DNA of 64,000 nt from Cheilinus undulatus (lineage: Eukaryota > Chordata > Actinopteri > Labriformes > Labridae), in NCBI RefSeq assembly GCF_018320785.1, contig NC_054865.1:45158898-45222897 (forward strand). The letters are read 5' to 3'. Of this stretch, positions 1-64,000 are shown piece by piece. The notes beneath the pieces are model-generated. The model was not told where the DNA came from. It made no database searches and was given only the letters and a program-made list of their open reading frames with translations. Numbering within the stretch: the first letter of the stretch is position 1; the number at the start of each line of letters is the position of its first letter. The translations under genes were made by a program, and so were the position numbers.

Positions 1-709
1 TCTTCCTTATTGGCAAGAACAACAAGAGAATAGATCTTCAACCAAGTTGTTTAGGTAAAGTCACACCTCTACTAAAGTTAAATAAACAGCAAAACTGATA
101 GTTTCCACTAATTTAGAGTTACATTTAACACTCGGAAAGTGCCCACATCGGTCCACACTACATATAGTTAAAGTTCACTTTTGAAAGTGTTACAGTATGA
201 CAGAGCTGCAGTAACTCTTGAAAATCTAGGTGGGCCTCCTTTGGCGAGAATGAAGCAGACGGTCAACTTCATAGCAAGATGCAAACTACGAGGAATACTA
301 CTCATCCTTTAGGAACACTAAAAGTCACAGGCAGGAACTCGGTGAATAATTTCACTAATGATGTAAATGTGTCTCACATCAAAAACAACAATCCACCAGA
401 AATAAACAAAACAAGCAAGGATCGCTGTTAAAAAAAGAAAAAATCGAAACACAACTAAACACATACAAACCCCATTTTAAAAACTGCCCCGGTGCTTGAT
501 GGGGAAGTCCACCCACACATCCCCCCAAACTTGATTCTTTACAGAGCTGAACTAATGATGGTAGATAACACTGTCAAGTAACTCCAACACTAACTACAAT
601 CAACTTTGAAATGTGTGACACTGAAATATCAGCACTCAATTTTTTTGCTGTACAGCAGCTTGGATGTGATGTGGAATCATTCTTTCTTTATGTGCTGCTG
701 TGTAGTCAA
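1..709. other. no gene recognised
   Basis: AT-rich DNA with no convincing exon. It may be intron of the putative gene whose first exon ends at 1361, but no exon shows it. Confidence 0.4.
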
Positions 710-880
710 CAGAGGTGGAAAATATAAGAGTACTGTACCCATGTTAGTACAGATACTCTGGTGAAAACGTACTTAAGTAGAAGTACTGATTTTAAAATGT
801 ACTCAAAAAGGTACAAGTACCCCAAAATCTACTCAATTATAGTAATTTCAGTAAATGTAACAAGTTACTTTCCACCCCTG
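710..880. mobile_element. short palindromic hAT-type MITE
   Basis: Starts CAGAGGTGGAAA and ends tttccacccctg, with imperfect inverted arms containing repeated gtac/agtac motifs. CAG...CTG termini and this arm sequence are typical of teleost hAT MITEs. A clean target duplication is not visible. Confidence 0.7.
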
Positions 881-1360
881 GTTAATGTACTATATATCTA
901 ATCAGTTTTAAAATGATAATAATAATCACAGATATTCTGTCACAGAAACAACAGAGAAACAGGCTGAGATTTCACAAAGGGCTCTAGTCTGATCTCATAA
1001 AGTAGAACCCGTTAATCCACAGATTCACAAAGCTTTTGGTAGGATTATTCACACGACCTCGGAACAGTCGAGAGTAGCACTGCTTGCATTTAGTTATCCA
1101 CAAAACTCACAACGAAGCTTTATCATAACTCTTAACACAAATAAGACCACGACCGTTTCACTCTACTCCAAGTTAAATGTTAAATTTGGATAAAATATGG
1201 CTCTAAACCGTCTGTATATGATGAATTAATAACAAAACAAAGCAGGTTAGCTAAAATATTGAAACGTATGCCATTAACGGTTATCGAGATTTACGCTGAA
1301 CAACCTGTTGGGACACTTGACACAAGAGTTTCCATCTTTTCTCTGCTCACCATCTCTTAC

Positions 1361-1478
1361 CTGTCAGAAAAACGACAAAAATCCACCACTTGGACAAAAT
1401 AAACATATTCCAAATCCTGTTCGTGAACTTTAACAAACTTCTAAGATAAACGTCGTCTTCTTCCCCCTTACGTCTCAT
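1361..1478 (-). CDS. possible first coding exon of an unidentified minus-strand gene
   Basis: An ATG at 1478 opens 39 codons (MRRKGEEDDVYLRSLLKFTN then ...WWIFVVFLT) to a textbook donor ACAG|GTAAGAG at 1361. A GC-richer 5' region precedes it. I do not recognise the protein and no downstream exon is identifiable before the window edge. It could instead be a noncoding first exon. Confidence 0.3.
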
Positions 1479-1620
1479 CCCTGGACGGAGTTCCAGGCTC
1501 CAGCAGACAGTTAACTGACTGCCGAATAACGGGACGGGACAGCTCGGGTAGTGGAAGTGCTGTCAAGCGTTTCAAAATAAGTGTGACAACATCCGGTTCG
1601 GGCTTTGAAAATAAAATCTT
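1479..1620 (-). promoter_or_regulatory. possible TATA-less promoter
   Basis: Locally GC-rich stretch upstream of the donor-bearing exon, with an ETS-type ACCGGATGT (plus-strand acatccggt at 1589) and several CpGs in otherwise AT-rich DNA. Weak, composition-based call. Confidence 0.25.
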
Positions 1621-3081
1621 CATTGATAATCTTTCAAAAAAATGTTAAAAGACAGCAGGCAAACATTTTTGCTTTGGTATGGCATTCTTTCCTTTCAATT
1701 GATAGAAAAAAGTTGTTGAATATTTAATTTAGTGATTTAATTTAATGAAATAGCGCTTTATCAGCAATCATTCGCCTCGTGTCGGGGTCATAGGAAAATT
1801 AAAATTTCTGACTGATAGATATCACGTAATGTTTTCTTAAACTGAAAAAGGAAAGGCCTTAATTTTGTTACAGATGTCCAAATGAAATACTTTCTTATGC
1901 TGAAGCATGACGGGCCGACGAAACTTTAACTAAGGTTTTTATATTAATTTAGGCTGAATAATAATTTATTTTACTGGGTCAACAAACAAACGTTAGCTGC
2001 TCTCCATGTCGATTTATGAAAAATTAAACAATTCATGACTTCCATATTCCACAATATGATGTTAAATCTCCATGCAAACACAACGTTAGAAAGACTTTTT
2101 GATATAAGACATTAAGCCAATCCGCAGGTTGTAGCGATTTCATTATAATTCTGTTCACTCAGTATTCATTGTTCCAACAAATAAAATGAGGCTGTTAGAA
2201 ATATCTGTCAATACAGAGATCAAGGGATTTGCATCATTGATGCGATCTCCTTTATCTATTTCACTGTTGATGGGTTTATTGATTTTATTTTGAAGCCAGT
2301 ATCTCCATATCCGGTATTAGTTAATGAATTGTGTAACTTCCCACAGCAGGGGTGGGGGGCATCAAGCTTTTCCAGAAACAATGGATGGTGGCGCAGATGG
2401 AGGGAAAAGGGGGGTTAGTCTGAGACACATGATGGATATCATTAAAAACAAAATAAATACTTAAAATATTATTTAAAAAGTCAAATGATGTTTACATTTT
2501 AGTTTAAGTTATTTTGCTAGTTTTAGTTAACTGTAATAACTTTGTTTACCAAAACATGCAATGTACGTTTCGGTGCCTAAAGATGCCTGCTAAAATGCAA
2601 TACACTTTTACATTTCTGTAATCAGTAGAATTCAATTATTTGAGTAAAAGTCGAATTAAGTTTAATTTTATTTCATTTGATTTTATTTTACAGGAAATTT
2701 CTTGTAATAAAAACATCTTAAAAGGTTTCTCCATCACATTATTTTTACTAACTCAAATGTAAAGTGGGTAAAAGATGATAAAAAGTCATATGTACATTGA
2801 TATCTGCATTCCAACATCATTTTCTCTATACAATAATTCAACATAAAAAAATATGAAGGCGGCAAGGCAACAGGATATTTTGACAATAATTAGCATTAAT
2901 AAAAATAACAATCTTAATTTCTATAGGTCAACCCTGAGAGATCTGAGGTGAAGTTATAAATCCTAATAATCAGGGGGAGTTGTAGCTCTCAGATTTAATA
3001 TGAATCAAATATGTAAAGTGGATTAAACAGATCACTGTGCACAGTTTGTTTCTATACATGAAACAGAATGTTGTCATAAAC
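1621..3081. other. AT-rich intergenic DNA
   Basis: No splice-flanked open frame or recognisable repeat was found. Confidence 0.4.
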
Positions 3082-3494
3082 TAGGGGTCGACCAATATTG
3101 GTTTTTCAGGTCCGATATCAATTACTAGTTGTTCATGGGACCGATGACAGATATATGGAACCGCTATGCATTTACAACAAAGGTAAAATTGCATGCTCAA
3201 ACAAAAAAAAAGAAGAATTTAGCCCTACCTCTATCAGCATGAGAAACAGCACAGTAGAAGCAGGAAAACAGGAAGTAATGCCATTCACTAACCGTGTCAG
3301 TGGCACCCAGGATTAATCGCTGATTGGCTAGTCCTCATGTGATACACTTTGCAGTGGAACCAAAGTAGCACATTTTTGATTGAGTAACTTTATCAATTAC
3401 TGGCAAAAAAAAAAAAAAAAAATCCGATACGATAATCGGCAAAATGCCAAATATCAGCTTCAATAATTGGTCAGGCCGATAATCTGTCTACCCT
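3082..3494. mobile_element. non-autonomous DNA transposon with ~25-bp inverted termini
   Basis: Left end taggggtcgaccaatattgg, right end ggccgataatctgtctaccc. The interior carries inverted ccgata/tatcgg motifs, a common teleost MITE pattern. The interior frame 3098-3316 has no gene-like features. Confidence 0.65.
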
Positions 3495-3947
3495 AATATT
3501 AACAAAATAATTCAATACAGTTTAAAGAATGAGAAAAAGCTGAAGACCTTTAGCGTGAAACAAACTACCGCCATCTAAACCCAGAAGCAGAGATAATGTT
3601 AAATCAATATTTACAGACACAGGGCTTTCATTCCAATGTAACAACACAAACATACTCGTTTTAAACCCGTAAAACACTAAGCTTTGGATGACACCGATCT
3701 TTAAAGACCTCTGTAGTTTTAATCTGGGGGATTTTTGAAACGCTTTTCCCTAACTCGTATTTTTGTATGATTGGATTTAGTTAGTTTCTGCCATAAGCAG
3801 TGTTTATATTAGCCAGCTGGTTTGTAACAGTTCACTAATCCACTCATCCAATTCCTGTTTAAATAGGATCAGAAGGACCTTTGGGTTCTCTTTACATCCT
3901 TGACTACTTCTCTGGCAAAAACCTTGACTCACAAATTTATAAAGCCC

Positions 3948-3980
<33 letters not shown>

Positions 3981-4601
3981 CAGGCAAGAACAAAATTAAA
4001 TTGTAGTTTTTAAGCCAATTAGTCACAACAACGTCCGTTTAGAAGATAAAAATGTTTGAGCCAGCCATGTTGTACCTTTTGTTTGAGGCAGTTGACTGAA
4101 ACCAAAAAAAGTTAATGTACCATGCTCACACAATGACCTTTCCTCTGAACTCACTCTTAGGGTGGTAAGCTAAAACAAAGTTATGTGAAACTGCTATACA
4201 TCAGGTTGTAAATCCCATAAATTCAGAATATAATACCAGTCATTAAATGTAAAAGTTTGCTGATTGATGAGCAAATGAAAAGATTAAATGGAGAAGACGC
4301 TATGCTGTATTTTAAGTTTAAATAATGAGTTATGACTAATTAATGGACGTCCACCAACAACTGTTAGCAATTAGTAACTTTCTAGCTGACATGACCATAG
4401 TGTTTCACACTATGAATCAGTAAAGGCATGATTTCCGAGCGAGTAGTTCTACAGTTACAGTAACTTAAGTGTACGATTGCTGACGTGAGCAAGTATCAGC
4501 TAAAGTGTGATCAGATTTGTAGTTTTATCTTTTAATAAGGGCCCCTGTCCCATTGAATTTTCATGGTAAATTGACTTCTCAGTTGGGGAAGCAGCATTTA
4601 A

Positions 4602-5031
4602 AGGGGACATAGTTTACCCTTTTGAGACAAGTTTATATTGGTCTCACAGGTCCCCAAAACATGGCTGTGAAGTTTGTTGCTGAAAAACACTCCAGTGTTG
4701 GATTTTTGCACATCTATAAAACCATCTGTTTCAGCCCTGCTTAGAACAAGCTGTTTCTGTGGCTTTAAATGTTATTGAGCTTTCTGACTCTGCCCCTCTC
4801 AGGAAATGGATGTGGCTTAATGGATGTGACGCATTCATCCACATGGTTTTCCCCACATGACATTATGAGCGAAAATCTGAGAACAGCTTGTTTTAGCACA
4901 CATTTTCTGAAAGGTGGAGAAAGACCGGGGGATGGAATGGATTTTTCTGGTACTTGAGGGGATTGTGGACAGGCCAGGGGCACACATTTTTGTTAAAATA
5001 GCCTGAAAAGTGATTTTTGCATATGTCCCTT
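4602..5031. mobile_element. TTAA-flanked non-autonomous element (Kolobok/piggyBac-like)
   Basis: TTAA, then AGGGGACATA... at the left; ...ATATGTCCCTT, then TTAA at the right: a 430-bp element with matching ~10-bp inverted ends. Internal sequence is shared, inverted, with 40950-41375. The open frames inside are shadows. Confidence 0.65.
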
Positions 5032-5137
5032 TTAAGCATTTTTAAGTGGAAGAGACTTTGAATGAAAATGGTCGCTGTGTGAAAATGGACACTGAAGATG
5101 ATTAAGAAGAAGCAAGTGGAGATTCAGCTGGTGGGCC

Positions 5138-5621
5138 TCAGTCGTCGTAGTCCCTCCTTGGTTTGTTATTGGGTGGTGTAGGTGGTCCATCACGTCGACG
5201 GTCATCATAGGGTTCATCATAGCGGTCGTCATCATAGCGGCGATCGTCATAGCGCTCATGGCGGTCACTGTACTTGTCACGGCGGTCAGAGTAGTCACTT
5301 CGGCGATCATCGTAGTCAGAGCGGCGGTCGTCGTAGTCAGTACGGCGGTCTTTGTAGTCAGAGCGACGGTCATCGTAGTCAGAGCGGCGGTCATCGTAGT
5401 CAGAGCGGTGGTCATTGTAGTCAGTGCGGCGGTCATCATAATCACTGCGGCGATCGTCATAATCCCTGCGACTGTCATAGTTGCGCTCACTTCGTTCTTC
5501 GTAGCGGTCTGGGCTCCTAGCTCTGGTCTCTTCATGATCTCCTGGGTCCTCTTGACCATCAGCATGGCGACTCTCTCCATTTCTAGTCGGTTCTTTGTCG
5601 GTGTACTCACCCTCCCGAACT
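5138..5621 (-). CDS. gpa33: gpa33-like exon 7: Tyr/Asp/Arg-repeat cytoplasmic tail and stop
   Basis: This is the last coding exon, with acceptor tttccag at 5622 and a TGA stop at 5138-5140. Its first base completes a Gly codon begun in the previous exon, giving AMGVREGEYTDKE across the junction. About 160 residues follow. The centre holds nine consecutive heptads of the form DYxDxRx (mostly DYDDRRS), then degenerate RYDDRRYDDDRYDEPYDD and the terminus NNKPRRDYDD. The tail is highly charged, Tyr-rich and probably disordered. The long minus-strand frame that starts with MKSFISKI here is a different, shifted frame with no splice support. I know of no such heptad array in mammalian GPA33, whose tail has only short DDY-like acidic stretches. 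Confidence 0.85.
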
Positions 5622-8600
5622 CTGGAAAGTGAACAAATACAAACAGGATTTTTGATATGAAGCTTTTCATTTTTTTCTGACCCTGACTTTCAACTGCTGA
5701 CCTAGAACATGGTTGAGCTCAGTTGTGTTGTGTTTGGAGTGTTTCTTTTTGTTTTTAACATTTATTTTAAAAAAAAATGTGGGACCCTCCCACTATCAAT
5801 ACACCATACCTGGAACACTTACATTTTTAAATGTATTTTCATGAATATACTATAAGTCAGTAAATGAAACCAATTTAAACTGGTAGTTCAGGAGGGCATC
5901 TTTTCAAAGAATCTTAAATATGAACAGTATGCAGGTGGAATCTAGTTTAAATTTTTTAAAGCTAAAGACACAGCTTTGTGTGTTTATGCATATTTTTGCA
6001 GGCCAGTATAACAATGACATCTTTTGTATGCTGTTTGCTGGTGTTATTTCATGAAACTGATCAGACCTGCCTACAGAATTGACTGGGCCCCTGAAAAAGC
6101 ATGATTGAAACTGTTCCATTGTTTAACTCCTTTTCACCACTTTTTTTGCCACTAATAACCCACATTCTCTGTGTTTTGCCAATTTTAACACATTTTGCCA
6201 CCAAAGCATTTTTCTCCCTTTTCTTGACACTCTTAACTCATGTCTGCAGGTTTTTTTCCACTTTTAACCACATGTAACCCATTTTTGCAAATTTGGCATT
6301 TTTAACCTGTTTTGCATCTGCCACTTTTTGCCACCTTTAACCCATTTTCTCCACTTTCTTGACACTGTTATCCCATGTCAGCAGCTTCAGCTGCCAATTT
6401 TTCCGCAAATTTTCACCATTTTTTTACACTTTTAACACTATTTGCCACTTGTACTTTAAAGCATTTTTGCCATTTGTGCCCCTTTCAATTCTTTTTGCCA
6501 AACTTGGCCACTTTAAACTAATTTCTGCCACTTTTTCACCACTATTACCCCCTCCTCACCACTTTTTTTGCTATTTAAGTCACAAGTTTGCCACCTTTAG
6601 CCTCTTTTAACCTCTCATTGCCACCTTTATTCAACATTTAAACTATTTTTGGCACTTTAAACCCAGTTCTGCTATGTTTTTTTACCACTTAAACCCATTT
6701 CCGTCACTTTTCATCCAATATTTTTGCGTCTTTTTTCATCAATTTAGTTATTTTTTTCACTTAAGTTGTCTGAATTTACTTACAACTATTTTTTCTGGCA
6801 TCCTGATGTTTGACATTACTTTCCAAATGCTTTAATTCAATGTGCTCATCCACATTGTTATCATTACCCAAAAAGTAATTCTGTTTTAAGAAAAGGGATT
6901 TACATCTTGAAAAAGGCTATACTGTTCTGCAGCATTGATTAATAAAATTGTTTTTGTTGCTCTGATAAGCCTGGTTATTTTTCAGGTTGAAGATAGAATA
7001 TAGTTATCAAGATCAACTTTAACAATGGATCATGATTTTGTCGCTTGGCAGGACCACAGAAAGCTCTCCCTTTTATCTCCCCTGAGTGGCCTTGCACTGA
7101 TGAAAAATCAAATTGCACCATGCATTCTAACATGGAGGCTTGCAAAAAAATTTTAAGTGTCCCTATTTGAAGGGTTGACACGATGATCTTGCAATATCGC
7201 AGGGAGCTTTCCCTTTTTACCCCAGCAGGACAGCCTTGCTGCTAATACACTTTTTGGATTCCTGGGAAAGAATTTACTATGTTTGTTTTTCCTGTGAGTA
7301 TTTGAGACGATTTCAGAATCTCCCTTTCTTAAAATAAGTCTCACACCTGTCATTATCAATTCTGCTTTTTACAGATATGTCTGATATTTTGTGAGTTATG
7401 TTTGGACCTTGTGGCTTTGAGCAGGACTCTAACAACTTTAATTTGCTGCAGTTATATCATTTTCATCCTTTTGTAATGTACATTTTTCTTACAGTGCAAT
7501 ATACATTGTAGCTTGTTCATTATACATCCTGAATGCCTGTTTTTGCTATGTTACATTAATGTATGAAGACATTTTGCTAAATTGTAAAGTGTCTGACAAT
7601 AAAGGCTTGCTATACCCTTTCATTTACAACATAGAATCAGAGACATAACACATATTTTCCATTAGAGAGTGAGAGTGTTTTCATGTGTCTATAAGGGACA
7701 AAATATTTACCCCATGGCATACTCTTCCTTCTCCTTCTTCTTCCTGCAGCAGCAGCAATAGATGACGACGATAAGGATGATCAACCCCAGGACAACTAAA
7801 CCAATGATTAATGCAGTGGAGCCAATGTTCATGGAAGCTGCAAAGAGAAGGATGCACTTTGAAATAAACTATTGCCCAGGTTTATTTGTCTTGGCAACCT
7901 TTCCTTATAAAATATCATGATCAACAGGATTAGAAGATGTCTCTCACGTGGCATGACTGCGAGGGTGACGTTGCAGGTCTTAGCACGGATCTTGTTACTG
8001 GAGGTGCAAATGTAGAAGCCTGATGTGTCTTTGGAGATATTGAACAGAGACAAGATGCCATTCTCTGAAAAATAAAAAGAAAGTAACAATAATAAATCAC
8101 AGCATTCAGTATGAAAAAATACAGGAGGCTTGAAGACTTTTGAGTGCTTGTTATCAACGATTTTTTTTAGGAGATGTTGATTTTACAATGCTTTGATGCT
8201 TCTGGTGTACAAGAGTCCTTATCATTGTGCATCAGTAAATCAAATGTCAATCAAATGTTGTATGCAGAACTCCATTACAGTGATCGGGCAAAAAGTGGCC
8301 TTACCAGTGTGTCAAGATGCACAACCAGAGGTGCACTGATTGTAAAAATGTGGGCCAACACCAGTATTTAAAAACAATTTGGCTGACTGCTGATGCAAAT
8401 GTTTTTATCTTTAGTTTGAACACCTTAATTTGGTGCAAGTCTCACAAAATAAAATGTCCAACAAGTAATTTCTTCTGCTTTTCTCTGAATCAGTTGTTAG
8501 GTGAGTGAGATGGCAGCAGGCTCAACACCAGGATTACAATTTTATTTCACATAGTTTTGGTTTGGCCTGTAACTTTTAAAATTTAAGCTGGCTACTATGT

Positions 8601-11600
8601 GCTGTGCTTTTTTAAAAAAAGAAAATGATAAACGTGTTTCTCTTAAACACTTAGCCTATGATATAGACAGCCTACTATAGGTGTTTACTCCACAAGACAA
8701 CATTGAGAAGGACTGTAAATGTCCTGTACATGAGTAAGTACATGATTTAATTACATTCTTTAATAAAATGTAAGTATTTAAGAGCTTTTAATCATCAAAC
8801 ATTGACAATTGATTATAAGTTGTTATACTAGATTGCTTCTAATGAGATTCACATTTGTTTGACTGGTCTTTAAAGAGCCTATAAATTCACTTAAATGAGT
8901 GGTTCCCCAGGAGAGTCGCCAAAAAATCTCAGGGGGACCGAGGACCTAGGACCCTGTCTGCTCTTACTTCATCAAAATTAGATGTATTTTTTAAAAATAA
9001 TATTTAGAAATATTGTGTATGACAGCATATCAGGGCCAACCTAAGAATTTAAAAGGGAGAAGAATTTGTTAATTTATGAGCAAAAAAGTCAAAATTTTAG
9101 GAAAAGAAAACTTTGAGATTATATAGTCATATAATTACAAGAAAGCACATTCAAAATTTCAGAGTTTATAAAGTCAGAAATGCACAAGAAAAACTGGAAA
9201 TTTCCAAGTTTAAAAAGTCTTAAAATTGACAGTAAAAACTCAAACATTTCAAGTTTTTAAAAAACATAAGTTATAACCGTATTATGTCAAAAAATTTACC
9301 AGAAACCAAACCGAAAAATTCAAAGTTTGTTTCTTGTACATTTGCAACTTTAAAGTAAAAAAATATAGTTGTTTTCCCATGAATGAATGACTATTTAAAC
9401 CTGATAATTACTCCAAAAAGTCTTTTCTTTAAAATAAACAGTTCCTCTTCATTATTGTTTTTCAAGAAGAGACTGTCATAATAATGGATAATCTATAAGC
9501 TTAAATAAATCTTTGTCAAGAACAAGTATATTTAGGCTATTATGTTGGGAGTCTTTCAAAGAAAATGTTTGAAACTAATGTTTAATTCTTACAAGTGGGT
9601 CCTGGGGGATGCTTGACTTTTCTTAGATAAGAGTAGGGGGGCCCTGAGACATAAAGGTTGGGAACCACTGAGTTAAATGATGGAATTCATCCTCGGCAGT
9701 GAACTGCGTTGACCCTAAAAACACAACCCGTGTTTTAAGTTGAAGTCCTGTGATTACTGAACAGTACACGCCACCCTGCTGTTTAACTTTACACATCAAA
9801 CGTGTGAAAATTAACCCTTCATTGGCTGCAGAACAGATACTTCCAACTTGTCTACCGAGTGATTTCCCCCATTATGGAGCTGCTCTTTGTGTAAAATTGG
9901 CCGGGGTTATAAGGAACAATAGTCCTATCAGGAATTGCATAAGTTAAACTTACTGTCGGTGGTTCTGGGGGCAAAAAGGCGAGGCGTGTTCTTGACGTCT
10001 CGACTCTCCCACTTGTAGGTGGGCGGTGGGGAGCCCTCCTCAGAAAAACACGTCAGGTTGATGTTCTGGCCATACTCTGCCTTTCCCTCGATCTTACAGA
10101 TGGGAATGGAGGGAGCAACTAGAAAAAAACAAATGTTGAATTACACCATTATTTGTCTTTAAAAGTGCAAAACTCACTAATCTAGTGAAGTTAACCAATA
10201 TCAGTGCAGAGGTTCCCAACTGGTGGGTCAGGATGCAAATGTGGGTCAAGGATTAAACTTTAAAATAAGGATTTTAAATGTCATTTAGCAGATGCTTTTA
10301 TCATAAGCCACTTAAATCTTTGGATTTATCTAACTGATTGCTGTTGCTAAGCATCTCCCCCTTATTTCTGCATTTTCCGCTTCACATTCAGTGCCTTTTT
10401 CCTCTTCTCTTTTTCCCTGCAGCTTCCTCTTCTTTCAGCATCTTCTCTTTTTCTGCATCCTTCCCTTCTTTCTGCATCCCATCTGTTGTCTTTCTCCCTC
10501 TTCTGTCTTCATCTTCCTCGTCTGTCTCTCACCATCTCTCGCTTCTGTCTTTTGCATCTCCCTCTTCTGTCTTTTGTATCTCTCACTTCTGTCTTTCTGC
10601 ATCTTCTTCTGACTGTCTGCATCTCCCTCTTCTGTCTTTCTGCATCTTCTGTCCTTCTGTATCTCCCTCTTCTGTCTGCATCTTCTGTCTGTCTGCATCT
10701 GCCTCTTCTGTCTGCGTCTTCTTCTTCTGTCTTTCACCCTCTTCTGTCGTTCTGCATCTTCTGTCTGTCTGCATCTCCCTCTTCTGTCTTAATATCTTCC
10801 TCTTCTGTCGTTCTGCATCTCCCGCTTCTGTCTGTCTGCAACTCCCTCTTCTGTCTGTCTGCATCTCCCTCTTCTGTCTTTCTGCATCTCCCTCTTCTGT
10901 CTGTCTGCAACTCCCTCTTCTGTATGCATCTCCCTCTTTTGTCTGCACCTCCCTCTTCTGTCTTTCTGCATCTTCTTCTGTCTTTCACCCTCTTCTGTCT
11001 GTCTTCCTCTTCTGTCTTTCTGCATTGACTGTCCCCTTGCATCTCCCTCTTCTGTCGTTCTGCATCTTCTGTCGCTCTGCATTTCCCTCTTCTGTCTTTC
11101 TTCGTCTTCCTCTTCTGTCCCTCTGCATCTCCCTCTTCTGTCTGTCTGCAACTCCCTCTTCTGTCTGTCTGCATCTCCCTCTTCTGTCTGTCTGCCTGCA
11201 TCTCCCTCTTCTGTCGTTCTGCATCTTCTGTTGCTCTGCATTTCCCTCTTCTGTCTTTCTTCGTCTTCCTCTTCTGTCCCTCTGCATCTCCCTCTTCTGT
11301 CTGTCTGCAACTCCCTCTTCTGTCTGTCTGCATCTCCCTCTTCTGTCTGTCTGCCTGCATCTCCCTCTTCTGTCGTTCTGCATCTTCTGTCGCTCTGCAT
11401 TTCCCTCTTCTGTCTTTCTTCATCTTCCTCTTCTGTCCCTCTGCATCTCCCACTTCTGTCTGTCTGCAACTCCCTCTTCTGTCTTTCTGCATCTCCCTCT
11501 TCTGTCTGTCTGCATCTCCCTCTTCTGTCTGCCTGCCTGCATCTCCTTCTTCTGTCTGTCTGCATCTACTTCCTCTGTCTGCATCGCCCTCTTCTGTCTG

Positions 11601-14600
11601 TCTGCAACTCCCTCTTCTGTCTGTCTGCATCTCCCTCTTCTGTCTGTCTGCCTGCATCTCCCTCTTCTGTCGTTCTGCATCTTCTGTTGCTCTGCATTTC
11701 CCTCTTCTGTCTTTCTTCGTCTTCCTCTTCTGTCCCTCTGCATCTCCCTCTTCTGTCTGTCTGCAACTCCCTCTTCTGTCTGTCTGCATCTCCCTCTTCT
11801 GTCTGTCTGCCTGCATCTCCCTCTTCTGTCGTTCTGCATCTTCTGTCGCTCTGCATTTCCCTCTTCTGTCTTTCTTCATCTTCCTCTTCTGTCCCTCTGC
11901 ATCTCCCACTTCTGTCTGTCTGCAACTCCCTCTTCTGTCTTTCTGCATCTCCCTCTTCTGTCTGTCTGCATCTCCCTCTTCTGTCTGCCTGCCTGCATCT
12001 CCTTCTTCTGTCTGTCTGCATCTACTTCCTCTGTCTGCATCGCCCTCTTCTGTCTGTCTGCATCTCCCGCTTCTGTCTGTCTGCATCTCCTGCTTCTGTC
12101 TTTCTGCATCTTCTTCCTTTGTCTGTCTGCATCTTCCTCTTCTGTCTGTCTGCAACTCCCTCTTCTGTATGCATCTCCCTCTTTTGTCTGTCTGCATCTC
12201 CCTCTTCTGTCTTCATCTTCCTCGTCTGTCTCTCACCATCTCTCGCTTCTGTCTGCATCCTCCTCTGTGTCTTTTGCATCTCTCTCTTCTGTCTGTCTGC
12301 ATCTTCTTCTGGACTGTCTGCATCTCCTCTTCTGTCTTTCTGCATCTTCTGTCCTTCTGCATCTTCCCTCTTCTGTCTGCATCTTCTGTCTGTCTGCATC
12401 TTGCCTCTTCTGTCTGCTTTTCTTCTTCTGTCTTTCACCCTCTACTGTCCTACTGCATCTTCTGACTGTCTGCATCTCCCTCTTCTGTCTTAATATCTTC
12501 CTCTTCTGTCGTTCTGCATCTCCCGCTTCTGTCTGTCTGCAACTCCCTCTTCTGTCTGTCTGCATCTCCCTCTTCTGTCTTTCTGCATCTCCCTCTTCTG
12601 TCTGTCTGCAACTCCCTCTTCTGTATGCATCTCCCTCTTTTGTCTGCACCTCCCTCTTCTGTCTTTCTGCATCTTCTTCTGTCTTTCACCCTCTTCTGTC
12701 TGTCTTCCTCTTCTGTCTTTCTGCATTGACTGTCCCCTTGCATCTCCCTCTTCTGTCGTTCTGCATCTTCTGTCGCTCTGCATTTCCCTCTTCTGTCTTT
12801 CTTCGTCTTCCTCTTCTGTCCCTCTGCATCTCCCTCTTCTGTCTGTCTGCAACTCCCTCTTCTGTCTGTCTGCATCTCCCTCTTCTGTCTGTCTGCCTGC
12901 ATCTCCCTCTTCTGTCGTTCTGCATCTTCTGTTGCTCTGCATTTCCCTCTTCTGTCTTTCTTCGTCTTCCTCTTCTGTCCCTCTGCATCTCCCTCTTCTG
13001 TCTGTCTGCAACTCCCTCTTCTGTCTGTCTGCATCTCCCTCTTCTGTCTGTCTGCCTGCATCTCCCTCTTCTGTCGTTCTGCATCTTCTGTCGCTCTGCA
13101 TTTCCCTCTTCTGTCTTTCTTCATCTTCCTCTTCTGTCCCTCTGCATCTCCCACTTCTGTCTGTCTGCAACTCCCTCTTCTGTCTTTCTGCATCTCCCTC
13201 TTCTGTCTGTCTGCATCTCCCTCTTCTGTCTGCCTGCCTGCATCTCCTTCTTCTGTCTGTCTGCATCTACTTCCTCTGTCTGCATCGCCCTCTTCCTCTG
13301 TCTGTCTGCAACTCCTCTTCTGTCTGTCTGCATCTCCCTCTTCTGTCTGTCTGCCTGCATCTCCTCTTCTGTCTTCTGCATCTTCTGTTGCTCTGCATTT
13401 CCTCTTCTGTCTTTCTGCATGTTCCTCTTCTGTCTCTGCATCTCCTCTTCTGTCTGTCTGCAACTCCTCTTCTGTCTGTCTGCATCTCCTCTTCTGTCTG
13501 TCTGCCTGCATCTCCTCTTCTGTCGTTCTGCATCTTCTGTCGCTCTGCATTTCCCTCTTCTGTCTTTCTTCATCTTCCTCTTCTGTCCGTCTGCATCTCC
13601 CACGTCTGTCTGTCTGCATCTCCCTCTTCTGTCTTTCTGCATCTCCCTCTTCTGTCTGTCTGCATCTCCCTCTTCTGTCTGCCTGCCTGCATCTCCTTCT
13701 TCTGTCTGTCTGCATCTACTTCCTCTGTCTGCATCGCCCTCTTCTGTCTGTCTGCATCTCCCGCTTCTGTCTGTCTGCATCTCCTGCTTCTGTCTTTCTG
13801 CATCTTCTTCCTTTGTCTGTCTGCATCTTCCTCTTCTGTCTGTCTGCAACTCCCTCTTCTGTATGCATCTCCCTCTTTTGTCTGTCTGCATCTCCCTCTT
13901 CTGTCGTTCTGCATCTCCCTCGTCTGTCTGTCTGCATCTCCCTCTTCTGTCTGCATCCTCCTCCTCTGTCAGTCTGCATCTCCCTCTTCTGTCTGTCTGC
14001 AACTCCCTCTTCTGGATGCATCTCCCTCTTCTGTCTTTCTGCATCTCCCTCTTTTGTCCCTCTGCATCTTCCTCTTCTGTCTGTCTGCATCCCCCTCGTC
14101 TGTCTGTCTGCATCTTCCTCTTCTGTCTGCTTTTCCCTCTTCTGTCTTTCTCTATCTCCCTCTTCTGTCTTTATGCATCTTCTTCCTGTCTATGCATCTC
14201 CCTCTTCTGTCTGTCTGCATCTCCCTCTTCTGTCTTTCTGCATGTTCCTCTTCTGTCTTTCTGCAACTCCCTCTTCTGTCTGTTTGCATTTCCCTCTTTT
14301 GTCTTTCTGTATCTCCTTCTTCTGTCTGTCTGCCTGCATCTCCCTCTTCTGTCGTTCTGCATCTTCTGTCGCTCTGCATTTCCCTCTTCTGTCTTTCTTC
14401 GTCTTCCTCTTCTGTCCCTCTGCATCTCCCTCTTCTGTCTGTCTGCAACTCCCTCTTCTGTCTGTCTGCATCTCCCTCTTCTGTCTGTCTGCCTGCATCT
14501 CCCTCTTCTGTCGTTCTGCATCTTCTGTCGCTCTGCATTTCCCTCTTCTGTCTTTCTTCATCTTCCTCTTCTGTCCCTCTGCATCTCCCACTTCTGTCTG

Positions 14601-17600
14601 TCTGCAACTCCCTCTTCTGTCTTTCTGCATCTCCCTCTTCTGTCTGTCTGCATCTCCCTCTTCTGTCTGCCTGCCTGCATCTCCTTCTTCTGTCTGTCTG
14701 CATCTACTTCCTCTGTCTGCATCGCCCTCTTCTGTCTGTCTGCATCTCCCGCTTCTGTCTGTCTGCATCTCCTGCTTCTGTCTTTCTGCATCTTCTTCCT
14801 TTGTCTGTCTGCATCTTCCTCTTCTGTCTGTCTGCAACTCCCTCTTCTGTATGCATCTCCTCTTTTGTCTGTCTGCATCTCCTCTTCTGTCGGTCTGCAT
14901 CTCCCTCGTCTGTCTGTCTGCATCTCCCTCTTCTGTCTGCATCCTCCTCCTCTGTCAGTCTGCATCTCCCTCTTCTGTCTGTCTGCAACTCCCTCTTCTG
15001 GATGCATCTCCCTCTTCTGTCTTTCTGCATCTCCCTCTTTTGTCCCTCTGCATCTTCCTCTTCTGTCTGTCTGCATCCCCCTCGTCTGTCTGTCTGCATC
15101 TTCCTCTTCTGTCTGCTTTTCCCTCTTCTGTCTTTCTCTATCTCCCTCTTCTGTCTTTATGCATCTTCTTCCTGTCTATGCATCTCCCTCTTCTGTCTGT
15201 CTGCATCTCCCTCTTCTGTCTTTCTGCATGTTCCTCTTCTGTCTTTCTGCAACTCCCTCTTCTGTCTGTTTGCATTTCCCTCTTTTGTCTTTCTGTATCT
15301 CCTTCTTCTGTCTGTCTGCCTGCATCTCCCTCTTCTGTCGTTCTGCATCTTCTGTCGCTCTGCATTTCCCTCTTCTGTCTTTCTTCATCTTCCTCTTCTG
15401 TCCCTCTGCATCTCCCACTTCTGTCTGTCTGCAACTCCCTCTTCTGTCTTTCTGCATCTCCCTCTTCTGTCTGTCTGCATCTCCCTCTTCTGTCTGCCTG
15501 CCTGCATCTCCTTCTTCTGTCTGTCTGCATCTACTTCCTCTGTCTGCATCGCCCTCTTCTGTCTGTCTGCATCTCCCGCTTCTGTCTGTCTGCATCTCCT
15601 GCTTCTGTCTTTCTGCATCTACTTCCTTTGTCTGTCTGCATCTTCCTCTTCTGTCTGTCTGCAACTCCCTCTTCTGTATGCATCTCCCTCTTTTGTCTGT
15701 CTGCATCTCCCTCTTCTGTCGTTCTGCATCTCCCTCGTCTGTCTGTCTGCATCTCCCTCTTCTGTCTGCATCCTCCTCCTCTGTCAGTCTGCATCTCCCT
15801 CTTCTGTCTGTCTGCAACTCCCTCTTCTGGATGCATCTCCCTCTTCTGTCTTTCTGCATCTCCCTCTTTTGTCCCTCTGCATCTTCCTCTTCTGTCTGTC
15901 TGCATCCCCCTCGTCTGTCTGTCTGCATCTTCCTCTTCTGTCTTTCTCTATCTCCCTCTTCTGTCTTTATGCATCTTCTTCCTGTCTATGCATCTCCCTC
16001 TTCTGTCTGTCTGCATCTCCCTCTTCTGTCTGTCTGCATCTTCCTCTTCTGTCTTTCTCTGTCTCCCTCTTCTGTCTTTATGCATCTTCTTCCTGTCTAT
16101 GCATCTCCCTCTTCTGTCTTTCTGCAACTCCCTCTTCTGTCTGTTTGCATTTCCCTCTTTTGTCTGTCTGCATCTCCCTCTTCTCTCTGCCTGCCTGCAT
16201 CTCCCTCTTCTGTCTGCATCCTCCTCCTCTGTCAGTCTGCATCTCCCTCTTCTGTCTGTCTGCAACTCCCTCTTCTGGATGCATCTCCCTCTTTTGTCCC
16301 TCTGCATCTTCCTCTTCTGTCTGTCTGCATCCCCCTCGTCTGTCTGTCTGCATCTTCCTCTTCTGTCTGCTTTTCCCTCTTCTGTCTTTCTCTATCTCCC
16401 TCTTCTGTCTTTATGCATCTTCTTCCTGTCTATGCATCTCCCTCTTCTGTCTGTCTGCATCTCCCTCTTCTGTCTTTCTGCATGTTCCGCTTCTGTCTTT
16501 CTGCAACTCCCTCTTCTGTCTGTTTGCATTTCCCTCTTTTGTCTTTCTGTATCTCCCTCTTCTGTCTTTTTGCATCTCCCTCTTCTGTCTTTCTGCATCT
16601 TCTTCCTCTGTCTTTCTGCATCCCCCTCTTCTGTCTTTTTACACACCCCTGTAGAAGTTTTGGCAGGGTTCCCTGACTTCGTACCTGAGATCTGGCCTGC
16701 AAAATCAGGGATGACTCCAGAATCACTTCTTAAATCTTACCTTTGCAGACTTGCTTTTAGTTGATGCCACACATTTAAATGCATTTCTAAAGTATGTTTT
16801 AGTTATGATTCTTTCTGCTTTTAATTTGTTCATCTGTTCCCAGTTCCTTTCTTAATGTCGCTCATTGCTTCAGTTTTTAGACCATCTTTTCATCTGTTTT
16901 TATCTTTCCTTTATTTTCTCTGATGTTTTCATGTTCTTATAATATTGTCTTTTCCTTTATTTCTCTAATTGTTTAGTACTTTAACTGCCTATTGAGTTTA
17001 CCCTTGCATTACTTTTATTTGTGTACATTCCTGCTAAACTCATGTGTTAACATTTTGCTCTTGCCTTGCCTGATTGGCCTGATTGCTTATCATTCATGTG
17101 TTCCTGCCTTTGCTTTGTCTGGTAAAATTCTTTGTAAATTATACATTTACAGGTTTTATATATATAAGTTATTATGGAACTCTAATCAAGAAAAAGAGAT
17201 GGTATTGACAATGAATCAGCTAAAAACAAAGTGTCTCTCAAGGACACAAAACCACGGTACATGAATTGAAGACTTGTTGTAACACTGGGATGCAACCAAT
17301 TGGATAAGAGGAGGTATTACTTTGATGATCTACTTCCCCAAGATGTGGCATTTCACTTTTGCATCCACTGCAGTAAATGATACACACTACAAGCTAACAT
17401 CTTAAAGGACATCTAAATATTCAGTTCAGTAAATTTCACTAACCAGACACATTATGACATCCTTTCATTTTTTTTTTTTTTTTGTCTACTCATGAACACT
17501 TCAGAATTTTCCTTTAACAGAGATTCAGTGTTACCCAGGACAATCAGACGAGCTGTGTCGGCCGGCTTGCCCTCATCATCCCCTGGGATCTGGACACGGC

Positions 17601-20600
17601 ACTCAAAATCCTTGTTGTCCTCCAGTGTGATCCTGTTCAGTTTCAGGTCAGCTTTTCCCTTTGCAACATCCACGTCAACAGACACTCGACCTTCATATTT
17701 TTGTTTGATGTCAGTAACCTTAGACGGGTAGTAGTGTGTGAGAATCAGGGTCTGTGGGACAACAACAGCATTAGGGGAGCATTTAAAAAAAGGAGGCTAA
17801 CTTCTCCTGATATCTTACCATTCATGTTAATGAATAATTATTCAATGAGTTATGATCTGACAGAATCATGCTCATACAGTATTCAAACACAGAGCAGCAG
17901 TCTGACCTCTTTAGCACCAGCTTGAACTCCCTCCACAGACCATGAAATGATGACAGCTTTTTTATTGGACAAAGTTGTGAAGGTGCAGGGTAATGTGATG
18001 TTGTCACCCCTGGCATGCTCATAGGTCTCTTGTGGGATGTTCACCTGGAGGGCGCCAACACCAGACAAAACTAAAAGTTTGGAAAAAAGACCAAGTTAAT
18101 TCTTAGAATTTGTCCACCATGTCCTGTCATATACAAAAATCAGTAAACTGAGCTCAAGTAGACATAGTTACCAGGACAATCTGACGACATCACAGTTACT
18201 GGGTGTTTACCATCAATGAATCAGCAGCAGAACATGAGATCAGTACAAATATCATATTAACCCATCCCAAGCCTGCTCATGGAGTTCTAGACCTCTGAAA
18301 AACTCAGAGAATGGGCCCTCCCAGGTTGTGATTTATTAATGTCATCAGTGCATGTGTGTTGGATCAGTAGCATTAGTGCTAGTGTCTTAGCTAAAAGTTC
18401 ACTATTTGACAAATTGTAACTGTCTATAGCCGTCCACTTTGTCCCCTTTATTGCTCTAATAACCTGGGGTTTTGTTTGCCAGGCCTTGCTCTCTTTGGAC
18501 AGGTTTCACCAATTATTGCTACCCTTTCACAGTTTTTTTTTTACCATTTTTTACCCACTTTTTTAAACAAATCTTTGTCTTTCTTGACCCATTTTTGCCA
18601 CGTTTAATCTCTTGTTGCTACTTTTTAATAATATAATAATAATGTTTTTTATATAGCACCTTTCAAAAACAGCAAGGTCACAGTGTGCTTTACAAAGAGA
18701 TAAAAGAACACAAGAAATAAATGCAAAGGTACAATTTTAGCCCCTTGACATTACTTTAGCCACCCATTTTGTCTCCTTTTTTCCACTTGTCTCTTATAAC
18801 TTACTCTCTCCATCTTTTGCCAATTTTTACCACTTTTTAACTTTTTTTTTCCATTTTCTGCCCAATTTAGACACTTTTTTCCTCTCTGTATGCCATTTTT
18901 GGGATTTTTTGACACCTTTCATTTATTTATTTATATTACAAGTTTTACCATTACGCCCATTTTTTCCCACTAATTTTTGCCTTTCTTAAACCATTTTGCC
19001 ACTTCTAATCTTTTTTGTAGGGTTTTTTTTTTTTTAACCAGGATTAGTATTTCAAAAGTGCAAAATAAATCTCACAAAAAAGAAATATTCCACAAAACAC
19101 AAATACATTTCATTTTAATATTTTGTGTTTCGTGAAATTTATTTTGCCCTTTTGAAACATAAATCCTGTTGGCCTTCAGGGCCACCGTATATAACAGTAC
19201 TAAAACAAACTATTTTTGTCACTTTCTTGCTATTTTTCACCGTTATTGCAACTCTTGCCTATTGTTGACCTTTTGCCAATTATTGCTAATTATCACCATT
19301 TTCTGCCTATTTTTGTTACTTTTATCCCACGCTGGATCCTATTTAACTTATTTTTTGCCAGTTTATGAAACCTTTCACAAACTATTAGCTACCTTTCATT
19401 TATTTATTTAGCCCACCTATTTTATAGTTTCCACCACTTCATGCCCATTTTTCCCACAATTTTTTGCCTTTCTTAACCCATTTTGCCACATTTAACCCTT
19501 TTTTGTGTTTTTTAAAGCCATTAACCGTAGTTTAACTTACAATTTTTGTCACTTTTTTGCTGTTTTTCACCTTTATAACCCTTTTTCTTGCCACTCTTGC
19601 CTATTGTTGACCTTTCAACAGTTATTGCCACTTTTAACAGTTTTTCCCCATTTTCTGCCCATCTTTATTTTTTATCCCTTTTGAATTTCTTACCTCATTT
19701 TTGCCACTTTATGACCACTTTTTTTCTGCCAGTTTTTGCCTCTTTTACCTTATTTTGCCAATTTACTCCCTTTTTCCTCTTTTGGCAGTTAGGTTATATC
19801 AAAACGTTTTTGTTAAAGCTATTTCAGTTCTTTCCACTTTATTCTCTGCTATCCTGGCTAAGCCATGAAGTCTGACATAACTTTCCAAATGGTTTAGTCA
19901 ATGTGCCCATCCACAGTATAAACATTAGCAAAAAAAAGACAGTTCTGTTTCCAGAAAAGGAGGTTACATTTGAAAAAGGCTCTATCCTACTAGACAACAA
20001 ATAAATACATTTCATTTTCTTACATGATTTGCAATTATTCAAGCTATGGTTATCACCGATTATCACAGATAAAAATTTAAAATGGGCCACGGTTTTCCTC
20101 ACCTCCATGGGAGAGGTTTCTGGGTCCCAGAAACCTCTCCCCTTTACTCCCCCCTATGAGCGGCTTTGCCCCATCCTCCTAATCACAGGCACACACTGGT
20201 TTTAAACTTTTAATGCTTCTCACTCAAAAAATAAGTCAACATTAAGAGGAAACGGATCACAGTTTGAACGACTTTGTTATTTTTAAAGATAAATTGCTGT
20301 TCTTGTTTCTAAATCACGTTTCATACATTATTTGGCGTGAAAAGTAATGCTTTCTTATCATCTGCAAAACTGTTACTCCGTATTTTTGGACTTTGTGAAG
20401 AATTTGTGAACAAAGCAAGCAAAGGATGCTCAAAACGTTGTAGTCCGATCAGTGGAGACAGAAAATCATTTTCTACAGCGCTCAAACATTTGGAGAAGTC
20501 TCATTCATGGCCTTGTTAGCACCACTCCTGTACACCGATGTCAAAGTAGAAAGGCCGAAATAAATACCATGAATATTTAATTACGTTGGTTTGCATGGGT

Positions 20601-20842
20601 CTCCTGGTACCTACGTTTAAGTTTGGTCCGCCTGTATCATTCTTAAGAGAAAATATTGACTAAAAAACAAGGCAGAGAGACAGACAGCCATACACAGGCC
20701 GCGGCCCTGCTCAGTGTCTGAATACCTGAAGGCACACAAACAGGTGTGGCAGCTAAGCAGGACGCAAAATGAAGAAGCCTTATTTCTCACAAAAATACTC
20801 ACCCAGAAACAGCAGAGACAAGCTAGAAATCCTCCCCTCCAT
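5138..20842 (-). CDS. gpa33: gpa33-like cell-surface A33 antigen (CTX-family Ig membrane protein), proximal gene model
   Basis: Seven exons join in phase: 20842..20803, 18070..17907, 17751..17535, 10118..9954, 8064..7948, 7837..7711, 5621..5138 (1314 nt, 437 residues). Every internal boundary is GT-AG. The order is signal peptide, V-type Ig split over two exons (a CTX-family hallmark), C2-type Ig split over two exons, one membrane helix, a CCCC+basic motif and a long cytoplasmic tail. Family-specific landmarks include LIVLVAPSIPICKIEG after the V domain, KDTSGFYICTSSN in the second Ig and AVMPPSMNIG before the helix; all align with mammalian GPA33, an intestinal epithelial adhesion-type protein. 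The mammalian protein is about 319 residues; the extra length here is the repeat-built tail. The helix and Ig features show a plasma-membrane location; an epithelial role is inferred from the family. The V-domain exons, signal exon and promoter are duplicated further upstream. Other CTX members (VSIG, CXADR, ESAM) are less likely given the landmark matches. Confidence 0.85.
5186..5490. repeat. in-frame 21-bp coding minisatellite in gpa33-like exon 7
   Basis: Plus-strand copies of gtagtcagagcggcggtcat-like units recur every 21 bp (nine clear copies at about 5284-5470) with degenerate flanks. The period is a multiple of three, so expansion keeps the tail frame. Because of it, several other frames are also open here; those are shadows. 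Confidence 0.85.
6120..6780. repeat. degenerate ttttgccacttttaaccc low-complexity repeat
   Basis: Irregular tandem runs of tttttgccacttttaaccc-like words (~20 bp) in the gpa33-like tail intron. The same family fills 18.5-19.8 kb and 24.6-25.5 kb and appears inverted at 62.3-62.7 kb. Confidence 0.75.
7711..7837 (-). CDS. gpa33: gpa33-like exon 6: transmembrane helix and juxtamembrane motif
   Basis: 127-nt exon with acceptor tttgcag and donor GTAAAT. It encodes SMNIGSTALIIGLVVLGL and continues into a hydrophobic run ending YCCCCRKKKEKEEYAMG. The single helix followed by four cysteines (likely palmitoylated by analogy) and lysines sets type I topology. It matches the GPA33 arrangement of PSMN, helix and YCCCC. 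Entry phase is one base carried over from MP-C; exit phase is two bases (GG). Confidence 0.9.
7948..8064 (-). CDS. gpa33: gpa33-like exon 5: second half of the C2 Ig domain
   Basis: 117-nt exon (acceptor ttttcag, donor GTGAGA). It encodes NGILSLFNISKDTSGFYICT then SSNKIRAKTCNVTLAVMP. It contains the DxxGxYxC-type F-strand motif (DTSGFYIC) and the G strand, plus NIS and NVT glycosylation sequons. KTCNVTLAV corresponds to human QFCNITVAV, including the family-specific extra cysteine. Confidence 0.9.
8897..9670. mobile_element. 774-bp non-autonomous hAT element with target duplication
   Basis: Ends gagtggttcccca and ttgggaaccactg are inverted repeats. The flanks acttaaat (8889-8896) and agttaaat (9671-9678) are an 8-bp target duplication with one mismatch. 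The interior is AT-rich and noncoding. It sits in the gpa33-like intron between the C2 half-exons. Confidence 0.75.
9954..10118 (-). CDS. gpa33: gpa33-like exon 4: first half of the C2 Ig domain
   Basis: 165-nt exon (acceptor ttttctag, donor A|GTAAGT). It encodes APSIPICKIEGKAEYGQNIN then LTCFSEEGSPPPTYKWESRD and on to APRTTD. The LTC B-strand cysteine and the YKW core tryptophan mark an Ig C2 fold. PICKIEG aligns with the human PECGIEG, again with the extra A33-type cysteine that pairs with KTC in the next exon by family analogy. The 23-bp satellite begins about 200 bp upstream in the intron. Confidence 0.9.
10205..10275. mobile_element. hAT end fragment
   Basis: The gaggttcccaactggtgggt word plus the following ggatgcaaatgtgggtca resembles the sequence at 36597-36690. 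It is the typical degraded terminus of a teleost hAT element. Confidence 0.45.
10330..16640. repeat. 6.3-kb pyrimidine-rich 23-bp minisatellite with higher-order repeats
   Basis: The basic unit is about ctgcatctccctcttctgtc plus tgt (23 bp), with ctttctgcat and ctgcaactcc variants. The monomer contains no stop triplet in any frame of either strand and 23 is not divisible by 3. Huge open frames therefore appear in all frames; these are not genes. Higher-order structure is visible. A 1.70-kb unit repeats (tgcattgact at 11021 and 12722; aatatcttcc at 10791 and 12492), a ~456-bp block recurs (gcctgcctgc at 11531 and 11987), and a ~986-bp unit repeats at 14172 and 15158. It lies in the gpa33-like intron between the V and C2 exons. 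Confidence 0.95.
17535..17751 (-). CDS. gpa33: gpa33-like exon 3 (proximal): second half of the V Ig domain
   Basis: 217-nt exon: acceptor cccacag before ACC, donor CTGG|GTAAC. It starts in phase 0 and encodes TLILTHYYPSKVTDIKQKYE, then GRVSVDVDVAKGKADLKLNR and ITLEDNKDFECRVQIPGDDE, ending ARLIVL. ITLEDN...FEC is the V-domain E-F strand signature with the second canonical cysteine. If the donor is ignored the frame stays open into the intron, with an SLLKENSEVFM tail. Confidence 0.9.
17907..18070 (-). CDS. gpa33: gpa33-like exon 2 (proximal): signal-peptide end and first half of the V Ig domain
   Basis: 164-nt exon (acceptor cttttag, donor GAG|GTCAGA). It encodes LSGVGALQVNIPQETYEHAR then GDNITLPCTFTT and ISWSVEGVQAGAKE. 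The predicted signal cleavage lies near GVGA-LQV. NITLPC supplies the first Ig cysteine and a sequon, and ISW the core tryptophan. It ends in phase 0, as V half-exons in this family do. Confidence 0.9.
18480..19800. repeat. ttttgccac-type low-complexity repeat in proximal intron 1
   Basis: The same degenerate word family as at 6.1 kb, interrupted by an inverted-repeat MITE (about 19035-19190) and a short tatatagcacctttcaaaa retroposon-tail fragment near 18648. The matching block in the distal unit is 24600-25500. Confidence 0.75.
19035..19190. mobile_element. inverted-repeat MITE (proximal copy, left end truncated)
   Basis: Arms ...ggattagtatttcaaaagtg and tttgaaacataaatcctgtt-ggcc are inverted. 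The right end is gggccaccgt. It is homologous to 25098-25312 and was duplicated with the host segment. Confidence 0.6.
20803..20842 (-). CDS. gpa33: gpa33-like exon 1 (proximal): start codon and signal peptide
   Basis: 40 coding nt encode MEGRISSLSLLFL plus one base, with donor G|GTGAGT. Joined to exon 2 the signal reads MEGRISSLSLLFLV-LSGVGA. The ATG has a purine at -3 and G at +4 (ggaaATGg). The exon is too short to show as a long ORF. It is identified by its near-identical twin at 25871..25910 and by phase. Confidence 0.8.
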
Positions 20843-21060
20843 TTCCTCTCGTTTGTTTTCTTAGACAGCCCTTCCCTGGCTCTTCTCTGTAATGTTGTTT
20901 TGTCTGAAATTAAACAAAGATCCGGAGTCGCCCGGTGCGTATTTGCATCGAAACCTGTCAACGTCCTCAAAACGATGCGCTTAATGGGTGCGGCCACCGC
21001 CTCTGGATGACTGACAGTCGTCTCAGCCAATCAGAAGCTCCTGTCATACAGGTATGCTTT
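20843..21060 (-). promoter_or_regulatory. candidate promoter/5'UTR of the proximal gpa33-like unit
   Basis: Upstream of the proximal ATG, about 200 bp is almost identical to the region upstream of the distal copy. It includes an inverted CCAAT box (plus-strand ccaatca near 21026), a GGGTGCGGCC GC/KLF-type box near 20986 and an octamer-like ATTTGCAT near 20940. No clear TATA box is seen. Human GPA33 is reported to respond to KLF4 and CDX1, so the KLF-like box is suggestive only. Confidence 0.4.
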
Positions 21061-21592
21061 ACCTGCCTGCTCGGCGTGTTTCGGCTTGTCCTCTGATCCC
21101 GTTTACCTCAGACTTCAGGGATACTCCTGATAATCTGTCCAGTTTGTTGGATCATTTCACTCTAATTCAAGAGCTTACTACCAGACACTGTCACAGTATG
21201 TTTTAGCTTTAGTGTTCGACATCAACACAACATAGTTTTAAAAAGAATTTGTTCTTTGTTAATACTGTTGGAGAGGGAAACACGCAAGGAGTGTTATATG
21301 ATCAACAAAGCCAGAGTGTGTGAGTTTGTGTGGGTGGTGCAGCTAAAAACTGAAGTGTTGTTGGAACAAGAGAAGCAATTTCCTCCTGTCAGACTGGTTC
21401 GACAACTCAGGACAGCCTATTCGGCTATAACCTGGGGGCACCCACGCAAACATGGCTGAAAGAGAAACAGCGTGGATTTCATGAACTTATTTAATGCACA
21501 TCCTCTTTAGACCTGTTAAACTGCTGAATAAAATACCTTTGAATGACTTCATGGACCTCAAGCTGGTTTCAGAGTCTGGGTCAAGCCTCACC

Positions 21593-23254
21593 CTCTATTG
21601 TGTTGTGTTATAGCGCCGCTCAGTGTATGAAACCGGAAATTATATGAAGCGCTTCCTGTTTTTGCACGATGGAAACAGAAAAACGACAAAAAAATAATAA
21701 TTATGATCAGAAATATATCGCTGGTGGATTCATCCCGGTAGGAAACAGAAAAAGGCATCAAATTTGACAAACATTATTTGTTAGAGCAACAGTGCCTGTC
21801 TTTTTAAATGAAAGTAACACCAATAAAATCTAACATGTATTTAAAATGTTATAATATAAAAGAAAAAAAGTGGGGTGCTCATTGTTTTCTAATTTTAAGT
21901 AGAAGTCAGAATTATGAGATTATAGATTGATGAAAAGGACGGACGGACTGAAATTGAAGTCTGAATTTTAAGATCAAAGTAAACATTTTCAGATTAAAGT
22001 CAGAAGAATAATGCACTTAAACCCCAGCATAGCAATTGGGATTTAACACCCTTTTATTTAAGTTCCTCAGTATTTTTCAGCAAACACAAGCAATAAATCA
22101 TCTCTAATATAACCAACACAGTATTAGATAGATTCATCATAAACTGTTCTTCTCTGTAGGCCTGGACTATATGTTAGGATGAAATCAGATAAAGCAGGAA
22201 TCTTTATGAATGACATATTTTTATTCATCTGCTTCAATCACATTAGTAGATTGACTAATTTTCTTTACTTGCATTAATGGAGGCAATCATCATCACAACT
22301 AGCCAAATGATTTTGAAATGTGCAAATGAGATTTTTATTTATTTATTTATTTATTTATTTATTTTCACTCATATTGCAAATTACATTGCAATGTGAGTTG
22401 TTGTTTTGAAACTGGGGCGGGGCCAGACAAGTCAAATGAGAAAATATATATTTACTGTAAAGGCTGAACACGATTCTGTCTTTGCATTACATAACATTTC
22501 ACTCCAAGAGACCAGTTAACAAACAATTGGCCTTAAGGAAAGACTCAGATGGCAGGCAGAAAGGCAATAAAGTCCATGCACAAAGACTTAGTCCAAATAC
22601 AAACCTACCTCTACCCCTATTCCTAACATTTGTGCCTCGGGGCTGGATATCCCAGTTCTTGTTAGAATGGAGGGCAGGGGTACATGCCCCCTTAAACAGA
22701 GATTTCCAGAGACATCCTCTAAACTGAGGAAATCTCATGGAATGTTTTATCAGAAAAATGGCTGCTCAAGCCTTAAGAGTGCACAAATTTAGGCAGTTTC
22801 TTCATACAAAAGATATGAAAAATATAACAACCATTTCATATCATGATTCAATCTTTCATTGCCTGTTGTGACTCTGATTTGAGGGGCAGGGGGGTGCTGG
22901 AAAATAAGGGGTAGAAGTAAAAGTTAGAAATGGACTAAGCCAAAAAAAAAAAAAGAAAAGAAAAGAAAAGGAAATAAGGCAGCAAATAAATCCAAACAGA
23001 GAGCATGAAATAATAAAAAAAAAAACAATCAGAAAACAGAGACATGGAATCAAACATGAGAAGATACCAAAACGAGGTTCCACAATGAGAAACGACTACG
23101 AACTGGCAGCATGAAGAAAGACATACTCTGACTAAGTACACAGACAATCAGAGGATGAGGAGGCACAGGGACTGGTAGTCAAGGTGGGGCTGATACAAGC
23201 AGGAGCATGGAGAGGGTCTGGGGGGGCTAATGGTGCTTAAACATGTTGCTAAGC
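21593..23254. other. unique spacer between duplicated units
   Basis: No exon seen. It contains an (ATTT)n microsatellite at about 22330-22363 and an AAAAG-rich run at about 22940-22972. The missing C2, transmembrane and tail exons of the distal unit are not here. Confidence 0.7.
22330..22363. repeat. (TTTA)n microsatellite
   Basis: About eight uninterrupted TTTA units. Confidence 0.95.
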
Positions 23255-23670
23255 TCTTGCCTTGCCTGATTGGCCTGATTGCTGATCATTCATTGAGTTT
23301 GCTTTGCCTTGTCTGGTAAAATTCTTAGTAAATATATACATTTACAGGTGTTATAAAAATAAAGTTATTATGGAACTCTAATCAAGAAAAAGAGATGACA
23401 TTGACAATCAATCAGCTAAAAACAAATTGTCTCCAGAGGACACAAAGCCACGATACATGAATTGAAGATTTGTTGTAACACAGGGATGCCACTGATTGGA
23501 TAAGAGGAAGTATTACTTTGATGATCTCCTTCCCAAGGATGTGGCGTTTCACTTTTGCATCCACTGCAGGAAACATAATACACACTACCAGCTAGCATCT
23601 TAAAGGACATCTAAATATTCAGTTCAGTAAATTTCACTAAATATTTAACCAGAAACATCATGACATCCTT

Positions 23671-23946
23671 TCATTTTTGTCCACACATGAACATTTCAGA
23701 ATTTTCCTTTAACAGAGAGTCAGTGTTATCCAGAACAATCAGACAAGCTGTGTCGGCCGACACGCCCTTATCATCCCCTGGGATCAGGACACGGCACTCA
23801 AACATCTTGTTGTCCTCCAGTGTGATCCTGTTCAGTTTCAGGTCAGCTTTTCCCTTTGCAACATCCACGTCAACAGACACTCGACCTTCATATTTTTGTT
23901 TGATGTCAGTTATCTTCAGTGGGTAGAAGTGTGTGAGAATCGGGGT
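23671..23946 (-). CDS. distal V-domain exon with lost splice donor
   Basis: The acceptor cccacag matches the proximal copy and the coding part to 23730 has the same 217-nt length. The G|GT donor position (23730/23729) reads G|AT. The frame continues 19 codons into former intron and stops at 23671-23673. It has gained a cysteine (ADTACLIVLD, where the proximal copy has Arg). Confidence 0.6.
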   Translation of the reverse strand, partial: TPILTHFYPLKITDIKQKYEGRVSVDVDVAKGKADLKLNRITLEDNKMFECRVLIPGDDKGVSADTACLIVLDNTDSLLKENSEMFMCGQK

Positions 23947-25910
23947 CTGTGGGACAACAACAGCATTAGAGGAGCATTTTAAAAAAGAATGGAGAACTTC
24001 TCCTGACATCTTATCATTCGTGTTGATGAATAATTATTTAGTGAGTTATGATCTGACAGAATCATGCTCATACAGTATTCAAACACAGAGCAACAGTCTG
24101 ACCTGTTTAGCACCAGCTTGATCTTCCTTCACAGACCATGAGATGATGACCAATCTTTTTATATCGGCCGAAGTAGTGAAGTTGCAGGGTAATGTGATGT
24201 TGTCACCCCTGGCATGCTTATAGGTCTCTTGTGGGATGTTCACCTGGAGGGCACCAACACCAGACAAAACTGAAAGTTTGGAAAAAAGACCAAGTTAACT
24301 CTTAGAATTTGTCCACCATGTCCTGTCATATATAAAAATAAGTAAACTGAGCTCAAGTAGACATAGTTACCAAAACAATCTGATGTCATCACAGTTACTG
24401 GGTGTTTACCATCAATGAATCAGCAGCAGAACATGAGATGAGTACAAATATCATATTAACCCATCCCAGGCCTGCCCATGGAATTCTAGGCCCTTAAAAA
24501 ACCCAGAGAATGGGCCCTCCCCAGATCAGTAGCATTGGTGCTAGTGTCTTGGCTAAAAGTTCACTATATGACAAATGGTAACTGTCTATAGCCGTCCACT
24601 TTTGTCCCCTTTTTTGCCTTAATAACCTGGGTTTTTGCCACTTTTTGCCTCCTTTGGAAAGCTTTCAACAATACTTTTTTACAATTTTTCACCCACTTTT
24701 TTGAACAATTCTTTGTCTTTCTTGACCCATTTTTGCCACGTTTAATCTTTTTGCAGCTTTTTTAGCCCATATACATTACTTTAGCCACCCATTTTTGTCT
24801 CCTTTTTTTCCACTTGTTTCTTTTATAACCTACTGTTGCCACCTTTCGCCAATTATTACCACTTTTGAAACTTTTTTTTTTTACCATTTTCTGCCCAATT
24901 TAGTCACCTTTTTCCCCACTATATATCATATTTTCGTCTTTTTTGGCATTTTTTTTGACACCTTTCACCAACTATTACCTTTCATTTATTTATTTTCCAA
25001 GTTTCACCACTACACCCATTTTTTCCCACTACTTTTTGCCTTTCTTGAACCATTTTTGCCACTTCTAATAGTTTTTAGTAGTTTTTTTTTACCCTGTAAC
25101 TATGGTGGCCCTGGAGGCCAACAGGATTAATATTTTAAAAGTGCAAAATAAATTTAACAAAACACAAAAATATTTCACAAAACACAAATACATTTTATTT
25201 CAATATTTCTTTGTTTTGCCAATTTTTCTTTTTTTTTTTTTTCTTTTTTTTTGAGATGTATTTGTGTTTTGTGAAACTTTTGAAAATTAATCCTGTTGGC
25301 TTTCTGGGCCACCGTCTATTACAGTACTAAAACTGACCATTTTGCTCACTTTCTTGGTATTTCTTGCATTTATAACCCTTGTTGCAACTCTTGCCTATTG
25401 TTGACCTTTTGCTAATTATCACCATTTTCTGCCTATTTTTGTCACTTTAATCCCACACTGGATCCTATTTAACTCATTTTTTTTTGCCAGTTGTTGAAAC
25501 CTTTCACAAACTATTATTAAGAGGTTTCTGGGTCCCAGAAAGCTCTCCCCTTTATGAGCAGCCTTGCCCCATCCTCCTAACCACAGGCACACACTGGTTT
25601 TAAACTTTTAATGCTTCTCAATAAATCAACATTAAGATGAAACTCATCACAGTTCAGACGACTTTGTTATTTTTAAAGATAAATTGTTGTTGTTTTTTTT
25701 TCTAAATCACGTTTCATACATTATTTGAAGTGAAATGTAGCCTAATGTTTTCTTATCACATACAAAAATGTTACTCTGTAATTTTGGACTTTATGAACAA
25801 TTTGTGAACAGGTGTGGCAGCTAAGCAGGACGCAAAATGAAGAAGCCTTATTTCTCACAGAAATACTCACCCAGAAACAGCAGAGCCAAGCTAGAAATCC
25901 TCCCCTCCAT
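23671..25910 (-). CDS. distal gpa33-like V-domain module; predicted secreted V-only protein or young pseudogene
   Basis: Exons 25910..25871, 24269..24103 and 23946..23671 join in phase to 483 nt (160 residues plus TGA). It starts MEGRISSLALLFLV-LSGVGA, then a V domain with NITLPC, ISWSVKE and ITLEDNKMFECRVL. All splice sites are intact except the last donor: the proximal CTGG|GTAAC is here CTGGATAAC. Translation would run on through DNTDSLLKENSEMFMCGQK to a stop. No internal stop or frameshift exists before that. There is no membrane segment, so the product would be secreted. I found no AATAAA within about 400 bp downstream on the minus strand, so polyadenylation is unproven. Alternatives are splicing from the distal exon 2 (phase 0) to the proximal V exon, giving a mosaic V domain, or simple non-function. 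Confidence 0.55.
24103..24269 (-). CDS. distal V-domain first half-exon
   Basis: 167 nt, one codon longer than the proximal copy (FTTSADIKRLVIISW versus FTTLSNKKAVIISW). Acceptor ctttcag and donor CAG|GTCAGA are intact. It ends in phase 0, so it could in principle splice to either V second-half exon. Confidence 0.65.
24600..25540. repeat. ttttgccac-type low-complexity repeat in distal intron 1
   Basis: Counterpart of 18480-19800, with the full-length MITE embedded at 25098-25312. Confidence 0.75.
25098..25312. mobile_element. inverted-repeat MITE (distal copy, more complete)
   Basis: Left ggtggccctggaggccaaca and right ttggctttctgggccacc are inverted termini of about 28 bp around an A/T-rich, partly palindromic core. 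Confidence 0.7.
25871..25910 (-). CDS. distal signal-peptide exon
   Basis: 40 coding nt, MEGRISSLALLFL, donor G|GTGAGT intact. It differs from the proximal exon by Ser to Ala in the hydrophobic core. Confidence 0.65.
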
Positions 25911-26125
25911 TTCCTCGTTTGTTTTCTCAGACTCTGGATGCGGCTCTTCTCTGTGATGCTGTCTTGTCTGAAATTAAACGAAGATGTGGAGTCACTCGGT
26001 GCATATTTGCATTGAAACCTGTCAGCGTCCTCGAAATGATGCAATTAATGGGTGCGGCCACCGCCTCTGGATGACTAACAGTTCTCTCAGCCAATCAGAG
26101 GCTCCTGTCATACAGGTATTCTTTA
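25911..26125 (-). promoter_or_regulatory. candidate promoter of the distal module
   Basis: It retains the proximal unit's ccaatcagag CCAAT box, GGGTGCGGCC box (near 26050) and ATTTGCAT. This implies that the promoter was duplicated with the exons and has not obviously decayed. Confidence 0.4.
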
Positions 26126-26489
26126 CCTGTTTACTTAGCATTTTTCTGTGTAAGTTTGTGTGGGTGGTGCAGCTAAAAACTGAAGTGTGTTGTTGGAACA
26201 AGAGAAGCAATTTCCTCCTGTCAGACTGATTCAATGTCAATTTAGGACAGTCTATTTGGCTATAATCTGGTGGCGCCCACGCAAACATGGCTGAAAGAGA
26301 AACAGCGTGGCTTTCATGAACTTATTTACTGCACATCTTCTTTAGACCTGTTAAACTGCTGAACAGGAAAACCTTAGAATAATTTCATTGACCTCTAGCT
26401 GATTTCAGAGTCTGGTTCAAGCCTCACTCTCAGGGTTGCCAGGTCCATTTCACCTTGGGTTGACCTGGTTTCACCTGGGGTGGTGTCCT

Positions 26490-27240
26490 CCTGGGTTTCC
26501 TCAGGTCTGCCATGTTTGCGTGATGTTGGTGCTTGTGATCCAGCATGAAAGCGTTGTTATGACTGTTTTCGAAAAGAATCCAAAGCCGAATTGTAGGTGG
26601 GGGATAAGAAGTGTCTCAGTCCGCCGCCTCTGTTCAAGGATGGTTTCTCCAGTTGAACAAAGATGGCCTCCTTGACACCTCTTTCAAACCAGCGGTCTTC
26701 ACTGGCCAGTATCCCAACATTGCTGTCCTCAAAGGAATGTCATGTATCCTTCAGATGTAGGTGAACAGCTGAGTCCTGGCCAGAGTTGGCTCTCCTGTGT
26801 TGGGCCATGCGTTTATGTAGTGGTTGTTTTGTTTCCCTGATGTCAGAATCCCTGCATTCTTCAGTGCATTTCACGGCGTATACCACATTGCTCTGTTTGT
26901 GTCTGGGGGGTTTTGTCCTTAGGGTGAACTAGCTTCTGTTGCAGTGTGTTAGTGGGTTTGAAGTGTACCGGGATGTTCTGTTTCTGGAAGATCCTCCTGA
27001 ATTTCTCTGATACTCCAGACAAGTATGGAACAATGCTATGTCGCTTGTTGTTCTCTTCTTCCCTGTTGGTCACCAGTTTCTTGGAAGACTTGACGAAGGC
27101 CCACCTGGGGTACCCGCATGTTTTCAGGGCTCCCCTGAGGTGTTGGTGTTCCTTCTTCTTGCCCTCCAACCTCGTCGGTATCTTCTTATCCCTGTGCTGA
27201 AGAGTTCTGATGACACCCAATTTGTGTTCCAGTGTATGGT
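26490..27240 (-). mobile_element. Penelope-like retroelement fragment (RT C-terminus and GIY-YIG region)
   Basis: Minus-strand translation gives LEHKLGVIRTLQHRDKKIPT, then ALKTCGYPRWAFVKSSKK, VSEKFRRIFQKQNIPVHFKP and NTLQQKLVHPKDKTP, followed downstream (shifted frames) by KQPLHKRMAQHRRANSGQDS-like and DRWFERGVKEAIFVQLEKPS-like GIY-YIG endonuclease motifs. These are diagnostic of teleost Penelope-like elements. It is broken by frameshifts and not functional. Confidence 0.85.
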
Positions 27241-27269
27241 GAGAGTTAAACACAAACACAAACATGTGT

Positions 27270-27640
27270 CCGTCAGTTATGGACTTTCCACAGCAGATAA
27301 AGCAGCAGTTCTTGACTGGCCTGCACAGAGTCCTGACCTCAACATGATAGAACACCTTTGGGATGAATTAGAGCGGAGACTGAGAGCCAGGTCTTCTCTT
27401 CCAACATCAGTGTGTGCCCTCACAAATGTGCTTGTCTTCTGGAAGAATGGTCAAATATTCCCATAAACACACTCCTAAACCTTGTGGAAAGCCTTCCCAG
27501 AAGAGTTTAAGCTGTTATAGCTGTAAAGGGTGGACCGACATTGTATTAAACCCTATGGATTAAGAATGGGATGTCACTTAAGTTCATATGAGAGTCAAGG
27601 TGGGTGAGCGAATACTTTTGGCAATATAGTGTACATAGAA
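27270..27640 (+). mobile_element. Tc1-like transposase 3' fragment and terminus
   Basis: The translation has LDWPAQSPDLNMIEHLWDEL then ERRLRARSSLPTS, the C-terminal catalytic block of Tc1 transposases. It ends with tacttttggcaatatagtg, a typical terminal-repeat sequence. The 5' half is missing where it abuts the Penelope fragment. Confidence 0.85.
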
Positions 27641-27659
27641 CAGTCTATCTGGCATCTCA

Positions 27660-28450
27660 AGCTAAAGGATTTCTACCATCACCCACCTCTATTCATTCGC
27701 ATATTTATCTTCTCTGTTGAATTCGTGGATTGTGCTGAAGTGTCCACAACAGTGCCCCTGTGGCATTTAACTGCGCCACATCACCACCAGCAACCTGCAA
27801 TGGAAGGTAATTGTTGGAACTGAACATTTCCGCTGTGTGAAATTAGCCTCTGATCACTGAGCAAGCTTCACAACTTTTCCTTGGCATTTATGTAACATTT
27901 TCTAACCTTTTCCTTTCGATAATGATTCTCTTCTTTTCTCTCTCCACAATGCCAGATCCCCTTGTTTCCAGCCATGAGCAGGTAAGTCATTGTGAGCATG
28001 TCATGAGTCTGAACCTTTTGCTCCATCATAATCCTATAACCATCCTATTTCATCTCTTGTACGTCTGACAGCCCTGTCTTATCTCCACATGTTCAATCTG
28101 AACCCTAAGATATTGTGGGTTTTCTATCCCATAGAATTTCCCTTTGGGCGCTTTACAAAGCAGAGATAAACAGGGTTTTAAGGTGTTCTTTCTCATTTCA
28201 TTCCCTGCTGGTTTGCCTGGGATTGCTGCTTCTGTGTTTGTATTTGTGGTGTTTGTGAAGACACATATCATTGCATCACCTGCAAGAGGTCTTTCATGGA
28301 TCAGTTTGCTTCTCAAGTGCCGGCTGAAAGCCTATAAGCCATTTTTATCCCTGCTACCTGTGAAGTTCAATTATTTTGAGAAGTCTAAGGGACGTCACTT
28401 TCAGTTGGAACCTCCTGGGGATAATGAAGAAAATCAGGTATACTGGATTA
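27660..28450 (+). other. unidentified region with exon-like splice signals
   Basis: A weak chain of splice-like signals: aatggaag|gtaatt near 27806, acaatgccag|ATCCCC...GAGCAG|GTAAGT near 27955-27982, and acgtctgacag near 28070 followed by an open stretch containing MFNLNPKILWVFYPIEFPFG that soon meets a stop. A second frame (28144-28470) is hydrophobic and ends at a CAG|GTATAC donor-like site. I do not recognise either. It may be a decayed exon cluster or a repeat. Confidence 0.2.
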
Positions 28451-28529
28451 GTCACCACATCATAGCCTGACTTGACTCACTCATTAATGCAGCTCAACTG
28501 CTCTAGGCTAGATGGGAGAAAACTGGTTA

Positions 28530-28880
28530 AGTTTTTTTTTTTAACTTATATTTTATTTGTTTTATTTCAATAACAACAAAGGCAAAAAATAGAAACATAC
28601 AAACAAAGCCTGGGGTCAGAAAAGAGTAGTCCATTTTGCCTGGATTAAAGTTGTCCATTCTTTTCATGTTCTGTGAACAGATTAAAAGTTGGTCCATTTT
28701 TCCAGCTTCCGGGTGCTTGAATCTTGTTGCAGCTGCAAAGTGTGTGTAAATTTCTCCATATCGTATATTTCTTCCACAATGTCCAGCCAGTTTCTCTGAT
28801 TAGGGGGGGTCCTCCTTACACCATTTATTTGTTATAGCCTTCTTTGATGCCACTAGAAGTAAGTTTTAACCACAATTTTG
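28530..28880 (-). mobile_element. LINE-1/Tx1-type 3' end
   Basis: The minus strand encodes NWLDIVEEIYDMEKFTHTLQ, matching the terminal segment of L1-clade ORF2 proteins. A short 3' UTR and an A-rich tail follow (plus-strand poly-T at 28532-28541). It is a 5'-truncated copy. Confidence 0.7.
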
Positions 28881-29379
28881 CATGACTTCAAAATGTGGTC
28901 TATAAATTCTCTTACCATATTGGTGTTAAGGGGTCCTATTTCTTCTGGCCTGAGTGGGAAGCTCAGGCTCAGTGGGAAGCTACAGTGCCTTTATAATATC
29001 GTGCCATTTTCCAGGCCTTCATTCCAGGCACGTGTGTGCTGTGCTTCTAATTTGTCTCGCTGCTGTCACAGCCCTTTCTTTCTTCAAAAATTTTACTGTA
29101 ATCTCCCTAAAAGTGACTTGAATTATTGTATAGAGCCTAGCCAGGAGAATATCAGAATAAAAGCATTTTTACAAACAAGGTGAGTTTTTTCAACACAAAT
29201 GTCGAATCAGGCTTTTCTTTTAAAAGCACATATAAGACTCTCTTTTGATCATTTTTGGCTCAGAGATGCTCACAGAAACAATATGCAAGCCTTCTGTTCT
29301 TCTTTAAATACTCAGTGAGTGACAGGGTGGGAAATTACAACCTGCCACCAGACAAATGCAGGTATTTCTGTGCAGTGTC

Positions 29380-29990
29380 AGGTGAATTTGCTCAACCGAC
29401 TAGCCTCCGTGGCAGGTAAATAAAAGTAACAAAACAGAATGACATTTACAAACCTTCTAGAGCCAGCTGCCGAGAAGCATCCCCACAGCATGATGCTTCC
29501 ACCACCATGCCTCACAGTCGGGATGGTGTAGTTGTGGTGATGTGCAGAGTTTGGTGTCCTCCAAAAATTGCATTTTGTCTGATTGCTGAAAAGCACCATT
29601 TTGGTCTTATCAGACCAAAGAACCTTCTTCCACTTTACCACAGAGTCTCCCACATGTCTTTGGGTGAACTCTAGTCAAGAGTTTTCTTCAACAATGTTTG
29701 TTTCTTTGCCACTCTCCATTAAAGCGTTGACTAGTGAAGAACCCGGGCAGCAGTTGTTGTATGCAGAGTCTCTCCCATCTCAGCTGCTGGAGCTTGTAAC
29801 TCCTTCAGAGTAGTCATAGGTGTCTTTGTGGTTTCTCTCACTAGTTTCCTTCTTGTGCGGTACCTCAGTTTGTGAGGACGGCCTCTGGGCAGAGTTACAC
29901 GTGCCATATTGCTTCCATTTCTTGATGATGGATTTAACTGAACTTCAGGGGATGTTGAGTGTTTTGGATTTTTTTTAATCAATCTCTAAA
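29380..29990 (-). mobile_element. Tc1-like transposon fragment (DNA-binding and early catalytic region)
   Basis: Two minus-strand frames carry Tc1 blocks: NPKHSTSPEVQLN and LPRGRPHKLRYRTRRKLVRE in the N-terminal helix-turn-helix region, then WKKVLWSDKTKMVLFSNQTK and HGGGSIMLWGCFSAAGSRR in the catalytic region. It is degraded by frameshifts. Confidence 0.85.
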
Positions 29991-30819
29991 CTTACACTTT
30001 TCAATAACCTTTTCTTTGAGTTCCTTGTGTCTTTATGGTGTACTAGTAGCCAGGAATACTGATTAACCATTGATGGATCCTCCAAAAACAGGTGTCTGGA
30101 ATAACACTCCCACTTTCCAGCGTAACCTTTATGATTTTAATAACTCATCTAAAATAATAACTTTATTTATATAGCACTTTTAAAAACAAGTTTTACACAG
30201 TGCTTTGGTGTGTGCAGAAGCAAACAGAAGCAGCAGCAGAATGTATGCTCAACAATAACTTGATTATCTTGCCTCTCAGTTGAAGTTTAGTTGCAGTGTG
30301 CACTAAATTTATTATTAAATTATGCTGCTTGGCTGGTAAAAAAAAAAAAACAACAACATTGAATCCATCAGCCACAGTGGCAGGTAGGTTAAGAAAGTTA
30401 ATCTCCAACCCTGGTGAATGAAATCAGGTGCATTGAAATTTGAAATTGCAAATTTAACATCATCAGTTAAAATTAACACTCCGCTAGAGTTTAAACGGCA
30501 ACCAATAATAAAATGTTGAAATAACCCTTTATAAAGTGTTGACATTTCAACAAAGCTAGTGTTAAGTAAAAAAGCTCATAGCATAAAATAGTAACACTTC
30601 TCCAGGTGAAACAAGTGAAAGAATAGCTGTAAATCAGACATCTGGGTGAGACATTAACACTCGTTATGAAGGGAAATCAACAATGTGGAGTTAATTGGAG
30701 AAAGTAATAGATTAACACTTACTCTTGTTGAGCAATAACTCACTTGGTTACAACTCACAACAGTTAAATGACTCTTTACTCTTTCAATTCTAATGCTAAA
30801 ACTTTCACTTTTGATTTTG

Positions 30820-31345
30820 CTGTGTAAGGGGGTTCTTGTGCAGTCTTTGCCGTTTGTAGGACTGTATTCTACTGGGCAGAGATCTCAGATGCTGCTCCCA
30901 GAATCTTTTGGAGCCACTCTTCCAGTTTGGAGCTTACAACAGTTGCCTTCACGTCCCACATCATCTCTAGCTGTTTTTCACCCCTTAGAATTCCTCAAGC
31001 TTCTTGTCTTCTTGATGTTGCTACATCTATCACCAGTGCCTTCCTCCTCCTCAGTGTATCTGGCCACCTTGTCTTCCAGCTGGATCTCCGGCCCATACTC
31101 GGCACAGATGTTTCTATGTACTGTGGTATTCCATGTATGCCTTGCCTGCTAGCATCTTACACAGTGCTCTCTTATGCTGGACTGTCTCAGTCCACAACCT
31201 GCACCTGGGGTCCTGTCTGATGTGGAAGGACCCTGCCTCTATTGATCTTGTGCTCAGGGCCTGTTCTTGTGTGGCCGTGACTCGTGTCTCTGCTATCCTT
31301 CAGCCCAGCCTTCTAGCTTTGGGTATGTTTTTCTGCTATCAGCCA
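30820..31345 (-). mobile_element. non-LTR retrotransposon 3' ORF relic
   Basis: Minus-strand reading gives KLEEWLQKILGAASEISAQ plus a stop, resembling the EWLQQIPGTTSEISVQKSA block found near the end of a widespread teleost/invertebrate LINE ORF2. Several stops make it a relic. The plus-strand frames here are shadows. Confidence 0.6.
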
Positions 31346-31429
31346 TGTCTTCAATCAGTCTTCATGTATGGCAGATCTTCCTCTGTCTGTCTGTCTATCA
31401 AATATAGATATATAGAGGTAAATAGATGA

Positions 31430-32200
31430 AGGTAGACACAGAGATATACTCTAGATATAGATGTTGTAATTTAGATAATAGCAGTTCACCAGCCAAGTAC
31501 AGTCAGAGCACAGTATAACATGGAAAGTCTTAATTTTACCCTGCATTAATTTTCCAGGAGGCAGTCTGTTGAAAATACATTTATTTTCTAATGAAAACAT
31601 ATCTATATTTATCAGAGTCATTTCTAATGGCAGCTTAAATTCATACAAACTCAGGGAATAAAGCACAGACTGTAAAAGGGTAAAGGGTCTTGTAGCTTAT
31701 CACAAAAATAGCACATAAACCTGGATATAAAAAAGCTTTTCAGATGAACAGCAGGGAAAATAAAAAAGATGCAGACGAAGCATGATGGTGATGATCTTGT
31801 TCATTTCATTTGTGCTCAGATAGACTCAGCTGGTCCATTCACTGACTAGGGATTTGTTTGGTAACAAACGAGGGAAAGAAATCAAATCTCTTTATTACTC
31901 CTGTATCTAAAGATCTTAACTTCTTGAGGAATAACTGTCTTTTGTCGATACATTTTTACAAGGAAGGATTTAAAATGTCAAAACTAACAGGACAAAGCAA
32001 TTTAAAGTAATTCAGCTTCAGTAAGGTTTCAGCCTTTTGTGGTCTTGGACTGGAAACCAGAGGGTTGCTGGTCCAAGGCCCAGTTCACTTAGCAAGTACT
32101 GCCAAGATGGAAATTAGCAACAACCACACAGGGCAGATAGACTGTTTCAGATATCTGTTTTATGGATATATTTCACATTGACCTGGGAAACCTTAACCTT
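31430..32200. other. no gene recognised
   Basis: AT-rich DNA with an atagat-type short microsatellite at its left edge. No exon seen. Confidence 0.4.
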
Positions 32201-32204
32201 GCAA

Positions 32205-32440
32205 TTCAGATGGATTCGCCCGTTTCCGTGTTTCTTACTGGGAAATCCATCTTGCAAAGCTCCCATCTGAACCGTTTGAGCCCAGTTAGAAAGTGACAGG
32301 ACCAATCAGTGTCGAGGGACAGTATTTTTGGACATGGCAGAGTCGTAACATATGCAAGCAGTGAGAAGAGGCCGGCACAATTATGGCGGAAGACATTAGC
32401 ATGGATGATGCTCTCAGAGGTGCGGGCAGGGCTGGACTCC
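32205..32440 (+). repeat. copy of a RecQ-like-helicase-associated repeat family (5' part)
   Basis: The cccatctgaaccg, gtgacaggaccaatcagtg and aattatggcggaagacatta words match 33605-33770 nearly base for base. It ends shortly after the ATG of the helicase-like frame. Confidence 0.65.
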
Positions 32441-33184
32441 ATGAGAGTCTGTGCAGCTGTGCACGGTGGTTAAATTCTTCATCTTAAATAAAGAAAAACA
32501 AAATGAGACAAAAAAAAATCCCCTTCCCTCAGTCTTAAAAATCATGCAGCCTGTATCAGACTCTTTTTAAAAAGCCTGTTTGCAGTGCTGAGGTGCTGTT
32601 GTGCGCCTTTTAAGATGTTCCTCTCTGCTCTAAAAAGACTTCAGTGTACCATATTTAAGTCATTCATTGCATCATATTACATCCTTTCCTTGCTATATTA
32701 TAGAAATATCACGATAAATTAGTGAAAATTTGTATTTTAAACACCTAAGTAAGTAAATATTGAAAATGAATATATATTTTTTTAAATTTCCTTCTTTTTT
32801 CCCAAATGTCTTGCGGGTCAGGTGACACCTGCTGGTGGGCTGGACTTGGCCCGCAGTGCAATTTGGGGATGGCTGATGTAAGTGATAGGATGCAGATAAG
32901 TTACTTAAGAGTAGGCTAATGTTATCTGTCACAGTGTAGCATTACTTTGTAACAGTCCTGCTTTGCTAAATAATGTATTTGTGCATGTTATTAGCATAAA
33001 AGTATGCCTAAATAATTAGTAAAATTCTATTTCCCTAAATAGCTCAACATAGAATAATATTCTAGTATTACTGTAACATGCTAATGATGATTATGACTTG
33101 CAAAATGCTAGAAATATATTTAATGGTGTAAGACTCACATTGCTTAGTTTTATTGTTGTTAATTTAATGACTGATTAACCTTTC

Positions 33185-34070
33185 AGAGCAGATGGATACA
33201 CCTGTTTCCTTGTTTCTCACTGGCGAATCCAGGGTTTCCAAGTCTGTGTCTTAAAACCAGCCCAATGGCCGATAAAAACTAGCCCAAAACCAAGCCCAGT
33301 GCTGAAATTCAAAATAATGCAGTTAAACCTCTGCCACTCTGCATATATTGCTTGATTGGACTTTGTGCTTCTCTGTGTGTGGTGTGTATGTCTGTGTGCC
33401 ATGTTCCATGTTTTCCTGCCACTCTGCTCTTTGTTTTAGTTGTACTTGAGTGTAAATGGAGTAGTTTGTTCTGCTACATCAATTAAATACTCATACACAA
33501 GATAAAAAAAAATGGGGCTGCTCAACCCGTGGACAAAGAAATCTACCTGCGGCAGTACGTTGAAAGTAGCCCAATTCCATGGGAAAACCGTGGACCTGGC
33601 AACCCTGGGCAAATCCATCTTGAAAGCTCCCATCTGAACCGCTTGGGCCTGGCTAGAAGGTGACAGGACCAATCAGTGATGAGGGGCGGTACTTTCAGGC
33701 GTGGCGGAGTCGTGACATAAGCAAGCAGCAACAAGAGGCCGGTGCAATTATGGCGGAAGAGATTAGCATGGAAGCTGCTAAAGCACCAGCTTTATCAGAA
33801 CTTTATGACATTTCTTCATTAAAAGAAGAACAAAGAACAGCAGTGAGTAGTTTTCTTTTCAAAAACAACAAAAGTCGTGCACTGACATGTCTACAGTCAC
33901 CATGGTTTGTGTTATTCCTCGGTAGCTGCGCACGCGCACCTCTGTCACGGCTACGTCACGTGTGTTGTTGCTCTGATTGGCCCGTAAAAATGTGACAGAA
34001 TGTTCATTCAATCACACTCTGAGTTTTTTTCAAATCCTCTGCCCTTTCCAAAGCGCTTAGTATTGAAGGT
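33185..34070 (+). mobile_element. dispersed element with RecQ-like helicase N-terminal relic
   Basis: An ATG at 33750 opens MAEEISMEAAKAPALSELYD then ISSLKEEQRTA. The KEEQ segment resembles the motif-0 region just before the Walker A motif of RecQ-like helicases. The related minus-strand copy at 43567-43818 continues into a LLPAGFGKS Walker A motif. Downstream, ctctgattggccc...caatcac...tctgccctttcc is shared with 36800-37010, 50980-51080 and 52040-52150. Confidence 0.5.
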
Positions 34071-34974
34071 TTTTACCCACACTCATGAAATCGGCAGGGG
34101 GTTATGTAAAGGATTCTGTATCTTTCTATCTTTCTTTGTTTGTTTGTATGTGTACAAGATAACTTGACAACGGAAAGTCGGATCTTCACCAAACTTTCAG
34201 GGAATATTGGGATGGTGGCAGAGAAGAATCAATGACATTTTGGTGATGATCCATGAACCCGTTCGGTTTTTCTCGGACGTCGAATTTTGAACACCATAGT
34301 AATCAATGGGAGTGTGACTTCCTCGGTGGCGCTGCTTCGACATGGGTCTGCCGCCTCAGATGGCCATTCTAGTTTTTTTTTTGTTTTTTTGGGGGGGGGT
34401 GTCAGGTTAATGAATGATATGCTGTGCTATGAAAATATAACCTGTTCAGTGACTGTAGTGTTTTGGAGGCTGTGGCTAATGAACAGTAGCACACATGTCA
34501 ACCTGTCTTGAGCAGCTGAGTTTTAATTCATATATCACCCCTGGATATTGGCATATTTGCCATTGTTTCTTTCAAATCACACCTAGTAGGCTACTGAACT
34601 TTGAAATCCAAGAATTATCATAAAAACAAAACTGCTCTTTGGCGCCATTGTTCCCTGAGAACACAGAACAGTTTTTTTTAATTGTTTTATAATTTGTGTC
34701 TCTCATTCTGCCTGTATTTCCTTATTTTACACCAGTTGTCTTGAACCAGCTTTTAAAAACTAAAGTCAGGGTCTTTTCCTGCTTGTGTGAAATCATCCAA
34801 TAAAAGAAATTATTATCTGTGTTTTCTGTTTTTTTATTAAGCTCACTCAGGGTCCCTATGACCCCTTCTCTCTGCCAGAAAAAAACAATCCCTAACGTTG
34901 GAAATTAAATTGTCACCACTCTACACCTCTGAGAAACCTATTTCCCCTGTTATATGTGGTGAAAACGAACAGCC

Positions 34975-34998
34975 ATGCTGAGTGGATGCTTTCTTTGA
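34975..34998 (+). promoter_or_regulatory. possible overlapping upstream ORF at grpr
   Basis: ATG CTG AGT GGA TGC TTT CTT TGA starts 11 nt before the chosen start in another frame and ends after it. Its -3 base is G, whereas the main ATG has T at -3. If it is transcribed, scanning ribosomes may skip to the ATG at 35010. Confidence 0.35.
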
Positions 34999-35380
34999 CC
35001 GTGGAGGAGATGGAGCATCTGTGCCCAAACGCGTCGCGCTGCGTCACTGCTCTCCAAAGCTCGGCAGGGATGATGTGGTTCACCGGCGTTGCCATCGCTG
35101 CAATTTACGGTGTGATCAGCGTATTCGGACTTATTGGTAACATTACACTCATCAGGACGTTTTGTTCGGCCAAATCCATCCGCAATGTGCCAAATCTGTT
35201 CATGTCCAGTCTGGCTCTGGGGGACGTTTTACTGCTGGTGACCTGCGCTCCGGTGGACGCCAGCCGCTACCTGTCAGAAGAGTGGCTGTTCGGGAGGGTG
35301 GGCTGTAAAGTCATCCCCTTCATTCAGCTCACTTCTGTTGGGGTGTCAGTGTTCACGCTCACTGCCCTCTCTGCTGACAG
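34986..35380 (+). CDS. grpr: grpr exon 1: N-terminus to the DR of DRY
   Basis: It encodes the extracellular N-terminus (NAS sequon) and TM1-TM3, ending ALSAD-R with donor ACAG|GTAGGA. The frame is open from 34956, but that begins with GTG, so the ATG at 34986 is preferred. A short out-of-frame ORF (34975-34998) overlaps the start. Confidence 0.9.
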
Positions 35381-38300
35381 GTAGGACAGGGATTTTCTTC
35401 TTCTATTTTTATTCACCCTATACTCAGCATCATTCATGCTCTTCCATCGACTTGATGGTATTTATAGTAAAGACGGAGTACCAGCTTATATTTTTAGTGA
35501 TTATAGGATGAGTTACATGCTATAGACGAAGTTAAAACTTTCTCTTTATCATGATGGAAAGCAAATAGTGATCAGGGCTGCTTTACGCAGCACAGAGCTT
35601 TGTGCTGCCATTTAAAGCTGACACGTATAAAACCATAAACACAACCTGTTGCTTCTGAATCCATCTTTAATACATTTCTGTGAAAAATGATCAGAGCTGC
35701 CTCTGTCAAATCACAATAATGTGACTTTTGCCTGCACGAGAGGAGATAAAAAATCCCTGCCAATCCGGATGAAACGCATGATTTGAAAAGGTTTGAATCA
35801 TCTGCAGGTCGCGTGGAGCAGCGAAGAGGCTCCTTCAGGGTCTGTAATGTTTATGTGAAGGTGAAAATGAATCCGGATTATGATTTTCAGAATAAGAACG
35901 GCAACAATCTCTTGGAAACCATGAGAAAAAACAGATTAGTCTGCCTCCATTATCCATGCTGTACACAAATCCCTTAAAGAAAAATCAAACATGTTTCCTT
36001 TATAAATGACTGGGTGTTTCTGAGTGAAATTTAATGTTACCCGAGGATAATTTTTCACTTTAATCCAGAGGAATACTTTGTTCCTGTGTTGATTTTCATG
36101 TTCAAACTGTTTTAAAGCAATTTATTGTTCAAGTCCACTGTCTGTTATTGTTAAAAAAAGAAAAAAAACTGTTCTCATATAATAATTTTTGACTTTCACC
36201 TGCTTCCTCTGTCTGTATTAGTATATTTTACAAATCTTGAACTAATAAAAAGTATCAAAAAAGATTGGCACAAACAGTATAACTCCTTCAGAATGAAAGC
36301 CACAATTTCTATGGACCTGTAATACAAGGCATTTAAAGGAATTTGTATTTGTTAAGGGTACTGCGATTGATATCAGCTTTGTGTAGACACTTCTCTATGC
36401 ATACTGAAGATGATTAGGTCAGACCACTAGTGGACTCAGTGGTGGTGGTGGGGGGCTGATGAATTTGCCCAAAAAGGGGACAGAATGTGATCAAGTACCC
36501 TTTAGTGTGCTGCAAGAGTGGACAAAATGTGATAAAGTGCATCCCAGTTTGTCCTTCAAATTGAAAGAACTCAGTAAAGTATCATCTGGTGCAGTGGTTC
36601 TAAGCTGGTGGGTCGGGACCTAAAAGTGGGTTGCGGAGCAGTTTTTAGTGGGTCGCGACTAGGTGTCTGGAAAAAAAATGGTGGCAAAATCTTGGAAAAG
36701 CACTCGGAGAGCACAGACCTCCGCCATAAGCCCTATCTACTAAGTGCAGAATCCTTTAAAAAAATCCCTGGATCCAGACGGTGATCCAGATCAGTCATGT
36801 TCTGACAAGTCTACAGTCACCATGGTTCATGTTATGCAGTTCTTTATGGAGTTTACTCCTTCAGTAGGGGCGCAGGCGCAGCTTGTTAGTGGCTCCTTCA
36901 CGTGTTTTGTTGCTCTGATTGGCCCAAACAGATGTGACAGACAGAACGTTCATCCAATCACCCTCCAAGTTTTTCTTTCAAAGGCTCTGCCCTTTCCCAA
37001 ATGCTGTCTGTGAGTGGTTAGTGGTGGATGTCTCACCCAGAAAAGAGTGGGGCTGGAATCATTTAAGAAAAGTGCCCAAATGTTTGCTCCGATCAATATA
37101 GAAAGGCACTGTGCTAAATGTGACATTAAAGTTGTTGTTGTTGTTTTTTTTTTTTTTTTTTTAAAGACAGCCTACAAAAGTAGTGATTCGAGAGAGAAAA
37201 GAGGGTCACCCCTGACAGGGAGAGCATGGTATTCATTTGGTTAAGATCACTTTTTTCACTGTCATATCTAACTTTATTCTTCTTGGTTTTATTCACGTCT
37301 GTTATGTACAGGATGATCAACGCAAATGCCCCCTGGAAGGATTAATAACGTTGTTTTTAATCTAACTGGTACACACAATAGTTAATGGCAAAGAGTAAAT
37401 ACAGTTTTTATTTTGATAAATTAATTTCTGCAAGTGCCAGCAGCCTGTAGACATCTATCTACTGGTAGATCTTCAAGACATTTTGAGTTCATCTTTAACA
37501 CTAGATGTGTATTAGATCTGACATGTTTTCCTTCACCTCTTTAGTTTTAACTATGACGAGATCAACTGTTGAAACAGTTTCATTTTTGCATTTATTGCTC
37601 CAGTCTTATCCTGGGATTGTATTTAAAACAATGCTTCAACTGTCCATGAGCTTTGTTTCATATTCAGCTACTGTAAGTTGTTCAAAGTCATTTAGACTTT
37701 TATCGTTTCAAATAAAAGGGTTTTAATTAATTAATTACTTGCAGAAATTCTCAGGTTTGTACCAACATATGAACATAACCTTCAATGACAACAAAATTAA
37801 AAATGAAATCCTACAACTAAGCATTTAATTTTGTTCTCTTTTATCCCTTACATACTACACTAAATGTGGGCAAAATTAAATTATATTACTCAAAAAGTTA
37901 TTATATTACTTGAAAAATGAATTAAAAATACTAAAAGGAGTGCATGTTTGAGGTTCTCTTTTAAATGGGATTCTTTTGCTCATTTAATTAACAAGGTTCA
38001 AAACTTAAAGGGACACTCTTCAAACAATTAAAAAGCCTTAATTTTTACAGCACAGCCATGTAGACCTTAAACTCACACTTTGACACATTCAGGCTTTCAT
38101 CAAGGAGCCAAACAAACAGAAACTACAAAGCAGCAGTTCTTGTATATCCCTTTCCCACTGCCAGAAAAACCCGTTTTAACACGCTAACAATCAGCTCCTG
38201 GCGGCAGTGGGAAAGGCTCTAATCGGCATTCAGACCCACGTCGACTGACCCTGCAATGGACACAGGTTTTTATCGGCTCGCCTCCGATCAGCTCCAGTGG

Positions 38301-41300
38301 GAACGTCACACCCGGGTGAACACGGTATGACTATGGCATAATGTGCCTACGTCATAATATCACGCCCGTAACTTGGGGCAACAAAAACACACCAGCAGCT
38401 GGGACGAGCATTGTTGGTTTTTGGACTCAGCGCGTGAGATTTATATTTGCAAGATGGCACAGCACCAGCAAGACAGCGAGATCAGAGAGCTTCTATTCAT
38501 CTGTGGAGAAGAGGAGATTCGGCACCAGGTCGCCGGGACTGTGCGAGACACAACTATATACAACAACATAGCTAAAATGTTGAGTAAGTGTGGCAAGGAC
38601 TCTCACAGTCACTCACTTTAAAGAGATTTATCTAAGTTAGAGCACAATAAATCTGTCTCTTAAAGAGGGGAAGTACTGCACATTCACTGTTTCTGTGTTT
38701 TGTTGTCGTCATGATCACGTCTTTATTTCACATGCGGGTGCATGAGAGTGGTTAGTCCTCCTTGGCATCAACATCGTGCAGCTGTGTAATTTCACGGCTC
38801 ATATGAATACCAAAATGCTTTGCTAGATCAGTCTTGCTATAATGAAAATATCTGCTGAGAAAATTTTTTTTTTTTCCTCGGACAGATTTAGCGCAGACAG
38901 CCTTTAATTTCTCCTGCCTATCTTACAAAGCGCAGTGCGTCCTGTCCATGCGCAGCTGGAAAGAAAGCCCTTTCAAACGATATAATCTATTAACCTTTTA
39001 TTTTTTTTTATATTACTTGCCTGTTGTGATCTCATAGATCCTTTTTGTTGTTGTTGTTGTTATTGCACAGAACCTTTATTCTGTCTGCTGCGCATTTAAG
39101 CCTGATGTGCTGGAGGAGGCAGGAGTTTAAAGGCAGAAGTTTCGCAGCACGGCAGCGCAGTTTAACGGCACATAAAAACACAAAAATGCCCATGTCATAA
39201 TGAACATATCCGCTGAGAATTTGTTTTTTCCTAAGGACAGATTTAGCTCATTCAGCCTGTTAAAATTTCGTAGATTATCCCATAAAGCACCATGCATCCT
39301 GTCCATGCGCAGCTGGAAAGAGAGATCCTTTTCAAATGATATAATCTATTAACCTTTCATATATTTATTTATTTGCCTCTTGGAAATGATCACATCGATC
39401 CTCTTTTTTGTTTGTTATTACACAAAAACCAACGTGATGACATCAGCTTGACGCACCAAAGGAAAAAAAACAACAACCATGCAGCTCTACTGCTGGTGAT
39501 CAGACCCGGGTCTGCTGGCAATGGGAAAGGAGTCACTTGCCGATTGTTAGCAGGTTTACTCACATTTAAAAAACCTGCTTTTACACACTAATTTTAGTGG
39601 GAAAGTGGTATTAGAGTAGTTCTCCACCAGTGGGAGCATGCCACTGGCCTGGAGAGGGTGTCAGTTTCCAACCCCCCAGCAGACGGTGTTATACATGACA
39701 GTGACTCAAATATGTGTACACATGATAAGAATCAAAATCAGAATCAGCTTTATGGGCCAAATATTCTTATGCAACAAGGAATTTGACTTCAGTCAGCTTT
39801 GCTCTCAATGTACAGGAATTGACCATTAAAGGGGCCATAAGTTTGCTTCACACTTCCCATTTTTGAGTATATATTGGTACGCACTTTATCCCGATGTGAA
39901 GAACGAGGCTCTTTATTTCTTCCTTAAGCCTGTTGAGTCATTTATCTGTAAAAAACTGAGGCTGAATTTTCCGCGAAAATCTCAACGGATGTGGCGTTGG
40001 GTGCTACGTAGTACACCCACCCCCCTGCTCTGTTTATACCTGGCTACGGTGTGTAGAATGGAAAGAAATGGCAATGGAGAAGGCTGCCTCTGCAAGTAAA
40101 CGACTGGCTAGCGTAACCTAAACATCCACACAAACTCAGCGTAAACATAACAAAACCAAGATAGTTTTATCTGCTAAAGCCCGTCAAGCTAAACGAGAGC
40201 TTGACTGGCGGGGGAAATCGAGGGTAAATATAAGTGGAGCATCTGAGAAATGGAGGGAGCTTTGCTCTGTGCTTGGGATAAATACCGATCCAGAGATGGT
40301 CGTGTTTCTGTTAAAAAGGTAGGCATGACTTCGGACCATGAAATATAATGTAGTGTTTTATGTTCTATAAGATGTGTGCTAAGTTACGTTAGCTTGCTTA
40401 TGAAGATGCTATCCAAACAACACTAACGTCATGTTACTCATTTAGCTTTATTTTGTTACTTCACTTCGTACATGGTGCCAATTAATCACCTTGTTCTGCG
40501 TGTCTATCAGCTGATAAACCGGAGGCTCATTCATGCGCAAGGAGCACCGTCGTGGGCAAACGGCACAATACTGTTGTAGTTTGCCTAATGGCCGGTGGTG
40601 TCACTACACTGATTTTTCTCTGAAAGTCACATATAGCCTCTTTAAGTATAAAAACAAAATAAAACTTAATAAAAGTATTATGAAATAGGAGCTCTTGTTG
40701 TTGTTTTTTTTAGTTTATACAAGTCCACAACATTGATAGTATGGTTCTAGTTTGTGCAAAAGGTGAAATTATGCCGACTAGACATAAAAAAATAAAATAT
40801 GCAAGATATTGGTGGATTTACATAGATATGATTATTTAAGATTACATTCATTTGTTGAGCCATGCATGTGAGGTGAGGAATTTTACCACAGAGAGCTTTC
40901 TAACATTATTTGAGAACACCAAATACATTTAATTAGTGCAAATGTGAAAATCAGGTCAGGCACTTTACCACCATGCAAAATATACTTTTTCAGGCTTTTC
41001 TAACAGAAATATGTACCCCTGGCCCGTCCACATTTCCCCCCAAGAATCAGAACACCTCCCACCTCTGCACCATTCAGAGATTGTGTGCTGAAACAAGCTG
41101 TTCTTAGATTTTCCCCTCATGATGTCATGTGGGGAGTTAGCACCGCCCACAGGTTCGGTTGGCCCTCCCCGCTCGGAAGAAAGTTCCACCCTCCAGGAGA
41201 GTCGCATCCATTAAGCCACACCCATTTCTTGAGAGGGTTAACAGGTTTGAAACAGAGGGGTTTTAGACATGCAAAAATCCAGTACTGCAGTGTGTTTTTT

Positions 41301-44300
41301 GCAACAAACTTCACAGGCATGTTTTGGGGACCTCTGAGACCAATATAAACTTGTCTTAAAGGGGTGAAATATGGGACCTTTAAAATGTAATTTTCATACA
41401 GGGCTAATAATGTTTGTCCTTATCTGTAAATCTAGATTTCTCTGTTGACATTGTAGGGGATTTTCAGTTGAAAATGGTTGGTGACCATTCTGCTTGTAAG
41501 TAGTCCAGTAAGATCCCCTCCCTCCCCTTTCCGCTCATGTCAACTCAGTGAGTTAATCTGGTTGATGTCCACTGGAAGAAGATATCCTCTGTGACTCTCA
41601 GTCAACCACCTTTAGGCTATGGGTCTTTGTAGAAGATGCTCCTTCTATTCAGTGGCACGTCTTGTAAGGAAGAAGAGCCCTTCAGTTCAACCTGGACAGC
41701 ATCCTTTTCTCATTTAACCCACAAGCGAGGGCCATCAACCCCTCTTCTGAACACATGAACCGCCTTTCCCGCTATACTTTAGTAACCTTTGGCAGCAGCT
41801 AGCTTCTCCCTCTTGTTTTCATTCCTTGTTAGCCAGCTGCTAGCTCTGGTTTATGTTTATTAATCATAGCTTTGAGCGGTTCACTTGTCTTACTTGAAGA
41901 GTCAAGCTTGGCATAAAAAAGTGTTGGTTTGTTATTGTCAACATGTCCCCCTGAAGAACAACTCCCAATTCTAATTCAAGGATTCAGATTTCAAGGTGAA
42001 GAAATGGCAGCATGTCAGGGTGGGTGTTTTTTTTTTTTTATTTCTTCTCAGAGCCCCAAGGTTATAGATGACTAACTACTTGTTCCACCACTGTAGTAAA
42101 CCTCACACCATTTGACTGACAACCATGGAGATTTTATATTAAGTGAGAGAAAATCCTTTAACTATCATCTCCCATGATCTTAAATTTTTATGGGCGACGA
42201 TACATTCAAGTGTCAGATTTTCAGATATCCTACAATCTGGACATATCTCTGCTCTTATTTACACAAAAAATAACCTTGCAGCATTAATGGGTTGAGTACT
42301 AAAGTAGGAAAAAAGCGGAAAGCATGGCAAAATTGGCTCTCTCTGCCTTTCAGGCTTGAAGAAGAGTATACACTTCCTCTTTTAGAAAAGGTTTTTCACA
42401 AGTTATTAACTTTGATGGGGCAACTAATTGCTCAGTTACAACTAGCTTCACTGCAAAAAATAAGGGGAAGGAGAAGTGCACTATCAGGCTTGGAAGTTGA
42501 ACTTCTATTATATTGGAAGGCTTCTTTGTACCTGCTGGTCAATCTTTATTGCAAGGCTCAAGGTGTTGATGCATGAGAGGTGAGAGCCGCATCAGAGGTG
42601 AGAGCTGGCAAGTGTTCCTGCATCAGAAAATACTTGTTAATCCTGTCAATACAGTCTTTAGTTTGCATCTCAAGCTGGCAGCATACTGAGGAGGGTGACA
42701 GAGAAACATGTGACATATGCCTCAAATTCTGCATGGCTTGGTTTACTATTATTCTTTTACTTTTATTCTTTTGCTCTAAAATAGAGGAATTATGTTAAGA
42801 AGTAATGTGTCTTTGTGAAAATTTCCTTTTGGGAGAATCAGAGCAGCTTCATTTATGTGACACCAAGCTGCAACTTAAAGAGGGTGTAGTTCTGTTAACT
42901 GTAGTTCAGTCAGGACCTATTTTTTCATGAAACTGGTGATTTGCAGCTATGAATATTTCTTTATTAGCAGTTATTAATTAGCAATTATGCTGTAATTTAT
43001 GTTTATTGGTGTGGCTGACCTGGGATCCCCCTGCCCTTCCATGAACCTACATGGAAATTAGTAAGCAGAACAGCACATGTTCCTGCTCTGCCTATGCCGA
43101 TGAGGAAAGCCTAAGGCAGGGAGAGATGCAGCAAAACCCAGAGCAGAGCTGGCATCAGTGACAGCAGAATGACATGGATTTAGTCAGAAACAGAATGAAG
43201 GAGGAGCTGGGGTGGAGGTTGGTTGTGAGAGCAGCTTGCAGACAAGAGCAGTCTAAATAAGGCAGCCCGAGTGTGATTAGCCAATAGGGTGCTTCGAGCA
43301 TATCAGCTGGCCTTTAGCTGATGAGGGCCTGTGTGAGATCAACTGATCCCAAATATGGCAGTGCTTGACTTCGTGGCCTGCCTGAACAAATGCTATACAC
43401 TCGATTTCTGAATATTTCGTGGCAGTTAGGACTAAACAACCCCTCTGAGTCAGGCAGCTTCAATCCATGGCATGGGATGTACTTCATATCCATCTCCACA
43501 CAGTGCTTGGGAAGGCAGAACCTTTCAAACAAATTTCAGAGGGTGACTGATCATATGACATAGTTGTCAAATGCCACCCAAAGGAGAAAACGCCATAACC
43601 CGAGCTTGGCAGGTAGTTGTTGTTGCTATCAGTGGAGCCAGGTGGTAAATCAAACTCTTGCCAAATCCAGCTGGGAGAAGAGCCAAAACATCTTTTCCAC
43701 CTACAAAAGTTTTCAGTGGAATTCTTTGTGTCCAGTTTTGAAAAAAAGCTGCTATGGCTGCATCCAAGGTAATCTCCTCACAGTCATTGTCGACTGTTCT
43801 GCAGTACAACTGAACCATGCCGTAGCCTCTGCCTCTTTCTAATGAAGCTGATTAGTCCGGCCATTTTCTGACAAGGAACAAGCATTTCAGCTTGAAGCTT
43901 TGCAAGAAGAATTCATCTGACACCAGACATGGAATCAGGCCAATCCATCAGTTTTGCAAGATCACATAAAAGTGATAGTAGTGGTTGCAGTAGTTAAAAG
44001 TTAATAGTAGTGGGCCAAGAATTAAACAATGGGGAACAGATTTTATCATTTTAAATTATTTAATCTATTCTGCACTTTAAAAGTTGTGGGGTTTCTTTGC
44101 ATGGTTTAAAAATAACTCACCTAGAGAGTACATTTTCAACCCAGGCTCTGAAATACTGTGCATGTCTATACCTCTTTATAGCCCTTCATTGTCTGTCCTT
44201 ATGAGCTGGTACTTGAAGAAGGGTTGCTTTCTGTGTACAGGCATCTACATTATGCAAAACCATGCACATGAAGTAATTGATTACCTATTTATTGCAAAAT

Positions 44301-47300
44301 GTAAAGTTTTACTTGGCAGAGAAGTCTCTGCTGAAAAGATGCTCCCTGGGCTAACCAAGCAGCATGCTTTGGCTTTCCAGGGAGCACATAGCTAACACCT
44401 AGGGCATCAGCAAGGGGGCAAGGAGAGGTTCCTGCAACCACACTGCGTCTGGGAGATGTATCGGGGTTGAAGGAGCAAAACATCCAGGATGGGTGGTCCT
44501 CAACTGATGACCAATCGAGGCCCTAATGCTAGGCATCATAATTTGAATTCTATCAATTGTCGTTGTCCATCAAATTGATCATTAAAGTGGACCAGATTCT
44601 GTGGATGGAATCTGAAGACAGCCAATAAAATCTGAGCTTAAGCATGAAACTCATAGAGGAAATTTCCTTTGTGTGCATCACACAGTGCTGAAAATTTCTA
44701 GGTAGTTTGTCAAAGTAACGCTAGACGCATTTTTGAATCAAAGTATTTCTCACTTATGGTTGGATCAAACTACAATATTGCTGGAGAATAATCAGTCAAC
44801 CTGTTTTGTTATTGAGGGAAGTACAATTTCTATTCTTCACAAACACACAGCTAGGGCTTCCATCTACCAGTTTTTTATGTGCTTTGAAAAAAGACTGGAA
44901 ACAATGCTAATTTGGAATAAAAAAATAACAATTGGTAGTTTTTGAAACAATGATGACATGGGGCAACTGTGACTAAGTAGGTAGAGTCGTCGTCTCACAG
45001 TCAGAAGGTTGTTCGATCCCCAGCTCCTGCAGTTACATGTTGATGTGTCCTTGGGCAAGACACTTGACCCCAGTATGCTCTACCCAGTATGGATATGGAA
45101 GCGTACAAATGGGATTAGCCAGTACTGATGGCAAATTCTCCATAGCAACCTCAGTCATCAGTGAATGAATGTGTGATTGAATGGGTGTGAAAGGGTAGGT
45201 GTGACCTGCAGTGTTGATTTGTTAGATGAGTAGAAAAGTGCTGTACAAGCTCAAGTCCATAAGCTTGCATTTTCTTTTGCCATTTAAAAAAGTGTTCAAA
45301 ATATGGAATCTACTTGGATGTGAACACTAATGTTTAGCTTGGAGGTTCATGTAATCACCTATAATTTCTGTTTTTATGATTGCTCAGAGTAGTTTGCCTG
45401 CCCATTCATGACTACTGAGCTGCAACACTTACAAACATTTCATGTCTTTGAAGGTAAGAAATTTAACTGAGCAGAACATCCAGTTCTGTCTCAACTACAC
45501 TATTCAAATGGTTTATTTTTAGAATAAATAACTCCTGCTTTCAACACATACAAGTGAAGCAATCGAAGAACTCTGGCAACATAGAAATAAGATTGATAAA
45601 ACTGAATGTGAACGAACATTCTGAAAAAACAGGTGACCTACTTCTGCACCACTGCAGCTGCAGTGGTGAAAGTAAGGACACTGGCAGCATAAATGTCTTA
45701 TATCAATTTTAAAAAACTCACAGAGAGCTCAGCATACAAGTTAAAATCATTTACACCTTAAGTTATAAAAAAATTAAAAATTTCCTTGTCCTTTATTTCC
45801 TTCAAAATCAATAACATGTTCCTTTTCCATGGTTAAGTTCAAGCCATAATCTTTGATCAGCCTGAGGCTCCTTATTTTCATTTTAAATAAATGCATGTTT
45901 GTATACAAACAGGAAGTAATTTGCTCTTAATTTAAGATTATCCAAATAATCAAAATTAAATAAAAATAGTTTTTAATGAAAAATAGTGGAATTTCAAAAT
46001 GCAACAAAAAAGGGAGCTTAATTGCAATTAACCACAGAAATTTTGAGATGATTAACCATTAAAATTTGTAATCGTTTGGCCTTAGTTTGTGCAAAATTTG
46101 ACAAATATCCCTCAATGCAGTCTTGAATTACTGTGTGCACAAGATTTAAGGTCATGACCTTGACCAGTGGCCTCCATAATCTAATCAGTTCATGCTTGAG
46201 TTGGATTTGACATTTCTGCAAAGTCAAAAGAAAATCCCTCCAAGGTTTCTTGCATTCACAAGCAAAAGACAAAAATTAGGCTTAATGACCTTGACCTCTG
46301 ACCTCTAAAATCTAACCTATTCACCCTAGGGGCAAAGACAACCTTTGTGCAAATTTTGGAGAAAATTCCTCTAAGCATTACTGGTATCACGTTCACAAGG
46401 AACGACCATGGACCCCAGTGATCTTGACCTTTGACCTCAAAACTGATCAGACCATCCTTGAGGCAGACTTGACATTTTGCAGTTTGAAGGAAATCCCTCA
46501 ACGTACTTTTGAGATACTGTGTTCACAACAATGGCCAGGACAGATAGACATATGGACTTAGAACACAAAAACATAATGCTCCTGGCCAAAGCATTCACCG
46601 ATGTGGAGGCAAAAAAATCGGGTAAACTTGGGTGCCAAGAAATAGCACATAAATAATGCTGCATATCTGCTGGATGTGTACACCAATAACTGAAGTGGCA
46701 AAGAAAACCCATAACAGCAGGTTTAAGTGTTATCCACTTGTGTTGGATTGGGACGACTTTTTATAGCAGAGTCTGAAAAGGGTAGAGAGTGGATTTCTCC
46801 CATTAGTTGTGTACTCTGTTAATCTATATCTATCTATCTCCAGGTACAGGGCCATTGTTAAGCCTTTGGACATCCAAACATCAAGAACCACAACCAGCAT
46901 TGTCCTGCAGGCAGCACTCATCTGGCTCTTCTCCCTGGTCCTGGCTATCCCAGAGGCTGTCTTCTCTGACCTCCACACCTTCAACCTTACCTCCACCAAT
47001 GAGAGTTTTGTCACTTGCGCCCCTTACCCTCATGCTGGTGATCTGCACCCTAAGATCCACTCCATGGCCTCTTTCCTGATTTTCTACATTATTCCTCTTC
47101 TGGTCATATCAGTGTACTACACCTTTATCGCCCACAGCCTGATGAGGAGCGCCTCTAACCTGCCTGTGGAGGGTAATGTGCATGCAAGGCAACAGGTAAG
47201 TGCCCAAACAGCAAATAACAAAGCCTTACTGAGGTAGAATGAGAAGAAATTAGAAAAGAACTGTGAAGTTTGGTGGAGGGGGGATGATGGTATGGGGCTG

Positions 47301-50300
47301 TTTTGCGGGGTTTAGGCTAGGCCCCTTATCTCCAGTGAAGGGCAATCTTAATGCATCAGCATACCAAAATATTTTGAACCATGCTATGCTTCCAATGTGG
47401 TGGCAACAGTTTGGGGAGGACTCTTCTATTTCAACATGACTCTGACCCTGTGCATAAACCAAGGACTATAAAGACATGGTTTGATGAGTTCACTGTGGAA
47501 GAACTTGACTGGACTGCACAGAGGACCTGACCTCAACCCCATTGAGCACCTTTAGGGTGAACTGGAACAGAGATTGTGAGCCAGGCCTGCTTGTCCAACA
47601 TCATAAATGCTCTACAGAATGAATGGGAAAAAAATCACACAAAATCCTACAAAATCTTGTGGGAAGCCAAGAAGAGTTTTGGTTGTTATCTGCACAGTGG
47701 GGTCCAACTCCATATTAAAGTGCATGTATTGAAATCCAATGTTATTACAGTCCCTGTTTGTGTAATAGTCAGGTGGTTGAATACTTTTGTCCATATAGTA
47801 TAGGTATATAAAAATGGTACAAGCCAGATTGAATAAAATTTGGCAGATTTCCCTTAAAGTTTTTGATAGCATTTCTGATTCCCGGTCTGGCTTGTATCAT
47901 TTTTAAAACCACAGCAGACAAGTTCTGAAAAATATAAACCACTTGTACAGTTTGTATCCTTAAAGCATCAACCATTGCAGCAAAAATCCCTTTCTTTAAC
48001 AAGGATGCATGTTTATTTCAACTAACAGTCTTATAACATGGGGTGTGTATGTGACTTGTTGTATTTCTGCAGACAGCAGGTCTTTGCTACTCAGGAATCA
48101 CATGGATAGAGAAGAATTTCATTAAACTTGTCTTTCACTGACCTATTGAAATGAGAACCATTCAGATAACTCAGCCTCTGCTACGACGTCTGATTCTGAA
48201 ACACAGGCCTCGGATACACAGGCTACTGCGTCCATTATCTGTTACTCTAATGATTTGAAAAGCCAAGAAGATGTCGATCAAAATTCGACCTTTCTCATGC
48301 ACACAGTGTTTAGAAACATCTAGTGTCTTCAGCTCTAACTGTTAAAAATCCTAGTTTTAAAGTATTTTTATTTTCTGCTTTACTTGGAGACATTTAATTT
48401 TGTCATATTTACATCCTTTTTTATGGATTTTAAAAAATATTCAGACTTCAATATTCTAAGTTGACTTAATGAGTACATCTCAACGCTATTTTACACTTTA
48501 TTTGATTCTACTTTTTATTTTCTTAACTTAAATGTCGGGATGTTTTTCCTAGGTTTGGATATTTTAATGGCTTTATTTGTCTGTTTTCTGTGCTTATAAT
48601 GCTCTGTTGTTGCTGTAATAGGGCTGAACAAATATTGGTAAAAAAGGGATTTGCAAGAAATACACAGTCTGCTTCATTTAAACAAGTGCAAACAGTTATT
48701 CCAATTAAAAGCAGTGAGTTTCTATAGATTGAAAAATTGGCAATTAAGACTTGAATCTTTAATTCATCATTTAATTATTTTGGGCTTTGAACCTATTCTA
48801 ATGTTAGGCCTGAACAACAAAGGAAAAATATGTGGTGTGCAGTAATAATTTGTCATATTGTGATAATGACATCCAGAATGAAAAACTAATATCAACTAAT
48901 ATCTCCTACATGCCTAGTCCAGTCCTATAATTCTAGTCCAGATTTCATCTGGAGTTTTCAACAGTGACTTTCTCTTTGCCACACAGCAAGAATTGGAGAG
49001 TTGAAATTTCAGGGTTAAACAGATGGGAGTTGATTTTAACTCCCAAAGTGTTATTATCACTAATTCTGATTTAAAAAGTTTCCAGAGAAAAGAAAAATTG
49101 CATTGACCATGACTGATTTATAAAACCAATAAAAGGGTAAAACATGTGAGGAGGCCTATATGTTTTATAGGCACTGTATATTGTATCTGTGCCTTACAAA
49201 TAAACATAAATAAACAATTTTAGCTAACAGGTCTTTGAAATATGCTTCTTCTGAATCCAACCCCTCTTTTTAACTACTTAATATGCAACAATCATTCTGA
49301 GCAACAATCAGTCTGAGGGACTGCAGATGTAAATTAGCTTTAAGCTAACTCTGGTACAATGCATCAAATGGCAACATTTATGTTTATTGTTGTACATGGT
49401 CCCTTTACAAGGGTAATAAGGGTAAGAGCGAGTCAAAAATAGACATGTTGAGTGATAAAGCATTGTTTTGTTAAAAGATTTTTCATCTTCATTGACATAA
49501 AGTCATACTTTTAAAATGTAGTTATTGATGTAATAATAATAAAAGTGTAATTTATTTTGTTAAATATAAAGCTAAAATTCCAAAGGCTTTGAATCACAAC
49601 ACTTAAAGACCAGAATCTGCATAAATTTCCCATTTGTTTTGGTTGTTTTCTATGAAGTAGGATGCTTATAAAGAACCATGCTTTGATTACTTCTTACACC
49701 ATAAACACAAATATAAATCACAAGGTCTTTTTTCTTCAACCAACAGGTTGAATCAAGAAAGCGCTTGGCCAAGACAGTTCTGGTGTTTGTGGGTCTCTTT
49801 GCAATATGCTGGCTTCCTAGTCATGTCATCTACTTGTACCGCTCCTACCACTACTCTCAGGTAACTAAACACGCTCTTCTATACTCTGAATGGAATTAGT
49901 GCTGTTTATATAAATGCTTGCTGGCCAACAGGGGACTTTAATGAGGGAAATATGGGCAGAAATATAATCATTAGATGATTTTTTTCAAACACTTGAGGTT
50001 GCACAGATAATAGGATGAGGTCAAGATTAATTAAACGATGGTCTGCAGAGTCTGATTAAATAAATGAGGAAGCTTTCTGCAAAAAGAGTCTGTAATTGCT
50101 CAGTGAAACATACTGCATAGTTTTGTGTGGCGCATGAAACGGAAGGCTTTCAAAGAAGATAAAGCATCAGGATGATTATTACAGCAAAAAATATCAATTT
50201 GTTAGTGTTTGTTCAAAGTGCTTTCATTCAGTCTATCAATTTGATAACTTTAATCTTTGCACATTCAGTTTCTCTTCATTTATACCATTTTTTTTCCCCC

Positions 50301-50601
50301 CATTGCTTTCTCTCAGGTTGACACCTCCCTGGTTCACTTTGTGTGCAGCGTGGTAGCTCGCATCCTGGCTTTCACCAACTCCTGCATCAACCCGTTTGCA
50401 CTTTACCTGCTGAGCAAAAGCTTCCAGAAGCAGTTCAACAAGCAGCTGTGTTGTTGTTGTCACAAGATCTTTAAACGCGGCCTGCAGAGTCCGGCTCATT
50501 ATAGCGCCCGTGTGACGTCTGTCCGCAGCACAAATCACTCCATGGTGAGTCTGAGCGCGGTGAACGGCAAATGGGAGGAAGATCAGGAGGACTGTGTGTA
50601 A
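34986..50601 (+). CDS. grpr: gastrin-releasing peptide receptor (bombesin BB2-type GPCR)
   Basis: Coding exons 34986..35380, 46844..47195, 49747..49860 and 50317..50601 join in phase (1146 nt, 381 residues; mammalian GRPR is 384). It is a seven-helix class A receptor that couples bombesin/GRP binding at the plasma membrane to Gq by family knowledge. Visible features: an NAS sequon before TM1; TM1 with GLIGN; TM2 with [23 protein letters not shown]3 ending ALSADRY, a DRY motif split by intron 1; ECL2 with NLT and NES sequons and [40 protein letters not shown] at TM6; [28 protein letters not shown] (NPxxY); and a LCCCC palmitoylation-like site. [12 protein letters not shown] and KIHSMASF favour GRPR over NMBR or BRS3. 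The start is the in-frame ATG at 34986; an ATG at 35010 has a better Kozak context. Confidence 0.92.
36590..37010. repeat. hAT end fragment followed by a helicase-repeat-family segment
   Basis: The gcagtggttctaagctggtg word begins a hAT-like terminus. From about 36800, gtctacagtcaccatggttc and ctctgattggccc...tctgccctttccc match 33890-34050. It lies in grpr intron 1. Confidence 0.5.
38148..39610 (+). mobile_element. PIF/Harbinger-type transposon relic with MYB/SANT-like ORF
   Basis: The ends ccctttcccactgcc and agtgggaaagtggta are inverted. Subterminal ggcagtgggaaagg copies lie at both sides. An ATG at 38454 opens [20 protein letters not shown] then [15 protein letters not shown], the trihelix/MADF-like DNA-binding protein carried by Harbinger elements. 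No transposase remains, so the copy is internally deleted. It lies in grpr intron 1. Confidence 0.7.
39840..40641. mobile_element. TTAA-flanked element (Kolobok-like), 802 bp
   Basis: TTAA-AGGGGCCATAAG at the left and catatagcctct-TTAA at the right give short inverted ends with a 4-bp TTAA duplication. The interior has a plus-strand segment [18 protein letters not shown] then [20 protein letters not shown], a conserved-looking relic of unidentified transposon protein. Confidence 0.6.
40950..41378. mobile_element. TTAA-type element related to 4602-5031, inverted
   Basis: Words caagctgttcttagattttc, catgacgtcat-like catgatgtcatg and gaccaatataaacttgtct match the element at 4.6 kb in the opposite orientation. 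The right end gggaccttTTAA is clear; the left end is less so. Confidence 0.55.
41379..43060. other. grpr intron 1, no feature recognised
   Basis: No convincing exon. The 94-codon frame at 42292-42576 lacks splice context and known motifs. Confidence 0.35.
43520..43860 (-). mobile_element. RecQ-like helicase relic with Walker A motif
   Basis: Minus-strand frame 43567-43818 reads [20 protein letters not shown] then IYHLAPLIA, a superfamily-2 helicase motif I (GFGKS). Adjacent [13 protein letters not shown] resembles the helicase N-terminus of the copy at 33750. The flanks belong to the same dispersed family. Only this short piece remains. Confidence 0.6.
44955..45275 (+). mobile_element. tRNA-derived SINE
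   Basis: The head has an A-box-like tgactaagtaggtagag and a B-box ggttgttcgatccc at tRNA spacing. A core follows, with ccttgggcaagacacttgac, and the tail is aaaagtgctgtacaagctca. It is plus-oriented in grpr intron 1. Confidence 0.8.
46050..46620. repeat. degenerate ~150-bp tandem repeat rich in tgacctttgacct words
   Basis: Three imperfect units share tgaccttgacc, aaaatctaa, cagttcat, gcaaatttt and aaatccctc words. The family is familiar from teleost genomes. The unit includes perfect DR1-type half-site pairs (46425-46437). It lies about 220-790 bp upstream of grpr exon 2. Confidence 0.65.
46844..47195 (+). CDS. grpr: grpr exon 2: TM4-TM5 and intracellular loop 3
   Basis: 352 nt, acceptor ctatctccag, donor ACAG|GTAAGT. 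It encodes [20 protein letters not shown] through TM4, [15 protein letters not shown]2 and TM5 ([13 protein letters not shown]) to [12 protein letters not shown]. The boundaries match the conserved bombesin-receptor introns. Confidence 0.95.
47250..47805 (+). mobile_element. Tc1-like transposase 3' half and terminus in grpr intron 2
   Basis: gtgaagtttggtggagg...atggtatggggctgtttt encodes the [14 protein letters not shown] block. The later ctgacctcaaccccattgag gives DLNPIEHL with frameshifts. It ends tacttttgtccatatagtat. Non-functional. Confidence 0.85.
49115..49182. mobile_element. solo Tc1-type terminal fragment
   Basis: The ccaataaaagggtaaaacat...tttataggcactgtat stretch matches the right end of the element at 54863-56108. 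Confidence 0.55.
49747..49860 (+). CDS. grpr: grpr exon 3: TM6
   Basis: 114 nt (38 codons), acceptor ccaacag, donor CTCAG|GTAACT. It encodes [20 protein letters not shown] then [18 protein letters not shown]. In mammals this sequence is continuous with the TM7 exon. Confidence 0.95.
50317..50601 (+). CDS. grpr: grpr exon 4: TM7 and C-terminal tail
   Basis: Acceptor ctctcag, then [41 protein letters not shown] and a Ser-rich tail ending EDCV before TAA. The tail [20 protein letters not shown] resembles the GRPR phosphorylation-prone C-terminus. Confidence 0.95.
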
Positions 50602-50979
50602 GAGAAGTGTGATTGTTTGTGTGAGAGCGAGAAAAAGCATGAGTGTGTTTGAGTGTCTGCACTTTCCACACTTTTCTTGTAAGTTTGGTGCAGGATCCAG
50701 ACCTCTGACAACTTAGCAGATGCTCTGTTCTCACCAAAACAACCACTGAACTGTCCAATTATAAGATGATGCTGGTAGCAAATTTACAGACACTTCAACT
50801 AAGACACGAGTTACTCAAGCAGTAACTCATGCCTCAGTTCATTGATGGTATTCAGGTAGATGCAGATGAAGACCACATTATCTGTTCAATCCTGACACAC
50901 CAGATATACTGTTTCATATATCCACTGCATAAATATATATTTCAAAATTATCTGGGAAACCTCCCATACAAAGCATTTA

Positions 50980-51300
50980 GGAAGGAAAGGAAGGTGATTG
51001 GACGAATGATCCGTCCTTTGCATTCATGACAGACCAATCAGAGCAAAAAGACAAAATGAGTTAGCAGACATGCTCAGCTCCAGTACTAACCCTGAGCTGT
51101 ACAGGCTTGCGCGGTCGTAGCTCATGAAAAGTGGAGCTTGTTTTTATAAAGAAATGCGGCTGATGTCTGTTTAAACTGCTGCTTTTCAACAGCTACATCC
51201 AAGCTCATCCCTACAGTGGTAGCGGCTATTGTACACAGTGATTTCTAGTATAATGAAATCAATGCAAAATCATGTGGTAGCAGGCCAAGAGAAGAGCGAA
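50980..51300. repeat. helicase-associated repeat family segment
   Basis: ggtgattggacgaatgatcc and accaatcagagcaaaaaga match 52075-52140. Later agcaggccaagagaagagcg parallels aggccaacagaagagtggc. It begins about 380 bp past the grpr stop. Confidence 0.55.
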
Positions 51301-51999
51301 AACATCTTTTCTGTCATGAACAGGGATAAAGAACATACGTTTTTATTGACATTGATACCCTTATTGATACTCTTTAACAATCTGAGTCCTTATCGATACA
51401 ACTATCAATACTTTTCTATTGTTTGGGGGAAAGAAAAAAATGAATATTTGCAACAGAAGTCATCTAAACAGAGTAGTGCTTGAGTTAAAAAGTTATGATT
51501 CAGTCTGTTACATCTATTTTATATCCCTCAAATAGAAAAACATTCCTCATATTAACAACTGTTTTTATTGGAGTTTCTCGCAAGAAACTGAATTTTCTTT
51601 TTTGATGTGGCTTTTTATCACATTATGACATATAGGATGCAGTCATCTAATTTACTGAGGTTAATGAACACATCTAATATAATCGTCTTTAGCTCTTTAA
51701 GTTCGGTCATTGACTTCAATTCTGCAGATATCGACACTGATTTCTACACTGCATTAATATCTTTAACTAATGGGAATTTTTAAAAAGTTTGGGAGCATTT
51801 TACAGGATTTATCAGAGCAAACAGAGAAGAAACTTGTCCCGGGGCAGCTGGAGCTAGTGCAGGCGGATATGATGGTGCATTCCATCTAATATCTGAACTC
51901 TGAACTGACTTCATCAAAAATGCACCCTGCACTTGGAATTTCGACTCAGAAAGTTGGAGCAAGCTCCAGTACTCTAACCTGTCATGCCAGATGGATTTG

Positions 52000-52460
52000 T
52001 TTCACACATCCATCAGGTAAACCTTCCATAGATGGCATTTGGGAAAGGGCAGAGCCTTTGAAAAAAACACTCAGAGGGTGATTGGATGAACGATCTGTCT
52101 GCATCTTTACGGGCCAATCAGAGCAACAAAACATGTGACATAGCCATTACCGAGGTGCACTGATACCAAGCAGTAAACTCCATAGAGAGCTGTAGGCCAA
52201 CAGAAGAGTGGCAACACCTTTTTCATCATGACAAAGATTTCACAGCTGTTATTTGCTCTTTCTTTCATAAAGGCATGTGGGCCAGTTCTGATAAAACTGC
52301 TGCTATACTGTAGCTACAACCAAGCTAAATGCTACACTGTAGGCGGTATGTTATTGACTCACAAACCCTGCCCATAGCTATCGCCTTGTTCTCCTTAAAT
52401 GCTGCTGAGTGGTCAGAAACATTTCCGTTTCGGCACAAACGTTGTAGATTGATGCTTTGC
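52000..52460. repeat. helicase-associated repeat family segment
   Basis: It shares gcagagcctttgaaaaaaac, gggccaatcagagcaacaaa and aaaccctgcccatag with 36.9, 51.0 and 63.3 kb. No coding part remains. Confidence 0.55.
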
Positions 52461-52634
52461 AAGATTTGCCTGATGACAGACATGGAGTGGCAAATCTATC
52501 TGCTTTTCAAGGTTAGTTATACACAAGACAACCTTCAAGTCTTCACTCATTTGAAAAATGTTGGAGACAACACACATAAAGGACAGTTTCAACTGATTTT
52601 CTACATTCTAATCCTCTGAATGCACACACAAGAC

Positions 52635-53373
52635 CAGGGGTGTCCAGACTTATTTGATGGAGGGCTAAATACTGAAAATATACGGACACCTGGGCCACTT
52701 TGACATGCCTCATCTCTAAGTGTATTAAAGTTAGTGAAACTAATTCAGTGTAGGTCAAGACATGTTTAGTCATAGAATAAAAAAAATAGCCTACATCTTA
52801 GCTTCCCATTAAAGGTTGACAAGGCAAATAGCTAATCACTATAAAGGATTTTGTGGTGGCCAGTTAGACTTCAGAGGGTGCTGGTCAGTCCTCGATCCAC
52901 CCCTGCTGAGGGTAGATGCTGATGGCTCATCCCCACATTCAGTCAAACTGTATAAAGCTGCCAAACTTTACAGGAGTATTGGTGCTTGAAGATGATTTCA
53001 CAATGAATTTGTAAATCCGATCTTTAGATGGTGCAATCACAGGAGCAAACAATTCATGCTGCAGTTTGTTACAGTAATCCTGTTGTCTTTATTCATCCAG
53101 GCATCATGCATCAAGAGATCATTATTCTAGTTGTGGATGTGTTTACCATTTATATTGCCCTTTAGCGTAATTCATGAAAAAGTGTGTTACCATCTTCATG
53201 TCAAAATGTTTGTTTACAGAATAAACAGCAGCACCGCCTAGAATCAAAACTAAGAAGTACAATACAGTCAAGCACAAGATTCATGTTCTAACGAGGGGAC
53301 GATTCGATTTTTTTATTTTGGATGTCGCTGCAGGCAAACTTAAATGGACCATGGGCCAGTTTGGACACCCCTG
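52635..53373. mobile_element. 739-bp non-autonomous hAT element with target duplication
   Basis: Ends caggggtgtccagactt and ccagtttggacacccctg are inverted. The flanks cacaagac (52627-52634) and cactagac (53374-53381) are an 8-bp duplication with one mismatch. The interior is noncoding. Confidence 0.8.
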
Positions 53374-54862
53374 CACTAGACAATTGTACCAGACTGTGAG
53401 ACCTGCAGATAGTTTCACAGTCATGATTCCACAGACACAAGATTTCACAGAAACTCTTATGATTAAATGTGACTTCAGTAAATAGAAACAAACACAGTGG
53501 ATGATCAATGTTAAGCTGTTGGCCCTACTGTGGTATATCTTGCATGAGACATTATGAAGACACTTGTGTTGTTGCCTTTATTCCACAAGCTGCACTCCAT
53601 TTTTATTATTTCGCTTGGTTTTAGGAATAGCTTTGTTTATGTAAGCTACTGTGTTTGGTGGCTGTAGAAATATGCAACATCTTGTTTGTGATGCTTTTCA
53701 GTCGATGGGTCTCATTTGCTACTGCAGGTATTCCATTTGAGGCAGCCCAGTCTGGAATCATAAAAGCCAAACAATTTAAAACTTAAAAAAGAGAGGCTTT
53801 GACTTGATCCGGAGTAAAGAAAATAATCGAACATACCAAGGGGACTATCTAGACAAATAGCTGTGACAAGCCCCAAATTGGACCATGGCTCCATGATCGT
53901 TGGGGAGGGGGTTAAATTTGGCCCAAAACTGGGCTTAAAATCATCTAGTGGTATCTGAAGACGGCTATGGGCTACTCCACCACTGCTTGAGCAAATACTG
54001 TTGCAGTGAGTTATGTTTTTGATAGCATCAGTCAGCTTTTTTTACATGTTCCTGATGTCCCCATGCTTATGCTCTGTAGGTTTCCTTGTTTTCTTTAACA
54101 ATCAGACCCCTTTAAGTAAAGGTCCTTATCGACACAAGCTAATTAAAAGTGTCACTCATTTTCCTCTAACAATGATTTTGATTAAATTTTCTAGGAAAAA
54201 ATGGTTGAGCCAGTTAACCCAAAATACAAAATAACACAATCTCATTTGACACCCTTTGAACCTGCTAAATGATTTTGTTTTTACAGAGTGAGACAAAGCC
54301 ACCATGATGTCAGACATTAGTCGGTGGCTTGTTTTAAAGCCACAGATAAAGTGTAATAGCAGCTGCCATCTGGATGTTTTGGAGTAAAAAGAGCCCGTAC
54401 AGAGGTGCTTGATAAAACTCTATAGCTGGAGAGTAGTTAGGGTGAGGAAACTAATATTTAAATGGTATGCAGTCTGTGACCAGGGCTGATATCTTAATTA
54501 TGACAGTTTTTGTCCATAAAATGCTATTCTATTTGTGTTGTCAGCTTGTTTGATTTAAGTTAAATATAGCAATGAAAGCTTCTGGGGGTCAGTGAACTCA
54601 CCACTTGCTTGCAGACATCTTTGATAGTTGAGCCAGTGTCCAATGAACATGAAGACAGTATAGTACCTCAAATATGGTCTTCTCACTGCAGCCAGTTTCT
54701 CTGTGAAGAAAAGCAAGAACAATTATGGACTATGGTTCATGCCATATTATTAGTCCAATATTTTCATAAAACACTTTTCAAAACTGCAAATATGTCAAGT
54801 TTAGTGGCTCAAATAAGCAAGGCTACCAAGACAGAATCTTTAATCTTAAAAATCTGCAATAT
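53374..54862. other. no gene recognised
   Basis: AT-rich intergenic DNA; no exon or repeat identified with confidence. Confidence 0.4.
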
Positions 54863-56108
54863 ATGGTGCTTATTAAAGGTATTCACCCCTTTGAATATTC
54901 TACCTTTCAACTGATTTTATAAATCAGTCATGGTCAATATAAATGGCTGTTTAACTCTTTAATGTCAAAGTGAATATATATTCTACAACATAATGTTGAT
55001 TGAATATAAATATTAGAGTAAATAAAGTGACAGCATAAATATTCACCCCCTTCAGGTTAGTATTTAGTAGACGCACCTTTGGCTGCAATCCCAGCACTGA
55101 GTCTGAGTTGATAGGTTTCAGTCAGGTTTGCACATTTGGACACTGCAATTTTACTCAATTTTTCCCTGCAAAACTGCTCTAACTCTGTCAGGTTGCATGG
55201 GAATCAGACATGAGCAGCCCTTTCAGGTCAAGCGACAAATTCTCTATTGGATTGAGGGCTGAACTTTGACGACCATTTCTGTGTAGCTTTAGCTGTATGC
55301 TTCGGGTCAATGTCTTGTTAAAAAATAAATCTTCTCCAGAGTCGTAGTTCTTTTGCAGACTGAAAAATATTGTCCTCTAGGATTTTTCTGTATTTTGCCT
55401 TCCAGGGAACGCTGCCAAGAAGCATCCCCACAGCACGATGCTGCTACCACTGTGCTTCATAGCAGGGATGGTGTTTTTGTGGTGATGTGAACTCTAGCCA
55501 AGGTTTGAGATATGAGTTTTCTTCAACAGTAGCTTTCTCTTTGCCACTCTCCCATAAAGCTTTGACTGGTGAAGAACCTGGGAAACAGCTGTTGTATGCA
55601 GAGTCTCCCCCATATCAGCTGCTGAAGCTTGTAACTCCCTCAGAGTAGTCAGAGGTGTCTTGGTGGCCTCTTTCTTCTTGCAGGGTCACTCAGTTTGTGA
55701 GGACAACCTGATCTAGGCAGATTTACACGTGCCATATTCCCTCTATTCTTTTCAATAATCTAGTATCAGCAGCCAGGAATACTGATAAACCTGGACCTTC
55801 CAGACACAGGTGTCTTTATACCGCGATCACTTGAGGCACATTCACAGCAATCAGGTGATCCTCATTTCACTAATTGTGAGATTACTGGAATCAATTGGCT
55901 GGACTTCTGATGAATTAGAGTCAGTCACTTTAAATGGAGTGAATATTTATGCAATCACTTATTTTAAATTACATATTTTTGCTTAATTGACATTAATTTG
56001 TAGAAACCTGTTTTCAATTTGACATTAGAGCTGTTTGTATTTTTTCTTATTAAATCAATAAAATGGTAAAACATCCAGGAGGTTGAATACTTTTTATAGG
56101 CACTATAC
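54863..56108 (-). mobile_element. near full-length, decayed Tc1-like element
   Basis: The termini atggtgcttattaaaggtat and gaatactttttataggcact are inverted, with TA at the edges. The interior minus strand matches the Tc1 fragment at 29.4-30.0 kb (aagaagcatccccacagca, gttgtatgcagagtctc, gcttgtaactcc). Many frameshifts make it inactive. Confidence 0.75.
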
Positions 56109-58279
56109 ACCAAACCATACCTGTCGATAGGATACATTTTGCTGTCAAGTTTGCATTTTTGTGTGGGTTCAAATTGATGATTAATTCGGAGGAGACCTAA
56201 AAATTAAGAAACTTTGAGAAAAATTGGAATCCTAAGGCTGAAAGCTGTATTTAGCCCGCCTGAGGGTAAAAATGAAGCCTATAATCAATATGTGGAGCCA
56301 AGAGATAAACAGGCGGTGTTTTGCTCTGTTGCACTATGACCCAGTACATTTACTGTATTTAAATGAATGGAAAGATTGTTTCCATAAAGCCAGTCTTTGA
56401 AAAGCCAGAGAAATAAAATCACCCCATTAAACAATCATATCAATGGAACATCAAGGTTCAAGCTGAGTGTTAATGTTGTAAAATTCTGAAAAAATAAAAT
56501 CCCTTGACCCTGCTTTTGTTACCATAATGAACATAATTTGCTTTTGCTGCTAAAGGCTTGAAAATGAATCACTGTTATTTGGTGTGTTGTATTAGGTATT
56601 TTTTGTGGGAAATCTTGTAAATATTGATGTATAATTTTGAACCTCTATCCTGTTTCTTTATGTGTATCATTTTTATGTGATTGCTGTGAATGTTAAGTGT
56701 TTTAAATGTAGGCTGTCCTCTGATTACAGAATGTCCATTAAGCTGTGTTGAATATGCTGAAAATGAAAAGTGAATGTAAATGCATTTTTAAAAAAGGATA
56801 TTTCTGAATAAATAAAAGAATGTGCTGTCTAATGCAGGTTTTTTTTCGGTGTATTTCAAGGAAATAATACAGTCACATTTATTAACATATAAAGCTGAAT
56901 AAATGGTGTTTTAGTCATAAGGAGGATGCAGGCAAAGCTCAAGATGAGGTCATTCCTCATTTAGCTAAACAACACCCGAACAAACAAGCATATTTTGATT
57001 TCTGGTAGCAAAAGCAGAGAACTAGAGGACAAACTCAAATCTGAGCTATGCCTTCTCTTCAGATCTAAGAAGAGCAAACTCACCACATCATCATATTTAA
57101 ACATGTCTGATTTATGCATCTCTATTGGTTAAATACCCATCTTACTGCCATAAGTCATTTATTTTTATTCACTGCATGCCACTTTTACCACACTGTAATC
57201 TATCCACTTTGTTTCAGTATGTCTATAAGGATCTACTTCACCATACTTTGCTTAATATAGAGACATGTTAGGGCTTTTGTGGGGCTTGGATCTTGTTGTT
57301 GGGGCTTGGGGTCTCCCCCAAAGGTTTTTACTCATTACTATCCCCTTGTTAGTAATTTTAAACATTATTTTCATGCAAACCATAGATCTTGAAAGGCCCC
57401 ATAGCCCATAACAGCCTATACTAATGAATCCTGTCTCCAGTAGAAGAGCATACCATGAAACCAATATAAAAGGATATGAAAACAAAGTGCACCAGATTAT
57501 TTCATCTGTATTGTGAAAGGGAAGCTTCATGAATGTTTGGGCTACGCATGAGACGTAGTTCAAAAACGCCTGATGTAAAGAGTCGGAGTTCTAGTGACTG
57601 TTTGTACACCAGATAATTTCTGCTCTGCTCCTTATGTGACATGATTATTCTGCACTCATACATGGCAGATTTACAGTCACGGTATCACCTCACAATGTCT
57701 CAGTCTGGTGTTGGTGGGGATCATCCAGAGGAGTGGGAGTATAATTTAGTCTGGATGGTGTTTAGTTTTATTGTGTTGCATTTGTCTTGCCAGATTTCTG
57801 TCCTGTACAGCCTCAAGCATCTACTTAACATACTCTTCATGGTCAGACTCACTCTGTGGAAAATCTGGAACACAAACAGGGAAAATTATTGTCATTTTCA
57901 GTCACTGAACTATAAAAATAAAACCTAGATGTATTTTTTTATCAGTGTGAGAACCTTATAAACTTGTACAGAAATCCTGTTAAAGGTGTATTGATCACTC
58001 CAGCAAACATGTGCTCTCTTTCATGGCTTTTAGGGTACAGATGGTTGGCTAAGATACCAAAAGGAGTTCATCACAAATCTTGTAAAATAAGCTTGCTTTT
58101 TCAAATGTCAGAGATACTATAGAATCACCTCTTTCCTGAGGCTAAGTCTAGTTCTGGCTTGAAGACAGTGGAGTATTTACCAGACTAGAAACTGAACCTT
58201 TGACTGCTCATTCCTGCACAAACATGGTGGCTAGAAAGAAGAAACTTGTGAAACATATTTAATTCTTTTTACTGTGTCT
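56109..58279. other. no gene recognised
   Basis: AT-rich intergenic DNA with polyadenylation-signal-like words but no exon support. Confidence 0.4.
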
Positions 58280-59835
58280 ACAACCTCAATTCCAAAAAAG
58301 TTGTGATGCTGTGTAAAATGTCAATTATAAAAGGATGCAATGGCCTGCAAAGCTCATAAACCCATATTTTACTCACAACATAAACAACATGTCAATGTTA
58401 AAACTGAGACATTTTACTGTTTCTTAAAATATTAGTTCATTTTGAATTTGATGGCAGCAACACATCTCAGAAACATATGGGCAGTCTGTTAATGTCTGTG
58501 AAGTAAAGTGCTGGAGAGAAATGTTGTCCCAATCTTGTCTGTTATAGGATTCTAGCTGCTCAAAAGTCCTGGGTTTTTGACGTACCAAATGTTTTCTTTG
58601 AAAGGTCTGCACTGCAGGCAGGCCAGTTCAGCACCCAGACTCTTCTACTGCGAAGCCATGCTGTAGTGATGGATGCATTATGTGATTTAGCATCGTCTTG
58701 CTGGAGTATTCAAGGCCTTCCCTGAAAGAGATATCTGGATATACTTTTCGGCATTGATAGTGCCTTTCCAGATGTGTAAGCTGCCCACTCCATAGGCGCT
58801 AATGCAACACTGTGCCATCAGAGATGCAGGCTTTTGAACTTTGTACTGATAACAAGGGGCCAGTCCCTCTCTCTTTAGTCCACATGAAACAGCATCAATG
58901 ATTTCTGGAAAGAAAAGAACAGTTTCCCATTGTCCCTCAGTCCATTTTAAATAAGCGTTGGTCCAGAGGTGACAGTGGTTATTTCTGGATTGCGTCCACA
59001 TGTGGCTTCTTTGTATTTTACAGCTTTAACTTGTATTTGTTGATGCCACAGCCAACTGTGTGGACAGAAAATGATTTCTGGAGGTGTTTCTGAGTCTGCG
59101 CAGTGATTTTCAGGACAGAATCATGCCTGTTTTTAATGCAGTGGTGTTTCAGGGCCCAAAGATCATGAGCATCCAATACTGGCATTCAGCCTTGTCTCTT
59201 TCACACAGAGACTTATCCAGATTCTCTTTGATGATATTATGTACTGTAGATGGTGGGGTATTCAAAGTCTTTGCAGATTTACACAGAGGAACCATTTTCT
59301 GAAATTGTCCCACAAAGATTTTTTACAGATTGTGAACCTCTGCCCATCTTTACTTCTAAAAGACTCTGCCTCTCTCTTTTATGCCCAGTCATGTTACTGA
59401 CCTGTAGCCAATAAACCTAATAAGTAGCAAAATGCTTCTCCAGCCATTTTTAATTCATACCACTTACTTTTCAAGTCTTTCGTTGCCCCGTCGCTACTTT
59501 TTGAAATGTGTTGCTGCCATCAAATTCAAAATAAGCTGATATTATCATAAAATGGTCAAATGTGTCAGCACCAACTTTTAATATGAAACGAAGCCTGCAA
59601 ATTATTTCTGTCGATGATCTTGCATGCAATGATTCACACCTGACATGAATCTTAATCAAATCACATGACTCACCTCCTAAATTAGTGGGCTGTTTTAGCT
59701 GCAAGAGTTCCGGTCTCTTCCTCTGCTCTGCCCTGGACCAGCACTCGCTTATGAGAGTATGAGATTTACTGGTCATTGCATTCTGCTTTATTTACTTTTT
59801 ACACAGTGCCTTAACTTTTTTAGAATTGGGGTTGT
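58280..59835 (-). mobile_element. 1.56-kb DNA transposon with ~30-bp inverted termini and transposase relic
   Basis: Left acaacctcaattccaaaaaa and right ttttttagaattggggttgt are inverted; subterminal gctgtgtaaaatg and ttttacacagtgcc also mirror. The minus-strand frame 58687-59001 reads LKWTEGQWETVLFFPEII then KPASLMAQCCISAYGVGSLH, weakly like the catalytic region of Tc1/mariner-type transposases. This terminus is very common in teleosts; I do not assign a superfamily. Confidence 0.75.
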
Positions 59836-60918
59836 TTAAGATTGTTTTAATGCATTTTTATTTAACGTGTCCATATATACATATATTTCTTCAAAATACT
59901 CAATTAAAAAAAAAAAAATTAATGGCATTGATGGTCATCTGATTAGTAGAGTATTAGTCCATTTTTATTATGAAGTTCAGATATTTTCCCAAACTAAGTG
60001 AAAGCCCCCTGCTTTTAAATGCTCAAGAAAAAATGTAATATAATGTTAGGTGAGTGATCCTCCTAAAAAATCCAAAATAAATTCATCAATCAGTCAGATT
60101 TAACAACACAGCAGCATGTAAAGAGTGACACTACTCACAACATTGTCATCATCAACATATCCTTCAGGCTTTGACAAATGTGTCCTAGATGTGGTCTGAC
60201 ATTTCTAAACTCAGTTGTGCCTATTGCATCATGTCACACAACTGTGATCTTGGCAAATCACAGTAAAAACATCAGAGTTATAAAAGAGCAGCGAATCAAA
60301 CAGACAACATAAGACAAATAATACAGAGTGACACAAAGAGGTACATCAGGAAATGTGAGTGTGCTCTTGACATCCTCCTTTCTGTCGCTCTCTATTATGT
60401 GTCTTGTGTTGCAGTCAAGTTAAATCAGGACTGTTTTATAACTCAGATGTTGTAATTGTGATCTGCCAAATAAATGCAGATTTGCTTTGAGCCAACACTG
60501 GTTCTCTTCATTAAACATTTATGTTCCAGATTTTAGAGGGTCTCTTTAAAAATCAAAATAACTTAAAATCTTAAACTGGTTGAAATGCATGAGTGTTAAT
60601 ATTGGCTGTAACAGAAGTCACTTTTCTTATTCTGCTAATGTCCCTCTTCATTAACAAGGACATTGGTTCCAAACCTGGGGTCTGGGACGCCCCTCCTCCG
60701 CTTGATTAAAACCATGATAAAGCAGTTATTAAGTTGTTTATACAAATGTCTTTTGTTAAGAAACGTAGCATATGTTTGAAAAACGGGTGTAGGGCCAAGT
60801 GTTGGGGTAAGGAGTTAGAGGTTGTTACAGGTTATAAAAACAGAAACAACAAGGCCAAGAGAAAATTTTGGCCAATCATTTAAAACTCTGATGAAATCTC
60901 AGCTCCTGAAATACTCAC

Positions 60919-60972
60919 CTGCATGTGCCACATCTGCAACATCTGGTCAGTAATACTTTTACTGTCTGTCAC
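60919..60972 (-). CDS. possible 54-nt exon of an unidentified minus-strand gene
   Basis: ttgtccccaag|GTGACAG ... ATGCAG|GTGAGT frames 18 sense codons (VTDSKSITDQMLQMWHMQ) between a fair acceptor and a strong donor. No neighbour exon or known family was recognised, and chance is a real alternative. Confidence 0.2.
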
Positions 60973-61329
60973 CTTGGGGACAAAGAGAACACAATCAAGT
61001 TAATTCCAATGTAAAACTATTTTGTTTTGTTTTTGTTTCTTCTGCTTATTAGTAGGAAGCCTGAAAGCTCAGCTCCGTCTTAGAACAGGAATTAGTTTCT
61101 ACCAAAGCAATGTCCACACAGCCTGGAGGTCCCGTTTCAGCAGAAAATATAGCACTGGATTGGTTCTATAGCATACGTTTTGGCTGGGTGTCGGCCAGTT
61201 GTTGGGGGTCTTCAAGTCAATAAAAAATGGTGCCAATCATTAAGAGAGGCATGGAGGAATTGTGGCCCATCATGTAAAGATGGACCACAACAACTTGTTA
61301 AGACCAAGCATCAACAAAATTTACACATA

Positions 61330-61880
61330 AAGTTCTGAAGTAATAATATTCCTTTCCAAAATCCACACAGATTCCCTTTCATTTTAAAGAGATTACCTAA
61401 AATTTCTGTGAATATTAGCAAACATTTTTAAAGCATCAGATAAATGTAGCCAAACATTTCATTGAAAAAAAAAAACAAAAGTTCATTGAAAAAAAACCCC
61501 AAAAGTTCCATATAAATTCCTAAAAAAATTCAAACCAAGTCCCCAAACCCTTTAAAGCAAATTTCTCCTAAAATCAGTTACCAGATTTCCATGAAAATGA
61601 CTGAAAATTCACCAAACATCCAAATACCCCCACATTTCCATGACAATTCTTGAACATTTCAAAGGACAAAAATTAACAATCAGTTTCCCCAGAAAGTACA
61701 CATTAAGTTCCATAATAAATGATTTAAAACCAATCGTCCCACCATAATTCATATCAAATTCCCAAAAATTATAAATACATATCCCAAATTCCCATGAAAA
61801 TGAAAAAAGCTTCCAAAGCAAATTTTCCCTAAAACTTCCACTGAAACTTTCAAAAATATTTGGAATGTGTGATAATTTTG
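61330..61880. repeat. degenerate A-rich tandem repeat (ttcccatgaaaat words)
   Basis: Recurring aaattcc(c)atgaaaatg / ccaaa words every ~25-35 bp. The minus-strand frame here is composition-driven. Confidence 0.6.
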
Positions 61881-62299
61881 GCCATATTGGTATCCACAGA
61901 AATTTGCTTAAAAAGGTGAATATCAAATATCAAAATTTATGCTGATATTTAATTCCGATATTTTTGCTGTGAATATCATATCATATATTATATATCGACT
62001 GTAAATTTTGGCCATATTTACTCATAAATTAGTGGAGTTTTAGGGGCCCATGACGGTCAGCAAAACCGTGGTCCATTGTAAAGTTTAAATGTAATAACCT
62101 TTTTTTTTTTTAAATATCTGAATAAAACCCACTCTTATCAAAGCAACAAAAATGAATCTAACTTTTTATGCTGTTGTACAATAAAGCCTTTTTTTTTTTT
62201 AAATGTAAATCCCTTTTCTTAAAACACAATTACCTTTTTATTGGTTATGTTAGCAATGTGGATGGGCAGAGCTTAGCCATGATGTGCATAAACATCAGG

Positions 62300-62700
62300 A
62301 TGCCAGAAAATAAAGTAGAAGAAAAGGGGCAAAAAGGTGTCAAAAATGGGAAAAAGAGTCAGAAATTGATTTAAAAAGGTAAACCAATTCAAAAAGTTGC
62401 AAAAATGGATAAGAGTAGGTAGAAATGGGCAGAAGGTCACAAACAATAGTAAGAAAGAGGTGGCAAAGATAGATGAAAAGCTTCAAACATGAGTCAAAAG
62501 CGGTAAAAACAAAAAAGAGGGTGAAAATTGGCACAAATGGGCAGAAAGATTAAAAAAATTGGTAAAAGTGTGGAAAAAAAGCAGCAAAAAGTTGCTTGAA
62601 AGTGCAACAGAGCAGTAAAAATTAATTTAAATTTGCAAATAGGGTGAAAAGCAGTCCAAAGGGTTTAGAAGTGGCAAATAAGAGTCACTGTGCTTGTTTG
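62300..62700. repeat. ttttgccac-type repeat in inverse orientation
   Basis: aaaaagttgcaaaaatgg / ggcagaaagatt words are the reverse complement of the low-complexity family in the gpa33-like introns. Confidence 0.65.
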
Positions 62701-62749
62701 ATTCAGACACGTTGTCTGGTTCAGACAAAAGCACCGCTGCGGCTCAGTC

Positions 62750-63430
62750 CCCACTAAGGACAGGCCTGCTAGTGCAGTCATTAGCTGGGACACAACAACT
62801 AGCTGTTTACAATAATTAACGCTTTCCCTGTAACTATCACATAGTCATGCCAAAGCAGGGCGGCAGAAGAGCGACAACATCATTTTCTGTTGCAGAAAGC
62901 TCTCCGTGTTGGTCTCAGCGCTAACTGTAATGAAGAAATGCTGAGCTGGTCTGGCTAAGGCTAAGCTAACCGGCCTGCTAGCACAGTATACAAGCATTCA
63001 CAAAACAAGTAACCCTTTCCCACTTTAAGTATTACTCACTCATGCTGTAGCAGATTGGCAGAAGAGAAAAAAAAACCTTTCTGTCACAGAAAGCTTTTTG
63101 TGTTGCTGTCTTCGCTTGCTTTCATAAAGAAATGTCCAGTCATGCCAAAGCAGGTCAGCAGAAGAGTGAAACATCTTTTTCGATGTGAAAAGCTTATAGG
63201 GTTGTTTTATTCTTTGTCATGCATAAATGTGGTCCAGTTCTGGTTATACAGAGGCCATGCTAAAGCTATATCTGAGTATTTAGAGCAGTAGGGGCAGCCA
63301 TTAGAGGGCTTTCAGCACAAATAAACCCCGCCCATAGCACAACTCTGCATGTATGGCTCTAGTTAACACAGTGGAGGTAGCCATTACCGACAGCAAACGC
63401 AACTCTGCATTGTGTGGCTTGTAAATTAGG
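62750..63430. repeat. helicase-associated repeat family segments
   Basis: Repeated catgccaaagcagg-cggcagaagag blocks at 62850, 63050 and 63135, and aaaccccgcccatag at 63323, match 51.2 and 52.2-52.4 kb. It appears to be a nested or internally repeated copy. Confidence 0.5.
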
Positions 63431-64000
63431 GTCACTCAGTCAGATGCTTAATTACTTACTTACTCAGACACGGACAGAGTCATCTGTAGGGCTGCCCTCA
63501 GCGGTCAGCCAAAAAGGGTGTCATGTCTGCTCTCAACATGAGGTCTGCCCCTAAAATCAGAGCTATGTGGCGTCAAAGGTAGCATGAGCATCTCAAAATG
63601 CCCTCTAAAGTTGTATTCCCTGTACACCAGTATGCACTCATTGCAGACTAAGCACACAGACCTTACACAGATAACAACACTTCCTGTGCATTTGCTGTTG
63701 AACCCTCTCTTCTCTGCTTTTTGATTTTTAAAGAAGAAGAAACATTTTCTTAGGCTTAATAGCTCATGTCCTCACAAAAACACATCCACAGGTGTTGAAA
63801 TGTGAGCGAAGAGACACAGAAGGAGAGAGCAGAGCAGGTGTCATGGAGGAATGGATAAGGAAGGATAACTGCAACACAGTGAAGTGGGACAAACAAGTTA
63901 GGAAATAAATATAACTGCTGATCAGAAAAATATAATAAACTTAAACTTACATTAATGCATTCAAAAAACCTGTGTGGATCATTTTCAAGCATACATAGTC
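63431..64000. other. no gene recognised
   Basis: No exon supported before the window end. Confidence 0.4.

Follow-up and report, generated by a model that had tools for sequence, protein, structure and literature searches.

Among the CEACAM paralogues, exon read-through, secreted forms and gene conversion between copies have been reported (PMC13278318, PMC7042247). For changes at the +1 position of a splice donor, both exon skipping and read-through into the intron are discussed (PMC3613373). In Nile tilapia, gpa33 copy number differs between the sexes (PMC4176596), and the copy number of this gene therefore varies in fish.

We analysed a 64,000-nucleotide stretch of DNA from Cheilinus undulatus (hereafter the window), which lies on contig 1 of a genome searched over 1.17 Gb and 46 contigs. 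On its minus strand, a complete receptor gene (the parent, or proximal copy) stands beside a second, distal set of exons. The parent resembles teleost GPA33, of the CTX/CAR/A33 group of the immunoglobulin superfamily, in having a signal exon, two V half-exons, two C2 half-exons, a transmembrane exon and a tail, whereas the distal copy has signal and V exons only. Comparison of the two copies suggests that the distal set is probably a tandem copy of just the 5' part of the GPA33-like receptor gene, without an independent function. Within the parts of the literature returned by our search, there was no report of such an arrangement for A33-like genes.

The parent gene and its relatives

The parent gene (20842-5138, minus strand) has seven exons with GT/AG ends and one open frame of 437 residues, within which V, C2, transmembrane segment and cytoplasmic tail all lie. 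In the exon descriptions, a slash marks the exon border.

20803..20842, minus strand: parent exon 1, signal peptide
17907..18070, minus strand: parent exon 2, V half 1
17535..17751, minus strand: parent exon 3, V half 2, donor TGG/gtaaca
9954..10118, minus strand: parent exon 4, C2 half 1, Ig domain match
7948..8064, minus strand: parent exon 5, C2 half 2
7711..7837, minus strand: parent exon 6, transmembrane segment, then a CCCC cluster
5138..5621, minus strand: parent exon 7, cytoplasmic tail rich in RDY/DDR, with the stop

Pfam searches of the parent protein returned V-set at 53.3 bits and Ig_3 at 58.0 bits. Of the solved structures that aligned over both domains, CAR entries were best (4.7e-23, with CAR rows from 5e-23 to 5e-10), and no A33 structure was among the matches listed for the protein. 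We take the gene to be putatively GPA33/A33-like, from its family features; CAR is the best solved relative. Parental intron 3 contains a large minisatellite (window 10338-16676, unit ~23 bp), the plus strand of which is open for 2112 codons as a consequence of the repeat. Elsewhere in the window, the plus strand carries three exon-like pieces of a bombesin-type GPCR (34896-35384, 46767-47237 and 50254-50601); the first best matches gastrin-releasing peptide receptor (1.7e-47), and the first two match 7tm_1.

A protein search of the genome gave 19 matches among the best candidates scored, comprising four rows from the window copies, two from an A33-like paralogue on contig 15 (G000:C15:37099510-37103574) and 13 weaker V-like matches. 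In the contig-15 paralogue, V and C2 are each divided between two exons as in the parent; identity is ~41% for V half-exon 2 and 60-70% for the two C2 halves. The idea that a retrocopy might prove splicing was rejected, as a third close copy was absent among the best candidates scored.

Extent of the duplicated block

The distal and proximal blocks differ at 321 of 3034 ungapped columns, a match far beyond chance.

23253..26431, minus strand: distal duplicated block, from the 5' flank through signal exon, intron 1 and both V half-exons into the first part of intron 3
17057..21595, minus strand: matching proximal block
21070..21312, minus strand: 243-bp stretch of the parental 5' flank without a distal counterpart, single copy in the genome

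Homology ends at 23253/17057, well before the parental C2 exons (10118 and below), and therefore the distal V set never had its own C2 exon; transmembrane and cytoplasmic exons were likewise never part of the copy. The sole C2 found downstream of the distal copy is the parent's, which lies behind the parental first exon and V exons. An initial annotation of this DNA had taken the last distal donor as one that should lead to the C2 domain, and had proposed a soluble decoy born by the loss of that donor. The C2 in question is a parental one, beyond the limits of the duplication, and the account of donor loss needs to be changed, because the duplicate never held such an exon.

The copies share 98% identity over 110 bp that run from exon 1 into intron 1, and a 205-bp block ~35-240 bp upstream of the ATG has 87% identity. 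Over the 5' flank the copies differ at 63 of 514 columns. The putative promoter, previously described as intact, is thus only partly retained, with the 205-bp block kept but the 243 bp of parental flank at 21070-21312 missing. Both copies keep the octamer ATGCAAAT ~100 bp upstream of the ATG (minus strand, window 26012 and 20948).

Most of the ~1.66-kb spacer between the blocks occurs once in the genome, and the spacer contains an old repeat. We rejected the spacer (21600-23250) as one mobile element, as its repeated part is the inner ~22023-22410 only. Directly upstream of the 5' end of the distal block (26431), broken coding pieces lie on the minus strand at 26552-27367; these presumably resemble a Penelope-like retroelement.

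The distal exons and the lost donor

The distal copy consists of three exons (d1 to d3), the last of which reads into former intron.

25871..25910, minus strand: d1, distal signal-peptide exon, donor TGG/gtgagt, exact border location
24103..24269, minus strand: d2, distal V half-exon 1, donor CAG/gtcaga, exact border location
23730..23946, minus strand: d3, distal V half-exon 2, acceptor kept, donor lost (TGG/ataaca)
23671..23729, minus strand: read-through tail in former intron; the last base of d3 and the tail make 19 codons, then TGA
23682..23687, minus strand: GT present in the distal copy only (CAT/gtgtgg, last exonic base 23687), a possible weak donor
22058..22363, minus strand: first canonical AATAAA signals past the distal stop (22363-22339, 22225 and 22058), 1.3-1.6 kb downstream

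Proximal exon 1 and d1 share 39 of 40 bases, and d2 is longer than its proximal counterpart by one codon. Neither a stop nor a frameshift is present in the distal V exons, and the sole coding indel preserves the frame. Joined and read through, d1, d2 and d3 give a frame of 160 amino acids with a stop that ends at 23671. These results bear out the initial annotation on the signal exon and both V half-exons being in frame, on the donor change from G/GT to G/AT (proximal TGG/gtaaca, distal TGG/ataaca), and on the read-on of 19 codons that completes a 160-residue frame. At the end of the exon that matches d3, the contig-15 paralogue keeps a GT donor (TGG/gtgaga); the distal change is therefore most simply derived.

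With ten essential splice bases at stake, the chance that one or more of them would change is 0.35 at half the divergence between the copies and 0.58 at the full divergence. Before the loss, an intact d3 donor could only have allowed splicing into the neighbouring parent gene; an in-frame join to parental exon 2 could have given a V-V-C2 protein of 565 residues.

Two ways of restoring splicing after d3 were considered and rejected. The best GT within 23260-23859 is that at 23687, which scores 4.79 against 3.21 for the weak donor of parent exon 3 (here and below, donor scores come from a matrix of human sites), and a junction there is out of frame to parental exon 2 and to C2, with 172 and 163 amino acids before a stop. 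Donors of U12-type AT-AC introns are of the ATATCC type, from which the changed ATAACA differs.

Splicing of the distal exons to the parent gene

If the distal set is a partial duplicate without a function of its own, its donor was presumably lost by ordinary drift. Were the distal first exon transcribed, d3, which has an acceptor but lacks both a donor and a close poly(A) signal, would mostly be skipped, and skipping would give either unproductive RNA or a joining of distal exons to the parent. Unspliced or read-through RNA that encodes a V-only protein would be scarce at best, and such an mRNA would need read-through to the AATAAA signals 1.3-1.6 kb away.

The joining of distal exons to the parent leads to the foremost of the alternatives, which is nevertheless improbable: the distal promoter with d1, or with d1 and d2, may supply alternative 5' exons of the parent gene. 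In-frame splicing of d1 or d1+d2 onto parent exons is an option that the initial annotation did not consider. Joining d1 to parent exon 2 would yield a full membrane receptor whose V domain is unchanged, and joining d1-d2 to parent exon 3 one whose V domain is a hybrid. By conceptual joining both are in frame and keep the parental tail, at 437 and 438 amino acids, and the loss of the d3 donor makes d3 skippable. Neither the d1 nor the d2 donor scores below its parental counterpart (8.78 against 8.78 and 6.98 against 5.94, respectively), and the 98% identity from exon 1 into intron 1 also fits this reading. However, joining d1+d2 to parental exon 2, the nearest acceptor past d3, shifts the frame and brings a stop after 78 amino acids, and the divergence of the 5' flank and its missing 243 bp also count against this reading.

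Coding potential and divergence of the distal copy

The secreted V-only protein favoured by the initial annotation ranks below alternative 5' exons, and we consider it unlikely that the distal copy has this function. It would be made from the distal promoter by read-through of d3, with a 3' UTR of at least 1.3 kb, and an equally unlikely role for it would be that of a soluble ligand or decoy for the partner of the parental V domain. The complete frame speaks for such a protein, as do a signal peptide (judged by eye), the presence of both canonical cysteines and the tryptophan of the V-set, and a V-set model score of 39.6 bits (43.0 for the proximal copy, cut-off 26). There is human precedent for read-through to a soluble product in ACE c.3691+1G>A (PMC3613373), and zebrafish jama2, near jama, no longer has a membrane anchor and is a predicted secreted protein (PMC3399880). 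On the other hand, the product contains two extra cysteines without obvious partners, at residue 137 (G strand) and in the tail.

The tail itself appears to be ordinary intron of unremarkable length. It differs from the proximal intron at 7 of 59 bases (52/59 match), the parental intron is open in the corresponding frame too, and 33% of nearby frames picked at random extend for 19 codons or more. Neither AATAAA nor ATTAAA occurs between 23670 and 22364, that is, within 1.3 kb of the distal stop, and the AATAAA signals beyond lie within a short A/T repeat and an old interspersed repeat, which also counts against a secreted product.

Between the distal and proximal copies, dN is 0.0896 and dS 0.0843, a ratio of 1.06, and nearby non-coding divergence is 0.0831; neither dN nor dS differs from the non-coding value (Fisher p = 1.0 for both). 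Overall, this comparison points to no net coding constraint since the duplication, which counts against a functional secreted protein. For 10-35 random substitutions, the chance of no stop arising in 140 codons is 0.76-0.37, and the open frame is therefore weak evidence of function. The absence of frameshifts speaks for a functional protein: nearby non-coding DNA has 8 indel events in 897 columns, from which 3.75 would be expected in 421 bp where no frameshift was observed. The chance of no indel is 0.023 if both branches were neutral and ~0.15 if half of the events fell on the distal branch, in a test that is noisy because a single stretch accounts for 6 of the 8 non-coding events.

The replacements are also unevenly placed, in 2 of 53 codons of the A-B-E-D sheet but in 19 of 65 codons of the G-F-C-C'-C'' face and loops (p = 0.0002), and their rate on the face is higher than the non-coding divergence (p = 0.006); these p-values are optimistic because the split was drawn after the differences had been seen, with strand borders taken from a CAR alignment and general V-set landmarks. 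This bias favours a functional V domain. A stronger version of that reading would be a secreted protein whose binding face diverged under selection from that of its epithelial, membrane-bound A33-like parent, a receptor/decoy pair that would have arisen by 5'-only duplication and fixed donor loss. We regard this stronger version as more doubtful still. Synonymous changes share the bias (7 of 46 sites on the face against 0 of 35; p = 0.017), which selection on a protein does not predict. Conversion between the two copies, which lie 6 kb apart, is therefore as good an explanation of the pattern as selection.

With the contig-15 paralogue as outgroup, three amino acid changes were assigned to the distal branch and three to the proximal, leaving 15 of 21 without an assignable branch; for nucleotides the counts were 10, 11 and 13. 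By comparison with this outgroup, which is only ~41% identical in V half-exon 2, the distal copy appears to have evolved no faster than the parent. Codons in which all three bases had changed (3 of 140) were rejected as a sign of selection, as non-coding triplets in three registers gave 10 of 1348, and the excess is small. Taken together, the rates of divergence appear neutral overall and their distribution uneven.

The least probable reading, that an unexpressed distal copy serves as a reservoir and exchanges V-domain tracts with the parent to give mosaic divergence, draws on an identical run of 105 of 1252 columns (the longest, reached in 29 of 5000 shuffles), on low-divergence windows that span exons and introns alike, on the rarity or absence of replacement and synonymous changes in the same tracts, and on the exchange of tracts between CEACAM receptors and decoys (PMC13278318), but differences in rate along 4 kb also arise by chance, no direction from donor to recipient emerged, and conversion can coexist with a partial duplicate.

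Interpretation

We therefore rank a dead or near-dead duplicate first, as the probable reading, with alternative 5' exons, a secreted V protein and conversion without expression following in that order and each unlikely, the last markedly so. Nothing in the rates, the donor change, the tail or the poly(A) spacing appears to require a function. Relative to the parent, the distal copy carries a disabling change in its lost donor, and its 3' exons are absent. The early-stage pseudogene that the initial annotation had offered as its alternative agrees with these losses and with the neutral overall rates; it fits less well with a frame free of stops and frameshifts and with the uneven changes. The absence of a frameshift, the clustering of replacements on the presumed binding face, the equal rates and the distant AATAAA signals count against simple decay.

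As it stands, the locus mainly illustrates that an uninterrupted frame with a tidy splice change may seem designed for a purpose even when the numbers match drift. Expression would make it a clear example of a soluble immune-type V domain produced by 5'-only duplication and a single donor change beside an intact parent, and the locus supplies exact junctions for testing.

Comparison with known systems

Three described systems resemble the distal copy in part. Human ACE c.3691+1G>A (PMC3613373) shares a +1 G>A donor change with read-through into the intron, a short new tail and loss of the anchor. Unlike the change in the distal fragment, it struck an otherwise complete gene, and both mRNA and protein were shown. 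The CEACAM decoy paralogues (PMC13278318, PMC7042247) are likewise duplicates that have the ligand-binding V domain of their parent; unlike the distal copy, they comprise several full genes, and their secreted isoforms are confirmed by cDNA in cattle. Zebrafish jama2 (PMC3399880) belongs to a related receptor family and is also a paralogue near its parent that lost the anchor and is predicted to be secreted. However, jama2 retains its Ig ectodomain, gained a coiled-coil exon and was cloned, whereas the distal copy has one domain only and is known here from its sequence.
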